Shown here: positions 1 to 64,000 of the stretch, piece after piece
How the letters are laid out: every line of letters starts with the position of its first letter
Position numbering within the stretch: position 1 is the first letter of the stretch
Source of the DNA: a virus
Reading direction: 5' to 3' (one strand)
DNA length: 64,000 nucleotides
Virus record (IMG/VR): IMGVR_UViG_3300001533_003623
Span: 20,016-84,015 of that record
Program-made: the position numbers and the translations under genes
Notes under the pieces: model-generated
Database searches by the model: none
What the model was told of the DNA's origin: nothing
What the model saw: only the letters and a program-made list of their open reading frames with translations

Positions 1-372
1 TACCGTAAAGTACCATTTTCTAGACATAATGTGTTACGTAGGGATGGGTTTAGATGCCAATATTGTGGTAATAAATTTCCACCACAAGAGCTTTCGTTTG
101 ACCATGTTATTCCACGTAGCATGTGGAATGGGTCTACTACGCCTACATGTTGGCAAAATATTGTCACTGCATGTTTAAAGTGTAACAGAAAAAAATCGAA
201 CAGAACACCAGAACAAGCCGGTATGCCATTAATCAAATTGGTGCGTGGCACGTTCGTAGAATACAAAAAACCGAAGGTTCCGAACTCGCATGAGCTTTTG
301 TTGGGCGTGGCATACAAACATATTCCAGTAGAATGGGAACCATATATTGCATATTTGCGCGATAAGCATTGA
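1..372 (+). CDS. HNH endonuclease, 5' end cut by window edge
   Basis: A small HNH nuclease that cuts DNA through a beta-beta-alpha metal site. Zinc-binding pairs CQYCG and CLKCN flank the HNH core, whose general base lies in DHVIPRS, followed by an asparagine a few residues before the second pair. The first possible start is GTG at 31, but the frame stays open to base 1 and reads YRKVPFSRHN before it. That is the usual lead-in of this family, so the true start lies outside the window. Phage HNH genes may be homing nucleases or have a role in packaging; nothing here decides between them. Confidence 0.85.
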   Translation, partial: YRKVPFSRHNVLRRDGFRCQYCGNKFPPQELSFDHVIPRSMWNGSTTPTCWQNIVTACLKCNRKKSNRTPEQAGMPLIKLVRGTFVEYKKPKVPNSHELLLGVAYKHIPVEWEPYIAYLRDKH

Positions 373-378
373 TTTTAG

Positions 379-408
379 TTGCCAAAACATGGTAGTAAAG
401 GTTATAAT
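379..408 (+). promoter_or_regulatory. sigma70-type promoter before the early gene run
   Basis: TTGCCA (379-384), an 18-base spacer and TATAAT (403-408) lie between the HNH gene and the gene at 448. The predicted start of transcription is near 415, giving a leader of about 33 bases with an AAGGA ribosome site at 436-440. Confidence 0.6.
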
Positions 409-447
409 GTACTAGCGTTAATTATACCATAATATAAGGACGACACC

Positions 448-858
448 ATGATAACATACGTATATGAATGTACGAATTGCGGCAGTAATATAGAAATACA
501 GCAAAGCATAAAAGATGATGCGCTAGTCTTATGTCCAGAATGTAATACGAACTCTTTACGAAGAGTGATATTTAATCCAATGTATGTTCGTGTGATACAA
601 GAACCAACGACCCTTGGACAAATAGCTGAACGCAATGCCAAATCAATGTCTCGGGATGAAAAAAGCTTAAGGCTTGAGGATGACAAAACAAAGAAGACCA
701 TAAATAGAATACCAGAAGACATGCGTCCCAAAACTGTCGAACCGAAAGATTCTGGCCCACTACCAGATTGGATGGAAAAACCTCGCACAAAGACACATAC
801 AGAAATCAACAAGTTGTCGCCAGAAAATGTCGAGCGATATGTATATACCGGAGACTAA
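448..858 (+). CDS. FmdB-like zinc-ribbon protein
   Basis: A 136-residue protein with an N-terminal zinc ribbon: YECTNCG at residues 5-11 and CPECN about 20 residues later, as in the FmdB/CxxC-CxxC regulator family. The rest is charged and probably unstructured. The start is set by AAGGA seven bases upstream. It is the first gene after a good promoter and is followed one base later by the next start codon, so it opens an operon. Function unknown; a small nucleic-acid- or protein-binding factor is likely. Confidence 0.65.
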   Translation: MITYVYECTNCGSNIEIQQSIKDDALVLCPECNTNSLRRVIFNPMYVRVIQEPTTLGQIAERNAKSMSRDEKSLRLEDDKTKKTINRIPEDMRPKTVEPKDSGPLPDWMEKPRTKTHTEINKLSPENVERYVYTGD

Positions 859-859
859 A

Positions 860-1225
860 ATGCCAGAACATAAAATAACAAAACCAAATAAAACAGAAGT
901 GGTTGAACGTGTTGCTGAAGTTGTGCCAGATTTGCAGAACGCATGTGAAGCAATAGTAACAACGCAAGTGATTATTTGTGAGCCTATGACTGATGGTACG
1001 TGGCGTCTAATTACATCATTTCAAGACAATTACAATATAGTGCTGGAAGAGCGCGACCCAGATAAAGCACGTAACGAAGTTACCAATAGATTGATGGAGA
1101 TAAAGAAAAAATGGCACAAAAAAGGTTTGATAATAGCGTTAGAGAATTTGCTAAACAAAGAGAGTCAAATATCCAAGATGGCAAACACAACAACATCTCC
1201 TGCTCAGCCTGTGGAGAGTCCTTAG
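860..1225 (+). CDS. hypothetical protein
   Basis: A 121-residue protein with no family I recognise. The ATG at 860 is chosen because GGAG (850-853) sits six bases upstream and the preceding stop is at 856-858. The middle part, around ICEPMTDGTWRLITSFQDNY, looks like a folded beta-rich segment, followed by a basic helix and a Ser/Pro/Thr-rich tail. Its last ~115 bases overlap the next gene in another frame, so the tail may be only lightly constrained. Confidence 0.6.
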   Translation: MPEHKITKPNKTEVVERVAEVVPDLQNACEAIVTTQVIICEPMTDGTWRLITSFQDNYNIVLEERDPDKARNEVTNRLMEIKKKWHKKGLIIALENLLNKESQISKMANTTTSPAQPVESP

Positions 1226-1431
1226 TAGAAATATGGGTCATTAGACCAGAGGCTGAGGTCACTACAGACATCATTGTGGAATGCCCATTCTGTGGTGATG
1301 CATCTTTCCCGGTAAGAATTACTGGACAGTATTGTATAGGCTATGCAGAGGGCAGTAAAGCCAGAATGACCAACATGACAATCGATGGCGACACACTACA
1401 AAAAGTTCGTGTCCATACAGAAATGAGGTAA
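1111..1431 (+). CDS. zinc-ribbon hypothetical protein
   Basis: A 106-residue protein with two Cys pairs, CSACGES (about residues 31-37) and CPFCGD (about 58-63), spaced like a zinc ribbon. GGAGA ends ten bases before the ATG. The cysteine core lies mostly after the overlap with the preceding gene, so the overlapped part encodes only the basic N-terminal helix (QKRFDNSVREFAKQRE). Role unknown; possibly nucleic-acid binding. Confidence 0.6.
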   Translation: MAQKRFDNSVREFAKQRESNIQDGKHNNISCSACGESLVEIWVIRPEAEVTTDIIVECPFCGDASFPVRITGQYCIGYAEGSKARMTNMTIDGDTLQKVRVHTEMR

Positions 1432-1433
1432 TT

Positions 1434-1874
1434 ATGAAAGAATTCGCAATTAGAAAAAATGAATCACAACGTAGTGGTTTTGTTGCAACTGTCACAAACT
1501 CCATTGGTTATGGATTAGAAATAGACAAAGACCCTAAGACTGGTACGTTGGGTTTAGTCCCAATTCCTGCTTTTATAGACAATGGATATGGCGGTCACGA
1601 TGATAACCCAGATTGTTACGCTAAAGCTATACAATATGACAATGAAGAAACTTGGGTATACTATTTACGTATGAATTCTATTGGTGACCTATCTGACCCC
1701 TGGGGATTATTTGCGGATAGCGCACAAAACGCTAGGGTTGCCAAACATAAAGGCATTCCTAAATGGTCGTTTAATCGTGTGACAGAAGAACAGTTTCTTG
1801 TATATTTACGATACTTATGTAGTCGCAACAAAGCATTGTTGCGTATATGCGAAAGGAGCATTAAGGATGCCTAG
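1434..1874 (+). CDS. hypothetical protein
   Basis: A 146-residue protein of unrecognised family. GAGG lies five bases before the ATG, and the gene starts just after the previous stop. It has a glycine- and aspartate-rich middle (DNGYGGHDDNPD) and a basic, helical C-terminus (VYLRYLCSRNKALLRICERS). There are no membrane segments or zinc pairs. The last eight bases overlap the next gene, which points to translational coupling. Confidence 0.6.
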   Translation: MKEFAIRKNESQRSGFVATVTNSIGYGLEIDKDPKTGTLGLVPIPAFIDNGYGGHDDNPDCYAKAIQYDNEETWVYYLRMNSIGDLSDPWGLFADSAQNARVAKHKGIPKWSFNRVTEEQFLVYLRYLCSRNKALLRICERSIKDA

Positions 1875-2229
1875 ACAACTTAGCAAAGCAGAACAAGAGT
1901 ACATTGTTAACCACAGCAAAGACTTGACAGCAGCAGAAATCGCGTCTGATATGCCTGGGGTTGGTGCTAAAACAATACAAAAGTTCATTGACGAAAGCGT
2001 ATTAGAAGACCAACGTAGCGACGAAACGCAACAACAGCGACAAGCTACGTTACAAAAAAAAACAAAGCTGACCGCAGGCAAGTTAATGGGTAGAGACCCA
2101 TCAAGAGGTATAACTGTTATGACTGAAGCTGCATCAGAACTATCTGATTCTCGTAGACCAGTTCACCAAAAAACAGCTATTAGAAGTGAACGTATTCACG
2201 TTATTGACAAAAACAGAAAGTCTCCGTAA
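1867..2229 (+). CDS. small helix-turn-helix-like DNA-binding candidate
   Basis: A 120-residue basic protein. The start at 1867 follows AAAGGAG (1851-1857); a longer reading from 1798 has no such signal. Residues 5-45 (KAEQEYIVNHSKDLTAAEIA and following) resemble an N-terminal helix-turn-helix of the kind that samples loci, and the rest is Gln- and Lys-rich. I infer DNA binding, but no close family is recognised. Confidence 0.55.
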   Translation: MPRQLSKAEQEYIVNHSKDLTAAEIASDMPGVGAKTIQKFIDESVLEDQRSDETQQQRQATLQKKTKLTAGKLMGRDPSRGITVMTEAASELSDSRRPVHQKTAIRSERIHVIDKNRKSP

Positions 2230-2673
2230 ATGCAATCATACGATATATGTAGACATATAGATGAATACATTGAAGATAAATGTATATGGATAGCTACATT
2301 AAATGATGGTACCAAGGTATTTCAAGATGATGATAGAGAAGGAGCTTGGCATCCTAGTGCATGGATAAGGCTTGGTCGTTATATTAATGACCACGCCGGT
2401 AGTAAAATCATTGCAATGAGGCTTAAGTTTGGTACACATATTGTTGAGCTACCATCAAATAAAAAAGCCTATATGTATTCACATGGATTATTACAGGCGT
2501 TTAATCAAAAGTACGGCTTAAATTTTCATGTCGTTGGTTGGTCAATCAGTGATAAAACTATGTTATGCAGATGGTACAAATCTCCAGAACTAATAATTAC
2601 CAAAGAGTTTCGGAGAGAAATCGGTACCCTAAACGCCGAACAAATTATAGGAATGCGGGTTGACAAAACCTAA
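2230..2673 (+). CDS. hypothetical protein
   Basis: A 147-residue protein beginning directly after the TAA of the previous gene, with no clear ribosome site, so coupling is likely. An acidic loop (QDDDREGAW) follows a beta-strand pattern near the N-terminus (WIATLNDGTKVF). A C-terminal helix runs to the stop. No catalytic motif is seen. The promoter for the next gene lies inside its last codons. Confidence 0.55.
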   Translation: MQSYDICRHIDEYIEDKCIWIATLNDGTKVFQDDDREGAWHPSAWIRLGRYINDHAGSKIIAMRLKFGTHIVELPSNKKAYMYSHGLLQAFNQKYGLNFHVVGWSISDKTMLCRWYKSPELIITKEFRREIGTLNAEQIIGMRVDKT

Positions 2674-2687
2674 TCTTGGGATATAAT
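2660..2687 (+). promoter_or_regulatory. consensus promoter touching the start of the 2693 gene
   Basis: TTGACA (2660-2665), a 16-base spacer and TATAAT (2682-2687). The ATG of the next gene is at 2693, only five bases after the -10 box, so transcription is predicted to begin at or within a base of the start codon. A weak GGGA lies too far upstream to be transcribed. This suggests a leaderless mRNA. Confidence 0.6.
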
Positions 2688-2692
2688 TATCT

Positions 2693-3124
2693 ATGGCAAA
2701 GCAAAGAACTGATACCAGCCGTTATCCATCTAATTATGGTGGCGGCTGGATATCTGAATCCCAATATCTAACTGAATGCTTATGCGTATTGATAGCTAAG
2801 CAGGAAGGTAAGGGGTTGGAAGACAGATTCTGGCAAAAAGAGCCTTGGACACGCATATTCAGAAGACAGGTTCCACTAGCGTTGGCTCTTCTCAAAGAAT
2901 ATCCTTCTAAGGTCATTCTCAATGCTTTGCGTGATAGACGATGTTGGAAAATCAGGTCGTTTGGCGCAAAGTGGCTGTTGGAACCGTTACTTAAACAGTA
3001 TAAGAGAACTTATGATGCAGAAATAATGCAACAATCTAATAAGATTATGACTCGTACTTCTACGACACAAACGCCTAGAAGGTCACCCAACAAGAAGAAA
3101 TCATTATTTGAGCACTTGAAATGA
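2693..3124 (+). CDS. hypothetical basic protein upstream of recombinase
   Basis: A 143-residue Lys/Arg-rich protein of unknown family. It carries an aromatic N-terminal half (SRYPSNYGGGWISESQYLTE) and a basic C-terminal tail (TQTPRRSPNKKKS) that could bind nucleic acid. It overlaps the RecA-like gene by four bases (ATGA), so the two are probably translated together. Its own promoter sits immediately upstream. A recombinase accessory role is inferred from position only. Confidence 0.6.
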   Translation: MAKQRTDTSRYPSNYGGGWISESQYLTECLCVLIAKQEGKGLEDRFWQKEPWTRIFRRQVPLALALLKEYPSKVILNALRDRRCWKIRSFGAKWLLEPLLKQYKRTYDAEIMQQSNKIMTRTSTTQTPRRSPNKKKSLFEHLK

Positions 3125-4161
3125 GCATTAGTAAAGACATGATTAAGCAATACGGCGCTGATGCATTTATCAGTGGCGATAATTTAGAAAAACATACCAA
3201 CGACTTAGTTCATGTGAGTCCAGCCATCGACCTTATACTAGGTGGTGGTATTCCTGGTGGTTCTATTGTTAGTTTATTGGGCGACCCAAAGTGTGGTAAG
3301 ACACTCCTATCTTTACACATTGCTGGTAAGGGACAACAATTAGGTAGAGAGGTATACTACCTCAATATTGAGGGAAGACTAAAGCCCCGTGACATTAATG
3401 GCATAAAATGCCTAGACTCTTCAAAGATGCAAATTATTCGGTCTTATCGTAATGATAATGGAGAAAGCAAAATTCTCAAAGCAGATGAATTCCTATCTAT
3501 TGCCGAACAAATTGCGCACAGTCGCCCTGGCTCAATCATTATTGTTGATTCTATATCACAATTAGTAACTAGTGGAGAAATGACAAATGAACTATCCGTT
3601 AGAGACCGTGCCCCAGGAGCAACTCTCATGGCAAAGTTTTGTCGTCGTCTATCAAACGTAGTGCCAGTTAATGACATTATTCTAATAGGAATTCTGCACT
3701 TTATATCCAATACTAGCGGATATGGTAAGTCTAAGGTAGCAAGTGGCGGTAATAAAATCAAGTATGCTGTAGATATTGGATTGGAATGTCGCAAATTTAA
3801 TCTAGTCCGTGAGAATGGTGCTGAAGATGGTCGTGTTATCGGACAAGAAGTAGAGTGGATAACAACATCTACTGCATTTGCACCACCAGGACAAATAGGT
3901 AAATCTATGATAACGTTTGGTGTTGGCATTGATGAACTATATGAGATGGTAGGTTTATCTGTAGAGCTTGGTCTAATACAACAATCGGCGTCATGGTATA
4001 AAATGAACTATATGGAAGACCATGTAGATGCGTCTGATTGGGATATTAAAAAATATCAAGCACAAGGCAAACCCAAACTTATACAACGTCTACATGACAA
4101 TGAACAAGAACGCAACTTATTGATGCAAGACTTTAACAACCTTATAGGGAGCGTGGCGTGA
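3121..4161 (+). CDS. RecA/UvsX-like recombinase
   Basis: A 346-residue ATPase of the RecA/UvsX family, which forms filaments on single-stranded DNA and drives strand exchange in phage recombination-dependent replication. The Walker A motif GDPKCGKT is at about residues 53-60, and a Walker B strand ending IIIVDS at about 138-143. A region ending PPGQIGKS matches the substrate-loop area of the family. Length is close to that of UvsX. It overlaps the nuclease gene downstream (GTGA) and is preceded by a promoter one gene upstream, so the genes form a recombination cassette. Confidence 0.85.
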   Translation: MSISKDMIKQYGADAFISGDNLEKHTNDLVHVSPAIDLILGGGIPGGSIVSLLGDPKCGKTLLSLHIAGKGQQLGREVYYLNIEGRLKPRDINGIKCLDSSKMQIIRSYRNDNGESKILKADEFLSIAEQIAHSRPGSIIIVDSISQLVTSGEMTNELSVRDRAPGATLMAKFCRRLSNVVPVNDIILIGILHFISNTSGYGKSKVASGGNKIKYAVDIGLECRKFNLVRENGAEDGRVIGQEVEWITTSTAFAPPGQIGKSMITFGVGIDELYEMVGLSVELGLIQQSASWYKMNYMEDHVDASDWDIKKYQAQGKPKLIQRLHDNEQERNLLMQDFNNLIGSVA

Positions 4162-4565
4162 GTGTAGTAGATTTTGATGGTAGGACGCACTCGTGGCCAC
4201 CCAACGGGCATGAAGTAAGCCTAGACGATATTCGCCCCAGGTCTAGTCTACACATAAGATGTCGCGAATTGTTACGAAAAATGTATCCTACGCAGACAGT
4301 CTTAGAAGAAGTTCCTATTCCAGGTGAGCGTCTATTTTGTGACTTTTATTTGCCAATGCGTAAAGTAGTCATAGAATGCCAAGGTCAGCAACACGATGTA
4401 TTCACCCCTCACTTTCATAAGACCAAATCCGAATTTCGATTAGCGCGAAACAGAGACAGACGTAAGATAGATTGGTGTCACATGAATAATATACGTGTAG
4501 CAATATTACCACACACGGAGAACGATGATGAGTGGAGAGAACGCATCGAAAACGCAAACGATTGA
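4158..4565 (+). CDS. PD-(D/E)XK-like nuclease (Vsr/DUF559 type)
   Basis: A 135-residue protein with the core of a small restriction-fold nuclease: FCDFYLP, then VVIECQGQQH (the D...E.Q triad), then a basic helix RNRDRRKIDWC and a strand IRVAIL. Known relatives include Vsr-like repair nucleases and phage resolvase-like enzymes. The GTG start overlaps the stop of the recombinase gene. I infer a role in processing recombination or repair intermediates. A homing role is less likely because it is short and lacks DNA-binding modules. Confidence 0.6.
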   Translation: MSVVDFDGRTHSWPPNGHEVSLDDIRPRSSLHIRCRELLRKMYPTQTVLEEVPIPGERLFCDFYLPMRKVVIECQGQQHDVFTPHFHKTKSEFRLARNRDRRKIDWCHMNNIRVAILPHTENDDEWRERIENAND

Positions 4566-5028
4566 TGAAAAGCACAGCAAATTACAACAACTGATTAAAG
4601 ACTACCCAACAGTCATAGGTATTGGTAAACTACAACCACCTAATGAAGTTAACCGTTTTCTTACTATAAGTATATCTGAAATCAGACGAATGGATGCAGA
4701 AGAGTGTGGGGAAGCCGCTGTTATACTCAATCAAGCGGCTACATACGTGCAACTTGAAGCCAACTCTATACAGGCAGACATACGTTGGTGTGAAGAATAT
4801 ATAGCATTTATTATAGCGGAAACCATATCTGGGTGCGGCACACAATACACACCATTTGAATATCGGCAAAAAATTGCTATCAAACAAAATGATGTAGCCA
4901 AACAATTGCAAGCTATCATTATGAATGCCAATGTAAGACTACAGCTATTGTCGTATGTGCCTAACCAACTTAGGGCAACAGCGACGGCGTTTTCCGATTT
5001 ACAACAAACAAAAAGGTCACAAAGATGA
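4528..5028 (+). CDS. recombination-linked hypothetical protein
   Basis: A 166-residue, largely alpha-helical protein. The second of two adjacent ATGs (4528) is best placed for GGAG at 4517-4520. The pattern ISISEIRRMDAEECGEAAV followed by a helix with NSIQADIRWCEEY recurs in uncharacterised phage proteins encoded near recombinases. Place and size fit a recombinase loader such as UvsY, but I see no sequence proof. It overlaps both neighbours and belongs to the same operon. Confidence 0.5.
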   Translation: MSGENASKTQTIDEKHSKLQQLIKDYPTVIGIGKLQPPNEVNRFLTISISEIRRMDAEECGEAAVILNQAATYVQLEANSIQADIRWCEEYIAFIIAETISGCGTQYTPFEYRQKIAIKQNDVAKQLQAIIMNANVRLQLLSYVPNQLRATATAFSDLQQTKRSQR

Positions 5029-5624
5029 AGACAGTAAAAGATGTATTCTATGATGCAATTAAACATGGAAACTGGGATAATGTCTGTAGGGTATACGAAA
5101 AGATTACTGGAGAAGAGGCACCCCCCTTCCCTGCTCAGAATAACATCCTTGATACAGCAATGGTCGAATCTCAACCAACTAACATCATGGATGAATCCAT
5201 GGTAGAAGATGAACACGATATTGTAACTAGCACAACAGAAGACCCGCAGCAAAATGGCGATGTAGACTTCACTATGCCACAAAAGCCACGCACGCATACT
5301 GATGGCCAAACAAGACAATGTCGCCGTGAACCTATTGGAAAACCTAAAAACACTTGGGTAGACGACGGTACCGAACACGCAGATGAAAGCGTAAAGATTA
5401 GACCTGAGCTTGGTGTTCCGCACGTACGAAAGCGTGATGATAGCAGAGACCCAAATATTGGTATAGATACAGGTAAAAAAACACTAGTAATGTGCGCTTT
5501 GTGTGGTAGGGAAGAAGTAGTTTCATCAAGATTAGCTATTGGTTATAATCCAGACCCAGAAGAAAATACGTATCGTTGCAACAATTGTCTATCCCCAACA
5601 TCACGGACAATGAGGAATCGATAA
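5025..5624 (+). CDS. acidic protein with C-terminal zinc ribbon
   Basis: A 199-residue protein with three parts. There is a short helical N-terminus (residues 1-32), then a long polar, acidic low-complexity middle, and a C-terminal ribbon with CALCGREE and CNNC. The middle is probably disordered. The ATG overlaps the previous stop (ATGA), and the stop lies two bases before the helicase start. It may be an adaptor of the replisome, inferred from position only. Confidence 0.55.
   Translation: MKTVKDVFYDAIKHGNWDNVCRVYEKITGEEAPPFPAQNNILDTAMVESQPTNIMDESMVEDEHDIVTSTTEDPQQNGDVDFTMPQKPRTHTDGQTRQCRREPIGKPKNTWVDDGTEHADESVKIRPELGVPHVRKRDDSRDPNIGIDTGKKTLVMCALCGREEVVSSRLAIGYNPDPEENTYRCNNCLSPTSRTMRNR
5126..5134 (-). 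repeat. dispersed motif GCAGGGAAG (exact)
   Basis: Exact copy on the minus strand within the 5025 gene; on that strand it is followed by a run of G. Confidence 0.7.
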
Positions 5625-5626
5625 TA

Positions 5627-8188
5627 ATGATAGAAGAACCTATTCATCCGTTTTTATTAAAAGATGAAAAGATGTCTGATAAAGCTGCTGAACGAGCAGT
5701 TTTGGTGGGGTTATTGCAATATGGTGAAGACGCATACTTAGACATTGCAGATTTTCTTGATACAGGTAGCTTTACTGACCCGGTTAATCAAGCAGTGTAT
5801 AAATGCATACGTCATCTATATGAAGAGCAAAACATCAAGCAATTCGACCAATCATCTTTGTTGGCGTGTGCTAATATGCTTGGGTATGGTGTGTTCTTCG
5901 AAAAGCCATCCGATATACAGCATTTGCGAAGCTTATTAAATGGTAGAGTATTGCTGGAAAATGTACGCACGTGGGCAGCGCAAATACGTAAGTTACAAGT
6001 TGGAAGACTATTGCGTGACCAATTGCAGCAAGCAGCCATAGATATTGAGGAAATAAGAGGCACGGAATCTATTGAGTCTATATTGGGTGTTGCAGAAAGC
6101 GTGGTGTTCGATTTCAGCAACTTGCTACACTCAAGCGAAACTTCTAATCCATCATCTATTGGCGATGGTGTAGATGAATACTTAGACAATATCGAAAGCA
6201 ATCCAGTAAGTATCGTTGGTATTAGTAGCGGCATGTCATATTACGACCAAGCGATTGGTGGTGGGTTTCGACGTAAGACTGTATCATTGATTGGGGCACG
6301 CCCCAAAGCATTGCGTTATGGGTCTTTGGTTTACACAATAAATGGACCAGTACCGATTGAAAAAATTCGCGTTGGTGATATGGTATCACATCCATTTGAT
6401 GGACCAAAAGTTGTTAGTGGTGTATACGACCACCCAAATACTAAAATATATCGAGTTCACTTCAAAGATGGTGACTATGTAGATTGTTGTGGTGACCACT
6501 TATGGGAAGTTTACAAAAGATATCCATATGGTTTTCTTAATAACAAAAAATCTGAACAGAAGACAACAAAAGAATTGATAAATAACTTAACTATTGGTAG
6601 TGGCCACGAATATAAATGGGACGTTCCACTTAGTTACCCATTGTATTTTTCTGCACAATCCATAGAACTTAATGCATATGTTCTTGGCTTGTTGATTGGA
6701 GATGGTTCATTCCGTAACGCTATAACATTTTCTACAGCAGATGTAGAACTAATAGAATGTATAAAATCATCATTACCAGGTTATAGTATCAAATTAGAAA
6801 TAGACACAGGAACATGTCAAACATATAGAATCAACGGTCTTCAAGATACAATTCGCTCACTAGGTTTATACAAACATAAAGCATGTGATAAGTTCATTCC
6901 AAAACACTATATCTACAACTCCGAACGGGTAAGATTAGATATACTACGTGGACTAATGGATACAGATGGCGATTGTACAATCAATCATAATAATGGTAGT
7001 TCTAGGTCTAGATTTTCTACAATATCAAAGCAATTGGCAATAGATGTAAAAACAATAGTGCAATCTTTAGGTGGGTTGTGTAGTATTACCATACAAAATG
7101 GAAACTACGATGGTAAACCACATAAGTCATATAGATGTGAAATAAGATTGCCATCAAACATAAATCCATTCAAGTTGCAGCGCAAAGCAAAAAGACACAA
7201 CTCACGACAACATGGTGAACTAAAAAGAACCATTGTTAAAATTGAAGACCTTAACATAACAGATAATGCAAGATGTATTACAATTGATTGTGAAGATGGA
7301 TTATTTATAACAGATAACTTCGTGGTTACCCACAACACCGGCAAGTCGATGCTATCAGTCAATATTGGTTTGCACATATCTAAAGAATTAGGTATACCAG
7401 TGTTGTATCTTGATACAGAAATGTCCAAAGAAGACCATTGGTCTCGTATGTTGTCGAATCTATGTCAAACTAAAGTAACAATCAATGATTTAGAAGCAGG
7501 TAAGTATGCTAGCAACAAACTATATAAACAGTCTGTTAGACAAGCCGCCGACATATTGAAGAAATTACCATTAGATTATCTCAATGTTTCTGGTAAACCA
7601 TTTGAGGAAATTATCTCTATTATGAGACGATGGGTAACGAAAAACGTTGGTTTTGATGAAACTGGCAAACGCAAAGACTGTGTCATTATATTTGATTACA
7701 TGAAGATGATGAGCGGAGAAGGTCTAAATGATAGCTTAAAAGAATACCAAGTTCTTGGCTTTATGATGACTGCGCTACATAACTTTGCGGTACGCTATGA
7801 TATGCCTATCGTTAGCTTTATACAACTAAATCGTGATGGAATAGACAAAGAGTCTACAGATGTCATAGCTGGTAGTGACAGGGTTTTGTGGCTGGTAACT
7901 AACTTCACGGTCTATAAGGCCAAGACCGCCGAAGAAATTGCAGACACAGGTCCGCAGCACGGCAATCGCAAATTAGTGCCTATTAGTGCTAGGCATGGTG
8001 AAGGATTAGAGCCTGGAGACTATATTAATGTTATGTTTACGGGTCAGTTTGGTAGAATAACTGAAGGAGAGACCAAACTTAATTTACAAAGAAAACATCA
8101 TGACGATATCGTAGATGATGTAAATGACGTACCGTTTAATGGAGACGCTGATGAAAATGAGTCAAGCGGTAGTCAACCAGATAACTAA
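5627..8188 (+). CDS. dnaB: DnaB-type replicative helicase precursor with intein
   Basis: An 853-residue precursor that yields a ~510-residue helicase unwinding DNA ahead of the fork. The N-terminal domain matches DnaB (AERAVLVGLLQYG). The RecA-type ATPase domain is broken inside its P-loop: LIGARPK ends at residue 227 and TGKS resumes at 571, so splicing restores GARPKTGKS. Walker B-like VIIFDYMKMMSG and the IQLNR loop follow. The start at 5627 has GAGGA ten bases upstream; a reading from 5576 would overlap the previous gene. The 3' end overlaps the primase gene by 38 bases. Confidence 0.9.
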   Translation: MIEEPIHPFLLKDEKMSDKAAERAVLVGLLQYGEDAYLDIADFLDTGSFTDPVNQAVYKCIRHLYEEQNIKQFDQSSLLACANMLGYGVFFEKPSDIQHLRSLLNGRVLLENVRTWAAQIRKLQVGRLLRDQLQQAAIDIEEIRGTESIESILGVAESVVFDFSNLLHSSETSNPSSIGDGVDEYLDNIESNPVSIVGISSGMSYYDQAIGGGFRRKTVSLIGARPKALRYGSLVYTINGPVPIEKIRVGDMVSHPFDGPKVVSGVYDHPNTKIYRVHFKDGDYVDCCGDHLWEVYKRYPYGFLNNKKSEQKTTKELINNLTIGSGHEYKWDVPLSYPLYFSAQSIELNAYVLGLLIGDGSFRNAITFSTADVELIECIKSSLPGYSIKLEIDTGTCQTYRINGLQDTIRSLGLYKHKACDKFIPKHYIYNSERVRLDILRGLMDTDGDCTINHNNGSSRSRFSTISKQLAIDVKTIVQSLGGLCSITIQNGNYDGKPHKSYRCEIRLPSNINPFKLQRKAKRHNSRQHGELKRTIVKIEDLNITDNARCITIDCEDGLFITDNFVVTHNTGKSMLSVNIGLHISKELGIPVLYLDTEMSKEDHWSRMLSNLCQTKVTINDLEAGKYASNKLYKQSVRQAADILKKLPLDYLNVSGKPFEEIISIMRRWVTKNVGFDETGKRKDCVIIFDYMKMMSGEGLNDSLKEYQVLGFMMTALHNFAVRYDMPIVSFIQLNRDGIDKESTDVIAGSDRVLWLVTNFTVYKAKTAEEIADTGPQHGNRKLVPISARHGEGLEPGDYINVMFTGQFGRITEGETKLNLQRKHHDDIVDDVNDVPFNGDADENESSGSQPDN
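6308..7336 (+). mobile_element. DnaB intein with LAGLIDADG endonuclease (class 3 features)
   Basis: A 343-residue in-frame intein in the helicase P-loop. It begins with Ala (ALRYGSLVYTINGPVPIEKI), which cannot do the first acyl shift of ordinary inteins, and ends VVTHN before a +1 Thr. Block B reads CGDHLWEVY, with Trp two after the His. Block F reads ARCITIDC, with Cys where class 1 inteins have Asp. Trp, Cys and Thr at these places form the WCT signature of class 3 inteins. Two LAGLIDADG motifs, LGLLIGDGS (~6685) and LRGLMDTDGD (~6950), mark a homing endonuclease. Confidence 0.85.
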
Positions 8189-9289
8189 TGAATGCTGCGA
8201 CAATATTGGGGATATGCTAGATACATTAGATGTTAAGTATACTCAAAGTCATCGACGCATATTTGGTCCATGTCCAATTCATGGTGGAGACAATCCAGTA
8301 GCCTGGAATCTGTATCCAGAAGGTGAGTCGGTACGTGGAATTTGGTATTGCTACACGCAAAACTGTCAAGAAAAATGGCGTAAAACACTTGTAGGGTTTG
8401 TTCATGCTTTATTGACCGTGAGAGGTAGCGAACCTAAGTCATGGCAAGATGCCGTATTATGGATGTCTGAATTTCTTGGATACAAGGATATTGCAGATGT
8501 AAAAACGCCCGACGCAGGAACATTAGAACGTCAAGGGTTCAATAATGTGATGCGTAGATTAAGTATTAAGCCTAACACTAACGTAGTACGCACATGGACA
8601 CCAAAATCATATCGCAAAGCGATGCAAATTCCGTCTCAATATTACATTGACCGAGGGTATAGCGCCGAAATATTGCAAAAGTATGATGTCGGGTATGCGC
8701 CGCGAACCAACAGGTCAGTAGTGCCGATATATGATGACTCGCATACAACAATTGTTGGTATGACAGGTAGAACGCATTGGCCACAATGTCCTCTGTGTAA
8801 ATACTATCATGCTGCCGATAAAGAATGTCCTACGACAACGGGTGACAAGATTAACTCGTGTAAATGGAAAAACTCGCCTGGGTTTGAAGCATCTAGTTAT
8901 TTATATAATTTTTGGTTTGCCAAACCACATATTGAAAGTACCGGCACCATTATATTGGTTGAAGGACCGGGCGATGTTTGGAGGCTAGAAGAAGCAGGAA
9001 TTAAAAACAGCGTGGCAATTTTTGGTACAGTACTGAATGAAGAGCAATTAGTTCTATTAGAGTCATCATGGGCAATGAACGCTGTTGTTTTGACAGACAA
9101 CGATAAGGGCGGGCAATTAGCCGCAATAGACATAAAAAAAAACTAGATAGAACACACAGATTATACTTCCCAAAGTTTCATACCAAAGATATCGGTGGAT
9201 TACAAACCGACCAAATCACCGACGATATACAACCAATACTACAACAAATCAATACCGTACATAAACAACAATTAGGAGCAAAGAAATGA
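8151..9289 (+). CDS. DNA primase (zinc finger + Toprim), probable -1 frameshift
   Basis: Primase that makes RNA primers for the helicase fork. A zinc site begins GPCPIHGG and continues WYCYTQNC. The Toprim fold shows ILVEGPGDVW and VVLTDNDKGGQ. The zero frame stops at TAG 9144-9146 (331 residues) just after an A9 run (9134-9142). In the -1 frame the reading continues for ~49 codons (LDRTHRLYFPKFHTKDIGGL and on) to TGA 9287-9289, which overlaps the next ATG as ATGA. Full length is ~379 residues. Cause may be programmed frameshifting, polymerase slippage, mutation or a base-calling error. GGAG at 8141-8144 sets the start. Confidence 0.8.
9134..9142 (+). promoter_or_regulatory. slippery A-run joining two frames of primase
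   Basis: Nine A residues followed by CTAG. In the zero frame the bases read A AAA AAC TAG, a canonical X XXY YYZ heptamer with the stop codon next to it. A -1 slip gives AAA AAA CTA and continues the primase C-terminus. I did not find a clear downstream stem-loop by eye. Confidence 0.6.
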
Positions 9290-10086
9290 CGTATATACTA
9301 GGGTTGTCAGGTAAAAAACAAAGTGGCAAAACCATGACAGCAAATTGGATTATAGGACAACAGATGTGTGCTATGAATATGGTGTCGTGGATAAAAATCA
9401 ATAGTAAGGGCAATCTTGTGGTTCCTGCTGTTGTCAACGATGAACTTATAGAGGGTGTATTTGACCCGCTAAGTCAAAACCCAGATGTACAAAACATGTT
9501 GTCTCAATATGTCTGGCCGGTTGTAAAGCTATATTCATTTGCTGAGATTCTGAAAATGTCAGTAGCGGCGATTTTTGGACTATCGTACGAGCAAGTAAAC
9601 GGTAGTAATGAAGATAAAAACCGACCGACAAAATTCACGTGGGAAATGTTTAAGCCATTCTTAACCGCAAATATTAAACGAGACATATCACAACAAAATG
9701 CGTGGTCAGAACATTTGTCTGGTCGTAATTTACTACAGATAGTCGGCACTGAAATATTTAGACGTATACACGGAGACATATGGGTTGACGCCTGTATGAA
9801 TGAAATAGCTAATGATAAACCTGGGCTTGCTATAATAACAGATTGTAGATTTCCGAATGAAGTAGATGGTGTGCATAATGCTGGCGGTAAAGTCATAAGA
9901 TTTACGCGCTCACCATTCACGGAACAAGACCAACACGAAAGCGAAACAGCGCTTGATGATTATAGTGCTTCACAGTTTGACTTCGTGCTGGACAATGCTA
10001 ATATGAGTATTGAAGAACACAATAAAGCGATTAACGAAAAGTTGACAGAATGGGGATACAATACTTGGAAATGGCGTATAGCATGA
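9286..10086 (+). CDS. deoxynucleoside monophosphate kinase
   Basis: A 266-residue kinase of the T4 gp1 type, phosphorylating dNMPs to dNDPs for phage DNA synthesis. The P-loop SGKKQSGKT is at residues 8-16. A strand IITDCRFPNEV at about 184-194 matches the conserved lid/base-binding region. The C-terminus (LTEWGYNTWKW) is typical of phage members. The ATG overlaps the -1 frame stop of primase, so the two are translationally coupled. Some relatives act on modified nucleotides; none of the modification enzymes themselves are seen here. Confidence 0.8.
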   Translation: MTYILGLSGKKQSGKTMTANWIIGQQMCAMNMVSWIKINSKGNLVVPAVVNDELIEGVFDPLSQNPDVQNMLSQYVWPVVKLYSFAEILKMSVAAIFGLSYEQVNGSNEDKNRPTKFTWEMFKPFLTANIKRDISQQNAWSEHLSGRNLLQIVGTEIFRRIHGDIWVDACMNEIANDKPGLAIITDCRFPNEVDGVHNAGGKVIRFTRSPFTEQDQHESETALDDYSASQFDFVLDNANMSIEEHNKAINEKLTEWGYNTWKWRIA

Positions 10087-10114
10087 AATTCAAAATTTCA
10101 AACAGGAATATATA

Positions 10115-11137
10115 ATGATAACAACCTACTTTCGTAGTTCCTCATATAACTGCTGGGGTCTATGTCAACAACAGTATCTGTTAACTTACGTTTTGGGTAT
10201 ACCAGCGCCATCTGGGAAAAAAGCAGAAATGGGAACTACGCTCCATAAGGTAATGGAGTGCCTAGCCAACTGCAAGCTATGTATCCAAAATGGTACGGCA
10301 TCGTTTGAAGATGATGCTTTGGGTACTGTACCAGTAACGCCCGACACGTTGACTGACCCGCGATTCGTAGAGAAGGTGTTTGATAAGGCATATGCCCACT
10401 ACACCTCTCCTGCTAAGAGCATTCACAAATATACTGAGGCAGATAAACGCGATATACGTCAGTGGTGTTGGGATGCGCTACAGTTTCAAAATGGCGCGTT
10501 TGACCCTCGTAAACTAACGATTGTAGCCACAGAACCGTTTTTCGACTTTCCAATAGATGAACCGTGGGCAAAATACAGCTATGTTTTACCTGACGGCAAA
10601 GAACTAACTGGACAATTGCGCGTTAAAGGTACGGTAGACCTTATTACAAAAGTAAGCGATACGCATTATGAAGTAATAGATTGGAAATCTGGAGAGTGTA
10701 AAGATTGGGGCACGGGAGCCGCCAAAGACTATGTTGACTTCTGTAAAGACCCTCAACTTAGAATCTACCACTGGGCTCTTAGTCAAATGTATAAAGAAGC
10801 GAAAACATTTGCTATGACTATCAACTATGTGCGTACTGCTGGGCCGTTCACAGTAGCATATTCTGACGATGATATCAAAGCTACAATGGCAATGTTACGC
10901 AAAAGGTTTGAGCATATTAAGTCAACGATTATACCAAAGCTTAAGTCACCAACCAATCAACATTGGTTTTGTAAGAGAGTGTGTTGGTATGGTAAAACCA
11001 TACACCCAAAAGATGGCACCAAAACTATATGTCAATACATTGCTGATAAAACTAGGCGATGTGGTTTGAACACGGTGATACTAGAAGAAACAGACCCAGG
11101 TCATACTGTTGGGTATTACCATAATCCAGGTAGTTAA
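10115..11137 (+). CDS. Cas4/RecB-like PD-(D/E)XK nuclease
   Basis: A 340-residue nuclease of the RecB/Cas4 family (PDDEXK_1), probably a DNA exonuclease for recombination. KGTVDLI (~residue 170) supplies the first Asp, VIDWKSGE (~185) the D...E/K core, and QLRIYHW (~213) the QxxxY motif. An early Cys pair, CWGLCQQQY, and a late cluster FCKRVCWY with further cysteines suggest an iron-sulfur cluster as in Cas4 and AddB. It stands alone without cas genes. AGGAA precedes the ATG. It follows the kinase by 28 bases. Confidence 0.75.
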   Translation: MITTYFRSSSYNCWGLCQQQYLLTYVLGIPAPSGKKAEMGTTLHKVMECLANCKLCIQNGTASFEDDALGTVPVTPDTLTDPRFVEKVFDKAYAHYTSPAKSIHKYTEADKRDIRQWCWDALQFQNGAFDPRKLTIVATEPFFDFPIDEPWAKYSYVLPDGKELTGQLRVKGTVDLITKVSDTHYEVIDWKSGECKDWGTGAAKDYVDFCKDPQLRIYHWALSQMYKEAKTFAMTINYVRTAGPFTVAYSDDDIKATMAMLRKRFEHIKSTIIPKLKSPTNQHWFCKRVCWYGKTIHPKDGTKTICQYIADKTRRCGLNTVILEETDPGHTVGYYHNPGS

Positions 11138-11153
11138 ACAACGGAGAATACTG

Positions 11154-11570
11154 ATGCCAAAAGGTAAGAAGATTTGCCCACAATGCCAAGCTGAATTAGG
11201 TGTGCGTACTAAGGTCTGCGAATGCGGCCACGAGTTCGTGATTAAAAGTAGTAAGCAGGGAAGGGCTCATGGACCTCCCATTAAAACAAAGACTCACCCG
11301 TTAGCACAAACGTATGTTCCCACGCCGGGTTTGTGGGTGTTCGACCGTCCTCAGGATATGCCGAAGGTGCAGGCTCCCGGTCAACTACCAGATGGTCTTA
11401 TGACTAATCAGGAAATACATGAATATGTTACTTACAATGGTTTGGGTGATTGTATATTTGAATACATAATACCCGCTAAGATAGCAGACCCTAAACTGAG
11501 AAAAAAGTGGGAAAAAGCAAAGAAATATATAGAAGAAGCATGGGGTTATCTAATCAATGAAGACGATTAA
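11154..11570 (+). CDS. zinc-ribbon protein
   Basis: A 138-residue protein starting MPKGKKICPQCQ, with GGAG seven bases before the chosen ATG. The N-terminal ribbon CPQC...CECGHEF resembles those of many small phage proteins of unknown role. A Pro-rich linker (THPLAQTYVPTPGLW) leads to a helical, charged C-terminus. It overlaps the next gene by 14 bases. No function can be assigned. Confidence 0.6.
   Translation: MPKGKKICPQCQAELGVRTKVCECGHEFVIKSSKQGRAHGPPIKTKTHPLAQTYVPTPGLWVFDRPQDMPKVQAPGQLPDGLMTNQEIHEYVTYNGLGDCIFEYIIPAKIADPKLRKKWEKAKKYIEEAWGYLINEDD
11255..11263 (+). repeat. dispersed motif GCAGGGAAG (exact)
   Basis: Exact copy in the zinc-ribbon gene at 11154; extended match AGCAGGGAAGG. 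Confidence 0.7.
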
Positions 11571-11787
11571 TATAAATTTAAATAGAAAGCTAATGACACA
11601 TGCAATCATAGACCAATTACGTGATACAGCCAAATCGAACGATATGATAAGCGGAAGTGCTATTATTGATGTATTGAATGAGTATGATAGATTGCGTTAT
11701 TTAGTTGAGGGAATAACTACAGCATATATGCGTGGAGACGAACAAAAGATTAGACAGGTTCTAGACACATTTCAAATACTATTATGA
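11557..11787 (+). CDS. small hypothetical protein
   Basis: A 76-residue, mostly helical acidic/basic protein of unknown role. It overlaps the genes on both sides (14 and 4 bases), which is the main support that it is real. There is no strong ribosome site, consistent with re-initiation after the upstream stop. Confidence 0.5.
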   Translation: MKTININLNRKLMTHAIIDQLRDTAKSNDMISGSAIIDVLNEYDRLRYLVEGITTAYMRGDEQKIRQVLDTFQILL

Positions 11788-12152
11788 ATACATTCGACCA
11801 ATTAGTGTGGCAACAGGTCCAGACTGTGCGACCTTCATCTATCGTACTTGACAAATTACACGCTCGCGCTATAATACAGGATAGGGTGGACGCGCTACGT
11901 TCCGATAAAATGGACGTTTTAGATACGCTCGTACAAATTGCGGCGGCTGCGCAAATATGTGCAGAGCAACTATTATTGCTAAGACAGCAAGAAGAAGCTC
12001 CAAAACAAAGCGACTTACAGCATGAGTTGGAATCTATTGTGCAGCATATATTGGACAACATAACAGTAGCACAGCCTAAACAGCGCGGTGTATCTAGGCA
12101 GGTGTGTGAAATAGATACAGAGTTTTTGGAAAAATTGAAGGATATTGTATGA
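11784..12152 (+). CDS. helical hypothetical protein
   Basis: A 122-residue protein predicted to be almost all alpha-helix, with a Gln/Leu-rich stretch (ICAEQLLLLRQQEE) suited to a coiled coil. It overlaps the gene before it (ATGA) and the polymerase gene after it (ATGA). A consensus promoter lies inside its coding sequence. Its place directly before the polymerase suggests a replication accessory role, but no family is recognised. Confidence 0.55.
   Translation: MNTFDQLVWQQVQTVRPSSIVLDKLHARAIIQDRVDALRSDKMDVLDTLVQIAAAAQICAEQLLLLRQQEEAPKQSDLQHELESIVQHILDNITVAQPKQRGVSRQVCEIDTEFLEKLKDIV
11848..11875 (+). promoter_or_regulatory. intragenic consensus promoter before the polymerase gene
   Basis: TTGACA (11848-11853), 16 bases, TATAAT (11870-11875): a perfect match in both boxes, inside the 11784 gene and pointing at the polymerase gene 270 bases on. 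It could boost polymerase transcription, or it could be a chance match inside coding sequence. Confidence 0.5.
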
Positions 12153-14122
12153 CGACATACTTTCCTCTGCATGTGCATTCTCATTACTCATTACTTGATG
12201 GATTAAGTAAACCATCACAAATAGCACGTAGATGTAAGGAACTAAATTTACCGGGCTCAGCTATTACTGACCATGGCAACATTTCTGGTGCTATTTCTTT
12301 TATGAAGGCTATGAAGGGACTTCAGCCAATTATTGGGTGTGAACTATACATAAGTCCAAACGATGCTACTATTAAAGATGGAGACCGTACTTTATACCAT
12401 CTTTGTGTTTTAGCAAAAAATATGGAAGGATGGCGCAGATTAGTACAAATCACAAGCGAATCCAATAAACCAGAGCACTTCTACTATAAACCGAGATTGG
12501 ATTTAGACCGATTAGCTAAATATGCAGATGGCAACTTAATTGCATTCAGCGGACACTTAGGCTCACATTTATCACACTGCATTTTTAAGGACATGGCGGT
12601 ACATGACTGTAAAACCGCCGAAGAAGCCAAAGCCCTTACGTACCCTGATTGGGTACAACGCACTACAGATGCGGCTATGCGTCTACGTGATATTTTTGGT
12701 AAAGATAATTTCTTTATAGAGATACAAGTTATTGATAGCAAGAATATGCCAGCGTGTGCCTTGCTTGCTACAGGTCTAAGGTATATCTCTAAAAAAACAG
12801 GCATTCCCTGCATAGCAACACCAGATGCGCATTATGCAAAACCAGAAGATGCGTACGACCAAAGAATATTGTTGTGTAATGCCATAAATACAAATTTCCA
12901 AACTATAGAAGAAAAGAAGGTAAGTGGTGAAAATATTGGAATGGGAGCGTTCTTTCGTTCACGCCAATATCATATACCATCTTACGAAACAATGATTCAG
13001 TATGGTAATACCGAAGAAGAACTTGCTAATACTATGGTCGTTGCTCAAATGTGTGAGTCTTATGACCTGACATCACCACCTAAACTACCTAAATTTCCAT
13101 GTCCCGATGGAATGACTTCGCGACAGTACCTAACGAAGTTATTACACCAAGGCTGGATAGACCGACAACCGCAAATTCAGAACACAATCAACAGAACACA
13201 TCATACTGAACAAGAATACAAAGACAGACTTAATGAAGAATATAAGATTCTAACAGATGTGGGTCTATCAGATTATTTTCTAATTGTTAATGATATTATC
13301 CAATGGGCACGTAGCCAAGGTCAGCTTACCGGCGCTGGTCGTGGTAGTGCTGCTGGTTCATTAATTCTATACATACTTGGCGTTACTCACGTGGACCCAA
13401 TTGAGTTTGACCTGTTGTTTTCAAGGTTTTATAACGCTGGTCGTAATACAGCCGAACGTATCTCTTTGCCGGATGTTGATATGGATTTTGAAATTCAACA
13501 ACGGTTTAAAATATTAGACTATATACGTCAAAGGTATGGGCGTGAACACGTTGCGCAAATGCTCACGTTTACCAGACTACAGGGGCGTGGTGCATTAAAA
13601 GATGTCATGCGTGCTCATTCTGCTATGTCATTTGAAGAAATGAATCGTGTGACAGCATTTATACCAGATGAAGCTGAAATCAGCGACCAATTACAAGCAG
13701 TTAAAGAGTTAGATAAGCAGGAAGGTGGGGATGGTGAAGCGTCTATTATACGCTGGGCATTAGAACATCACGCCGACGACCTTAAACAATGGGCGTATAT
13801 TGATGATGACGGCAACATACAAGGACCATACGCTAAGCTGTTTGAACAGGCTATTAGAATAGAAGGCACTAAAAAATCACAAAGCAAACACGCCGCTGGT
13901 ATTATTATCGCTCAAGATGTATTATCTGATATATGTCCAATGGTATATGACAAATCTTCTGGTGAGACAATATGTGGAATGGAAATGAATGACTTAGAAG
14001 ATATGGGCAATGTAAAGATAGATATATTGGGCGTAGCAATGTTGGATAAATGCCACGGAATACTCAATTTACTAAAATATGGAACTCTATGTAAGGAAAA
14101 TAATGAATCAACCAACAGTTGA
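12149..14122 (+). CDS. dnaE: DNA polymerase III alpha, N-terminal half (PHP + palm)
   Basis: The first of two genes for a DnaE/PolIII-alpha-type replicative polymerase (657 residues). The PHP domain starts with HVHSHYSLLDG, ITDHGN and GCELYI, with TPDAHY later. The palm has GRGSAAGS and the acidic motif PDVDMDF (~residue 441); the third catalytic Asp lies in KIDILG (~622). All three acids are therefore in this half. It stops at the point where ordinary DnaE continues into the fingers, and its last ~16 residues (YGTLCKENNESTNS) look like a drifted tail. The other half is at 16670. No split-intein sequence is seen at the break. Confidence 0.85.
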   Translation: MTTYFPLHVHSHYSLLDGLSKPSQIARRCKELNLPGSAITDHGNISGAISFMKAMKGLQPIIGCELYISPNDATIKDGDRTLYHLCVLAKNMEGWRRLVQITSESNKPEHFYYKPRLDLDRLAKYADGNLIAFSGHLGSHLSHCIFKDMAVHDCKTAEEAKALTYPDWVQRTTDAAMRLRDIFGKDNFFIEIQVIDSKNMPACALLATGLRYISKKTGIPCIATPDAHYAKPEDAYDQRILLCNAINTNFQTIEEKKVSGENIGMGAFFRSRQYHIPSYETMIQYGNTEEELANTMVVAQMCESYDLTSPPKLPKFPCPDGMTSRQYLTKLLHQGWIDRQPQIQNTINRTHHTEQEYKDRLNEEYKILTDVGLSDYFLIVNDIIQWARSQGQLTGAGRGSAAGSLILYILGVTHVDPIEFDLLFSRFYNAGRNTAERISLPDVDMDFEIQQRFKILDYIRQRYGREHVAQMLTFTRLQGRGALKDVMRAHSAMSFEEMNRVTAFIPDEAEISDQLQAVKELDKQEGGDGEASIIRWALEHHADDLKQWAYIDDDGNIQGPYAKLFEQAIRIEGTKKSQSKHAAGIIIAQDVLSDICPMVYDKSSGETICGMEMNDLEDMGNVKIDILGVAMLDKCHGILNLLKYGTLCKENNESTNS

Positions 14123-14288
14123 AGAAGTAGTTAATAAGCTTGGAGAACCAACGCGTGGATTGGTCACGAGAGCATTCGCATGGTTAGATAAGAAAGACAA
14201 GCATTTTCAAAATAAGTCACAAGTAGATAGATGGCAATTTATTGAGCGTTTGCTTGAGCAACATAGTACAGAACAGGAAACTTCATAA
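14103..14288 (+). CDS. small hypothetical protein
   Basis: A 61-residue helical protein starting MNQPTVEEVV, with AAGGA (14093-14097) five bases upstream. It overlaps the end of the polymerase half before it and the exonuclease gene after it (by one base), so it is part of the same translated block. A reading from 14079 lacks a ribosome site. Function unknown. Confidence 0.55.
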   Translation: MNQPTVEEVVNKLGEPTRGLVTRAFAWLDKKDKHFQNKSQVDRWQFIERLLEQHSTEQETS

Positions 14289-14962
14289 TGGACAACAGGC
14301 ACTTTTTATGTTTTGATTTTGAAACCGGCGGCAAATCTACGGAAACCGCCGAGGTACTACAAATAGGTGCGTGTGTAGTTCACCGTAACTCTCTTACTAT
14401 TGTAGATAGTTTTGAAAGCCTAATGAGGCCAAAAGACTTTGATGCACTAGAGGATGAGGCACTAGCTATCAATGGGCTCACACGTGAAGAACTTAGAGAA
14501 GCACCTGAACCAGATTTGGTATGGCCAACTTGGGCCAAATGGATTCAGAGATACAATATTAATAAGAATAAGAACTCGTTCGGTGCACCAATAGCCATGT
14601 ATTACAATGGCGATAATTTTGATATGGCTTTCATGAAAAGGTATTGCAAACAATATGGATACTGGGATAATAAATGGGACAACCAAACACTTGTCAACCC
14701 TATTCACACTTTCGATGTCATGAAGCATATATGGTTTTGGTTTAGGTCAGTATCAGATGGTCCTAGTAATCTCAAGCTTACTACTATATTAGAGTATATG
14801 GGTGTACCAAAATCAGAGATTGATAAAGGTGCCCACAATGCATTATGGGATGTTACCTGGACAGCTAAGATTGGTGTACGTCTATTGAATGTTGGTAGTT
14901 ATTTAACAACTCCTAACGATGATGGTAAGAGACGGCTGGAAATGAAAGACTGTTTTTGTTAA
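14288..14962 (+). CDS. DnaQ-like 3'-5' exonuclease
   Basis: A 224-residue DEDDh exonuclease, probably the proofreading subunit of the phage polymerase. Exo I is FDFETGG (~residues 8-14), Exo II is YNGDNFD (~106-112), and Exo III is HNALWD (~181-186). Members remove mismatched 3' ends using two metal ions. It lies between the two halves of the polymerase gene, which supports a joint complex. RNase T-like RNA processing is possible but less likely here. Confidence 0.8.
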   Translation: MDNRHFLCFDFETGGKSTETAEVLQIGACVVHRNSLTIVDSFESLMRPKDFDALEDEALAINGLTREELREAPEPDLVWPTWAKWIQRYNINKNKNSFGAPIAMYYNGDNFDMAFMKRYCKQYGYWDNKWDNQTLVNPIHTFDVMKHIWFWFRSVSDGPSNLKLTTILEYMGVPKSEIDKGAHNALWDVTWTAKIGVRLLNVGSYLTTPNDDGKRRLEMKDCFC

Positions 14963-14975
14963 ATAGGACAACACA

Positions 14976-15314
14976 ATGAAATCAAACATAATAGAAAAAA
15001 TGCTGCGTGAAGCTGCGAACGTAAATAAAAACCACACAACGCAAGAAATAGCTGAGTTTATCGCAAAGGAAATACAACAACACACATTAATTTGTCACAA
15101 AATGCAGAACATAAGACATGCGCTAGTAGCAGAGGAAGATAGATATAAAAAAAATATAGACGCCATCAAGAAGGCAGCAATAAAAATTCGTACTGAAGAA
15201 TGTAAGCATTGGGATGTGGAATATTTTCCTGATGCATCTGGTGGTAATGACTCTGTTTATATCTGCAATGATTGCGGATTATCAAAAAAAACACCATTTG
15301 GAAAACAACAATGA
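14976..15314 (+). CDS. hypothetical protein with C-terminal Cys/His pair
   Basis: A 112-residue protein: a helical, basic N-terminal two-thirds and a C-terminal part with CKHWD and CNDCGLS, which could bind zinc. ACAACACA precedes the ATG with no clear ribosome site. The stop overlaps the next ATG. The family is not recognised. Confidence 0.5.
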   Translation: MKSNIIEKMLREAANVNKNHTTQEIAEFIAKEIQQHTLICHKMQNIRHALVAEEDRYKKNIDAIKKAAIKIRTEECKHWDVEYFPDASGGNDSVYICNDCGLSKKTPFGKQQ

Positions 15315-15511
15315 AAACCTCTATGCTGATAAACAAGCTACAGAAACTACAATCATTATACGGTAACCTTGAGGTTGTTGTTGCTGGTGTGTTCACTGGC
15401 GGCGCACACAAGTTTGACGTATGTCCACCATCCGATTACTACGACCCACAGGAAGTGCTGATGATGAACGCAACGGATGTACAGGAAAAGTTTGTTATTG
15501 ACCAAGTATGA
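15311..15511 (+). CDS. small hypothetical protein
   Basis: A 66-residue protein starting MKTSMLINKL; the ATG overlaps the previous stop (ATGA) and the stop overlaps the next start. It has an amphipathic N-terminal helix, then a beta-like VVVAGVFTGG and an acidic tail. Short domains of this pattern occur in many phages without known role. Confidence 0.5.
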   Translation: MKTSMLINKLQKLQSLYGNLEVVVAGVFTGGAHKFDVCPPSDYYDPQEVLMMNATDVQEKFVIDQV

Positions 15512-15783
15512 CTACCATATTTGAAGTCATTGGATGGATAGGTGCAATTCTATTCTGTCTTTGTGGAGTTCCACAAGCACTAAGAACATACCGCACAAAA
15601 AGCACCACAGATATTTCTTGGTGGTTTCTATGGATGTGGTATATAGGTGAGATACTAACGTTAATATACGTTATGTATACAAGTATTAGTAATGAATACT
15701 GGCAGGCTTCCCTGCTTACAAACTACATTTTCAACATTTGTATAATTACATATATCATTGCTATGAAATGGAGATATGAATAA
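15508..15783 (+). CDS. SemiSWEET / PQ-loop membrane protein
   Basis: A 91-residue protein with three membrane-spanning segments (about residues 6-22, 37-58 and 68-86). GVPQALRTYRTKSTTDIS between the first two is the PQ-loop signature of SemiSWEETs, which dimerise to form small sugar carriers. Length matches bacterial SemiSWEET. It would sit in the host inner membrane. A carrier gene among replication genes is unusual for a phage; it could feed sugar to the glycan pathway encoded at 19-28 kb, which is inference. ATGA overlap with both neighbours. Confidence 0.7.
   Translation: MTTIFEVIGWIGAILFCLCGVPQALRTYRTKSTTDISWWFLWMWYIGEILTLIYVMYTSISNEYWQASLLTNYIFNICIITYIIAMKWRYE
15707..15715 (-). repeat. 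dispersed motif GCAGGGAAG (exact)
   Basis: Exact copy in the SemiSWEET gene; on the minus strand preceded by GTAA, as at 11255. Confidence 0.7.
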
Positions 15784-16262
15784 TGTATGAATTGACCAAT
15801 GACTTTTGGGCTGAAGCAGAACAAAGTGATGTATGTGCAATAGTTTGTACTATTAATACTGTCTGTAAAAAAGACGGCACGTTAGTAATGGGTGCTGGTA
15901 TAGCAAAAGACTTTGCTGAGCGCATTGAATGGCTGCCAGAAAGATGGGGTGTGCGCACAGCACGAATGTCCAATGGTCCTACTTATCCATTCGTGGAAAT
16001 TATGCAGGGAAACCATCCTGATATTGTAGGCATCCACACAAAACTTGATTGGCGAGACCCCTCTCCTTTGAATCTGGTTGACAGAAGCATTAAACAGTTG
16101 TATATTGTGTCTATGGCTCTTGAATGGCGGTGGGGTGCACAAAAACGCATTTTGATGACTAGACCGGGCTGCGGTCATGGAGGGTTGTCGTGGTCTAAGC
16201 AAATTAAGCCTTTGATGGATAAAATTCTGGACGATAGATTTGTGGTTATAAATCAACAATAA
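15783..16262 (+). CDS. macrodomain (ADP-ribose-binding) protein
   Basis: A 159-residue macrodomain of the Poa1/ADP-ribose-1''-phosphatase type. The pattern is strand VCTIN, then the loop VMGAGIAKDF (~residues 35-44), and later TRPGCGHGGLSW (~125-136), as in phage members. Such proteins bind or hydrolyse ADP-ribose derivatives. Possible jobs are clearing tRNA-splicing or ligation by-products, or undoing ADP-ribosylation or NAD-based defence signals. The sequence does not decide. It shares one base with the SemiSWEET stop. Confidence 0.75.
   Translation: MYELTNDFWAEAEQSDVCAIVCTINTVCKKDGTLVMGAGIAKDFAERIEWLPERWGVRTARMSNGPTYPFVEIMQGNHPDIVGIHTKLDWRDPSPLNLVDRSIKQLYIVSMALEWRWGAQKRILMTRPGCGHGGLSWSKQIKPLMDKILDDRFVVINQQ
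16078..16106 (+). promoter_or_regulatory. candidate intragenic promoter
   Basis: TTGACA (16078-16083), 17 bases, TATATT (16101-16106), inside the macrodomain gene and pointing at the 16279 gene and the second polymerase half. One mismatch in the -10 box. Confidence 0.35.
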
Positions 16263-16278
16263 CTTTCAGGTAAAAATT

Positions 16279-16665
16279 ATGAATATTGATGAAGCTCGTG
16301 AGACTATGAAATGTGTACAACAGCATTTATCGGCAGGTCGTTGTGTAGATAGACACATTACACAATGTCTAACGGACGTAATTGTTTTTTTATTGTATCA
16401 ATTACATGAAACACCTGAACAACCCAGCAAAGATAACGATATACACCAACCAGCAACCAGGATTCTGTTGACTGAATATATTGGAGACGCACCAGGGCGA
16501 CCTATATCTATTAACCCTGAAGAAATCTCATGTATCCGTTCGTATTCTTATCATTCATTTCGTCCATATATTGGTGAAGTTATTCTGTCTAATGGTGTCA
16601 AAATTCGTACGTGGGAAACAGCCGAAGATATAGATAAGTTAGTACAACGCTCTACAGAAAGTTGA
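16279..16665 (+). CDS. hypothetical protein
   Basis: A 128-residue protein. CAGG lies eight bases before the ATG. The N-terminal half is helical with several Cys/His (HLSAGRCVDRHITQC); the C-terminal half is beta-rich (RPYIGEVILSNGVKIRTWET). No family is recognised. It lies directly before the second polymerase half and may be co-transcribed with it. Confidence 0.5.
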   Translation: MNIDEARETMKCVQQHLSAGRCVDRHITQCLTDVIVFLLYQLHETPEQPSKDNDIHQPATRILLTEYIGDAPGRPISINPEEISCIRSYSYHSFRPYIGEVILSNGVKIRTWETAEDIDKLVQRSTES

Positions 16666-16669
16666 GATT

Positions 16670-18775
16670 ATGAGTAAGTTAGTGTTTGGATGTGGTTGTG
16701 AATTTCCAATTGCGAACTGTGAACAAGACATATATGCTGACCATCATACTGGCCCACTCCCGTTAGGCATTGATGTGGATATTTACAATATTTCACACAC
16801 ATGTCCAAGAACGTGGGCGTTATTTTCCGAAGGTCACACAAAGGGGGTATTTCAGTTAGAGGGTAACTTAGGTAGAACGTGGGCACGTAAGATACAACCA
16901 GAAAACTTAGAAGAGTTGTCTGCATTAATTGCACTTATAAGACCAGGATGTCTCAAGGCATTATCCGGTAACCCACCTAAATCTATGACTCAAAGATTTA
17001 AGGACCGCAAACATAAACTAGAAGATATAGAATATATGCATCCTGCGCTTGAGTCAGTGCTTGATACAACGTACGGGGTTCTGGTATACCAAGAACAAAG
17101 TATGAAACTAGCCGTGACTCTTGCGGGTTTTGATTTGCAACAAGCAGATGTGCTTAGAAAAAGTATAGGCAAGAAAAAAGCTGACATCATGATTAAAGTT
17201 CGTGATGAATTTATAGGTGGTTGTACCACAACAGAAATTGTGACCAAAGAACAAGCAGAAGAGATATTCGGCTGGATACAAGAAAGCCAAAAATACAGTT
17301 TTAACAAGTGCTTATCACCAACAACCGTGGTAGAAACTATTGATGGCAAATACTACACATTAGAAGACGTAGATATTGGAACACAAATTACTTCACCAAA
17401 TGGTCCAACAACCATTATTAACAAATATGATAATGGAATACAGGATGTATTTGAAATTACTCTTGAGTCTGGTAAGACAATTCAATGTACTATGTCACAT
17501 GAGTTTTTATGTAAAGACGGTCTAAAACACACGCTATCCGAAATTTTGGAACACGAACTTAAGATTGTGTGTCAAGACCAAGCATTATCTCAAGCAGCAC
17601 AACGGCGCATCATTCATGGCCATACTGGATGTAGTCATTCAACTGAAAAAGTAATTTCAGTACGAAAAATTGGTAAAATGCGCACGGTAGATATTGAGGT
17701 TGACAATCCATCTCATGTGTTTTATGCCAATGGTGGTGTCGCAACTTCCAATTCACACGCCGTATCCTATGCAGAAGGGGGATACTGGACCGCCTATCTC
17801 AAGGCACACTTCCCTGCTCAATTCTATTGCTCATTTCTACACGGCGCACAATGGAAACAAGATACTAGTGAAGAAGTATATGAATTGGTGAATGATGCCA
17901 AACTGAATGATATAGTTGTACGAGTACCAGATTTTAGAGACCAGCAAACAGTACCATATCTCAACGGTACCGAGGTGTGTTTTGGTATTGGTGATATCAA
18001 AAATATTGGTAAGGCCGCTCTACAAAAACTTTACGTCGCTATAAACGACATTGATAAGCCCGTACGAGAGTGGTCGTGGATGGACTACATTGCACTATTC
18101 TCTAGTCGTGTATCAAGTACAGTCAATGAGGCATTGGTATGTTGTGGTGCTTTGGATTATTACGGCAAGCCTCGTACTACCATGATGTATGAGATAAACT
18201 TATGGAAAGAGTTGACCAATAAAGAAAAAGAGTGGATAGTAGAACACATGCCGTATGCAGACATGATAACGGCGCTGCGTGAATGTGCTCATACAAAGAA
18301 AGAAGGCGGTGGATGTCACTCAGTTAAAAGGGTGCAGGCAGTAGAAAACATTATTGCCATGATAGAAAAACCACCGCACTCTCTTTATGATACGGCAGAC
18401 TTTATAGCGTGGTGTGAAGATAAATATCTAGGTGCATCTCTAACATGTAGCCGTGTAGATGGCTGTATTAAAGCTGTTGAAGCTAATGTTACATGTAAAG
18501 ACGTTGTAAAAGGTTATACTGGATATACAGTTATAGCTGTTGAGGTTACTAGAATAAAACAAGTGAAGACTAAAAAGGGCAAAACACCAGGACAAAACAT
18601 GGCGTTTATGAGTGTAGCGGATAGCTCATGCTCATTAGATGATGTAGTAGTGTTTCCAGATAAGTGGCGTGAATACAAAGACATACTATATGAGGGTAAT
18701 ACAGTTTTGATGCAAGGAGAACCATCACATAAAAAGGGTGGCGGTTTTACTGCGAAAAAGTTTTGGCAGATTTGA
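16670..18775 (+). CDS. dnaE: DNA polymerase III alpha, C-terminal half, with mini-intein
   Basis: A 701-residue precursor (553 after splicing) that completes the DnaE polymerase. The conserved GVFQLEG starts the fingers, followed by ALIALIRPGC, YGVLVYQEQSM and DVLRKSIGKKK. The intein interrupts KYSFNK|SHAVSYAEGGYWTAY, a known hot spot. Helix-hairpin-helix-like GIGDIKNIG and a C-terminal OB-like region follow. The first ~55 residues (MSKLVFGCGCEFP...) have extra cysteines and no DnaE match. It must pair with the 12149 product, which holds the catalytic acids. No direct promoter is seen; two candidates lie upstream. Confidence 0.85.
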   Translation: MSKLVFGCGCEFPIANCEQDIYADHHTGPLPLGIDVDIYNISHTCPRTWALFSEGHTKGVFQLEGNLGRTWARKIQPENLEELSALIALIRPGCLKALSGNPPKSMTQRFKDRKHKLEDIEYMHPALESVLDTTYGVLVYQEQSMKLAVTLAGFDLQQADVLRKSIGKKKADIMIKVRDEFIGGCTTTEIVTKEQAEEIFGWIQESQKYSFNKCLSPTTVVETIDGKYYTLEDVDIGTQITSPNGPTTIINKYDNGIQDVFEITLESGKTIQCTMSHEFLCKDGLKHTLSEILEHELKIVCQDQALSQAAQRRIIHGHTGCSHSTEKVISVRKIGKMRTVDIEVDNPSHVFYANGGVATSNSHAVSYAEGGYWTAYLKAHFPAQFYCSFLHGAQWKQDTSEEVYELVNDAKLNDIVVRVPDFRDQQTVPYLNGTEVCFGIGDIKNIGKAALQKLYVAINDIDKPVREWSWMDYIALFSSRVSSTVNEALVCCGALDYYGKPRTTMMYEINLWKELTNKEKEWIVEHMPYADMITALRECAHTKKEGGGCHSVKRVQAVENIIAMIEKPPHSLYDTADFIAWCEDKYLGASLTCSRVDGCIKAVEANVTCKDVVKGYTGYTVIAVEVTRIKQVKTKKGKTPGQNMAFMSVADSSCSLDDVVVFPDKWREYKDILYEGNTVLMQGEPSHKKGGGFTAKKFWQI
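17309..17752 (+). mobile_element. mini-intein in DnaE C-terminal half
   Basis: A 148-residue intein without endonuclease. It begins with Cys (CLSPTTVVETIDGKYYTLED), has block B CTMSHEF with TxxH, block F RTVDIEVDNPSHVFYANG with Asp, and ends VATSN before a +1 Ser. Features are those of class 1, except that the usual penultimate His is Ser. Excision restores FNKSHAVSYA. With no homing domain, it is either degenerate or maintained only by splicing. Confidence 0.85.
17809..17817 (-). repeat. dispersed motif GCAGGGAAG (exact)
   Basis: Exact copy in the second polymerase half. The encoded residues (HFPAQ) are conserved in DnaE, but other codons could have been used. Confidence 0.65.
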
Positions 18776-18776
18776 C

Positions 18777-18806
18777 TTGACAACTAGCAGGTTTGGAAGT
18801 TATAAT
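18777..18806 (+). promoter_or_regulatory. consensus promoter adjoining the 18811 start codon
   Basis: TTGACA (18777-18782), 18 bases, TATAAT (18801-18806), four bases, then ATG at 18811. It lies in the gap after the polymerase gene and heads the glycan gene block. The short distance to the ATG means either a leaderless transcript or use of the next in-frame start. GGAAG at 18795-18799 is too far upstream to act as a ribosome site. Confidence 0.6.
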
Positions 18807-18810
18807 AGGT

Positions 18811-19338
18811 ATGAATTCAGACATCAAAAAACTATTAGATAAATTAGATTATCGTGTGGTAGCATGCGCTACGAATAATGGTTGTGTGGTTTCTTTTCCT
18901 AATCGCAAACAAGAACCATTGCTCATGACATCACTCATATCTATGCAGTACACAAGTGAAGGAGTGCATGTACAACATGTAGATGATACTAGTGTTGAGA
19001 TATATTCTACAACGTACAGATGCCCGCCATATGCACAAAGACTATTGTTGAATTTTTATATTATGTATATGTGTATAACCATACAATATTCGTTACATTA
19101 CATTAAATTTACTGATAGTCAAGACATAGAAATTACTGAACAGGAATTCTTTGAGGCAGTAAATAGTCCAAATATAACAAGTGGCATGATTGACAAAGAA
19201 AACATATTAGGACAAATTCTAATGCCTTGTGTTGCAATAGGATTCAATGAAAAATATAAGCAATTGGCAAAAAGCAATAATGTACTAGACGGATTCTTAG
19301 CTATACAAAATGCATTAGGTGGTGATAATGAAAAATAA
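18811..19338 (+). CDS. hypothetical protein, first gene of the glycan block
   Basis: A 175-residue protein of unknown family, starting MNSDIKKLLDKL. A TTG start at 18793 is possible but would include the -10 box in the coding sequence. The middle part is beta-rich, with one hydrophobic stretch (LLLNFYIMYMCITIQYS) that could be a membrane segment or a buried helix. It overlaps the next gene by 11 bases. Function unknown. Confidence 0.55.
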   Translation: MNSDIKKLLDKLDYRVVACATNNGCVVSFPNRKQEPLLMTSLISMQYTSEGVHVQHVDDTSVEIYSTTYRCPPYAQRLLLNFYIMYMCITIQYSLHYIKFTDSQDIEITEQEFFEAVNSPNITSGMIDKENILGQILMPCVAIGFNEKYKQLAKSNNVLDGFLAIQNALGGDNEK

Positions 19339-21007
19339 AATTAAGATATTGTGGATGGGAGAAGCAACGTTCCTAAATACAGGCTACGGTGTATACGGCA
19401 AAGAATTACTGACAAGACTACATCAAACTGGAAAGTATGATATTGCTGAACTAGGAGGGTATGGTAAATGCAACGATGCGCACAGCTTAGATATACCGTG
19501 GACATACTACGGATGTATGCCCGATGACGAAACACAAAACGCTGAGTATAGTAAAGAAATCGCAAACCAATGGGGTATGTGGAGATTTGAAGAAATATGC
19601 TTAGACTTTCAACCTGATGTAGTACTGGATATTCGCGATATATGGATGTCTGATTTTGTTGGTAGGTCTCCTTATCGTAGATTGTTCTCATGGATTTTGA
19701 TGCCAACGATAGATAGCGCGCCACAAATGGAACAATGGCTAGATACATATATAAATGCTGATGCAGTACTTACATACTCAGAGTTTGGTAGAGATATGCT
19801 ACTCAAGGAAACCGGTGGACAGATAGAATTTATGGGTATCGCTTCACCAGCAGCAGACTATACATTATTTAAGCCAGTCTCCAATAAACAAGCACACAAA
19901 TCTAGCATGGGTTTAGATGAAGATACGCTAATAGTTGGTACTGTGATGCGTAACCAAAAACGTAAATTATACCCAGACCTCATTAGTGGATTTAAGTCTT
20001 ACTTAGAGCAGCACACACGCCTTGCTGACAAAACCTTCTTGTATATACACACTGGATATCCTGATATCGGATGGGATTTGCCTCGCTTGATTCGTGAGTC
20101 TGGCATAGGGCACAAGATACTATGTACGTATATGTGCGTATCTTGCCATAATGTATTTCCATCTTTCTTTCAGGACGCTCGTAGGACATGTCCTAAGTGT
20201 GGGGCTCCACACGCTAAAATGCCGTCTGGAACAATGGGGGTTACTACGGCAAATTTGGCAGATATTATGAACACATTTGATGTGTATGTTCAATACTCTA
20301 CTTGCGAAGGTTTTGGAATGCCGCAAATAGAAGCTGCCGCATGTGGCGTTCCAATTATGTCTGTTGATTATTCAGCTATGTCATCCGTAGTAAAAAACTT
20401 AGGAGGCACCCCAATTAAGGTGCAACGTCTGTTTCGAGAGGCTGAAACTCACGCATATCGCGCATATCCAGACAATAAAGACTTTGCTAATAAATTAGGT
20501 AAAATTCTTAGTAAATCCAATGCTGAAAGAAAAAAAATAGCTAGAGACACATATTTGGCGTGTCGTAAGCATTATGATTGGGAAAGAGCAACTAATATAT
20601 GGATTAATGCACTAGATATTGTACAACCCAGTGACTGGAATGTACCGCCACGATTAACACAACCTAACCTCAATATACCACAGGGCATGTCTGACCAATC
20701 ATTTGTTAATTGGTGCATAGCAAATATATGGGGTGAGCCCGATAAGATAAATTCATATTTTGCGTTACGTATGGCGAGAGACCTACATTACGGCGAAGCT
20801 ATCAGTGGATATGGCGGTGTTTATTACTCAGAAGATAGCCTACTTATAGACAAGCCTAAGTACCGGACTTTTAATCGCGGCGACGTAATTGAAGCAATGA
20901 TAGAGTTAAATAAGCACAGAAATTATTGGGAGCAACGTCGTGCTGGTATCTTAGATGTTGAAACGCCAATGTATATTCAATTAGCAAGACATAGGAGAAG
21001 CACATGA
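19328..21007 (+). CDS. GT4-type glycosyltransferase with zinc-ribbon insertion
   Basis: A 559-residue glycosyltransferase with a GT-B fold. The acceptor-side opening is ILWMGEATFLNTGYG. The donor site is at YSTCEGFGMPQIEAAACGVP, with the E(x7)E pattern of family GT4. Between the two halves lies a four-Cys insertion, CVSC...CPKCGAPH, like a zinc ribbon. A ~150-residue extension follows the catalytic part. The ATG at 19328 has AGGTGG upstream; a GTG at 19319 is also possible. Substrates are unknown. First enzyme of the glycan block. Confidence 0.8.
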   Translation: MKNKIKILWMGEATFLNTGYGVYGKELLTRLHQTGKYDIAELGGYGKCNDAHSLDIPWTYYGCMPDDETQNAEYSKEIANQWGMWRFEEICLDFQPDVVLDIRDIWMSDFVGRSPYRRLFSWILMPTIDSAPQMEQWLDTYINADAVLTYSEFGRDMLLKETGGQIEFMGIASPAADYTLFKPVSNKQAHKSSMGLDEDTLIVGTVMRNQKRKLYPDLISGFKSYLEQHTRLADKTFLYIHTGYPDIGWDLPRLIRESGIGHKILCTYMCVSCHNVFPSFFQDARRTCPKCGAPHAKMPSGTMGVTTANLADIMNTFDVYVQYSTCEGFGMPQIEAAACGVPIMSVDYSAMSSVVKNLGGTPIKVQRLFREAETHAYRAYPDNKDFANKLGKILSKSNAERKKIARDTYLACRKHYDWERATNIWINALDIVQPSDWNVPPRLTQPNLNIPQGMSDQSFVNWCIANIWGEPDKINSYFALRMARDLHYGEAISGYGGVYYSEDSLLIDKPKYRTFNRGDVIEAMIELNKHRNYWEQRRAGILDVETPMYIQLARHRRST

Positions 21008-21462
21008 ATGACCTAAACCACAAATTACAAGAAATACTTTGGGGAGTTGGATGTGGCAATACAGAAACAATATCACAGCTTACTGAAGTAATTCGTGATG
21101 TCATACATCACATACTTAGACAACACGTAACATACACAGCCATTGATGATAACGCACAATTACCACAAAACACAAAAACACATGTTATATATCACAGTGT
21201 TGAGGCCGCACGGAGACATTTCAAAGATTCTCGTGTAGACATAATAACTCGCATGGTCTCATTATTGGAAAACAATATAATTAAAGACCTAAGTAGCTTA
21301 AACGAAACAAATGAAACTCTATTAAATGAATTTCATATAGAGATAGCCGATGACTATACGCCAGCTAACGAGAACCACGCACAAGCCCAAGACCTCATAC
21401 AAATTAAGTGCTCAGTCGATATTACAGTATTGCCAAGGACCAATGATGACACCGTGGCATAG
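21004..21462 (+). CDS. hypothetical protein
   Basis: A 152-residue, mainly helical and polar protein with no recognised family. The start overlaps the glycosyltransferase stop (ATGA) and its end overlaps the sulfotransferase-like gene by 17 bases. A short beta-rich C-terminus (IQIKCSVDITVLPR) may mark a small domain. Coupled translation suggests it works with the glycan enzymes. Confidence 0.5.
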   Translation: MNDLNHKLQEILWGVGCGNTETISQLTEVIRDVIHHILRQHVTYTAIDDNAQLPQNTKTHVIYHSVEAARRHFKDSRVDIITRMVSLLENNIIKDLSSLNETNETLLNEFHIEIADDYTPANENHAQAQDLIQIKCSVDITVLPRTNDDTVA

Positions 21463-22105
21463 TCCTAATTCTGACAATTTAGTATTGTCGTTTGAAAGAA
21501 GCGGACTAAATTGGTTTATGCATTGTGTAGAAGTGCTAACAGGTTATCCAACACCAAGCGGTAAATTTCACCCAGAAAGATATGTGACTAATAGACTAGC
21601 ATTCTTACGTTGTCATAAGATATTTAAACTAAATAGTCCAGGTGAATTAGCACGCAACAATATATGGCCAGACAATAATAACGGATGCTGGAAACGCGTA
21701 CTTTTAATATTACGAGACTATAAAGATAGTTACAATAGAAGTGGAGTACCGTTGCAGTTTCGCGGATATGCACATAATATTATGTATTTTGAGCAACTCA
21801 CTATACCAAAACTGGTTGTATATTACGACGACATAATCAACTCACTAACAATGGTAGGACACGCACTCAAATTTTTGCGACTACCATGCTTACAACATAG
21901 ATTAAAGGGGTTCGTATGGTATATTGAAAAAGCAAAATCAATAAAACAATATCATACGATATGGAGAAAACCAACAGACGAAGGCACTGGAAAGATATAT
22001 CCGTGTGATAATGCTAGTAGAGACATAGCGAAGAATGAATTGTTAAATACACTACCAATATCATTGTATGAAAAATACCTAAGTAGATACGAGAACGCAG
22101 AATGA
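21446..22105 (+). CDS. sulfotransferase-like protein
   Basis: A 219-residue protein with a sulfotransferase P-loop: LSFERSGLNWF (~residues 15-25) matches the 5'-phosphosulfate loop that binds PAPS, and LLILRDYKDSYNRSG matches the 3'-phosphate site (RDPxD..S in the family). The second ATG (21446) is six bases after AAGGA. A reading from 21350 has no such support. It probably transfers sulfate to a sugar made by its neighbours. Shorter than typical carbohydrate sulfotransferases, so activity is not certain. Confidence 0.65.
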   Translation: MTPWHSPNSDNLVLSFERSGLNWFMHCVEVLTGYPTPSGKFHPERYVTNRLAFLRCHKIFKLNSPGELARNNIWPDNNNGCWKRVLLILRDYKDSYNRSGVPLQFRGYAHNIMYFEQLTIPKLVVYYDDIINSLTMVGHALKFLRLPCLQHRLKGFVWYIEKAKSIKQYHTIWRKPTDEGTGKIYPCDNASRDIAKNELLNTLPISLYEKYLSRYENAE

Positions 22106-23235
22106 AAGTATTGTTTATAGGAGTTTGGAAAGACGGGTCTGGGTGGGGCAACGCTACTCAAAACTACATACTCGCTTTAGATAGCGTTGGTATAGAAGTA
22201 GTCCCTCGCGCCATTAAGCTAAATGACGTAGAAGCAGAAGTACCAGAACGTATTCTAGAACTTGAGCAAAACAACGAACGCAATTGTGATGCATGCATAC
22301 AGCATATACTTCCGCATATGATGACGTATGATAGTCGCGTAGGAGTAAATGTCGGTGTGTTTGACTATGAAACCACTAATTTTCGACGCACTAATTGGGC
22401 AACGTATCTAAATACCATGGACCAAGTTTGGGTTCCAAATAATGCTATGGTACAGTATACTACAGATAGCTACGTTAACAAACCGATACATGTAGTGCCA
22501 CACTGTACAGACATATCGAAATACAGCCAAAGATACGAGCCATATCCTATACCTGAAGTAAATGACAACTTTACCTTCTATACAATATCTACATTAATGC
22601 GTAGAAAGAATCTACCTGCTTTAATAAAAGCTTTTCATTTAGAATTTCAGCCACATGAACCAGTGAAGTTGATGCTCAAGGTAAGTGGTGCGCGTACTCA
22701 TATCGTACAACAAATAAAAGAAATGACCATGGAAATCAAACGTGGGCTAAGACTATATCCAAATTTATCAGACTATAATTCAGAAATAATCATAACACAA
22801 TGGATGAACAATAATGAAATAATGAGACTACATCAAACTGGCGATTGTTTTGTATTGCCGTCATATGGTGAAGCATGGTGTATTCCAGGGTTCGACGCGA
22901 TGGCGTTAGGTAATCCTGTGATTCTTACGCGGGAAGGTGGGCCAAAAGATTACATTAGAGATAATGAAAACGGTATATTGGTAGACTGTCGTTTAGAACC
23001 AGCGTTTATAAGACCGGAAGAAGTACCCATAGAAAACATATGGACAGGACACGAAAATTGGCACGCTGTTGATATTGACGACCTACGAAAGAAAATGCGC
23101 ATGGTATATGAAGACAAGGCCTTACGTACAAAGCTAAGCAACAACGGCATAGATTCCTCATATGACTATCATCATAATGTAATCGGTAAAAGGATGGTGT
23201 CGCTCATTGAACAACAAATTTCTGGAGAACAATAA
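22102..23235 (+). CDS. GT4-family glycosyltransferase
   Basis: A 377-residue GT-B enzyme. N-terminal KVLFIGVWKDGSGWGNA is the Gly-rich acceptor loop; VPHCTDISKY and the strand FTFYTISTLMRRKNL precede the donor domain; CFVLPSYGEAWCIPGFDAMA carries the donor-binding E...E pattern, followed by GNPVILTREGGPKDYI. It transfers a sugar from a nucleotide donor. Overlaps both neighbours by one to four bases. Acceptor unknown. Confidence 0.85.
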   Translation: MKVLFIGVWKDGSGWGNATQNYILALDSVGIEVVPRAIKLNDVEAEVPERILELEQNNERNCDACIQHILPHMMTYDSRVGVNVGVFDYETTNFRRTNWATYLNTMDQVWVPNNAMVQYTTDSYVNKPIHVVPHCTDISKYSQRYEPYPIPEVNDNFTFYTISTLMRRKNLPALIKAFHLEFQPHEPVKLMLKVSGARTHIVQQIKEMTMEIKRGLRLYPNLSDYNSEIIITQWMNNNEIMRLHQTGDCFVLPSYGEAWCIPGFDAMALGNPVILTREGGPKDYIRDNENGILVDCRLEPAFIRPEEVPIENIWTGHENWHAVDIDDLRKKMRMVYEDKALRTKLSNNGIDSSYDYHHNVIGKRMVSLIEQQISGEQ

Positions 23236-24251
23236 TGTCGTCCGCAATACAAAGTATTATCAGAAGAGCCACAAGAAATCCAAATAGCCCATGGAATATT
23301 CTCACGTTTCCAACCCACGAAAGATATGAAACTTCATTAGCTGCTACTGGACACAACTTCTACGGTATTAGAAGGCCAAACAGTAAAGAATGGAAGACGC
23401 ACTATGCTCCAGTGCCAGATAACTATCATTTATTACCTGTGAGCGAAGGTCTTGAATTGCCACCATGGGTAGATTTTGATATGATATTAAGCCAAAATAA
23501 GGTGTCACAATTTCGAATAGCGCAAATAGTTGCACATCAATTACATATACCGCTAATTAATTTAGAGCACACCCTACCGCCTAATGAATGGACGCCGGGT
23601 AAAATAGCTAACTTTAGAAGTTTGCAGGGAAGCATCAATGTGTTTGTTTCTGAATATCAAAAACAAATGTGGGGAATAGACGGCATAGTCAACCCAACCG
23701 GCATAGACACAGATGTGTTTTGTCCACCTACTACGCCAGAGCGCGAACCGTGGGCATTATCTGTTGTTAACGATTGGATAAATAGAGACTGGTGTTGTGG
23801 ATTTTCTTTATGGAGAGAAGTAACAGGATTTCCTAGTCCCGCCCCACTAATCCCTTGTAAGGTTTTGGGCGATACTCCTGGTTTGTCTCAATCAGCGCCT
23901 GATATTCCAACTTTGGTGAAGTTTTATCAAACTGCCGGTGTTTACCTAAATACGACCCTGGTATCATCATTACCGACCGTGATACTAGAGGCTATGGCGT
24001 GTGGTTGTCCTGTTGTAAGTACTGATACTTGCTTAATTCCAAAAAATATTATTGAACATGGTGTGAATGGGTTTGTAGGTAGTAATGTAGATGAACTTAA
24101 AGGCTACACCCTGGAAATACTGAATAATCCAACACTTGCTAAACAAATAGGGGATGCGGGGCGACAGACAATACTTGAAAAATTCTCAAAACAAATATTT
24201 ACAGACCAGTGGAATAACATATTCAAACAGGCGACGGAGATTCATATATGA
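23235..24251 (+). CDS. GT4-family glycosyltransferase
   Basis: A 338-residue GT-B enzyme. VNPTGIDTDVF marks the linker between domains, and SLPTVILEAMACGCPVVSTD is the donor-binding motif. HGVNGFVGSN is the usual element that follows. The C-terminal helix KFSKQIFTDQWNNIF is typical of the family. It shares its first base with the preceding stop and overlaps the next gene (ATGA). Confidence 0.85.
   Translation: MSSAIQSIIRRATRNPNSPWNILTFPTHERYETSLAATGHNFYGIRRPNSKEWKTHYAPVPDNYHLLPVSEGLELPPWVDFDMILSQNKVSQFRIAQIVAHQLHIPLINLEHTLPPNEWTPGKIANFRSLQGSINVFVSEYQKQMWGIDGIVNPTGIDTDVFCPPTTPEREPWALSVVNDWINRDWCCGFSLWREVTGFPSPAPLIPCKVLGDTPGLSQSAPDIPTLVKFYQTAGVYLNTTLVSSLPTVILEAMACGCPVVSTDTCLIPKNIIEHGVNGFVGSNVDELKGYTLEILNNPTLAKQIGDAGRQTILEKFSKQIFTDQWNNIFKQATEIHI
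23624..23632 (+). repeat. dispersed motif GCAGGGAAG (exact)
   Basis: Exact copy in the glycosyltransferase gene at 23235; preceded by T rather than A. Confidence 0.6.
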
Positions 24252-24694
24252 ATATATATATCAGTGCTAATAAAGACACACAAGATAATGGTTATGTCAA
24301 TATCAACTTCAATAATGGCATAAACAACTGGAAAGAAACATTAGATGTTACAGTAAGTGATGCTGAAGCAACAGTAATTATCATAGATGGATTGCTATCA
24401 TGTCTGCCTATGGAAGAAGCTATTTTGTTTCTACGCACTGTATCGACTAAATTAAGACATGGCGGTACTCTCATTATACATAGCGTGAATATATATGAAG
24501 TAGCCAAAGATTTCTATCAGTATAAGCTAACCGTTCAACAATTCAATGAATTAATATACGGCGTGCAAAGTAACCACAAATTTGGCATTACGTTAGCTGC
24601 ATTAGAAAAATTCTGCTCAGCAGAACTTGGTCTAAATGTTGTAAGAAAGACAATTAATAACTATCATTATGTACTGGAGGTACAAAGACCATGA
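24248..24694 (+). CDS. methyltransferase-like protein (degenerate class I fold)
   Basis: A 148-residue protein whose second half matches the later strands of a class I SAM methyltransferase: AEATVIIIDGLLSCLPM, then LRTVSTKLRHGGTLIIHSVN, as in ubiE-type proteins. The first, SAM-binding Gly-rich loop is missing, so it may be inactive or a paired subunit. Similar truncated forms are common in polysaccharide operons. Overlaps both neighbours. Confidence 0.5.
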   Translation: MNIYISANKDTQDNGYVNINFNNGINNWKETLDVTVSDAEATVIIIDGLLSCLPMEEAILFLRTVSTKLRHGGTLIIHSVNIYEVAKDFYQYKLTVQQFNELIYGVQSNHKFGITLAALEKFCSAELGLNVVRKTINNYHYVLEVQRP

Positions 24695-25302
24695 ATCGTT
24701 CTGTAGACACTATATGTTTAGGGTGTTGTTTTGCACAAGGACAAAGCAAAGATGGATTATTTGAACAAAAACACAACGGATGTAGTTTACGTATTCTAGA
24801 TAAATTACGCAAACTAGATGCTAACATTGAGTACGTATACGACGAAAACGATAATCAGTTTCATGTAATATATGGTAGACTATGTCCTTTCCACAGACCA
24901 AATCGCTGGCTACAAAAAGATGAATCTGTTGATGAAAGCCACAAACGAGTTAGAAAAGAAATTAAGTTACAACCAGATGTTGTTATATATTGTAATGAAG
25001 AAACTAGCATTGATGACTTAAGCGCAACTCTAGATAGCTTACAAAACGGTAGTACTAAACCTGTATGCATCTATGTGATAAACCATATGACCAAGATTAA
25101 GCCTAGTGAATTCATAGCATTAATGAAACGATATCCATTTCAATGGCGTCTTGAAAGCATATTAGAAGAATGTGATACTAATCGCACATTAGATATCGTT
25201 ACAAAAAAATGTAAAGGTATCTTCGTATCGTATTTTCGTGCGGGTTTTCACGTACCGCAAGAATTTTTCACTAATATAGATGAAGTATTACAGTGGAAAT
25301 AA
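24691..25302 (+). CDS. hypothetical protein, possible degenerate glycosyltransferase
   Basis: A 203-residue protein with many cysteines near the N-terminus (CLGCCFAQGQ). The segment QPDVVIYCNEETSIDDLSAT and the later KPVCIYVINH look like the opening strands of a GT-A fold, but no DxD motif is seen. It lies within a run of glycan genes with an ATGA overlap at its start. I can only suggest a sugar-related role. Confidence 0.45.
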   Translation: MNRSVDTICLGCCFAQGQSKDGLFEQKHNGCSLRILDKLRKLDANIEYVYDENDNQFHVIYGRLCPFHRPNRWLQKDESVDESHKRVRKEIKLQPDVVIYCNEETSIDDLSATLDSLQNGSTKPVCIYVINHMTKIKPSEFIALMKRYPFQWRLESILEECDTNRTLDIVTKKCKGIFVSYFRAGFHVPQEFFTNIDEVLQWK

Positions 25303-25350
25303 AAACACAAATATTATAGAAAAAGCAAAACATATAAGTAAGGAACAAGA

Positions 25351-26187
25351 ATGTCCAAATCTAGTACAACCAGTAACGCAACTAGTTCCCCAGTTGTTGC
25401 AGTAATTATACCATGCCACAATCATGCGTGTTATCTACCTCGCGCCATGGCTAGTGTATCACAACAAGACTATGAAAACAAAATGATAGTGATTGTAGAT
25501 GATGGCTCGGATGATAATTCGTTCGAAGTGGCAAAATCATCTATGACACATATTTCAGAAGAAAGTTTAGATAAATCTAACGATACACACCTATTATTTG
25601 GTGTATACAATGATACACCTGTTATTATTAGCAGTTACCCAATATCAAAAAAACAAGCCCATGCCAGAAACATTGCTATACAATTAGCGTGGCAACATGC
25701 AGAATTGTTTTGTCAATTAGATGCTGATGACTTGTATCTACCTAAAAAGTTAAGTATGTCTGTTGACACATGGAAACAGAACCCAAACTTCATAGGATTA
25801 GTATATAGCGACGCATTAATATATGATGAGCGTGACCAAACAACCATACATGAATTTAGACCCCCATACGATAGAGACTTATTAGAACAGCGCAACATAA
25901 TATCTAACGCGCCGCTTATCAGTAAGATGGCTTTAGGATACAGTGGTTTGTATGATGTGGAGTTGCCGCCGTGTGAAGACTGGGATTTATGGCTAAGAAT
26001 CACCGAGAATTTTTTGGCCGTGCATATTCCAGAACCGCTACAACAATATACTGTTACTGGTCAAAATTGTACTTTTACCGTTTCTAATGAACACTGGCAA
26101 AAACAGTGGTCAAGAGTACAAGAAAAATTGCAACTAAGAAAAAGGGATAGATATGGCCAAAGCGCAACGACACATAGCTCCAGCTAA
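25351..26187 (+). CDS. GT2-family glycosyltransferase
   Basis: A 278-residue GT-A enzyme. AVIIPCHNHACYLPRAMAS and VIVDDGSDDNS form the nucleotide-binding start, AHARNIAI is the conserved helix, and LDADD is the metal-binding DxD. A later PPCEDWDLWLR carries the catalytic-base region (ED). AAGGA lies upstream of the ATG, after a 48-base gap. It forms beta- or alpha-linked sugars by inversion. Membrane segments are absent. Confidence 0.85.
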   Translation: MSKSSTTSNATSSPVVAVIIPCHNHACYLPRAMASVSQQDYENKMIVIVDDGSDDNSFEVAKSSMTHISEESLDKSNDTHLLFGVYNDTPVIISSYPISKKQAHARNIAIQLAWQHAELFCQLDADDLYLPKKLSMSVDTWKQNPNFIGLVYSDALIYDERDQTTIHEFRPPYDRDLLEQRNIISNAPLISKMALGYSGLYDVELPPCEDWDLWLRITENFLAVHIPEPLQQYTVTGQNCTFTVSNEHWQKQWSRVQEKLQLRKRDRYGQSATTHSSS

Positions 26188-26875
26188 ACAGATAAGTAAT
26201 GACGACTTGCTTAATGTGATTATAACAGCGGCTGGTATCGGTCGTAGAATGAAATCTCACGGACCAAAAAGTCTACTAAAGTTATATCGTGGTATGACTT
26301 TAATCGAACACCAAGTTCGCACGATACTATCGGTATATCCAAACGCAAATATACTCGTCGTATGTGGGTTTAAGGGCTGTAAAATCAGAGATGAACTATA
26401 TGGACAATTTCCAGTCAGGTTTGTTTATAATAACGAATATGAAACCAGCAATATAGTACATAGTATATCGTTGGGTATGGATGCATGTTTACCCGGTAAT
26501 ACACTTATCATACATGGAGACATACTATTTAATCAATACGCTATCAAAATGACAGATAAGTCAAGCATATTAGTAGCACAACCAGGACAAATAGACAAAA
26601 ATAAAGTTGGTCTCATAACACAAAATCAAAATGTCACGATGTTATCCTATGGTTTAGAAACTCAATGGGGGCAAATTGTATACTTAACTGATAAAGAAAG
26701 AAAAATACTAAGAGACATAACCATACAAAAGAAAATAACAAAACAGTGGTTCTTGTATGAAGCCCTAAACTATATACTGCATATGGGTGGTAGTTTTATC
26801 GGTTATAATGACAATAGAACTTATGTGTTCGAAATCAATAAACCAAACGACATTAAAAAGGCTATAACAAAATGA
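26153..26875 (+). CDS. sugar nucleotidyltransferase
   Basis: A 240-residue NTP-transferase: VIITAAGIGRRMKSHGPKSLL is the GxGxRM..PK signature that activates a sugar phosphate with a nucleotide (its 20-residue core lies at about residues 22-42). NILVVCGFKG and NEYETSNIVHS match the family, and TLIIHGDILF holds the metal-binding Asp. It probably makes the NDP-sugar used by the neighbouring transferases, or is a cytidylyl/choline-type transferase. It overlaps the GT2 gene by 35 bases. Confidence 0.75.
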   Translation: MAKAQRHIAPAKQISNDDLLNVIITAAGIGRRMKSHGPKSLLKLYRGMTLIEHQVRTILSVYPNANILVVCGFKGCKIRDELYGQFPVRFVYNNEYETSNIVHSISLGMDACLPGNTLIIHGDILFNQYAIKMTDKSSILVAQPGQIDKNKVGLITQNQNVTMLSYGLETQWGQIVYLTDKERKILRDITIQKKITKQWFLYEALNYILHMGGSFIGYNDNRTYVFEINKPNDIKKAITK

Positions 26876-27594
26876 AAATTTTAGCACAGGCAATACCAAA
26901 TAATACAATTAGTGGGTTCGCAAAAGCTGCCGTAGAATTAGGTCATGACTGGATTTGGTGGGAAGAGTCTCATGTACCAGCATTTGACGCGTTTGATGAA
27001 CTAAAGCCAGACATGTTTATTGGTATGCAAATAACACTAGCTCTAGCTAAATGTTTACAAACAGCTCAAATTCCCATAGTGATTGGCTCAGTAGACAAAC
27101 CATTTGTATTTAAACTTACGACACAATCTAAAACACAAGAGTTTGACTTCAAATACTTAGTAGACCACCATAACTTTTATGTTGATGATATGGATGATGC
27201 CCTGCGATGCGACTTCGGAATTGTATGCGGACCATGTCCAGAGGGATTGAATATATGTAGAGAACCACTGAATGTAAAAATCCTAAGTGAGCTACCTTGG
27301 TCCGTGTCTCAATATCTTGGTGTTGGTTCATTAAACGATAAACGGCGACTTTATTGTTCTACTAAGAAAGTGTTGGTAGATAACATTATAGAGGTTCTAC
27401 GTGTTATAGCATGTGGTAGTATGCCAATATATTGTGGTGAAGATGACAAACTGCCAACCCCATGGAATAAATTCCATAATACATGTATACCAGAAGAACA
27501 ATACGCAACAGTGATACAAGAACACCAAGAGCTATTACATAATCATACCTATGAAAACGCCCTCAAAAAAATTATCTCACAAACGGACAATTAA
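26872..27594 (+). CDS. CgeB-like glycosyltransferase candidate
   Basis: A 240-residue protein. KILAQAIPNNTISGFAKAAV, LKPDMFIGMQ and a short C-terminal part ending VLRVIACGSMPIYCGED resemble the two Rossmann halves of CgeB-type glycosyltransferases, but it is shorter than the ~350-residue norm. ATGA overlap with the nucleotidyltransferase. Sugar transfer is a reasonable guess, not proven. Confidence 0.5.
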   Translation: MKILAQAIPNNTISGFAKAAVELGHDWIWWEESHVPAFDAFDELKPDMFIGMQITLALAKCLQTAQIPIVIGSVDKPFVFKLTTQSKTQEFDFKYLVDHHNFYVDDMDDALRCDFGIVCGPCPEGLNICREPLNVKILSELPWSVSQYLGVGSLNDKRRLYCSTKKVLVDNIIEVLRVIACGSMPIYCGEDDKLPTPWNKFHNTCIPEEQYATVIQEHQELLHNHTYENALKKIISQTDN

Positions 27595-27627
27595 AAATTC
27601 GCGTAAAAAAGTGATAGGATAAACACA

Positions 27628-28113
27628 ATGACAATTCCAGTGAACTTTTTAGTTAATCATGTCGGCGCTAGTCAAATGATGTTCTACTTGATTGAGCAAG
27701 CCAACGAAATAAATAAGCAGGGAAGCCTGCATGCCTCTCTCTTTTATTCCGACCTACATAGACCATGTCGCCAGCTAGAACTACCAACGTTTTTAATGAT
27801 AGAGGCTTGGGCGCAGCCTGGGGTGTCTATTTCAACCTCTATCCCAACCACCCTTTCCCTGCTTAGATTTCCTGGTCCTAACGTACGTATGTTTTATGTT
27901 TGGGATATGTCTTGGATGGATAATCCAAAAAGATATGGAGTGATGACATCATTATTTAGACATCCGTCATTACATATAATAGCGCGTTGTAATCACCACG
28001 CACAAATCATAAGCAATAACTTCAACATAGAAGTTAAGCATATCGTAGAGAATTTTCAACATCAAAACCTATCAGAGGTAATACATCATGAGTATTCATT
28101 ACTTAAAAAATAG
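27628..28113 (+). CDS. short glycosyltransferase-like protein
   Basis: A 161-residue protein that looks like the first half of a GT-B enzyme (VNFLVNHVGASQMMFYLIEQ, then FPGPNVRMFYVWD and IARCNHHAQIISNNF, where an acceptor-domain linker is expected). The donor domain is absent. It ends inside the start of the homing nuclease gene (26-base overlap). It may be a natural small protein or a remnant cut short when the nuclease arrived. Confidence 0.5.
   Translation: MTIPVNFLVNHVGASQMMFYLIEQANEINKQGSLHASLFYSDLHRPCRQLELPTFLMIEAWAQPGVSISTSIPTTLSLLRFPGPNVRMFYVWDMSWMDNPKRYGVMTSLFRHPSLHIIARCNHHAQIISNNFNIEVKHIVENFQHQNLSEVIHHEYSLLKK
27717..27725 (+). repeat. dispersed motif GCAGGGAAG (exact)
   Basis: Exact copy in the 27628 gene; a one-mismatch copy on the other strand lies at 27854-27862. 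Confidence 0.7.
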
Positions 28114-28873
28114 AGATTGGCTATTGGAGCAATACAGTGAAAAAAATCGTTCAATGCAAGATATTGCTAATGAGCTAAATACCAACAGACAACGTATACG
28201 CAGAGCATTAATCAGATTAGGCATTCCTCCGCGAGATAAATCAGAAGCACAAAAAGCAGCCCTAGAGGCAGGGCGCTCACAACATCCAACATTAGGACAA
28301 GCGAGGTCAGACACAGTTAAGCAACGTATTGCTGAAAGCGTAGAAAAAAGCTGGGCCGAAGCATCCGAAGCAACCTTGTTGGCCCGCTCCCAAAAGGCAA
28401 AAGAACAATGGGAACGTATGACTCCACAGGCCAAATCTAATTTGTTAAAGAAGGCACAGGACGCCGTGCGTGTCGCTTCTCGCGAGGGCTCGAAATTAGA
28501 GCGTTATATGCGTGACGAATTGACAAAAGCCGGTTATGAGTTAAGATACCACGTAATGGATGTGATTCCAAATCAAAAACTGGAAGTAGACTTGCTAATC
28601 CCATCACTGTCGGTTGCGATAGAAATTGATGGACCGTCGCATTTTCTTCCTATCTGGGGCGATGACAATTTACAGCGTAATATAAGGTCAGACCTAGAAA
28701 AAAACGGATTGTTGCTGGGACACGGATTTGTTGTCATTCGTATCAAGCAAATGAATAATCACGTATCTAAGCTAAAGCAACGCAAAATATTGGCGCAAAC
28801 CATCAAAGCGCTGGAAAGTGTACAAACAGAATTTCCAAAAAAGAATGACAGATTAATTGAAATTGAGGTATAA
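28088..28873 (+). CDS. free-standing homing-type nuclease (HTH + Vsr-like)
   Basis: A 261-residue protein with three parts. First is a helix-turn-helix (SMQDIANELNTNRQRIRRAL). Next are basic helical repeats with NUMOD-like character. Last is a nuclease core: LEVDLLIPSLSVAIEIDGPSH, then NGLLLGHGFVVIRIK. The core fits the Vsr-like EDxHD group used by some phage homing nucleases. It lies at the end of the glycan block with an overlap at each side. Target unknown; the truncated gene before it is a candidate. Confidence 0.7.
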   Translation: MSIHYLKNRDWLLEQYSEKNRSMQDIANELNTNRQRIRRALIRLGIPPRDKSEAQKAALEAGRSQHPTLGQARSDTVKQRIAESVEKSWAEASEATLLARSQKAKEQWERMTPQAKSNLLKKAQDAVRVASREGSKLERYMRDELTKAGYELRYHVMDVIPNQKLEVDLLIPSLSVAIEIDGPSHFLPIWGDDNLQRNIRSDLEKNGLLLGHGFVVIRIKQMNNHVSKLKQRKILAQTIKALESVQTEFPKKNDRLIEIEV

Positions 28874-28874
28874 T

Positions 28875-29771
28875 ATGGCGACTGGATATGAACAAACGAG
28901 CATTGAAGAAGTACGGAATATATTACGTAATGAGCACGGATTTACAGATGAAGAGTTCATGAAAAATACAAAGACGGTATTGGTGCAAAAATTGGTAGAA
29001 TTAAACGATAAGAAAGCTCAAGAACTATCCGATACTTTGGACGCCGCCGAAGAAGAACCAGATAAGTCCATGGTACCATATTCGGAAGAAGAAGCAATGG
29101 AATCACTACCAGCTTATGGTTCTGAATTATGGCACGAATTTGTTATGAAACATTTTCGTGATGATGAACTGATGGATGGTGCACCAACATGTGATGGGTG
29201 CCGCCGTGTTATAGAAGTAGTCTTGGGTCCAATTATTGCGTCAGAAATAACGCACATAACACCACCAAGCGTTAATAATAACGGTACTGCTACAGTTGGA
29301 GTTCAATTACGAATTCTTATACAAAATGCCGACCATCCGCTGTGCCGTCAAGTGGTGCAATGTGCTGAAGTGGCAGATGTGAATAAGGACAACTGTGACC
29401 ACCCATACCATAAATATGCGTCAGCCACCGCTGCTTCTCGTGCTGAAGGACGAGCTTTGAGAAAACTATTGCGACTTCGTAATATCGTAACTGCTGAAGA
29501 AGTAAGCGAAAAGGCAGAAGTCACAGATAGTGAGTGCGAATGGCATGTTGACGAGCCTATCTCTGATGCACAAATCAATGTCATAGATACAATGTGTAAG
29601 AGATTAAATATCTCTGTATTAGACTTTGTTAACTCTGGAAAGCGCATATATACTGAAATAGAAAGTATCACGAAAAGTGTTGCGCAACGCATGTTGCAAG
29701 AACTTAATAAGATACAACGTGGTGTAAAACCAAAACCAACAACCGTAGGCAACTATAAGCAATGGAGATAA
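28875..29771 (+). CDS. putative single-strand annealing / recombination protein
   Basis: A 298-residue protein. The segment KYASATAASRAEGRALRKLL (~residues 180-200) resembles the end of the core domain in phage annealing proteins of the ERF/Rad52-like type, where an ATA..RAxGRALR pattern is common. Before it is an acidic linker, a CDGC pair and a beta-rich region (TATVGVQLRILIQ). GAGG (28865-28868) is six bases before the ATG. I infer DNA annealing; a general ssDNA-binding role is the alternative. Confidence 0.5.
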   Translation: MATGYEQTSIEEVRNILRNEHGFTDEEFMKNTKTVLVQKLVELNDKKAQELSDTLDAAEEEPDKSMVPYSEEEAMESLPAYGSELWHEFVMKHFRDDELMDGAPTCDGCRRVIEVVLGPIIASEITHITPPSVNNNGTATVGVQLRILIQNADHPLCRQVVQCAEVADVNKDNCDHPYHKYASATAASRAEGRALRKLLRLRNIVTAEEVSEKAEVTDSECEWHVDEPISDAQINVIDTMCKRLNISVLDFVNSGKRIYTEIESITKSVAQRMLQELNKIQRGVKPKPTTVGNYKQWR

Positions 29772-29775
29772 TTAA

Positions 29776-30153
29776 ATGAAAGTACAGATTAGAATATCAC
29801 CCAAGGTATTTATTGAAGGACAGGGAGACACACACACATCCGTTTTTGAAGAACTAGCTGCTTTGCAGGAAGTGTTCGGTGAATTTCACAAATGCAGGAA
29901 ATGTGGTTGTGAAGAACTAAGACTGATAGTTAGAACTGATAAGGACGACAATAAGTATTATGAAATTCATTGTCAAAATCGTAGCTGTAGAGCAAAGCTT
30001 AGCTATGGTCAGCAAAAGAAGGGCGGTGGACTGTATCCTAGACGCAAAGAAACGGACAAGCAAAGCGTTATGGGAGGGGTTTTAGAATCTGGTGCTTATC
30101 TGCCTGACGGTGGTTGGGTTAGATGGAATAAAGAAAAGAAAGCAACCGAATAA
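29776..30153 (+). CDS. zinc-finger protein, last plus-strand gene
   Basis: A 125-residue protein with a four-Cys zinc site (CRKCGC and CQNRSC) followed by AKLSYGQQKKGGGLYPRR, a pattern found in small phage proteins encoded beside annealing proteins. It may assist single-strand DNA work, inferred from its neighbour. It ends the rightward block; the next gene runs the other way, six bases on. Confidence 0.6.
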   Translation: MKVQIRISPKVFIEGQGDTHTSVFEELAALQEVFGEFHKCRKCGCEELRLIVRTDKDDNKYYEIHCQNRSCRAKLSYGQQKKGGGLYPRRKETDKQSVMGGVLESGAYLPDGGWVRWNKEKKATE

Positions 30154-30159
30154 TATCTG

Positions 30160-31758
30160 TCAAACGTTGTACACAAATCGTTTTTTACCACAATCCCAAA
30201 TACGCGCATACCCATGCTGTAAACACCATTCTTTTTCAGTGATGTTACTAGGGCACCCAGTCTTAGACTTCATCATAGATTGCTTACTAATCCTTTGACG
30301 GGGTTGGCTAATCTTTACATAAGAATAGTCAGCCCCTATTTCTTTATCTAAAACAAATCCCATTTTGTGATACACAGTTCCAGATGACCATCTGTTATCA
30401 GACCACGTAGTAATTTTATGAATGCTGTTTTGCTTACACCATTGTATGGCATACTTCAATAGTTTGGACGCGCCACCAAGCACAGACACACCACGAACAA
30501 ACGCTAATCTATCCAATACTATATCTTCAGTCATCCTATGATGATTATTGAGAGACAGCACACCACATAATTCATCCTGGTAGTATAATCCAAAATATAC
30601 AAGAGCAGCTCTACGACATCCTTGTATATGGAATTGCTGTATAAAATTTTTACCAATACTTGAATCAATTATATCTACGTAGCACTTTCTACCATAAACA
30701 GACTTATTTTTGTGTAGGACTGCGTCTAAGTAACCTTGTACCTGCGGCTGACGTAATAACCACTCGTCTGAAAAAATAGTTATCAAGCGGATATCTTGTT
30801 CTAGACATTGTTTATATTTATCATAATGATAGTTTCTTAATCTTGGTTCTAGCGAAAGTTCATGATGCCAATGTAGTCCGCAGTATTCAATACCTAATCG
30901 TAAATCGTCATCATAGAAGTCTATTTCTTTACCATTTAGGATGGTTCGATTAGGTTGAAAAGAGTCTCCTAAAAATACGCCTAGACTATCCTGTTCAACA
31001 AAAGAAGACATATGATATGATTCAGCACCATACCTTTCCATACACGTTTGAATAGCTTTGTTTTTAATAGCTTGGTCTTGTAGTGTACATGAAACACCAT
31101 ATTTCTTTAAGCACGTTTCACGTATTCTGTTTTGTACTTTAGGTGATTTTGCAGCATATTCAAAACCATATCGTTGCAAATTTGTGTCCCTAATCTTTTG
31201 TTTAACTTCTTCTGATTGAGATGGGTGACTAGTGCCATATTTATTAATAGACGTAGCCTTTACTCTGGCTTTATGTTCGTCGGATTGTGTGTAAGACTCT
31301 ACTCCATACTTTTTCAAACAAGTCGCTCTACGTTTAGCAATGTTTTGGTTTATCTTAGGGCGTTGACCCCAATAACAGTTAGCAGGAGAACAGGGGGCGG
31401 TATTATCTCGTCTACGTAACACCAAGCCCTTACTCCATCCGTTTTGAATAGACCAATCATAAAAAGCTTGATAATCACTAGACCATTCTTTGGAAGCTAT
31501 CCTACGAGTCTTCATGGATTTCCAACTATTATAGACTGGGTGTTTAATTGGCGCAGTATACTTATCATTATACCTATGCATTCTTTGACTAGCGGCTTTG
31601 CGATTATAACACCCACAACTTTTAGTTCTGCCAGAAGTTACACTAGTTGTTCTTATGCTTTTGACAGTACCACAATCACATTTGCATGACACCTTACCAT
31701 TACATGGTAATTCTAATACAGTTAGGTAGTTAAACTTTTGTCCGATATGAATTTTCAT
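30160..31758 (-). CDS. composite homing endonuclease (Zn/AP2-like + repeats + Vsr-like)
   Basis: A 532-residue protein in four parts. Part 1 is an N-terminal Cys cluster (CKCDCG, SCGC) as in AP2/HNH-type intron nucleases. Part 2 is an HNH-like segment (HPVYNSWKSM to CSPANCYWGQ). Part 3 is a set of ~35-residue repeats with CLKKYGV or variants, a NUMOD-type DNA-binding array. Part 4 is a Vsr-like core (EIDFYDDD, LGIEYCG, WHHE) followed by a GNAT-like domain (VSVLGGASKLL). ATG 31758 follows GGAGG; an upstream start at 31794 would read through the promoter. It lies alone between the two strand blocks and has its own control hairpin. Confidence 0.8.
   Translation of the reverse strand: MKIHIGQKFNYLTVLELPCNGKVSCKCDCGTVKSIRTTSVTSGRTKSCGCYNRKAASQRMHRYNDKYTAPIKHPVYNSWKSMKTRRIASKEWSSDYQAFYDWSIQNGWSKGLVLRRRDNTAPCSPANCYWGQRPKINQNIAKRRATCLKKYGVESYTQSDEHKARVKATSINKYGTSHPSQSEEVKQKIRDTNLQRYGFEYAAKSPKVQNRIRETCLKKYGVSCTLQDQAIKNKAIQTCMERYGAESYHMSSFVEQDSLGVFLGDSFQPNRTILNGKEIDFYDDDLRLGIEYCGLHWHHELSLEPRLRNYHYDKYKQCLEQDIRLITIFSDEWLLRQPQVQGYLDAVLHKNKSVYGRKCYVDIIDSSIGKNFIQQFHIQGCRRAALVYFGLYYQDELCGVLSLNNHHRMTEDIVLDRLAFVRGVSVLGGASKLLKYAIQWCKQNSIHKITTWSDNRWSSGTVYHKMGFVLDKEIGADYSYVKISQPRQRISKQSMMKSKTGCPSNITEKEWCLQHGYARIWDCGKKRFVYNV
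30162..30186 (+). terminator. weak rho-independent terminator for the plus-strand block
   Basis: AAACGTTG (30162-30169), loop TACA, then CAA, a two-base bulge and CGTTT, ending in six T (30181-30186). The stem is AT-rich but the T-run is clear. It lies just past the last plus-strand stop, within the 3' end of the converging gene. Confidence 0.45.
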
Positions 31759-31810
31759 AAAAAAAACCTCCTCATGTGATATATTATACACCACATGGGA
31801 GGTTTGTCAA
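31759..31810 (-). promoter_or_regulatory. promoter nested in a ribosome-site-hiding hairpin
   Basis: On the minus strand TTGACA (31810-31805), 16 bases and TATAAT (31788-31783) precede GGAGG (31771-31767). AACCTCC (31804-31798) pairs with GGAGGTT (31771-31765), and CATGTG (31797-31792) pairs with CACATG (31778-31773), with a single A bulge. The loop holds the -10 box. Read-through RNA would hide the ribosome site; RNA begun near 31776 lacks the left arm and leaves it free. Confidence 0.75.
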
Positions 31811-31836
31811 TGTCTTCATCTGACTTAACTTATAAA

Positions 31837-32475
31837 TCAAAGATATTCAAGAGCAAAATACAAGCCAAACTGAGTTTTGGAACCTATGGAGTCGGGTCGA
31901 GCAGACAAACACACATACCAATCGTGTCTGTCGTCTTGTCTAGTAGAGCTGCCACCGTTCCCTGCATACAATCCAGATTCTCCTGGTGACTGTGCTAAAC
32001 TCAAGGTAACGCCAGACCCTGCTGGAGTTGTCCAAGAAGTTTCACCGGAGCCTAAAAGCCCAGATTGTACAGCGGATGGATGCAAGGTTTCGTATGCCTT
32101 GGTAGTAACGCCAGACGCACCAACATCAGTGCTAACGCGGTCGTAAATACGCATTTCTACGTTTTGAACTTGCACAGCAGAACTGTGAGTAAAACGAGGA
32201 TTTAAAGTGGCATTACCATTAGGAATATCTCGTAGGTATAGGTTGGTTGCACCAGAGAGTTCACCACTATTAGCGTGTGTCCATTTCACATTATTAGATT
32301 GTGGGCCTTGTACGGCACCAGCACCGTCAGTAATATAAGTGTTCTCTTGGTAGGCACCAACCGCAACAGATGCACCAAATCCACCAGAGCCAAAAAAACC
32401 AAGCCCTGAACCTGCCATGTCAACACTAAAAGCACCGCCTAAACCATTGGCGGCATAAAATTTGATTTCTGCCAT
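31837..32475 (-). CDS. virion structural protein candidate
   Basis: A 212-residue Gly/Ser-rich protein (MAEIKFYAANGLGG) with a beta-rich pattern. CAGGAG lies upstream of the ATG. Segments such as ITDGAGAVQGPQSNNV and FTHSSAVQVQNVEMRIYDR look like those of tail or head decoration proteins. It is the last virion gene in the leftward block, before the homing nuclease. Role inferred from position. Confidence 0.6.
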   Translation of the reverse strand: MAEIKFYAANGLGGAFSVDMAGSGLGFFGSGGFGASVAVGAYQENTYITDGAGAVQGPQSNNVKWTHANSGELSGATNLYLRDIPNGNATLNPRFTHSSAVQVQNVEMRIYDRVSTDVGASGVTTKAYETLHPSAVQSGLLGSGETSWTTPAGSGVTLSLAQSPGESGLYAGNGGSSTRQDDRHDWYVCLSARPDSIGSKTQFGLYFALEYL

Positions 32476-32501
32476 GTTTTTAAATCTCCTGTAATAGGGT
32501 C

Positions 32502-32519
32502 ATTGGTATATACACCAAT
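32502..32519. repeat. 18-bp inverted repeat
   Basis: ATTGGT, six bases, ACCAAT, directly after a stop codon and before the 32475 gene. It contains GGTGTATA on the minus strand, also found in the promoter at 31783 and before the major tail gene. It has no T-run, so an operator or processing site is likelier than a terminator. Confidence 0.35.
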
Positions 32520-32822
32520 TCATTGTTTTGGCCATAGGTTCATTGGACAGTCTTCAGACGCCCACCACGCTTTCTTATCTAGAAAACACCCACAGTCTTC
32601 ATGTGTACATCTATTCTTCACTCTCATACCACACTTATTGGTATTACATATACGTAAGCGTTCTACATATTCATCTATTTCAACTTTCTTTAAACCGTCA
32701 GCTACATGCTTTACTAATGCTTTGGTAAGGTTTTTTACTAGCGATGTTTTTGAAGGAAGAGGTCGTGAATTACTAATAATCTCATCCCTCTCTTGTGGTG
32801 AAATATCTCCCCTTGGTTTCAT
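32520..32822 (-). CDS. small Cys-rich tail-region protein
   Basis: A 100-residue protein with a C-terminal zinc-like site: RICNTNKCGMRV, then CTHEDCGCFLDKKAWWASED and CPMNLW. The CxxCGCF...CP pattern is common in small proteins encoded next to tail genes of many phages. AAGGAG lies upstream. Function unknown; it probably helps assembly rather than being catalytic. Confidence 0.65.
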   Translation of the reverse strand: MKPRGDISPQERDEIISNSRPLPSKTSLVKNLTKALVKHVADGLKKVEIDEYVERLRICNTNKCGMRVKNRCTHEDCGCFLDKKAWWASEDCPMNLWPKQ

Positions 32823-32834
32823 AGTATGCTCCTT

Positions 32835-35800
32835 TTATGGCGATGCAATATGGTCTGCCGCATCATCTGCTATAAAGTTAAAAATTCCTAATTCATAATC
32901 TCTGAGAAATGGTTTCCAATCTAAGTAACCATCAGGACAATATGAGGTGAGGTCGCCTGGGTTTACACTCTGCCATGCTCTGTCACCAGCATCTTCTTCG
33001 CCACCCAATTTACTAATTGTGGCACCATTACACGTAACGCAACAATCGCTCAAAGATATAGATTCGCATTGTGCAGATGCACTAACTGCGCCTGGGTTGT
33101 GTTCCACGCAATTGGTCTCAGTATTAAGCAATGTAGTGTCAGTATCAAAACCAAACCAACTAACATCTTCACCATACGCTAAACTATATTGATTACGTTC
33201 AGCTACAGGACAATCATAAGTTGGTTCATCGCATGTAATATCTGCGCAATCAGTACTACATGGTGGTGTAGTATTTAACGCAGTTGATGCTGGACCCATC
33301 TCGCCTTGATGCCACAATGCTCTAGTACCAACGCATAATGCGTACCAATAATATTCCCAGAAATTTTTATTTAGTACAGCAACACGTAATGTACAATACC
33401 CAGGGATAAATTTAGTATCGATATCTAAATCAAAGCTCGCGTCAGAATTCACGCACGCTTCTTTACAAGGAATCTCTACTGTGTGCTTGTGTGTATTTGT
33501 ATCTGTAACAGCACTGATATTAACAGAATCAGTAAACGAAGCTGCAAACGGGTGTTGATGATTAAGGGTGATTTCACTGACAAAACTGTATGACGATATC
33601 TCAGCAGAAAATGGGTGGGTGTGTTCACACAACTCACCAGATACTATTACAGTACCACTATTATAATAAACAGTCATATCAATCAAACTAAGTATATCCG
33701 TAGAATTGATATTGACAGTTCCACCAGATAAAGTAACATCACATTCACAGTAGCAATTACTACCACTGCAATTTACAGTACCAGTCATATCAGTAACAGA
33801 TTTATCAACACCGATACCATCATCAATTCCAAGTAGATAACCAGTTATAGTAGGTGGTGTTCCAGTAGATTCTATTACGCAAGAAGTATTTACGTCAGTT
33901 TCGCCAATAATGACACGAGAAGGTAAGTCAATCTCTATCGTTACTGTGTCGGTAGTCGTATCTGTGACTCCGCTAATCTCACCACTAATCTCTACTGTAT
34001 CGGTGATAATGTGAGAGTGCGACACTTCATTTGTGTCTACTGTAAAACTCGGCACACAACTGACCGTGTCCATATTAAAACACCAATCCCATGCCACATC
34101 TACGTCGCCCTGAGACCACAATTCTATATCTTCTTCGTCGCACGAAACATCATAGCCCCAACAATAATACTCTAATAGCTCTACATGTGTTACGACACAA
34201 TCAGGGTGGAATTCGGCTTGTACGATAACCCCTTTTGCTTTCTTAATTTTTTGACATTTATGTTCACAATCATCAAGAGTCTTACTTGATTCGTCTTCGC
34301 CGCCATCCTCACACTCAAATCCACAAATCCATACTAGGGCTTTACGAGGGGCACAAATTGGTTGATTCATAGGGTTTTGTAAATCAATAGGCATTCCAGT
34401 AAGTGAGCCACATGGGTCCAACGAGCAGTCTCCAGCAGGACCGACAATAACAGCACCGTCAACTAAATCTTCATCACAACGCATATCTTGTAAAATGTTA
34501 ACTTCAACCAACGGCAATGGGTCGTGATTAATCATTTCGTATCTATTAAGCGTAGTATCATAATGCGCCATAATACGCCAACCCTTAGGGACAGCATACA
34601 TAGCCTCACTAAATACAGTAACTTCATACCCACTCTTACGACAAGCAACAACCTCATCAATAGGTGTACCGTCTTTATCATACTGGCGTTGGTCGTCATA
34701 GATTATGGCTTTAGCACATTTTTGTGGACATAAGTCAGCGGCCAACTCCATCTTCACAATCTTCATAGGAGAAGGAGCAACCCACACATGTCGCTTATAA
34801 TCCCAGCGCAAGTCTACTGGACCACACACCCACTTCTGAGGTTTTCTTAGCCAATCCTGTTCAAACTCCATTTTAGGAGAATTAGGATATTCTGTAGAGG
34901 CATTAGGAACTGGCTTATTGTCAATATCAAATCCCCAACCCGCTAATACCAATGGTCCTTTCAACGCCATGGCGCGATACCAATGGTTTTCGCTATAACC
35001 ACCTACTCTTACGCTTAAATGAGTAGGATAAACACCGTCTCTAGCAATGTATGAAATGTCGTGACCAACTGATGATTTGCTAGTAAGTGGTGCGCCACCG
35101 CCACCCCAACCATCGCTGCCTTTAGTCAACGAGCCACCACTGTCTAAAAATGGAGATAGCGTTGTGATATTGATAGGAAGATGGTCTTCTAAACAGAACA
35201 ATGGAGGAACTTGGTCGTGTGAGAAAAACGAAACATTGCGCTTAGACTTTGATGAAGTACCGCCAGATGACATAAACCACTGTGAGCTTTCGTCACCAAA
35301 TTTTGGATGTAGTAAATCTCCGTTTTGAGACAAATCACGATTAATCTCATTACGCCAGTGAGGTAAAAAATATGCATCGTCCTTATCGGCTTTTTGAGTA
35401 TGTGGCAAAGTAGAGAAACCGCGAAACATACCGATAGTATCCATATACGCTCTACGTCTCCAAAAATGCGGATTATCAGCACGCATACCACGTAATTCTT
35501 TACGCCCCTCAGTAATACCCATAACGCTTTCACCGTGCGGCTCGTCTGCTTGGCTAGTTTCTTCATATCTTTGAGCCACGTGTGTCGTCAATGTTTCAGA
35601 AGGCTTCATATGATAGGTTTGGATTGTAGTTCCGGTATTATATTCAAGTCCTGGCCCATCAAAATCTATACCTGCTTGAGCAGACATAAAATCGTGTGAT
35701 GAACTACCAGATTCGCCCTTACTGGTAGTCCACGCCAATATCTCTTGGTCTAGCTTATTATCCCATTCATTACGTAACCGTTCAAGAGTATATTTGCGGA

Positions 35801-38408
35801 ACATGCGCTCTGCTTTAATAGCAACCTGTGCATTATGACGCATTTGGTCAATACGCTGCTTAGCCATCTGACCCATCTGTGGTGTATGGGTGCGCATTCT
35901 ATATGTAGTCAACACAGCACCATCACCACGACCAATTTGTACATCAATATTCGATACCGCTGGACCACCAGCATCAATAAGACTACCTAAGGAGCCAACA
36001 GGAGCACCTGGGAATGTAATATCGCCCATCTCCAAAACATACTTATCGCCCAGCATGGCACTCGCCGTATTATATGCGGCCCAATCCATAAGAGCCCAAC
36101 TGCCAAAGTTCCATGGTGCAAAACCTGCTTCTCTCTGATATTCTGTGCGACCGTTATCACTGCCGCTAAACAATGAGCCACCGCCAAAGAAGTTGAATCC
36201 AGTAAAGTCAGACTTCTTAGCAAACCAAGGGCCATATACTAAACGTGTACTCTGTAGTGGTATAGCAGCAGCAACAGGCATAAGAAATGGGTCTAACATA
36301 CCTAAGGCAAACTTATCATTAGTGACACTCTTCATCAATGTCATGAACGCCTTTTTGTCGTTATTATGCAAAGCACTGGTTATAGCAAAACCCAATAGCC
36401 ACTCTGGTTTGATATCGTGCTTATTATATTGTTGAATTGGACCACTCAAAGTAACTACAGCACGTGCGTCATTAGGACCAACCCACACAATTCCATCGTC
36501 ACACGACCCAGACACAAACACAGTATACATGTCACAAGCAAAATAATCTTTGCGACTAAGATTATCAAGCATCATAGGTCGTTCACTTACAAACTTCATA
36601 AAACAACGAATCTTGCCATCATCAGCACGAAACTGGTCTAATATCCAATGTTGATTAGGAATACCCAACACAGGCCACTCTGTCCAACCACTATCTGTAG
36701 TTTCCCAGTTGGTTTGAATTGTCCATGGTGTATCCGTATTATACCTCTTACATAAGAACGGAAGCCGTACCATAAACTTTCTACCATAAAATTCCTGAGC
36801 AAACTTACGTACGAAATCAAAGAGCTTTGCATTTTTACGTAGCTGTTCGTCGTCTGGCGCACCAAGATTCTCAACATTTTCCTTCCACATATTAACGAAA
36901 TCTTTGGCGTTTAATACCGCACCTTCCGCATTGCCTGCTTGTGCGTCAGCTAACTTCTGCTTGATTGTGTTAGCCATAGCCATGCCCAAAGCATGTGTTT
37001 TGTCTAAGAGTTTATCGTTCTGTTCATTCTCACCAGAAATTTTCGCATATTTCTCCTTTTCGTAAAACGCAAGCCATGCTTCCCAACTGTGTTGACTCAC
37101 TAAAGCAGCGTGAAGTTCATGTAATGTTACTTCCCATTCTTCAACACCTACCCCAAGATGGTCTGTTTTAATCACAAAAGTGTGACCTTCATTTAATTCG
37201 TCTGGAGCAGACGGCAAATCTAAGCTAGAACATCCCTTACCTAATATCACTGTTCCATCTGGATTTTTTCCCCAATATGGCCATATTGTCGCCATGCCTT
37301 CACATGCATCTTCGCCTTCTTCGTCTTCATACTGAGTCTGCCAAATTTCTTGACGAAACTCACCTGTTAGAAACGCGTTTGTTACATCAGAACGTAGTTC
37401 AAGACCTCGACCATATCGAGTAATACACGTAGATGCTCCAATAGCATGACTAATAGTTCCTAAACTTAATCGCGCATCAATTTGCGAACTACAAGCACTA
37501 TCTACAAGCTGAGCAGATTGGTCAAAGGCTTGCCACGAACCAGAGCTAGTGCGTACTTTGATGATGCTTAGTGTACTACCACCACACGTAGCACCAGTTG
37601 TGTATAAATCATAGAAGTAGTCTACTCCACCCAAAGCACAAACTCTAGCTATTAAAGCTTCTAAAGACATGTTCTCACCACCAATACGAATCTCCGCATT
37701 AATGGGCGGCAAGTCAGATATATCTACAATATACTCATGCCCACGAAACTTTAGTCTTCCACCATATGCGCCTCCACCAGTACCTAATAATGTACTAAGG
37801 GCTCGTTTGATAAGTTGCCATTGAATACCGACTTCATTATTGAAAGCACCGCCAAAACCTGGGGCTGGAGGATACGTCAAATTAGAACTAAATCTTGGTG
37901 TCTCAACGGTTGCAGAACGCACTTCTTTGCACGGTGTATCATCATCGTCTGTAGAATCATTGTCTTCGTCTTCTATAACGCTACCTGTAAAACCAACTTC
38001 TCCACATAAACTACCATAGTTTGCCTCTAACCAACCATATACATTAACTAGATTAGGTACACCAAAAGTTGGGCCGTTATAGCTACTGAGAATTATCTGA
38101 CAGCCATCTATAATATCACGAGGACTCATAACATTAACTGTATAGTGTTTAGGCCCATCCGATGCGTCATTTTGTTTCCAGTTTTGCAGAATACCACCAT
38201 GAGTAAAGCCACCCATTCTAAAAAATACGGGCATACCAACTCCAGGTGGTTCAAACGAATCACCATTGCATGGGTCTTCAACTAACTCTACCTGCATACC
38301 GCCACCAGTTCCATTCCAGTCTACCTGGGCAGAAAATCTAGTAATACTAGCACCTAAGAATGTAGTCTGTATAAATGGTGTTCCACTACTTCCACAGCAT
38401 AATGCCAT
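32835..38408 (-). CDS. large Cys-rich tail hub / tip protein
   Basis: A 1857-residue protein. The N-terminal ~350 residues (MALCCGSSGTPFIQ; MSPRDIIDGCQIILSSYNG) match the hub-like part of tail-tip proteins that begin with a binding site for the tail tube. A long middle and a C-terminal beta-rich region follow, with many Cys and Asp/Thr-rich linkers (TDTVEISGEISG repeats at ~residues 1430-1620). AGGAG six bases upstream favours the second ATG. It may bind the host surface at its far end. Cysteine content is unusual for a phage tail protein. Confidence 0.7.
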   Translation of the reverse strand: MALCCGSSGTPFIQTTFLGASITRFSAQVDWNGTGGGMQVELVEDPCNGDSFEPPGVGMPVFFRMGGFTHGGILQNWKQNDASDGPKHYTVNVMSPRDIIDGCQIILSSYNGPTFGVPNLVNVYGWLEANYGSLCGEVGFTGSVIEDEDNDSTDDDDTPCKEVRSATVETPRFSSNLTYPPAPGFGGAFNNEVGIQWQLIKRALSTLLGTGGGAYGGRLKFRGHEYIVDISDLPPINAEIRIGGENMSLEALIARVCALGGVDYFYDLYTTGATCGGSTLSIIKVRTSSGSWQAFDQSAQLVDSACSSQIDARLSLGTISHAIGASTCITRYGRGLELRSDVTNAFLTGEFRQEIWQTQYEDEEGEDACEGMATIWPYWGKNPDGTVILGKGCSSLDLPSAPDELNEGHTFVIKTDHLGVGVEEWEVTLHELHAALVSQHSWEAWLAFYEKEKYAKISGENEQNDKLLDKTHALGMAMANTIKQKLADAQAGNAEGAVLNAKDFVNMWKENVENLGAPDDEQLRKNAKLFDFVRKFAQEFYGRKFMVRLPFLCKRYNTDTPWTIQTNWETTDSGWTEWPVLGIPNQHWILDQFRADDGKIRCFMKFVSERPMMLDNLSRKDYFACDMYTVFVSGSCDDGIVWVGPNDARAVVTLSGPIQQYNKHDIKPEWLLGFAITSALHNNDKKAFMTLMKSVTNDKFALGMLDPFLMPVAAAIPLQSTRLVYGPWFAKKSDFTGFNFFGGGSLFSGSDNGRTEYQREAGFAPWNFGSWALMDWAAYNTASAMLGDKYVLEMGDITFPGAPVGSLGSLIDAGGPAVSNIDVQIGRGDGAVLTTYRMRTHTPQMGQMAKQRIDQMRHNAQVAIKAERMFRKYTLERLRNEWDNKLDQEILAWTTSKGESGSSSHDFMSAQAGIDFDGPGLEYNTGTTIQTYHMKPSETLTTHVAQRYEETSQADEPHGESVMGITEGRKELRGMRADNPHFWRRRAYMDTIGMFRGFSTLPHTQKADKDDAYFLPHWRNEINRDLSQNGDLLHPKFGDESSQWFMSSGGTSSKSKRNVSFFSHDQVPPLFCLEDHLPINITTLSPFLDSGGSLTKGSDGWGGGGAPLTSKSSVGHDISYIARDGVYPTHLSVRVGGYSENHWYRAMALKGPLVLAGWGFDIDNKPVPNASTEYPNSPKMEFEQDWLRKPQKWVCGPVDLRWDYKRHVWVAPSPMKIVKMELAADLCPQKCAKAIIYDDQRQYDKDGTPIDEVVACRKSGYEVTVFSEAMYAVPKGWRIMAHYDTTLNRYEMINHDPLPLVEVNILQDMRCDEDLVDGAVIVGPAGDCSLDPCGSLTGMPIDLQNPMNQPICAPRKALVWICGFECEDGGEDESSKTLDDCEHKCQKIKKAKGVIVQAEFHPDCVVTHVELLEYYCWGYDVSCDEEDIELWSQGDVDVAWDWCFNMDTVSCVPSFTVDTNEVSHSHIITDTVEISGEISGVTDTTTDTVTIEIDLPSRVIIGETDVNTSCVIESTGTPPTITGYLLGIDDGIGVDKSVTDMTGTVNCSGSNCYCECDVTLSGGTVNINSTDILSLIDMTVYYNSGTVIVSGELCEHTHPFSAEISSYSFVSEITLNHQHPFAASFTDSVNISAVTDTNTHKHTVEIPCKEACVNSDASFDLDIDTKFIPGYCTLRVAVLNKNFWEYYWYALCVGTRALWHQGEMGPASTALNTTPPCSTDCADITCDEPTYDCPVAERNQYSLAYGEDVSWFGFDTDTTLLNTETNCVEHNPGAVSASAQCESISLSDCCVTCNGATISKLGGEEDAGDRAWQSVNPGDLTSYCPDGYLDWKPFLRDYELGIFNFIADDAADHIASP

Positions 38409-38417
38409 CATAATCTC

Positions 38418-41400
38418 CTAACAATATTCGCATACAAATGTTACATCTCTAGTATATCGTCCTGTCGAAGGATTCCAAGACTCGCGGTCGCTTTCCACAT
38501 AAGTATTCAGAGCGCTACCACTACAACTAACCCCACTAATTATATCCTCAACCTCAGTGGTAATGCCACTAGGTTTTGAAGTCAGCACACCACACTCTTT
38601 AGGAAAAGTTGCTTGTATACTAACTGAAAATTTCTCGGCTGTTTTTGTGCCCTTATCTTGAATTAATGGACCATTAGCTCGACCAAGAATTGGTACTATG
38701 GCAATGACATCAGCGCCATATTCACGACTAATAGTTATTGACTCATCAAATACACCGGACAAAATAGTATCACAACACTTATAAGTATAGGTATAAGTCA
38801 ATTGACCATTATACTTATTAGCTGTTACTTGTGTACCAGATAATCTAATAGTTTCACTACACAAACCAGATGCAGTACTAGATAAAGATGCTGCAATAGT
38901 AGACCACGCAGCTTCAGTAACTGCAATCTGACCAGCTCTACCAGTAGATGCATCACAATATGGAGTAATAGTTCCAGAAACAACTATTTCTGAACAGCAA
39001 CCTTGTTCATCATGGCGTACCGACACAGTTTGCTCATGCTTATAACCACTTGTACAATCCTTAAAGTCATATGTAAAATTAATAATACCATTTCGTTCAT
39101 TTTTTACCACACGAGAAGATACCATGCACCCATATGAAGAATAAGCACTGACTCCATGACTACCAAAAAGAGATTCAGCAGCAGCAAATGCTCCGCCAGT
39201 AGCAAAACACAAACCTTGTATTTGACCTTCTATATTGTATTGAGCCTCGCCACATTCTTCAGTGGTATAGGACTCTGTAATAGTTAAGTCAAGAGTCGCA
39301 TCACATTCCGTACTAAAGGTATATGTTTTAGTAATCGAACCACGAGTTAAATTTTCGCGTACTTGTGTAGAAGTTTGACACGAACCACTTGGCGCATAAT
39401 CTGAAGCGTCTAGACTACTCAAAGCACCTCTAGCATTAGCTATCATAGTGTTGCTATCACAACCAGTGCCAGTTACAGAAAACTCTACCGTAGTATTAGT
39501 AACATCACAATTGTCAGGACCAACCGATGTATCGACTGTAATTTCAACCAAACCAAGTCCAGTATCACCGTCCCAATCATATTGCCATGAAATATGTTTT
39601 TTATCTGCGTCACTAGTAACAGAACGCGAGGTCAATACAGCATCAAAACCATAGGTAGATGGAGCGGGCGCTGATGGCATAGCTCCATCACAAGTGCCCT
39701 GAATACTACCAGATACACTATATTTAGTTTTACTTGTGCCGTCAGAAGCTAGGTCTCCACAAGACCACGACTCTGTAATCGTTTCTTCTTGTACATCAGT
39801 ATCTTCACGAAAATCATACGTAAAAGAAATGGTCCCACTCTTCTCATTGCGTGATATACGTGAAGACGCTAAAGACCCATATGTTGCATAAGCGCCAACA
39901 CCATAATTAGCAAACTCAGCCTCAGCAGCAACCATCGCTCCACCACTAGCAAAGCAATTACCAACGATATTGCCTTCAACAGTAGTAGATTCACGCTCAT
40001 CACAATATTGATTATCTATAGCGGTAGTAATAGTGATATCAACAGAAGCATCACATTCAGTGGTAAAACCATATGTTTCTTCAATAGTGCCTTGTGTGCG
40101 ATTTGTTGATATGTTGTGGTATGTTTGACAAGACCCTGGTTCAGCATACAAACTAGCACTTAGACTACCAATAGCTGATTGTGCATTTGCCAGCTTACTA
40201 ACACTATCACAACCATTACCTTCTACAGAAAATGACACCTTTGTTTCTATAACATCACAGTTTTCAGGTCCGCTAGACTTTTCAACTACGATATCAACCA
40301 AACCAAGACCGGTATCGTCATCCCACTCATACTGCCACGATACTGTACGATTCTCTTCATCTGTCGTAACCGACGTACTACGTAATGTAGCATCAAAACC
40401 ATAAGAGGCTGGAGTCGGTGCTTCAGGTATGTCTACATCAGAGCAATATGCTTGAATACTGCCATCAACTGAATACTTGTATTTGCTTTCACCGTCAGAC
40501 CCTAACTCACCACAAGTCCAACTAATGGTTGTTTTCTCTTCTCTTAAACCATCCTCAGTACCACGGTCACTGAATTCACAAGAGAATTCGATAATTCCAT
40601 CAGTAACGTTCTGTGTATATGAGCTAGATGTTTTGATTAATGTACCACTACCAGAATATGCAGAAGTGGCTTCATCGTCACAATTTATATTATTATATGC
40701 TAATTGTGCTTGTTCAAACTTAGTCAGGTCACAACCACATGCATGACCTTGAATATTACCATTGATTACGACAGTAGTATTGCAATCACCAATTAAACTA
40801 GTTTGTACATTAGTGGTCAAAGAAATATCAGCAGGAGAGGCAGCATCGCTAAACTCATATGAAAATTTCACCACACGAGACGCTTGCCCAAACGCCGTGT
40901 CTGCCCCTCTTAGTTCTGTAGTAGTAGTAATAGACCGCGATACAGGACAACTGCTTAAAGTAAGACATCCATGGCTTGCATATGCTGTGTTGGCAAGACT
41001 ATACGCTGAATTTGCTGCATCCCATGAGTTGAATGCTGTTAGAGCTGCGTTGGCGTTTGTTGGGTCGGTTTCAGTATCAGAAACACGGTTAAGAAAAGAA
41101 CGAAATTCTCCTTCGATAGATACTGTAGTATCACCGTCACGAACCTGATTTAGTGTAGTAGTCCATATCTTGAACACTGGGTCTTTGGCTAAAGTCCATG
41201 TCTCTGAAATAGAATATGTTCCACCGATTTCATCAATTGAACGTTCTACAGTATAATCATATGCCGTATAATCAACAAGATTAAGACCAGTACTACCAAA
41301 CACTATGTCATTATTTATGGTGCTTGGGACATTTCCGGTATAATCAGAACCAGCTAATCTAGTGTCAACCCATGTTTTAGCGACTTGCCATCCAGCATGT

Positions 41401-41966
41401 ACATTGCCATAGTCTTCGGCAAATTCTTGTGCTTGGGCAGATAATGTGTGCGTTAAACGATAAACGCCACCTTCTTCTTCTTCAAACTTTACAGACCAGT
41501 TTTCGCTATGTTCAAGTTGTAAACTGTCGTCTTCTATTACAAGAGCATCCTGAAGTTCTAATTGTATGCTATATTGTGAAGTATGTGTCCAACGACCCGC
41601 TGGAAAATTCACACTAGTAACACGAGCACGCCATTTACGCACAACGCCGCTACAACCAACTACTTCAAACCAATGATAGTCTTGTCCAATAGCAAATAAT
41701 TCCCTCATCCTATCTTGCATAGCCACAAGATTACTAAATGAATCACCACCAGTATCATCAGACGGATAGTCACTGCCTGTATAAAAATCTGGAGAAGAAC
41801 TAAAGTCCCATCCTTTGGTGCCAACTAAAGTTCCGCTTAAAGTAACTGTATGAGATGAGCCAATAATAGAGCCATCAGCCGAACGAATAAAGCTCTTACC
41901 GAAATCTAATTCGGGCGCTGGAATAATTCGTTTGCCATTATATAGAATTGCTGTTTGTGCTGCCAT
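38418..41966 (-). CDS. distal-tail-like protein with repeated Cys-rich arms
   Basis: A 1182-residue protein. The first ~150 residues (LDFGKSFIRSADGSIIGSSH, GTKGWDFSS, FEVVGCSG) look like a Dit-type ring protein at the end of the tail. The rest is a series of related beta-domains; a ~240-residue pair of modules occurs twice in full (QYEWDDDTGLGLVDI... and QYDWDGDTGLGLVEI...) and in part. Cysteines are regular. It overlaps nothing and lies between the repeat protein at 41983 and the hub. Likely an adhesion or scaffold role at the tip. Confidence 0.65.
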   Translation of the reverse strand: MAAQTAILYNGKRIIPAPELDFGKSFIRSADGSIIGSSHTVTLSGTLVGTKGWDFSSSPDFYTGSDYPSDDTGGDSFSNLVAMQDRMRELFAIGQDYHWFEVVGCSGVVRKWRARVTSVNFPAGRWTHTSQYSIQLELQDALVIEDDSLQLEHSENWSVKFEEEEGGVYRLTHTLSAQAQEFAEDYGNVHAGWQVAKTWVDTRLAGSDYTGNVPSTINNDIVFGSTGLNLVDYTAYDYTVERSIDEIGGTYSISETWTLAKDPVFKIWTTTLNQVRDGDTTVSIEGEFRSFLNRVSDTETDPTNANAALTAFNSWDAANSAYSLANTAYASHGCLTLSSCPVSRSITTTTELRGADTAFGQASRVVKFSYEFSDAASPADISLTTNVQTSLIGDCNTTVVINGNIQGHACGCDLTKFEQAQLAYNNINCDDEATSAYSGSGTLIKTSSSYTQNVTDGIIEFSCEFSDRGTEDGLREEKTTISWTCGELGSDGESKYKYSVDGSIQAYCSDVDIPEAPTPASYGFDATLRSTSVTTDEENRTVSWQYEWDDDTGLGLVDIVVEKSSGPENCDVIETKVSFSVEGNGCDSVSKLANAQSAIGSLSASLYAEPGSCQTYHNISTNRTQGTIEETYGFTTECDASVDITITTAIDNQYCDERESTTVEGNIVGNCFASGGAMVAAEAEFANYGVGAYATYGSLASSRISRNEKSGTISFTYDFREDTDVQEETITESWSCGDLASDGTSKTKYSVSGSIQGTCDGAMPSAPAPSTYGFDAVLTSRSVTSDADKKHISWQYDWDGDTGLGLVEITVDTSVGPDNCDVTNTTVEFSVTGTGCDSNTMIANARGALSSLDASDYAPSGSCQTSTQVRENLTRGSITKTYTFSTECDATLDLTITESYTTEECGEAQYNIEGQIQGLCFATGGAFAAAESLFGSHGVSAYSSYGCMVSSRVVKNERNGIINFTYDFKDCTSGYKHEQTVSVRHDEQGCCSEIVVSGTITPYCDASTGRAGQIAVTEAAWSTIAASLSSTASGLCSETIRLSGTQVTANKYNGQLTYTYTYKCCDTILSGVFDESITISREYGADVIAIVPILGRANGPLIQDKGTKTAEKFSVSIQATFPKECGVLTSKPSGITTEVEDIISGVSCSGSALNTYVESDRESWNPSTGRYTRDVTFVCEYC

Positions 41967-41982
41967 CATAAACCCCTATGTC

Positions 41983-43086
41983 TTACCATCCAAAAACATA
42001 TAGTGCAGTTACGCCACTATCATAATCAATAGTATCAGGTATTGTCAATGTACAATTTGTAGATTCCACATATGCCCCAGATATATATAGAGATGCATAT
42101 GTATTAAGCAATGCATTGTTCTGTTGCATATACAACGGTATGCTATCTGATGCATCATATATTCCATTAATATATAGGTCTAGCTGTTCAGTGTCTAAAT
42201 ACATGCCTTTGATATACAGGTTGGCATAAGTATTTACTGAACCTATATTTGGATTCATTACTAATGTCAATATGTCAGAAGTATCACCAACAGAAAGAGT
42301 ATATAAAATAGATGAATTATCATCTGATATCATTCCATTGATATAACAACTAGCAAAAGTATTAGCAGGGAAGGTTGTGTGGGGAATCACTAAAGTCAAA
42401 GACTCGTTAATATCAACCGTACTTAGAGTATACAGCGATATAAAAGTATTTAATTCACTTTTTCCACCAACAAATAAAGTACTATGAATATCTACACCGT
42501 CTTGCTGCAAATACATAGGCATCGCTTGGCCGTACGGAACAAACCCACTCCAAAAACCAGGGGCCTTTACATATAGCGTTAAGCTCTCTGCTATTTGCTC
42601 ATTGAAAATAAGTAGGTCTAAATGACCGCTCAAACGATTCATGCGCCCGTTCATAAAAAGCGTGTGCACACCGCTAAACGGAGCGGATGTTTGCGTGTTC
42701 ATTAAAAACAGGGGCATCTCCTGCTCATATGATGGCGGTCCCATATACAGCGGTATGGATGACTGAACACCAAAAGTACCAGCGGTTCCAGTTTGCAAAA
42801 ATAATGTAGCATAAGTATTGACTGCATTCACATGACCATGTATATAAAGCAAACAACTATTATTATGTATGCCTATACCATCTACATACAGAGACATAGA
42901 CTCATTTATTGGTACTATTCCCTGCATATATAATGACATGAAAGAATTAAGTGCGCAGTGTGTTGCTATATACAAAGGTATGTCTTCAGAACTACCTGGA
43001 GACACCTGAATATACAAAGACATACTGTCATTGCATGAGTCTACACCAGATAGATATAGATTAAGTACATCGTTAATGTCTGCCAT
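41983..43086 (-). CDS. tail-associated repeat protein (SLYI..G repeats)
   Basis: A 367-residue protein built almost entirely of about 20 short repeats of ~17-20 residues, typified by NESMSLYVDGI and NTYASLYISGA. Each repeat has a beta strand (SLYI) and a turn. This suggests a beta-solenoid or fibre, likely placed near the tape measure or tip. AGGAAAA lies upstream of the ATG. It lies directly after the tape measure gene. Confidence 0.65.
   Translation of the reverse strand: MADINDVLNLYLSGVDSCNDSMSLYIQVSPGSSEDIPLYIATHCALNSFMSLYMQGIVPINESMSLYVDGIGIHNNSCLLYIHGHVNAVNTYATLFLQTGTAGTFGVQSSIPLYMGPPSYEQEMPLFLMNTQTSAPFSGVHTLFMNGRMNRLSGHLDLLIFNEQIAESLTLYVKAPGFWSGFVPYGQAMPMYLQQDGVDIHSTLFVGGKSELNTFISLYTLSTVDINESLTLVIPHTTFPANTFASCYINGMISDDNSSILYTLSVGDTSDILTLVMNPNIGSVNTYANLYIKGMYLDTEQLDLYINGIYDASDSIPLYMQQNNALLNTYASLYISGAYVESTNCTLTIPDTIDYDSGVTALYVFGW
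42365..42373 (+). repeat. dispersed motif GCAGGGAAG (exact)
   Basis: Exact copy, antisense to the SLYI-repeat protein gene; extended match TTAGCAGGGAAGG. Confidence 0.7.
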
Positions 43087-43094
43087 GTGTTTTC

Positions 43095-46000
43095 CTATGC
43101 TATACCAAAACCAGTATCTCTAATTCTGTCACGTAAACGGTCAATCTCAGGACCAACAACTCCCATAACCATTTCACTAAATGCATCACCGCTTTGTGTC
43201 AAGGTTTCGCCACCTTCTACCACAACAGTCACAGGTTGGTGAGTATGTGTTACTGAAATACGCACTTCTTGAGCCAACGCGTCACGAATTTCTATGGCAG
43301 CACCACGCATTCTATCAGCAGCAACAGCAAATTCTGCCACAACCGTTGCAAGTTGAGTTGCACTTTGACCAAAGGAGGTTGCAGCGCTATTGAAATCACT
43401 CATTGCACCACTTAATGCGTTGGCAGACTCTATCATACCAGTGTTTGCAGTTCCGAAAGCGGCACTGATGTTTTCTGGCAAAGCTTCCGAACTAGCACTA
43501 AACTCTGACATGGTTTGTTGTAATGCGCCAACATTAGTAGCAAAATCAGATGAAAACTTGCTCAACATACTATTGACATCGGCAGTGTTCAGACTAAATT
43601 CAGTAGGCATACCACTAGTAGCAGTTTCCCATCGTGATATTGCATCATCTAAGGATGAAGTTAGGGCGTTTAAGTCAGCATCTAGTTTGATTTCTGTTGG
43701 GATAGTACTGATTGAATCTTCAAGTCTAGTAACCACACCATCAAAATTATCAGGAAAGGCTTCTAGTCGTTGTGCAGCATCGCTGAAGTCGTTTACGGTC
43801 TTCGTAAACTCTTGAGTAAAGTTCTTCATCGCGCTCTGAGCATCATCTGCCAGTAATAATGAGTATGAGCCACCCGCGCTTGTAGTATTGCTTTGGGCTA
43901 CTCCACCGTCTTGATATCCTTGTACAACGCCACCTTTAGCAAGAGCTTGTACAACTGACCGAGACAATACAAATTCACCACCTTGCAGTACTGCTGGTTG
44001 GTTACCAGAACCAGAAACAAGGCCACCGGAATGGAACGTTTTTGCGTCTTTAGGAAGAAGTTCTTCAGAACGCATAATTTTAAAAAGTTGCTCTTGTAAT
44101 GGCTTTAGGCTTGACGTATGACTACTAAAAATATTAGCCAGAATTTCTTTGGGTCTTAGTGAATGAGCTGTTGGCTTACCATCACCACCGCTCATACTCT
44201 TACTGTAAGCATCAAGAACAGCAGGATTATTCAAAAAACTTTGTATAGCTTGATTGTCAGATACATGCATTGCGTTGTCTATTCCATGACCAAGTTCATG
44301 GCCAACAAAACGTCGCATTCCATTTTCAAATTGTTTTCTTGTTATTTGCCCATTCACCCATTGTTGATGTTTTTTATGTAAGAAATCACCAAGTCCAATT
44401 TGTTTCTTAGCGTCCATCCATACAGCAGCAACTTTTTTTAAGTCATAGGCTTCCTGCGTACGTTTTAACTCTTCCGGCGGAATATTACCAACAGTCACGC
44501 CAAACACAAAGTCTTGCATATTTAAAGATTCGCCAATATGTTGTAGCTGAGCATTTGCTACATCAAATATGGAGTCTGGTGTATTCAATTTCTGTCCAAG
44601 GTTTTCTTTTTTGGTAACCCAAGGTACATGCTCAAACATCTTATTTGGTTGGTATGCCTTACGTTTACGTTGCTCTTCTTTTAATAATTCTTGTGAACGA
44701 ATCCAGTCATCAATATCGTTGATTTCTGTTTTCAACTTAGGATTACCATATTGTTTATACAATTCATCGTATGTTGGTAGACTATTAGGGTCGGCAACCT
44801 TTTGAGTATATGTATGCTTATATTTAGCATAACCCTCTCTACTACTATGGAAAGCACTACGCTTATTTCTATCATATGCATCCTGTAAAGCCGCTCTTCT
44901 GTTTAGTGCTTCTCGTACCACATCCTCTGAATAAATTTTTGGTTGTCCCATGGTGGCACGACCCTCTTCCATAACGCGTTGCACTTCATCATATGTTTGC
45001 GGACGACGCTCAGATACCATACGCCCCATTTCTTCTGCAAAATGAGCTTGTGCTGTATCTGAAATGTTGATTGGCTGAGTACTACGAGCGGTATTACCAA
45101 TGAGCGTCTCACCACCAATACTTCCCGGCGGTAAGATTTCTCTTGAAGAAGGAATAGGAAGTGGGCCAACAGGACTTAGTTGAGGACTCATATCTCCCTG
45201 ATTACGTTGCGGCATGCGAGTATCTTTACGTAAATCTTGTATACGTCCACGCATCACCGGAGCATGAATATCTGCTTCTCTATTCAGTTCGAATACATTA
45301 TGGGCATTACGTCTTATTCGTTCGGCGTATTTACTATTTAATGATAAATCATGCGCTTCTTTAGATAGCGTAGGCGATGTATGAGTACCAATATTGGTCG
45401 CAAGATTATGATGTAATTCTCTAGGTTGGCTACCTAACAATTCACGCTGTCTACGATTCAACTTTCCTTGAGTATGCGCAATCACAGCTTGTTGGTCATA
45501 TTCTTTACTCTTACGTTGCTCTTCTTTTAATAATTCTTGTTGATATTCTGCTTCTAATAAATCTCTAATAGTCTTTTGTGAAACTTCATGTCCTTGAGAT
45601 TTTAATTTATTAGATATAATACCTTGTGCCATATTCATAAAAGAAGCACTGGTGCCAACGCCAAGCTGGGCAGGTATATCTTTCCATACTTCAGTATCAT
45701 CGAAAAAATCTGGTTCATAACGTAAAATTAAATCACGCAAACCAGTAGCAGACTGTCTATTTTGTCTAGGTATATAATGTCCAAAATCCTGCACCATATT
45801 ATGCATATCAGTTTTTAATGCAATATTACGTTGCAACTGCTCCCAAGCTTTCGCTGCTTCTTCTGGAGTTGCATCTCTACTGATAACACCATTTTCTGCT
45901 AAGATATTCATTCGTTGCATTGTGCGCGTACGATTATCATACTCTGCTCTAAGTCTTTGGTCTGTACTACGACCAGCTAACATCTCTGCGTTTTGAGCCT

Positions 46001-49000
46001 CTCGTCTACGCATTTGATGCGCTTGTAAATCAGCCATAGACTCAAATTTTGGCGTATGTGTCTCAACCGGAGGTCTATCGAACCCTAGAGGTTGTCTAGT
46101 ACGCGCTGGCGGCTTAGCATTAGCATCATACGCACCAGTACCACGTGTTGTTGGTGTAGTAGCAGTAACCGGCTTCTTCGAGCCATAAAGTAAGGCTTCT
46201 CTTTGAGCATCAAAAGACTTTATGCGTGAACGCATAGCGTCAAATCTAGATTGAGCTTGTGCTACAGAATCACCACCAACAATGCGCATAAGATTATCTT
46301 TGCGCTTTGCTTCTAACGTTGCTGCGTTATATTGTCTGCGGTGCTCCAAGTTTCTAGTGTAGTCTTGTTCAAAATCTTGTTCTAATTCCGCTCGTTGTGT
46401 GTGAATTGTCTCCATGCGAGCTTGTGATTCTGCACGAAGTTGATGCAAAGGTTTTTGTGGTGTATAGCCACGGGAACGAAAACGCGCATCGGTACCGGGT
46501 GGATAACGAGGCGTACTGATTTGAATGTTTGGTTGTTCTGCTATTGGAGGCTGAGCAGGGAAGGCTTCAGGGGTGATAGTAGAAAATGCTGTTGGTGTAG
46601 TAGGCAACGCAGCTTTACCAGAACCCTGTTCATAAGGTTTACCATTTACATATATCTCACCAGGAGTACGACCACTTGGTATGTCGTTCAATGGAGTTGG
46701 TTTTCTGGTACGTAAACGTTGTCTAATGCGCTCTCTCTCAGCAAGTTCTTCATCTCGTTTATTAGCCCAATAGGCTTCCTTGCTTATTGGCTTTGATTGT
46801 GTAGAATCATTTGTAATAGCTCTATCAGCATATTCTCTACGTTGATTTTCGTCTGGAAATGCTATTGCCATCGCACGAGCGCGAGCACGGTCTCTTTGGG
46901 CTTGTTCTTCTTCTCTCTTCTTAGTCCAATACGCTCTTCTATCTACTACGCCACCTTGAGCAGCATACATCGGCGTATCACCACTATTTATAGCCCGTAA
47001 AAGCTCCATGTTCTTTTGCGCCGCGCTTCTCTTAACAACAAACTCACCAGGAGTAAGCATAGCTGGAACTGTATCTGTACCACGACTTCTAAAAATAGGA
47101 CCGCCAGTGGCATGAGCTTCAGCTTCGCCGCCTACAGCACCGAGTTTTGTAAGCTCAATGTTAATTTCCTCAAGTCTAGTTGTGAAATTAGCCAAGTTGC
47201 TATTTAGTCTCTCAAGTTTGACATTATCCAATTCTTTTAGTGAAGAAGATAGTCCTAAAATATCTTTGCTATTGTTTATCAAAAGCTCTCGAAAAACACC
47301 AAAATTATTTTTATCATCACCAATAGTACCGCTTTGCATCGCTGCTATGTCTGTGTTGGCAGCTTTTCGTAAAGCATCACTAATCATTGCAGAAATTTCT
47401 TGGAACGCTTCTCTTGGTGCGATATCTAGGCGCTCTCTTAGGTCTTTGGCATATTGGTTATCGAATACATATGCCCCTTTGTCGTCTTTTTGGTAAATAT
47501 CGTCCTGACCATGTCTCTCAGCTCTATATTTTTCGTCTTGAATAGCTTTATAATCATCTCCATATTTTTGTAGTTTTTCAGCTATAGCTAAACGAAGATT
47601 TTTGATAACATCATCGCTAAGTAATCCTTCTTTATCCATTTTACCAAGAAAATCTTGGTTAGTATCACCCATTTTAGTCTTCAACACAGTAGCAAAATCC
47701 ATTTCGGGCGATTCCTTGGCGCGTTGCCATGCCTCATATGCAGTACTCATAAATCGCTTAGGATTAATTCCAGTAGCTATAATGTCTTCTGGTGTAGCAC
47801 CCTCACGAGTAATACTATAGCGGCTTTGTAGCTGGTCAAATGATACAGCACGACTATATCTATTTTTCGCATTATCAATAACGTCACTCTTTTTTGATAC
47901 AATCAATGCTATGTCCATTGCTGCTTTATCACTAATATTTAGACCAACACTGTCAGCCATTTCTCGTATGGAAGCAACAGACTCTTTTTGTTTATTGATA
48001 TCGCCAATACGAGACTTCAACACAAACTGCTCTCGTTTAAGAGTATCTACCTCGGCTTTCGCAAAACTATCAACTAATACTTTAGTGAAGTTTGTAAATT
48101 CACTACCCATTAGAGTAATAAATCTAGTATGCTCATCTTTCATTAAAGCCAAATTAGCTAATTCAGCCTGATGTTTTTCGGCATGCAGTCTCTTTAGATT
48201 GTCAAGCAAAGGCTTTTGTTCATCTGTAATAGTGCCTGGGGCTATTTCGGCGGCTCTTTCACCAAGAGTGGCACCAAGAAATGGCCGCAGCATAGCTGGC
48301 ATATTAACGCCATTACTAAACTTTAACGCTTCGTTTGTATTGAATATATTACCAGTCAATCCTTGACCTTGCTCGTCTACACCAAACATAAGCGCACGGA
48401 TATTGCGAAAATCACCCATAGATAAAGACCCAAGTGCTTGGCGACGTTCATCTGGTAATTTTTGGATATCTATGCCTCCATATGACACCGCAAGCGCATC
48501 ATAGATACTTGTCAGTATCTTTTGTTGACCTTCGTCACTCTCAAACATATATCGTTCCAAAAGGCCAAACTGACCTTTCTTTTCTTCTTCCAGTCTGTTC
48601 AGAGTTTGGCGAATTTGTGTTGCTTCATCTGTGGTGTTGGCTAATACGCCTAGCGCCATTTGCAATTTTTGTGCTTCTGTATTCAGAGCACCAAGCTGTG
48701 TTGTAGTCTCAAATGATGCTTTACGATTGGAGTCGTCTACGACTTTCATAGTCTGTCGTTTTTGGCTAAGTTCATTAATTTCTTCATTGACTCTAGATAA
48801 TGCACCACCTATAAGTTCTACGTCAAACGGGTCTGCGCCCGCTACTCGTGTCCCTTGCAGAACATCGGATATTTGGTTGCCTCGTGCTGCACGTACGCGA
48901 CCTGCTCCAAATTCATCTGTTGGCCATTGCTTCGTCAGTTCAAATATCTCTTGTCTGTTGCTAAGCTCTTGTCTAGCTAAATCTAATTGTTTGCGAGTCA

Positions 49001-52000
49001 TATCGGTTTCTAAACTGATGCGTGTCTTCACAGCCTTATCTAAGGCTTGCATCGCGTCTGTTTGACTATTAGCAATACCATCCCACTGCTTAAAGATTGG
49101 CTCAAACTCTTTTAAGCCCAATTCACGCAATACACCTGCTTCGTCGGTGCGCATTTGATTAATAAGTTTACCAACCCCAGCTTCAGAACCTTGCTTACCT
49201 ATCATATCTGTAATGCCGCCCATGATAGTATGCATTACCATTTCTTGAGCGCGCGTAATTTGCATTTTACCTGTGTCGTCTTTTGTTCCTAAAAGATTCT
49301 CAAATTCATCTTGAAATTGTCCAGACAATTGTTCTGGTGATAACGCAGTAGCACCACCAGCAACGACATTTCTAATCACTTGAGGAAGTTTATCTATAGT
49401 TCTAGCAATATCAAGTGTACTATTTAACATGTAGTTATCTGATGTAGAGCCAAAACCGCCACCAACTTGTCTCAAAGCGTCTTCGAATTGTTTAATATCA
49501 AACACGCCACCTTCTGTTATGCTCGCAAAGTTGCCGAACCCAGGCATACCCTTAAATTCTGGCATCACCACATCTCCGCGAGCCAAACCGGCAATACCAT
49601 CTAAAGCGTCACCAGCACGCTGTAGTCTCTGTACGGTTTCAGTCATAGCCGCATTAAACTGATTCAAAGTAGTTATCAAGGAGACAGCGCGCTCTCTCGC
49701 GCGTGTTTCTTTTTCCATAGACGCTCTAGCTTTGTTTCGTTCAGTAATTTCCTTTTGGATTTCCTGACGTATAGCGTATGTGCTGCTAGTTTTTTGTGAA
49801 GCCATATATGTAATGATTTGAGCACCTGCGGAAGTACGATTCTCAAAGTCGTCCAAGCTAGCCGCACTACTTATTAGCTCATCTTTGACAACTTGAACTT
49901 GCGGTGCCATACCACGTAATTCACGAGTAATAGACAATGCTGCATCAGTGTCTTTATCCGCTTCTGCTTGAAACTGTGCTGCGCGTAATGATTCAAGTGA
50001 TTTGCCTAATGTTAGCAATTCTTTAGAACCACGCGCGTCTACATTACCAGCAGCCAGACGGTCTAATGCGTTTCTAATATCATCTGACGATTCTTGAACA
50101 CGGGATTCACGATTGATTTTGCGAAGCTCTTTGATTTCGGCTTCCATACTACCAAACATACCATATAAACCACCTAGAGCACCACCGATACCAGCACCAA
50201 CAGCAGCACCAACAGCATTACCAATTACTGGGAATATAGAACCAACAATAAAACCAATACCGCCACCAGCAGCAGCCCCCCAACCAGCGCTAGACAAACC
50301 TCGCCCTGTTCTACGCTTATCTATGGCGTCTTGCATCTGCGCACTTGTGCGAGCATCTTTAGCCATCTCATGAGACTCTTTGCGCGACTGTTCGCCAAGA
50401 TAAATAAGAATACCCGATAATGCAGCTATGGCTGATGCAGTACCTAAAGCAGCAAGATTCAATCCGGTTAAATTCTTAGATAATGCATCAACATGACCAT
50501 ATCTAGTCAGAGACTTGACACCCATACCCATAGGGGTCGCTACTTGACGAAATGCGTGTGGTGAACCCATAACACTCTTTGGGCTAAACATACCTCGTAA
50601 GTGTGTAGACGCAACGCCTGCTTGTGCACCTGTTTTAGCAAAATTAGATAATTGACTAGTCAATCCCTGTACAACACCAAGAGACATTCGCATAGCATTG
50701 AAAGTGATAATCATCGTTGTGGCGCTTTGAATCCATTTTTGAGCAGCACTATCAGCATCTACCATTGTACTAGCAAAATTACCCAACATCATCGTCATAA
50801 ACATTGCTTGTTGTGCAGCTTGTCCAGCGTTGCCACTTGAAGCAACCTCCTGACCAGCGTTCACTGGTATTGGTGAACGGGCATATTGTGTGTTTGGAGT
50901 AGCAGCAGACATTCTACCCCAATGAGCAGCAGAACCGCTCTGAACTGCATATTTATCAGCAATCGGTTTAGCAACACTATACGGCAATCCATGGGCAGCA
51001 ATAGGCGGCATATTAGGTGGCATGCGTAATCCATCAGGACGCACTATGTCGCCTTGAGCATATTTATTAATGCGACGAAGATTTTCAACACCAAAAGCAT
51101 CTACAGCGCTCTTTTGTATTACAAATTCACCGGATTCTAGTAACGCGGGAACAGTATCTCCACTACCAACACCAGGAACAACACCGCCTCTAGCATATCC
51201 TTGTATTTTACCACGCCCCTCCATAATCTTTGCTATACGAACCTGTTCAGCTTTGGCTTGGGGTGCTACATTCTCACCGCCGAAAATATCTTTAGATAAA
51301 AAGTCACGACGAAGTCTACGCAAATCAGGGGAACTTCCAGCCATCATTCTAGCGAAATATTCAGAATCTGGTTGGTCCGATAAAAACCGACCAGCTTGCA
51401 AACTCATGCTTTTATATATAGACTTTTTAATAAAATCCACTTTGTCGGCTGTACTAGGTAATGCGTCATAAAAACTGCGCGAACCAATACCAGCTATTAA
51501 TTCATTAGGATTAGAAGCGAATGTTTGTATTAAATCATTGTCAGATTTTCCTTGAATGTACGGCAACATCATACGACGAGCTAAATGTTTGGTCAAAGCA
51601 TCAAACAAACGTTGTTTATTTTTCGTAATCCATAGATGCCACATATCCCCGCTTCGGTCAGAAGCATATCCAAGATTACCTCCAGCTTGTGCATCTGCTC
51701 GATGCGATAATTCGTGAAATACCGTGTCTTTTAATTTAGCATTATTTTTTATTAATTGCAAGTTAAGTGCAATCTCACCGCGAGGCTGATTAAATCCGCG
51801 TCTTGATGTCATGAGTCTGCGCATATCGTGCACATTAGTATTTCTAAAATAACCATATGCGCTGGCTTCATCCATATAATCATCTTTGTCAAACTCACGA
51901 ATATGAGGTAATCTATCCATCTCCTGTTTAAGCCCAAATTTTTTCTTATATTGCTTGGCATACTTATACGCAAGACGAATACGTGGGTCTGGTACCATAC

Positions 52001-54293
52001 CGCCACGAGCAAACCCAAGCACATGTTGTAGGCTTGGGTCATACATCACATTCTCTGGGTCTCTAAAAGCGCTGTAGTCAGGTGGTCGAAACTCTCTAGG
52101 AGCAATAGTCTCGTGACCAAAGATGTTGTGTAGTCCGTATAGAGATGGTTTAATCGATTGATGTGGATAGCGACGGATATCATCCAACATCATTTGAATT
52201 CTATCTTTGTTGTACCGAATCTTATTCATTCCATGAATTTCAGTAAGTCTTTTCCAAAAACCATTCTTATCACCATGGGCCATACCCAAAGCACTTCTTG
52301 CTATATTTGATGGCGCAATAACAGTGGCAGACACACCAGGTTTTTTACCGGATAAGAGAGTACGTCCAAGCACAGAGGAACCCATACCACGACCAGATAC
52401 AGATGAACCAATAACTCTACCACCACTGCTCATCTGATTAATGTCGCGCAGATTATTATATCCAAAACTGCGAGCAGCATTCTTGTTAATCACGAATTCA
52501 CCGGGCGTTAACATTGCTGGAACAGTGTCTTGATTACCAGCTCCCGGTACTGAACCACCTGTTGCCATTTTTCTGGCAAATCCAGGCATCATAGTAATAG
52601 TCTTATTCAATAGCACGATACTAGAAGTAAGCTTAGACAACTCTACGTTGTTCAATCTCAACGCATCGGCATAAACCTTAGCTGTGGTTGTTTCTGTTTG
52701 TTGTGATACTGTATTTTTTTCAAGTGCTTGAGTATTTTGTTGTTGTACAGCAACCACTTGTTGTTGTAAGGCTTCAGATTCTTTTCTAGCTACTGGAAAT
52801 AGACCTTGAGAAAAACCACGGCCAAAACGACCAACCATTCTACCACCCTGAATCACACCCAATGCACCTAACAGCGGCATTAATGGCGATAGTTGACGAA
52901 CTACATCCGTAAGATTATCAGCAAATTTTAATGCGTATTCCGCTAGACTTTTGAACAGCTTACTGTCACCAATCTCACGAAATAGCTTTTTGTATTCTTC
53001 GGCAACCTGACCTATTTGTACAGCCAACGCACGTTGAGCAATCTCAGCATCTTCTGTAACAGATTCAGAACCAGCCAAAGAAGCAATCATAGCTTGTTGT
53101 GCTATGGTGAATTGTTGAATCAAAGGAATGGCCTTAGATACTTGACGGAAACCACCCAACTCTTCTATAATACGAGAGAATCGAATATCTCTAGGGTCTA
53201 AGTCTTTCAAAGCCATATGTAGTTTACGTACAGCATTATAAGGTCCAACAAAGTGGCCCTCTGTGTTTTGAAGCTCAATACCAAATTCTTTTAAGAACTG
53301 AATAGTACGCGGTCTTTGCATACGAGTGAAAATAGTACGGAAACCAGTAGCAATAGAATCGGCGCTTTCACGTGTAGTAGCACGTACAGATGTGAATAGA
53401 GCAATAAGTTCATTAAGGTCACCACCAGCAGCCTTGAACGCACCACCAGTACGTCGTATAGCCGAGATGATATCAGAGCTTTCTACAGCAAAACTACTAG
53501 CGACTGCGTTGATTGAACCTAGTGCTGACTCTATATCTTTACCCTGGATTTTGAACTGGCGCATAGCAGCAATAACGCCTTCTGTGGTCTGCTTCATGTT
53601 TTCGAATGTTGGCGACAAGTCAGACTTAGCAATCGCAGACATAGCTGCCTGAGTGTCTTTGGCGGCAAGACCAGCCTGAGATAAAATTCTCGTAACTTCA
53701 GCCAATTCATTAGATGACACACCATACGCAGTACTCATATCTCCGATAGCGTCTGTCAAACTACGAAGACCAGATACTGTTTTTCCTGTAACCTGTTGTA
53801 CACGAACAATTTCACGCTCAAAATCTATAGCCGCTTTGATGCCTTGACGAATCTGTACCACCATACCAATCATTATACCGGCAGTAAGACTAAAACCAAC
53901 GAAACGCCGTAAAGCCAAAGCAGATATACGTCCAAATTCACCAATCTCAGTTGCAGCTAATTCCGATGCGTTTGCTGTGGCAAGCATGTTTCTAGATGTC
54001 TGTTGAGTAGATTGAGCAACTTTATTAATTTTTTGTTGCGCGCCAGAAACGCTAGTCTTTACAGCGGCTAAAGCCGTAGAGGCAGCATTCGCGCTAGCTG
54101 TAATATCTTTAAGATGTACGTTTGTACTAGACAAAGACTTATTGAAATTAGTCAATGCGGTATTAGTCCCAGACGGAATGTTCAATGCAACATTCACACT
54201 CACACTTTGTAGCTGAGACTGAATGCGATTAACTATCTGTCTAACATTAGCTGGACCTTGGAGCTTCAAACGCGCCACTAAATTAAAAGCCAT
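43095..54293 (-). CDS. giant tape measure protein
   Basis: A 3732-residue tape measure, the ruler of the tail and part of the DNA-delivery channel. The phage tail tape core (FEREIVRVQQVTGKTVSGLR to FGIEL) is at residues ~165-340. The element DTVPAMLTPGEFV, or a variant, occurs four times (~585, 1050, 2410, 3435). Hydrophobic Gly-rich segments lie at ~1270-1385. Two HExxH sites, FHELSHRADA (~860) and GHELGHGID (~3330), look like zinc proteases. The central part (~2430-3200) is Arg/Gln/Pro-rich. GAGGT upstream favours ATG 54293. At ~0.15 nm per residue, the tail could exceed 500 nm, less any globular parts. Confidence 0.85.
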   Translation of the reverse strand: MAFNLVARLKLQGPANVRQIVNRIQSQLQSVSVNVALNIPSGTNTALTNFNKSLSSTNVHLKDITASANAASTALAAVKTSVSGAQQKINKVAQSTQQTSRNMLATANASELAATEIGEFGRISALALRRFVGFSLTAGIMIGMVVQIRQGIKAAIDFEREIVRVQQVTGKTVSGLRSLTDAIGDMSTAYGVSSNELAEVTRILSQAGLAAKDTQAAMSAIAKSDLSPTFENMKQTTEGVIAAMRQFKIQGKDIESALGSINAVASSFAVESSDIISAIRRTGGAFKAAGGDLNELIALFTSVRATTRESADSIATGFRTIFTRMQRPRTIQFLKEFGIELQNTEGHFVGPYNAVRKLHMALKDLDPRDIRFSRIIEELGGFRQVSKAIPLIQQFTIAQQAMIASLAGSESVTEDAEIAQRALAVQIGQVAEEYKKLFREIGDSKLFKSLAEYALKFADNLTDVVRQLSPLMPLLGALGVIQGGRMVGRFGRGFSQGLFPVARKESEALQQQVVAVQQQNTQALEKNTVSQQTETTTAKVYADALRLNNVELSKLTSSIVLLNKTITMMPGFARKMATGGSVPGAGNQDTVPAMLTPGEFVINKNAARSFGYNNLRDINQMSSGGRVIGSSVSGRGMGSSVLGRTLLSGKKPGVSATVIAPSNIARSALGMAHGDKNGFWKRLTEIHGMNKIRYNKDRIQMMLDDIRRYPHQSIKPSLYGLHNIFGHETIAPREFRPPDYSAFRDPENVMYDPSLQHVLGFARGGMVPDPRIRLAYKYAKQYKKKFGLKQEMDRLPHIREFDKDDYMDEASAYGYFRNTNVHDMRRLMTSRRGFNQPRGEIALNLQLIKNNAKLKDTVFHELSHRADAQAGGNLGYASDRSGDMWHLWITKNKQRLFDALTKHLARRMMLPYIQGKSDNDLIQTFASNPNELIAGIGSRSFYDALPSTADKVDFIKKSIYKSMSLQAGRFLSDQPDSEYFARMMAGSSPDLRRLRRDFLSKDIFGGENVAPQAKAEQVRIAKIMEGRGKIQGYARGGVVPGVGSGDTVPALLESGEFVIQKSAVDAFGVENLRRINKYAQGDIVRPDGLRMPPNMPPIAAHGLPYSVAKPIADKYAVQSGSAAHWGRMSAATPNTQYARSPIPVNAGQEVASSGNAGQAAQQAMFMTMMLGNFASTMVDADSAAQKWIQSATTMIITFNAMRMSLGVVQGLTSQLSNFAKTGAQAGVASTHLRGMFSPKSVMGSPHAFRQVATPMGMGVKSLTRYGHVDALSKNLTGLNLAALGTASAIAALSGILIYLGEQSRKESHEMAKDARTSAQMQDAIDKRRTGRGLSSAGWGAAAGGGIGFIVGSIFPVIGNAVGAAVGAGIGGALGGLYGMFGSMEAEIKELRKINRESRVQESSDDIRNALDRLAAGNVDARGSKELLTLGKSLESLRAAQFQAEADKDTDAALSITRELRGMAPQVQVVKDELISSAASLDDFENRTSAGAQIITYMASQKTSSTYAIRQEIQKEITERNKARASMEKETRARERAVSLITTLNQFNAAMTETVQRLQRAGDALDGIAGLARGDVVMPEFKGMPGFGNFASITEGGVFDIKQFEDALRQVGGGFGSTSDNYMLNSTLDIARTIDKLPQVIRNVVAGGATALSPEQLSGQFQDEFENLLGTKDDTGKMQITRAQEMVMHTIMGGITDMIGKQGSEAGVGKLINQMRTDEAGVLRELGLKEFEPIFKQWDGIANSQTDAMQALDKAVKTRISLETDMTRKQLDLARQELSNRQEIFELTKQWPTDEFGAGRVRAARGNQISDVLQGTRVAGADPFDVELIGGALSRVNEEINELSQKRQTMKVVDDSNRKASFETTTQLGALNTEAQKLQMALGVLANTTDEATQIRQTLNRLEEEKKGQFGLLERYMFESDEGQQKILTSIYDALAVSYGGIDIQKLPDERRQALGSLSMGDFRNIRALMFGVDEQGQGLTGNIFNTNEALKFSNGVNMPAMLRPFLGATLGERAAEIAPGTITDEQKPLLDNLKRLHAEKHQAELANLALMKDEHTRFITLMGSEFTNFTKVLVDSFAKAEVDTLKREQFVLKSRIGDINKQKESVASIREMADSVGLNISDKAAMDIALIVSKKSDVIDNAKNRYSRAVSFDQLQSRYSITREGATPEDIIATGINPKRFMSTAYEAWQRAKESPEMDFATVLKTKMGDTNQDFLGKMDKEGLLSDDVIKNLRLAIAEKLQKYGDDYKAIQDEKYRAERHGQDDIYQKDDKGAYVFDNQYAKDLRERLDIAPREAFQEISAMISDALRKAANTDIAAMQSGTIGDDKNNFGVFRELLINNSKDILGLSSSLKELDNVKLERLNSNLANFTTRLEEINIELTKLGAVGGEAEAHATGGPIFRSRGTDTVPAMLTPGEFVVKRSAAQKNMELLRAINSGDTPMYAAQGGVVDRRAYWTKKREEEQAQRDRARARAMAIAFPDENQRREYADRAITNDSTQSKPISKEAYWANKRDEELAERERIRQRLRTRKPTPLNDIPSGRTPGEIYVNGKPYEQGSGKAALPTTPTAFSTITPEAFPAQPPIAEQPNIQISTPRYPPGTDARFRSRGYTPQKPLHQLRAESQARMETIHTQRAELEQDFEQDYTRNLEHRRQYNAATLEAKRKDNLMRIVGGDSVAQAQSRFDAMRSRIKSFDAQREALLYGSKKPVTATTPTTRGTGAYDANAKPPARTRQPLGFDRPPVETHTPKFESMADLQAHQMRRREAQNAEMLAGRSTDQRLRAEYDNRTRTMQRMNILAENGVISRDATPEEAAKAWEQLQRNIALKTDMHNMVQDFGHYIPRQNRQSATGLRDLILRYEPDFFDDTEVWKDIPAQLGVGTSASFMNMAQGIISNKLKSQGHEVSQKTIRDLLEAEYQQELLKEEQRKSKEYDQQAVIAHTQGKLNRRQRELLGSQPRELHHNLATNIGTHTSPTLSKEAHDLSLNSKYAERIRRNAHNVFELNREADIHAPVMRGRIQDLRKDTRMPQRNQGDMSPQLSPVGPLPIPSSREILPPGSIGGETLIGNTARSTQPINISDTAQAHFAEEMGRMVSERRPQTYDEVQRVMEEGRATMGQPKIYSEDVVREALNRRAALQDAYDRNKRSAFHSSREGYAKYKHTYTQKVADPNSLPTYDELYKQYGNPKLKTEINDIDDWIRSQELLKEEQRKRKAYQPNKMFEHVPWVTKKENLGQKLNTPDSIFDVANAQLQHIGESLNMQDFVFGVTVGNIPPEELKRTQEAYDLKKVAAVWMDAKKQIGLGDFLHKKHQQWVNGQITRKQFENGMRRFVGHELGHGIDNAMHVSDNQAIQSFLNNPAVLDAYSKSMSGGDGKPTAHSLRPKEILANIFSSHTSSLKPLQEQLFKIMRSEELLPKDAKTFHSGGLVSGSGNQPAVLQGGEFVLSRSVVQALAKGGVVQGYQDGGVAQSNTTSAGGSYSLLLADDAQSAMKNFTQEFTKTVNDFSDAAQRLEAFPDNFDGVVTRLEDSISTIPTEIKLDADLNALTSSLDDAISRWETATSGMPTEFSLNTADVNSMLSKFSSDFATNVGALQQTMSEFSASSEALPENISAAFGTANTGMIESANALSGAMSDFNSAATSFGQSATQLATVVAEFAVAADRMRGAAIEIRDALAQEVRISVTHTHQPVTVVVEGGETLTQSGDAFSEMVMGVVGPEIDRLRDRIRDTGFGIA
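46555..46563 (+). repeat. dispersed motif GCAGGGAAG (exact)
   Basis: Exact copy, antisense to the tape measure gene, followed by GGCTTCAGGGG. Confidence 0.7.
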
Positions 54294-54310
54294 GTCATAC
54301 CTCATATATA

Positions 54311-54368
54311 AAGAAAAAAGCCATATTGTCAGTATCGAGATTCACACTCGCCTTACCGACAACATGGC
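54311..54368 (-). terminator. rho-independent terminator before the tape measure gene
   Basis: Minus-strand GCCATGTTGTCGGTA (54368-54354) pairs with TACTGACAATATGGC (54334-54320), 15 pairs with two G-U, around a loop with a small CGAG/CTCG stem, then TTTTTTC. It would limit transcription of the tape measure relative to genes upstream. Confidence 0.8.
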
Positions 54369-54386
54369 CCTATCCGCGTATTATAA

Positions 54387-55184
54387 TCACTCTGGGTCAG
54401 GTAAAGGTTGGCCGTCATCATCTAAGAACGGCTGCGACTCTACTTGATAATTACCGATTTCATCGACTGGATTACCGTTGACATCTACAAGATTACCTTG
54501 CTCATCTACATAATGACCTTTATCATTAATGAGACGACCTTCTGTATCAACTAAGTGTCCATCTTTGTTTACTAAGCGTAGTTCTTCATCAACAAAACGC
54601 CACTTAGAAAGAAACTTGTTCTCTGGTAAAGATGCTTCATGATTTTTATCAAGAGCATACATCATCTGAGCCAAAGTTTGAGCACCAGTAAATGCCTCTT
54701 CAGTATCTGCGTTAGTAAGATAGTCATCCACATCGCTGTATACGGGTTTACCCGTATCATTATACACCAAACACGAAGCTACAAGAGCATTAAATCTAGC
54801 GTTCTCAGCTTGACCTTCGACAGTATTTACGTCAAGCTCATTACGTTGGGCAATAAGATTACGTAATTGAAAACGCACTTTACGAATATCGAGAGCTAGA
54901 CGGCGCGCCTCAGACAACTTAATACCACCACGCTGTAGGTTTAACTCATGTTCATTGAGGTTGTTTAGCAGTTCTCTTTGCTGCTTTTCTTTCTCATCAT
55001 TCCATAAACCTTGGTCACGCATATAGTCTCCAAGACGTTGACGCAACAAACCGCCTGCCTTTAGAGCCTCAGCAAAAGTCGCATTGTAAACACGCTGAGC
55101 TGCACGTTGGTCCTTCGGCATTGGCTTTAGTACAGCATATTCTGTGTCATTGACCTTAAAAACTTCCTTCTTCTTTTCACTCAT
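54387..55184 (-). CDS. tail assembly chaperone candidate with octapeptide repeats
   Basis: A 265-residue acidic protein. The first ~190 residues are helical (LNEHELNLQRGGIKLSEARR). The end is a run of about five near-octapeptides with the pattern G(H/N)(L/Y)VD (DGHLVDTEG, KGHYVDEQG, GNLVDVNG). It lies directly before the tape measure and overlaps the gene before it by four bases (ATGA), the place of the GT/G chaperone pair in other phages. AGGAG precedes the ATG. Confidence 0.6.
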   Translation of the reverse strand: MSEKKKEVFKVNDTEYAVLKPMPKDQRAAQRVYNATFAEALKAGGLLRQRLGDYMRDQGLWNDEKEKQQRELLNNLNEHELNLQRGGIKLSEARRLALDIRKVRFQLRNLIAQRNELDVNTVEGQAENARFNALVASCLVYNDTGKPVYSDVDDYLTNADTEEAFTGAQTLAQMMYALDKNHEASLPENKFLSKWRFVDEELRLVNKDGHLVDTEGRLINDKGHYVDEQGNLVDVNGNPVDEIGNYQVESQPFLDDDGQPLPDPE

Positions 55185-55576
55185 AGTTTTTTCTCCTGTT
55201 TTTGTACTTGAAATTCCATATGATATCTATTCCACTTGATAACATGATTAGCAATTTCACTTTTGACTGCACGTAATTGTGTATTGCCATTATCTAATAC
55301 AATAGTACGAACATTTTTCCATAACTCCAACATACTCTGTTGTTCAACTGTTAGTTGGTCTTCTGGTAGGTCGTGACCCCACAAAAAACCAAACTCGTCT
55401 TCAAACGCCGCCAACGCACCAATAAATGTTGTGCGAACCTTCGTAGACACAATCTTATCGAGACGCTTACGAGAATGTTCAATAAATTTCTCGTCTTTAG
55501 CTTGACGCATTCGTTCAACCAATGCCTTCATCTGACCATGGCTAAGAACGCATGTATCTTCCATTTTATCGTCCAT
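55181..55576 (-). CDS. tail assembly chaperone candidate (G-like)
   Basis: A 131-residue protein with EDEFGFLWG and a helix with NGNTQLRAVKSEIANHVIKW, patterns I associate with small phage proteins encoded before the tape measure. Its last codons run GAG AAA AAA CTA TGA. A -1 slip on the A6 run would fuse it to the next protein, as in lambda G/GT, but the heptamer is not canonical. AAGGAG lies upstream. Chaperone role is inferred from position. Confidence 0.55.
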   Translation of the reverse strand: MDDKMEDTCVLSHGQMKALVERMRQAKDEKFIEHSRKRLDKIVSTKVRTTFIGALAAFEDEFGFLWGHDLPEDQLTVEQQSMLELWKNVRTIVLDNGNTQLRAVKSEIANHVIKWNRYHMEFQVQKQEKKL

Positions 55577-55604
55577 ATTAATGGCTCCTTTTATAAGACC
55601 CTAT

Positions 55605-56645
55605 TTACTTACTTTTCATCCTGTTCCTAAACTGTTGAGCGGACTGCATCGCCATTTTCTGTTGGGAATCAGGCATGTTTTGTTCACCAACAACCTTACG
55701 TTTTTGTAACACGGCCATACGCTGCTTCTTAGTAAAACGCGCACCTGTTGCATTCATGTCATCAACCCTTTTAGCGTCCGAAGCAGAATCAACAGGAATA
55801 AATACCTCTTGTGCACCACCAAGACCAGCTTTGTGGCCCTCACCTTCCTGCTTACTTTTTTCACGCTTTTTCTGTTCTAGTATGACCCAACCATCCAATA
55901 GGTCATCATCTTCCAGTACTTCCTTTGGTGGTGGGTCTGGATGTTCTTGTATACTGTCATATAGCTTCGACCACGCAATAAGTGCTTGTTGTTCATCTGT
56001 CAGCCATACGGATGGAACGCCAAACACTCTACCTTCTTGCCTGCCGCTTGACCATATCATACGCCAACGATGATTTTGTGAGAGGGAACGCAAATCTGAC
56101 TCTGTTGGTTTAGCCTGAAGATATATGTCAATAAGAGCACGCATTAAAGAATCGGATACCTCTTCTAAATTCACTAATTGTTCTTTATCATCTATAGTGT
56201 TTCTAGCTAATAAGTATTGTAGCTTAGCGCTTTCAGCTAAGCCTTCTGCTGTATACAAATCATATGTATGACGCCGAGACGATAACCCATACTGACGCTC
56301 ACGCGCCTTTGCTAATAACTTACGTATTTGGTCAACTCTTCTACTCTTGAATGCAATATAACCCTGATACATCTCAACCTTTAAGGCGTCTAACCTAGAC
56401 GGCATTGTAGTTAATTCATTCTCTTCATCCATAGACCATAACCCATGCTCTATGATTAATTCAAGCATTTCGCTTGAGTTTACTACACCAAAAAATGAAC
56501 ACTCATTTAGTGTTTCGCGATATACAAACTCAGCCTCAAGCCTATTAGCAGGAGAGGGTGGGCATACATAATATACGTCAGGTATTATCTGACAACGTAC
56601 CCTGCCGCTCACTACCTGATGTAACAGAAGTTCTTGCTCGTCCAT
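55605..56645 (-). CDS. tail-region protein of unknown function
   Basis: A 346-residue mixed helix protein. The opening (ELLLHQVVSGRVRCQIIPDV, then EAEFVYRETLNECSFFGVV) looks like a conserved module in phage genes near chaperones. A middle part with KKREKSKQEGEG is a linker, and the end (TGARFTKKQRMAVLQKRKVV) is basic. It overlaps the gene before it by 68 bases. No catalytic motif is seen. Assembly role likely. Confidence 0.55.
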   Translation of the reverse strand: MDEQELLLHQVVSGRVRCQIIPDVYYVCPPSPANRLEAEFVYRETLNECSFFGVVNSSEMLELIIEHGLWSMDEENELTTMPSRLDALKVEMYQGYIAFKSRRVDQIRKLLAKARERQYGLSSRRHTYDLYTAEGLAESAKLQYLLARNTIDDKEQLVNLEEVSDSLMRALIDIYLQAKPTESDLRSLSQNHRWRMIWSSGRQEGRVFGVPSVWLTDEQQALIAWSKLYDSIQEHPDPPPKEVLEDDDLLDGWVILEQKKREKSKQEGEGHKAGLGGAQEVFIPVDSASDAKRVDDMNATGARFTKKQRMAVLQKRKVVGEQNMPDSQQKMAMQSAQQFRNRMKSK

Positions 56646-56907
56646 CTAATTCTCTTCTGGTTATTCCTAGTTCTTTGTTTAAGGCATCAATTTGCTTACG
56701 CATACCTTCAGCTTCATTCTGTAAACGTAGAATCTCTTTCTTATATTCTTCGCTTACAGAGCGAAATTGTTCTTCACGGGTACGCATAGAATGATGAGAG
56801 TCTAAATAGAGACTACCAACTATAGTAGCAAGCTCATCGTATGACCAACCTCTTTCACGAGGCATTTGGTCGGCGTCAACAGACTGTACAGGAATAGCAC
56901 GTTCCAT
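56578..56907 (-). CDS. coiled-coil hypothetical protein
   Basis: A 109-residue protein with a coiled-coil segment (FRSVSEEYKKEILRLQNEAE and on to IDALNKELG). AGGAG precedes the ATG. It lies after the hairpin that follows the major tail gene. Its last 68 bases overlap the next gene in another frame. Function unknown. Confidence 0.55.
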   Translation of the reverse strand: MERAIPVQSVDADQMPRERGWSYDELATIVGSLYLDSHHSMRTREEQFRSVSEEYKKEILRLQNEAEGMRKQIDALNKELGITRRELDGRARTSVTSGSERQGTLSDNT

Positions 56908-56948
56908 AATTAATCTCCTAACCTAAAATAAAAATCCTAAAGATGAAG

Positions 56949-56970
56949 GTGCGGGCACGATTGCCCGCAC
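56949..56970 (-). terminator. GC-rich hairpin after the major tail gene
   Basis: GTGCGGGCA (minus strand 56970-56962), loop ATCG, TGCCCGCAC (56957-56949), followed by CTTCATCTTT. Nine perfect pairs, GC-rich in an AT-rich genome, with a moderate T-rich tail. It probably lowers expression downstream of the major tail gene. Confidence 0.6.
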
Positions 56971-56997
56971 GTTCACCGTCCACCTACAAAATCAAAC

Positions 56998-58131
56998 TCA
57001 CGGACGCAATGCAACAACCTTGTCATTAGGATGCTTTACGTCAAAGTCGTTGAAGTTACTATAGCTATAAGTGACTTCAACATTACCACCGCCAGCGTCA
57101 CCACCACTATGACCAACGCTTGACAACTTATTCTTGGTACCACAATCGATTTGCAGACCTTCGCAAAGTACAAGCTTAATATTTTGGTCTACCAAATTAT
57201 AGCGAGTGCCGCAAGGACCACCAGTACCATCATCATAAATACCGTCTTCAGTTGCAGAAATCATATCACCAGAAATGCTGATGACAGTAATTTCGTTTGT
57301 AACTTCAACAGGGAAGTTAATGAAGCGATAATAAGTACCACGACGGCCAAGTTCAAAAAGTTCTTCACGGTTAAAGTCTGTACTGATATTCCAGCTTTGC
57401 ACGTGCACACCATATTCACCGCCAGAAAGCATATTAACACCAGAACCACCACCAGCATTTATAACGCCGGGCATATTCAAAGGCAGCAATGAAACATTTG
57501 CACCACTACCAAACATAACATCTTCGCGTCTGTTGACACCGCCAGAACCGGTAATAGACTTCGGGTCAGTGTCACCAGAAGACCACGGTGTAGAAGGAAT
57601 CCATGTAGCTGTAGTTAAATCATAACCAGTAAAGCTAGTGGTATCGCCACCAATAACCCACACTTTGTTTTGTCCAACCAAAGACACGGATTCTGTAGCG
57701 TTTCCATCTACACTTACTTCATAACCAACAGAAGATACATAAAGACCACTCATATGGACTTCAGCTCCAGGTGTACCTTCTGCATAGTCATTGGTTTCAT
57801 CATATACAGCCAAAGCAACCTTACAAACGCCTTGTGAACGTGCAACCAAAGTAGAACCAGAAGGAGCATCACCATTTTCATCAGCCGCAGTAGCCAGCAG
57901 ATAAACAGGACAATAACCATCTAGTACTTTCGCTGTTTCCACTTGTACCTCAGGCACGCCTTCAACGTTTTCATATAACGCCAACTGACCAATCTCGAAA
58001 ATTTGTTCAAGATTAAAGGTGGTGGTCATACCAAGGGTCTGTAAACCGCGAATAACTTCAAAGTTGTTGGATGTTACCGGTGCAACACCAGCACGTTGAC
58101 AAGCATAAAAAATTCTTTTATTTTTAGCCAC
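56998..58131 (-). CDS. major tail (tube) protein
   Basis: A 377-residue protein. The segments FNLEQIFEIGQLALYENVEG (~residues 39-58) and FNREELFELGRRGTYYRFIN (~240-260) are alike, so two tube-like domains have arisen by duplication, enough to form six units in a three-fold ring or to add a decoration. Each is followed by a beta segment (PEVQVETAKVL; PVEVTNEITVI). AGGAGG is seven bases before a GTG start. Strong ribosome site, candidate upstream promoter and downstream hairpin all suit a highly made virion protein. No sheath gene is seen beside it. Confidence 0.7.
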   Translation of the reverse strand: MAKNKRIFYACQRAGVAPVTSNNFEVIRGLQTLGMTTTFNLEQIFEIGQLALYENVEGVPEVQVETAKVLDGYCPVYLLATAADENGDAPSGSTLVARSQGVCKVALAVYDETNDYAEGTPGAEVHMSGLYVSSVGYEVSVDGNATESVSLVGQNKVWVIGGDTTSFTGYDLTTATWIPSTPWSSGDTDPKSITGSGGVNRREDVMFGSGANVSLLPLNMPGVINAGGGSGVNMLSGGEYGVHVQSWNISTDFNREELFELGRRGTYYRFINFPVEVTNEITVISISGDMISATEDGIYDDGTGGPCGTRYNLVDQNIKLVLCEGLQIDCGTKNKLSSVGHSGGDAGGGNVEVTYSYSNFNDFDVKHPNDKVVALRP

Positions 58132-58177
58132 TTTATAGCCTCCTAAATAGTTATTGTCTTAAAGTGTGGACTACCGA

Positions 58178-58206
58178 TTTATACACCAAATCTAGATGTT
58201 CTCGAA
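58178..58206 (-). promoter_or_regulatory. candidate late promoter before the major tail gene
   Basis: TATAAA (58183-58178) preceded by GGTG, in a 60-base gap. The -35 region (TTCGAG) is poor, so a phage or activator-dependent signal is possible. It would give a leader of ~40 bases before GTG 58131. Confidence 0.3.
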
Positions 58207-59160
58207 TATAGCCTCACATGTTAAACGTAATGTACCTCTATATAACCAATTGTTGGTTGTTTGCATGTTTTCAGTATTAGCATACTTTAACATAATGTGT
58301 GTCCATGCAAAACCACCACTAGCTACATCAGCAACTATTTGTGGATACTGCATCGGATTTGTTATTGGACGACCCATAATATCAATATCTACAGGAAAAG
58401 TTCCGCTAGATTTCATCAGACCCCTATCTGGTAATATGATTACCTTGTCACTCTGATTACCTAAGATATTTACTAGTTTATCTCGCTCGTCTTTTGTTTC
58501 TGAAAGAACATAAAAAAGTATATCTTGCAACACAAATTGTCCACCCCCTAATTGATATGGGCGATAGCCACCACGACTAGAAAGCTCAATTGCAATTGTT
58601 GGCATTCTACGTCTGGCTTCTGAAAGTCGATTTGTGTTCAGATAATCTGCTTGATGAACATCTAAAGACCCATACATAAGTTCTTGTAGCCAAGGTTCTT
58701 TAGCTGGCCCAATCGTAGGCACCCTAAAGGCATAATCACATCTAACATCACTAGAGGTACTAATTGGTGAATCAAAAACAACTCTTCCGCGAGGAAAATC
58801 TACATAGTGGGCATAGTCACCGACAGTCGTATTCGTATTATAAAACGTATCATTTACAGCTACGCCACTACAAGCCTGTGGTTGAACTCCATAAGATATG
58901 CCTGTTTCCCACACCCAGTCCGAACGCAAAGATTCCCAAACCTGACCAGATTGATAATTAGGGTCATCTACTAAATGTAAAATTGCTGGATGACCACCAT
59001 ATAAACCACTGGCTTGACTACGCTCAACGTTCTCAAATCCACCTACTTGAAGCATCGCCCAACGCATCCATTCCGTAATACCATATTGCAAGTTATCATT
59101 AAAACCGTCTTTACGCCAATTAGTGACGCCTTTGAATGTTTCATAAGCATGTAGTGTCAT
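58192..59160 (-). CDS. virion protein, tail/neck region
   Basis: A 322-residue protein (MTLHAYETFKGV). A beta-rich N-terminal half with PRGRVVFDSPI, and a C-terminal half with QFVLQDILFYVLSETKDERD, LVNILGNQSDKVIILPDRG and WLYRGTLRLTCEAIFENI. This layout is familiar from structural proteins encoded between connector and tube genes, though I cannot name the family. Two bases separate it from the gene before it. Confidence 0.55.
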   Translation of the reverse strand: MTLHAYETFKGVTNWRKDGFNDNLQYGITEWMRWAMLQVGGFENVERSQASGLYGGHPAILHLVDDPNYQSGQVWESLRSDWVWETGISYGVQPQACSGVAVNDTFYNTNTTVGDYAHYVDFPRGRVVFDSPISTSSDVRCDYAFRVPTIGPAKEPWLQELMYGSLDVHQADYLNTNRLSEARRRMPTIAIELSSRGGYRPYQLGGGQFVLQDILFYVLSETKDERDKLVNILGNQSDKVIILPDRGLMKSSGTFPVDIDIMGRPITNPMQYPQIVADVASGGFAWTHIMLKYANTENMQTTNNWLYRGTLRLTCEAIFENI

Positions 59161-59162
59161 AA

Positions 59163-59849
59163 CTATACCCTTCGAAAAACTTCGGCTTTAATCATATTCA
59201 AAATATCTGGCATGGCATTCGCAACGGCTTGGGTTGCAAAATTATTGTCAGAAACACCAGCATACTCTTCTGGTATACCCCAGCCCCGACCATGTGTCTT
59301 CACCATGATAACATTAGTATCGGTTCGTGAAGCCTTAGTATAGTTTTTCACTTTCTTTGATACATATCCCAAAACCAAAATCTCTTGTCCATGTAACAAC
59401 AACCATTCCAACCACGGTATTTGAGTTCCTTTATCAGTCATATAAGAAGACCATGCTTCTTGTAAAACATCCTTGTAGCTTGCATCAATAGCACGAATAA
59501 CCACAGCAGTTCCAGATATTTGCTTACCTACTAATTTAGGTGCTCTTAGAGTAACCGTCGTGGACCCTATCCAAGTCCGAACCAACGACTCCATAGCAGA
59601 TATGCTGTCTGCAATACCTAATTGACTTCTAAGTTTACCGTCTTCATTAAACATATCTATAAACGTAGGGTGTTTACGTAAACTAGTCTCAAGTATCTTC
59701 TTAGTTCCACGCCGTAGTGATGTTTTAAAGGCTTGGCTTTGTAATTTCTTACTAAGTACCTTGTACATCTCTTTAACGATTCTATCAGCAAATACTTCAG
59801 GTGGTGTTACCATCTGAATACCCATTGACATTCCACCAACATTAACCAC
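59163..59849 (-). CDS. head-tail connector / tail completion candidate
   Basis: A 228-residue protein. The helical N-terminal half and the C-terminal segment VMVKTHGRGWGIPEEYAG resemble HK97 gp10-like tail completion proteins in size and place. There are several in-frame starts (GTG 59849; ATG 59831 and 59825); GGTGG before 59825 favours a later one. It overlaps the next upstream gene by eight bases. Assignment is tentative. Confidence 0.5.
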   Translation of the reverse strand: MVNVGGMSMGIQMVTPPEVFADRIVKEMYKVLSKKLQSQAFKTSLRRGTKKILETSLRKHPTFIDMFNEDGKLRSQLGIADSISAMESLVRTWIGSTTVTLRAPKLVGKQISGTAVVIRAIDASYKDVLQEAWSSYMTDKGTQIPWLEWLLLHGQEILVLGYVSKKVKNYTKASRTDTNVIMVKTHGRGWGIPEEYAGVSDNNFATQAVANAMPDILNMIKAEVFRRV

Positions 59850-60381
59850 CGGATTGCCTCGTCAACATTTGTCTAAAATATCTATCACGCCTAAAACCCC
59901 ACGGTTGCGCCTCGCCCATTCTCGTACATTTATAGTTGCGAATGCCTCGTAACTCATCATTAACAATTATAAACTGAGCTTTCTCTAGGTCGGGCAAATC
60001 AGTCATATACCCTATCACCATACATAGACCTTGTGGGTCTGCAATCGTTACTCCGATATCACGCCATGCCTTGGGTTCCCAATATACTCTCAGGCGAATA
60101 GTCTCTGTAACCGACACAGACAGAAGACCACGACCCTGGCAACGAGGACAAAGACTATGATTAGTGAAAGGAATGGGACCGCCTGTCTTATATATATTGG
60201 AAGACCTACGACTATAGGGGTCATATACACAGTTATCACATTCCTGAGACTTAGCAGGGAAGGTTAGTGTGCATGTAGACCCTAGTTCACCATCTATTAG
60301 TGCATCAGACATCCACTCATGACGGTCAACTACGTCTGATGGAATCACAAAGTCGCCAAAAGCAGGAATTTTATTTGACAT
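59842..60381 (-). CDS. connector-region protein with zinc site
   Basis: A 179-residue protein with CDNCVYDP (~residues 48-55) and CPRCQGRG (~79-86), a zinc-ribbon pair like DnaJ's CxxCxGxG half-sites. Beta strands on either side (LLSVSVTETIRLRVYW; VTIADPQGLCMVIGYM) match an adaptor fold. Lying between head-side and tail-side genes, it is probably a head-tail adaptor. Confidence 0.55.
   Translation of the reverse strand: MSNKIPAFGDFVIPSDVVDRHEWMSDALIDGELGSTCTLTFPAKSQECDNCVYDPYSRRSSNIYKTGGPIPFTNHSLCPRCQGRGLLSVSVTETIRLRVYWEPKAWRDIGVTIADPQGLCMVIGYMTDLPDLEKAQFIIVNDELRGIRNYKCTRMGEAQPWGFRRDRYFRQMLTRQSGG
60254..60262 (+). repeat. dispersed motif GCAGGGAAG (exact)
   Basis: Exact copy, antisense to the zinc-site connector gene; extended match TTAGCAGGGAAGGTT shared closely with 42365. 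Confidence 0.7.
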
Positions 60382-60390
60382 ATTCTATGC

Positions 60391-60585
60391 TCATTCTTCA
60401 ACAGTAACTGCTATTGCGGCACTAAAATCAAATCTATCACCCCAACGAGTATTAAGCGCAGCCGCGCCTTCATTTGCCACACTACTATCATAGCTATATG
60501 CCGTACCCTGTGGACTTACACCGACAATACGTGTACCAGTATGATAATCATTAGCGTTAACAGCTTTAGTTACAATGACTGACAT
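60391..60585 (-). CDS. small virion-region protein
   Basis: A 64-residue protein with GAGGTAA before the ATG. It has a beta pattern (MSVIVTKAVNANDYHTGTRI) and an acidic end. Lies in line with the structural genes. Family not recognised. Confidence 0.5.
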   Translation of the reverse strand: MSVIVTKAVNANDYHTGTRIVGVSPQGTAYSYDSSVANEGAAALNTRWGDRFDFSAAIAVTVEE

Positions 60586-60606
60586 ATTTTACCTCAATTC
60601 TTTCTA

Positions 60607-61227
60607 TTATATATCGCGTCCCAATAAATTATCTAATGCAATAGTACCAGTAGCGCTAGCAGGTATAAGAACAGACTGCCAAAATGTACTTGCGCCACGC
60701 CTAATATTATATGTAGCACCAGGAACTAACTTAGTAAAATACACCATCCCATCGGTATCACTATATTCCGTGCGAAATTCAGTGTTGAAACTTAACCCAC
60801 CATTGCCTGGAGGTTTGGACATTTGTAGTTGAATCGGAATATTAACAGCGAACAAACCAGACTCATCATAACACTGTAAGTAACCAGTGGCAAAACCTAT
60901 GGGACTTGGCGGTATAACCACCTCTTCTCGTGTCGCCTCATCTCCTAAAATATTTGCTAATACAATCGCATTAGCGGTAACGCCACTTACCGTAGCAGTA
61001 GCAAGAAAATGGATAGAGTCACCGCGCTCCCACGTGTCTGGTATAGTAGCAGTAAGTGAATATATGCCAGTAGCACCATCTTGCTTTTCTACCGTAACAG
61101 TTACATCAGTATTGACGGAATTACGCACCAATATTGCTGTAGGCAATACGTCTGCATCAGCTTCGGCACCTGTCGAAGCATTATGTGTAGTAATCTCTGT
61201 GGTAAATACATCACCTGGATATAACAT
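60607..61227 (-). CDS. beta-rich virion protein (Ig-like)
   Basis: A 206-residue protein from ATG 61227 (MLYPGDVF), with GGAG nine bases upstream; a TTG at 61242 is less likely. Two beta-sandwich-like parts are seen: TDVTVTVEKQDGATGIYSLT, and GLFAVNIPIQLQMSKP to YSDTDGMVYFTKLVPGATYNI, the latter like a Cna-B or carboxypeptidase-like repeat found in phage decoration proteins. Probably on the capsid or tail surface. Confidence 0.6.
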   Translation of the reverse strand: MLYPGDVFTTEITTHNASTGAEADADVLPTAILVRNSVNTDVTVTVEKQDGATGIYSLTATIPDTWERGDSIHFLATATVSGVTANAIVLANILGDEATREEVVIPPSPIGFATGYLQCYDESGLFAVNIPIQLQMSKPPGNGGLSFNTEFRTEYSDTDGMVYFTKLVPGATYNIRRGASTFWQSVLIPASATGTIALDNLLGRDI

Positions 61228-61245
61228 AACATCACACTCCAATTA

Positions 61246-61254
61246 GCAGGGAAG
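61246..61254 (+). repeat. dispersed motif GCAGGGAAG (exact)
   Basis: Exact copy in the short gap between the genes at 61227 and 61256; the only exact copy that is mostly non-coding. Confidence 0.7.
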
Positions 61255-61255
61255 C

Positions 61256-61648
61256 TTATGCTGTGATTGTTTGACCGGCGTTATATGAATAGCTGTCAAC
61301 ACTTACTGTTTGCCCAGAGTTGATACTAGTATTATCTATGTCCATATCGGAACCACTTGTTGCAACAACGCCACGAAATACTTCTGTCCCAGCCTTGTTT
61401 TTGAACTTAAATAGGTTCGCTGTTCCAGTGGCGATTGCTTCGGCACTTAAACCATCTCCAATATTTAACGCAGCATCAGCAGATGCATCAGCACTACCAA
61501 ATGCTGGGTCGCCAAGGTCTATGCTGACTAATACGGTTGTGTCTTCTAAGATTTCTAGTGTACCGTTAGTTCCAGCCCCACCATCGACCAAATCAACAAC
61601 GGCATCAGTTGCTGCTTGTGCTACGGCCTGTGTATGTGAAATAGACAT
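61256..61648 (-). CDS. beta-rich virion protein
   Basis: A 130-residue protein with AAGGAG before the ATG. The segment FKFKNKAGTEVFRGVVATSG, then DIDNTSINSGQTVSVDSYS, is a pattern I recognise from small proteins encoded in many phage structural modules. Likely a fibre- or decoration-associated subunit. Function not established. Confidence 0.6.
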   Translation of the reverse strand: MSISHTQAVAQAATDAVVDLVDGGAGTNGTLEILEDTTVLVSIDLGDPAFGSADASADAALNIGDGLSAEAIATGTANLFKFKNKAGTEVFRGVVATSGSDMDIDNTSINSGQTVSVDSYSYNAGQTITA

Positions 61649-61667
61649 GTTTGCTCCTTATATCTTA

Positions 61668-62921
61668 CTAAACAAAAATTTTTGAATTAAAAATTGGCGA
61701 GTGGAAAATACGTATCGCATATGTTCTATGTATTATACCATTGCCAACGCCATTACTACCTACGCTTACTCCAGTCATAGTTACTTGTGTATGTAATTCG
61801 CCACCACCAACGGCATTGCTATCAACTACACTACCACTCAACACAACACTAGTTGAAGCATCACCACTTGTATATGCTAATCCTCCAACACTACTACCAC
61901 CTAACTGTATATCAGTATTTACTACACCAGTACTTTGCCCATTATTAGCGACACCACGACCAAAAATCGCTCTATCGTCATAAAACAGGCCAATATTTCC
62001 TGTGCTATTAGCATTGTTCGCCAAACCACTACCATTAAGACCAACAACGGCCCTCGCCATACTACTACTTACACCGTTGTTAGCGACACTAGAACCAAAA
62101 GCTCGCACTGTTGATGAAGCACTACCTGAGCTATTAGCGTTATTACCAATACTTGAAGCAGAAAGTTGGTTTTGAACACTTGTATAACCAGATGATATAC
62201 TATTGTTGGTGGTACCTTTTCCGCTTAATGAAGTAATAGTATGTAATGCTCCAACACTATCAGCATTATTAGACGAACTAATGCCCCCAATCGTTGCTAT
62301 AGATTTTACAGCACCAGACCCAACACTATTTTGGCATGTACTACTACCATTAATTAGAACAGATACGCCTATGTTACCGGAACCTGTGCCGTTTTGGCAT
62401 GTTGAGCCACCACCAATGGAGGTTGTTGTTGTAGTTGAACCAACACTAGTGCCGTTTTGACAGGTGGCACCACCACCAATTGACGCGCCAACACTCACAG
62501 CGCCACTATCTGACGCGTTTGCACCACCACCATTTCCACCCAAAGATAAATCAACGCCTAATGAACCATGACTAATAGCGTTTGTGCCACACCCCTCCCC
62601 TGCTAATATTCGCACAGGAAATGACGTAGACACACTGCCTGTACTTACAGCATTGCTATCAATACTATTACCACTCACAGACACTGTGATTTGTATAGTG
62701 CTAGTACTAGTGGCATTAGTCGCTGTACCAGAGCCATCTACTGATATACTAATACTTAGTGAGCCCGACCCATTAGCATTGGTACCTACCCCATTGCCAC
62801 TTATTATAAGAGGGTCTAAGACTACACCAGTGGTCTCAATAATCGTACCCCATCGTGACGGGTAAATCATTAGACCTGTTTCGACTAGTGTGGTGCCATC
62901 AGGCAAGAGATATTGTGACAT
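61668..62921 (-). CDS. fibre-like protein of 21-residue repeats
   Basis: A 417-residue protein. After ~40 residues it is a tandem array of about 17 repeats of 21 residues, with the pattern GG.S..NNA.S.G.......L. Examples are SIGNNANSSGSASSTVRA and SSVANNGVSSSMARA, and three neighbouring copies carry TCQN. The last ~20 residues (IRIFHSPIFNSKIFV) differ. Low charge and Asn/Ser/Gly content suit a beta-solenoid or trimeric fibre. ATGA overlap with the gene before it. Confidence 0.7.
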   Translation of the reverse strand: MSQYLLPDGTTLVETGLMIYPSRWGTIIETTGVVLDPLIISGNGVGTNANGSGSLSISISVDGSGTATNATSTSTIQITVSVSGNSIDSNAVSTGSVSTSFPVRILAGEGCGTNAISHGSLGVDLSLGGNGGGANASDSGAVSVGASIGGGATCQNGTSVGSTTTTTSIGGGSTCQNGTGSGNIGVSVLINGSSTCQNSVGSGAVKSIATIGGISSSNNADSVGALHTITSLSGKGTTNNSISSGYTSVQNQLSASSIGNNANSSGSASSTVRAFGSSVANNGVSSSMARAVVGLNGSGLANNANSTGNIGLFYDDRAIFGRGVANNGQSTGVVNTDIQLGGSSVGGLAYTSGDASTSVVLSGSVVDSNAVGGGELHTQVTMTGVSVGSNGVGNGIIHRTYAIRIFHSPIFNSKIFV

Positions 62922-64000
62922 CAGCTCACCGTAATATCAGGGTCAACATAAACCGTAGTGCTAGGTTTAGCTAAAAAAGCGGTCACTTCAATTGGTCCAC
63001 TTGTTTGTGGTGTGAAAGTCACTTCGGCGTATTGTTTCGTTGGGCTAGAAAGGTCCGTTGTTGTCCAGCCTTCGCTGCTGGTCGAGAGGTTTGCTGCCGT
63101 GGCGAGGATGTCGGCCTTTGCGGACGATTCGATACTGCCTAGCGGATAACTTGCATTTCCAAGGTAGTTCGCTTCAATCCAGAAGTCGCCGTCAGTGAGC
63201 GTTACGCCATCGGTCAGAACCTCGACGCGCACCGTAATGGCCGACCCTTCAGTGGCGTTGTAGCGGGCAACCGGGAAGGACCGCAGCGGCGAATAGAACT
63301 TCGACCGCAGCGGCGAATAGAACTTCGTGTACGCACTCGAAACGAGCTTGTGGCTGTAGCTGGAATCGCTGTTGTCGCGAACGCGAACGGTGTCCTCGGT
63401 GACGGTGCCCTCAAAGCTCTGGTGTGCGTGCCGTATGAAGTTGGTGCCATGGTCGCACTCAACCAGCGTGGCCTTCTTGCCTGCAATAGGAGGCTCAAAA
63501 TTAAACACAGACACCCCGCTCCCAAGGCGACAACGATGGAAGAGAACATCCATCGTACGCACATACGACACAGCACCTAATAACGACTTCCCCGTACCAT
63601 AGATAGACAAGTCAACATTGACAATTTTGAAATGTGTGAGATGGCCAACCAGATTTGAGTGAATAGGAAACGCAATTGGGGAGGGTGAGCCAGTAATGCT
63701 GCCACCCATCCAAGTGAACTCGCAGCACATGACAAAGACCCCACTGTAACCCATAAGGTCCGTTCTGGGATTGGTTAGGGCGACCTCCACATTACGAAAG
63801 ATTACCCGTGTGTCATCCGAAGCATATGTATAGCCTACCATCACAGAGTAGACGTAGACCTCAAAGAGACACGACTCAAAGGTCAGGTCGTGCGTCTTGG
63901 AGTTATCTTCTGCGATCTTAAAAGTTGAATATTGCCCGTTTGAGGTGAACTGTACCCCATAAATATACCCAGTGCCCTGGATGTATAGAGTGGAAGTGCT
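62921..64000 (-). CDS. beta-helix tail fibre/spike, 5' end cut by window edge
   Basis: The frame is open to the last base of the window; a start at 63844 is only the first in-frame start codon. Upstream of it, codons read sensibly (FKIAEDNSKTHDLTFESCLF). About 360 residues are seen. The first ~200 show strands with turns (VIFRNVEVALTNP, TMDVLFHRCRLG) typical of right-handed beta-helix spikes; the last ~100 form a beta-sandwich (AEVTFTPQTSGPIEVTAFLA). The stretch 63030-63480 is GC-rich compared with the rest of the window and contains a 24-bp tandem repeat. Confidence 0.7.
   Translation of the reverse strand, partial: STSTLYIQGTGYIYGVQFTSNGQYSTFKIAEDNSKTHDLTFESCLFEVYVYSVMVGYTYASDDTRVIFRNVEVALTNPRTDLMGYSGVFVMCCEFTWMGGSITGSPSPIAFPIHSNLVGHLTHFKIVNVDLSIYGTGKSLLGAVSYVRTMDVLFHRCRLGSGVSVFNFEPPIAGKKATLVECDHGTNFIRHAHQSFEGTVTEDTVRVRDNSDSSYSHKLVSSAYTKFYSPLRSKFYSPLRSFPVARYNATEGSAITVRVEVLTDGVTLTDGDFWIEANYLGNASYPLGSIESSAKADILATAANLSTSSEGWTTTDLSSPTKQYAEVTFTPQTSGPIEVTAFLAKPSTTVYVDPDITVS
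63279..63326. repeat. 24-bp perfect tandem repeat, two copies
   Basis: Two identical 24-base units (63279-63302, 63303-63326) rich in CCGCAGCGGCG, encoding a doubled eight-residue unit KFYSPLRS. It is in frame and sits inside the GC-rich patch of the beta-helix gene. Confidence 0.9.

Follow-up and report, generated by a model that had tools for sequence, protein, structure and literature searches.

The window, the whole stretch of 64,000 nucleotides analysed here, comprises positions 20016-84015 of the 84,015-base virus record IMGVR_UViG_3300001533_003623, which represents an uncultured phage. A virion operon on the minus strand, which includes the tape measure gene (43095-54305), converges with a plus-strand operon, and a homing endonuclease gene lies between the two. 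The features of this junction are as follows.

29776-30153, plus strand: convergent gene of the plus-strand operon (125 aa), kept at the junction in relatives
30160-31758, minus strand: free-standing homing endonuclease gene (532 aa), with its ATG at 31758-31756
31810-31756, minus strand: candidate composite element, a palindromic stretch 55 bases long at the front of the endonuclease gene
31805-31810, minus strand: -35 element TTGACA, part of a 12/12 promoter match
31783-31788, minus strand: -10 element TATAAT, located at the hairpin tip, part of the same 12/12 match
31764-31805, minus strand: hairpin with 5′ arm 31805-31787, loop 31786-31784, 3′ arm 31783-31764 and a bulged A at 31772
31775-31778, minus strand: transcription start predicted from the spacing to the -10 element, giving an RNA without the 5′ arm
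31767-31772, minus strand: Shine-Dalgarno (SD) sequence AGGAGG in the 3′ arm, with GGAGG paired to CCTCC
31759-31766, minus strand: run of eight T's, both the U tract of a terminator and the spacer from the SD to the ATG
31837-32475, minus strand: last gene of the virion operon (212 aa), kept at the junction in relatives

Read 5′ to 3′ on the minus strand from 31810, the endonuclease leader is TTGACA AACCTCCCATGTGGTG TATAAT ATATCACATG AGGAGG TTTTTTTT ATG. An Rfam search returned only tRNAs.

The 532-aa frame of the endonuclease is intact and encodes a Zn-binding N-terminus, DUF7487 repeats, an I-Bth0305I/Hef-like nuclease core and a GNAT/Mom-like C-terminus. The protein matches the homing endonuclease family PHROG 3339 (E = 9e-84). 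In the PDB, the sole match of its family profile is 3r3p (“mobile intron protein”, E = 1e-3), which we take to be I-Bth0305I. Conserved residues are D280, E291, H311 and D331 (EDxHD-type family). By these sequence matches, the enzyme is of the free-standing I-Bth0305I/Hef-like (EDxHD) type and falls, like F-LimX, into the Hef-like group, so the initial annotation was right that its family differs from the GIY-YIG family of I-TevI. Residues 359-530 match Pfam Mom (4.6e-07) and GNAT acetyltransferase domains; among five family members scanned, only the window's endonuclease passes for this C-terminus.

On the transcribed minus strand, folding yields a hairpin of 19 pairs with one bulge and a 3-nt loop, at -25.0 kcal/mol. 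Shuffled sequences have a mean of -9.6 kcal/mol (z = -5.27), and none of 200 was as stable. The full pairing of GGAGG with CCTCC was correctly seen in the initial annotation, but the 13-pair stem given there corresponds to the plus-strand fold (13-14 pairs, -19.5 kcal/mol), which we set aside because the gene is transcribed from the minus strand.

The GC-rich stem is followed by eight U's and lies about 30 nt past the stop codon of the last virion-operon gene. These U's, which had been overlooked, make the hairpin a canonical intrinsic terminator. It is the best in the record by the d'Aubenton-Carafa score (d = 36.5); one other site in the record reaches d ≥ 15, and none does in 40 shuffles.

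A promoter lies across the same hairpin, and the TTGACA-N16-TATAAT arrangement overlapping the stem is as previously described. Its hexamers match the sigma70 consensus at 12/12 positions. The spacer of 16 is one short of the optimum, which we count against our preferred explanation. Five 12/12 promoters with spacers of 16-18 occur in the full record of 84 kb (the window plus L019) versus 0.11 expected, an enrichment of about 45-fold, and dinucleotide shuffles (n = 300) contain two at most. The class is thus truly enriched in this genome, in agreement with the view of the promoter as host-type. The nested promoter is the only such site on the minus strand. The four on the plus strand lie in gaps or just ahead of genes, and one of them is upstream of a tRNA cluster.

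In RNA that carries the full hairpin, opening the SD of the endonuclease gene costs about 13.1-13.4 kcal/mol, which ranks first among the 61 genes with an SD (the second has 6.1 kcal/mol, and the median is 1.6 kcal/mol). With RNA 5′ ends at 31778-31775, the cost falls to 1.5-2.1 kcal/mol. Thus, as was originally proposed, a nested transcript lacking the left arm of the hairpin would have an accessible SD, given folding and the predicted start site. An RNA starting at A31775 would begin with AUG and encode the peptide MRRFFL (31775-31755, minus strand), whose UGA stop codon overlaps the AUG of the endonuclease. This could be a leaderless coupling peptide, or it could be due to chance.

About 60 related IMG/VR contigs have the 212-aa and 125-aa genes in the same convergent arrangement. 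L020 is the nearest relative; both of its flanking genes are 62-63% identical to those of the window, and its junction has no endonuclease. This empty site is a 70-bp gap containing a hairpin (GCCCCGGCGCTCTTTGGAGTACCGGGGC) with a T-rich tail, which scores d = 21.4 as a terminator. Short endonuclease-free gaps of about 30-150 nt are found in L020, L014, L015, L018 and others, and all 30 distinct junctions of up to 150 bp without the endonuclease have a hairpin of -9 kcal/mol or lower. Judging from sequence, a junction hairpin without an endonuclease is most simply a terminator of the convergent operons. Given these hairpins and the terminator in L020, the hairpin of the window stands at the place of the virion-operon terminator. 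At the level of sequence comparison, the empty sites in relatives show that the endonuclease gene is an insertion directly behind the hairpin.

The U tract at the junction is on the virion strand in some relatives and on the other strand, or on both, in many, so the direction of the ancestral terminator is uncertain. The window and L020 do not share a stem sequence; the homology of the hairpins is therefore only positional, and the term “ancestral terminator” refers to position and type. Conservation of the pairing in relatives had been set beforehand as a test of the initial annotation; the outcome is mixed, in that the position of the hairpin is conserved, but the nested promoter and the SD are not.

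No full-length homolog of the endonuclease was found in L020 or in five other records searched whole, although these records may be incomplete. The six relatives have at most short matches to the N-terminal Zn domain. None of the relatives was found to carry this endonuclease at the junction. The absence from the nearest relative, together with the different parts involved, fits the earlier suggestion of convergence with T4. In L005 (5713-6030) and L006 (5717-6034), a different nuclease-like ORF of 105 aa occurs right behind the junction terminator, and no promoter was seen within their junction hairpin. Given this different ORF, the convergent junction may be a hot spot for insertions.

The minus-strand element at 31810-31756 is likely, in our view, a composite device at the operon boundary, made up of a terminator, a nested promoter and an SD lock. 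The position, structure and U tract of the hairpin are directly apparent, and the hairpin would end transcription of the virion operon. The endonuclease gene was inserted immediately behind it, and the host-type promoter across the hairpin, if active from its predicted start site, would initiate the gene's own RNA inside the stem. Such an RNA cannot form the stem, so it would escape termination and have a free SD. Leaked virion transcripts, by contrast, would carry the whole hairpin with a closed SD and, by analogy to T4, would be translated poorly. The endonuclease would then be expressed from its own promoter by the host polymerase, uncoupled from virion transcription at two levels. Judging by promoter class, it is probably expressed from the start of infection, like the early-type genes of the plus strand.

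This reading limits the silencing of read-through transcripts that was initially proposed. The SD is indeed hidden in the fold, but the effect would act only on leakage, since most virion transcripts should end at the hairpin given its U tract, its terminator score and the hairpins at the same place in relatives. A selfish gene right behind a highly expressed operon would in this way keep its own timetable, with the operon's stop signal serving as a start signal and a translational lock.

Similar elements precede other phage genes. One scan used the pattern CCTCC..TATAAT..GGAGGT without demanding a -35 element, and most of the strongest hairpins with trailing T's that it recovered carry TTGAC(T/C) at a spacer of 17. 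A tighter pattern, TTGACTTNNNCCTCC..TATAAT..GGAGG, matched 47 loci (32 distinct), half of them with a U tract. Opening the SD costs 11-19 kcal/mol in the read-through RNA of all of these and nearly always about 5 kcal/mol or less in the nested RNA. The eight bases per arm beyond CCTCC and GGAGG, which are themselves fixed by the pattern, fit their own partner better than the partners of other elements (0 of 5000 permutations, 26 distinct arm pairs). The 32 distinct elements of this promoter/SD-hairpin family include L199, L201, L226, L234, L242 and L307-L347. Those examined occur in T4-like phages, with a recA/uvsX gene on one side and genes encoding dCMP deaminase, UvdE, a 5′-3′ exonuclease or a DnaB-like helicase on the other.

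A third pattern, TTGACA..CCTCC..TATAAT, demanded no SD and matched 82 distinct sites, 61 of them with a spacer of 17. The SD is hidden by at least 8 kcal/mol in 14 of the 35 sites with an SD versus 4 of 89 control promoters that lack CCTCC (p = 3e-6), a difference that is partly built in because CCTCC is the complement of the SD. Viral (16) and bacterial (20) stretches share the exact geometry of the window; many of these are weak, and the strongest U tract among them is that of the window. A looser scan, which accepted any promoter within any fold, gave too many weak matches and was dropped.

Based on these scans, we tentatively raise the possibility, for which we would put the chances at somewhat below even, that phages possess a self-insulating module, a terminator/SD hairpin overlain by a host-type promoter, from which RNA is both made and translated only when it starts within the hairpin. 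Unrelated phages would have this module repeatedly at the boundaries between operons, before the endonuclease here and, in T4-like marine phages, next to uvsX before dCMP deaminase, UvdE and other genes. Mobile endonucleases would acquire it by exploiting existing terminators. If this recurrence is true, a compact module of terminator, promoter and ribosome site would be a general means for phages to separate operons without spending DNA, and annotation that seeks promoters and terminators separately would miss it.

We also analyzed homologous endonucleases, drawing on 79 loci with homologs, the window and four annotated phage homologs, and obtained scores for 34 leaders. The SD is deeply buried in the leaders of the window, of F-LimX (13.1 kcal/mol) and of L115 (11.4 kcal/mol). 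The high opening cost in L114 was discarded as evidence, as it reflects a spurious SD and a TTG start beside a plain terminator.

A near-consensus promoter ends 3-35 nt before the start codon in 11 of 20 close homologs versus 40 of 183 controls (p = 0.0025). Terminators within 130 nt upstream are found for 6 of 20 close homologs, 12 of 54 distant ones and 12 of 183 controls, which are genes of the same loci (p = 0.004 for close homologs versus controls). Both p-values are rough, given that start codons were picked by rule and the homologs are related. An overlap between promoter and terminator is seen in 5 of 74 homologs (L117, L123, L124, L176 and L181) versus 1 of 895 control genes, and this single match is again the endonuclease of L117, which had slipped in among the controls. 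The trend in these sequences is that this endonuclease group would tend to land behind terminators, bringing or gaining its own promoter. Among the cases with a terminator and a promoter, the window alone has the SD inside the stem as well. In L117 (before position 860) and L123 (before position 2000), the -35 element is in the 3′ arm of the terminator and the ATG is 6 nt past the -10 element, an arrangement that suggests a leaderless mRNA.

It could be argued that the element of the window is only a terminator with a promoter, and that SD occlusion is a by-product of a stem containing GGAGG, with no selected role. Terminators at the junction in relatives have no SD role at all, and the SD is open or absent in most homologous endonucleases, several of which start 6-8 nt past the -10 element and have no SD to hide. 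However, opening the endonuclease SD costs far more than opening any other SD in the genome, strong SDs are also buried in F-LimX of Dickeya phage XF4 and in L115, the combination recurs with covarying arms before unrelated genes, and there are precedents in T4 (PMC2988022). We therefore regard the by-product explanation as unlikely, although it is the best of the alternatives to a composite device.

An SD that is closed in read-through RNA and open in RNA from a promoter within the stem is described for T4 I-TevI, I-TevII and I-TevIII, for segB and for Aeh1 mobE in PMC2988022 (section 12) and PMC3014915. According to these sources, experiments have established SD hiding for T4 e, and it is also reported for the endonuclease genes. 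Their combination of an SD-hiding hairpin with a nested promoter is the same as in the window. However, the T4 and Aeh1 genes have late or middle promoters and encode GIY-YIG or HNH nucleases, whereas the window has sigma70 hexamers of host type and an I-Bth0305I/Hef-like nuclease. Moreover, its stem is also a strong terminator, and its gene follows a virion operon. T4 e, soc and 49 apply the same folding logic to non-mobile genes, as do the recurrences in marine phages, but have late promoters, and no terminator role for them was found in PMC3014915. I-TevI, which the initial annotation cited, is thus a valid precedent, but not the sole one, as mobE, segB, I-TevII, I-TevIII, e, soc and 49 share the logic (PMC2988022 and PMC3014915).

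These parallels raise the question of whether the element is simply a translational switch of the I-TevI type, whose hairpin evolved as a silencer of read-through messages, with termination playing a negligible part. Folding and promoter placement fit this logic. The tract of eight U's, the highest terminator score in the record and the hairpins at the same junction in relatives without the endonuclease do not, and they equally speak against the original reading of the hairpin as primarily a device to control the endonuclease. Such a switch is thus improbable, clearly more so than the by-product explanation. The least probable reading is that the promoter is a chance match, with a gene that is essentially silent or depends on rare leakage: T4 segD is an endonuclease gene boxed in by terminators (PMC2988022), but the enrichment of 12/12 promoters, the correct spacing to the SD and ATG and the intact frame all argue against it.

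The composite device may have a further counterpart in transposable elements. Sequence and folding reveal an anatomy of the Tn10/IS200 type in the window, with a putative terminator, SD occlusion and an inner promoter predicted to escape both. In IS10/Tn10, IS50 and IS200, termination or attenuation and SD occlusion of incoming transcripts shield the transposase. The two-level shielding of a mobile element's enzyme would be alike, but those are transposase genes in bacterial genomes, whereas the window has a phage endonuclease at the terminator position of a neighbouring operon. By analogy, our best model is that the window element would combine I-TevI/mobE logic with Tn10/IS200-type protection. 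The element is ordinary part by part and unusual as a combination; it is of the I-TevI/mobE kind, but as a variant in which the hairpin is a terminator and occupies the place of an old one. A terminator near the end of Tn916 insulates that element from outside transcription, but, unlike in the window, no nested promoter or SD occlusion is described in the abstract of PMC11658703.

F-LimX of Dickeya phages (PMC3296691) is homologous to the endonuclease of the window (27.8% identity over 88%), and is likewise Hef-like and free-standing. As in the window, a hairpin hides its SD (13.1 kcal/mol). We recognized no nested sigma70 or T4-late promoter in the F-LimX hairpin by eye, and no U tract. A literature search, mostly outside subscription journals, found no description of a host-type promoter across a terminator/SD hairpin before a phage endonuclease.

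We now note other features of the window. The record's only other strong terminator-like hairpin (54320-54368, minus strand, d = 29.4) separates gene 54387-55184 from the tape measure gene. Given this location, it may attenuate transcription past the tail gene that precedes it. A 261-aa protein (28088-28873, plus strand) has weak matches to homing endonuclease families. Since it occurs at the same place in nearly all relatives examined, with about 40% identity, it may be a domesticated nuclease. DNA polymerase III alpha is seemingly split into two genes (12149-14122 and 16670-18775, plus strand), which match successive parts of one PHROG model and have several ORFs between them.
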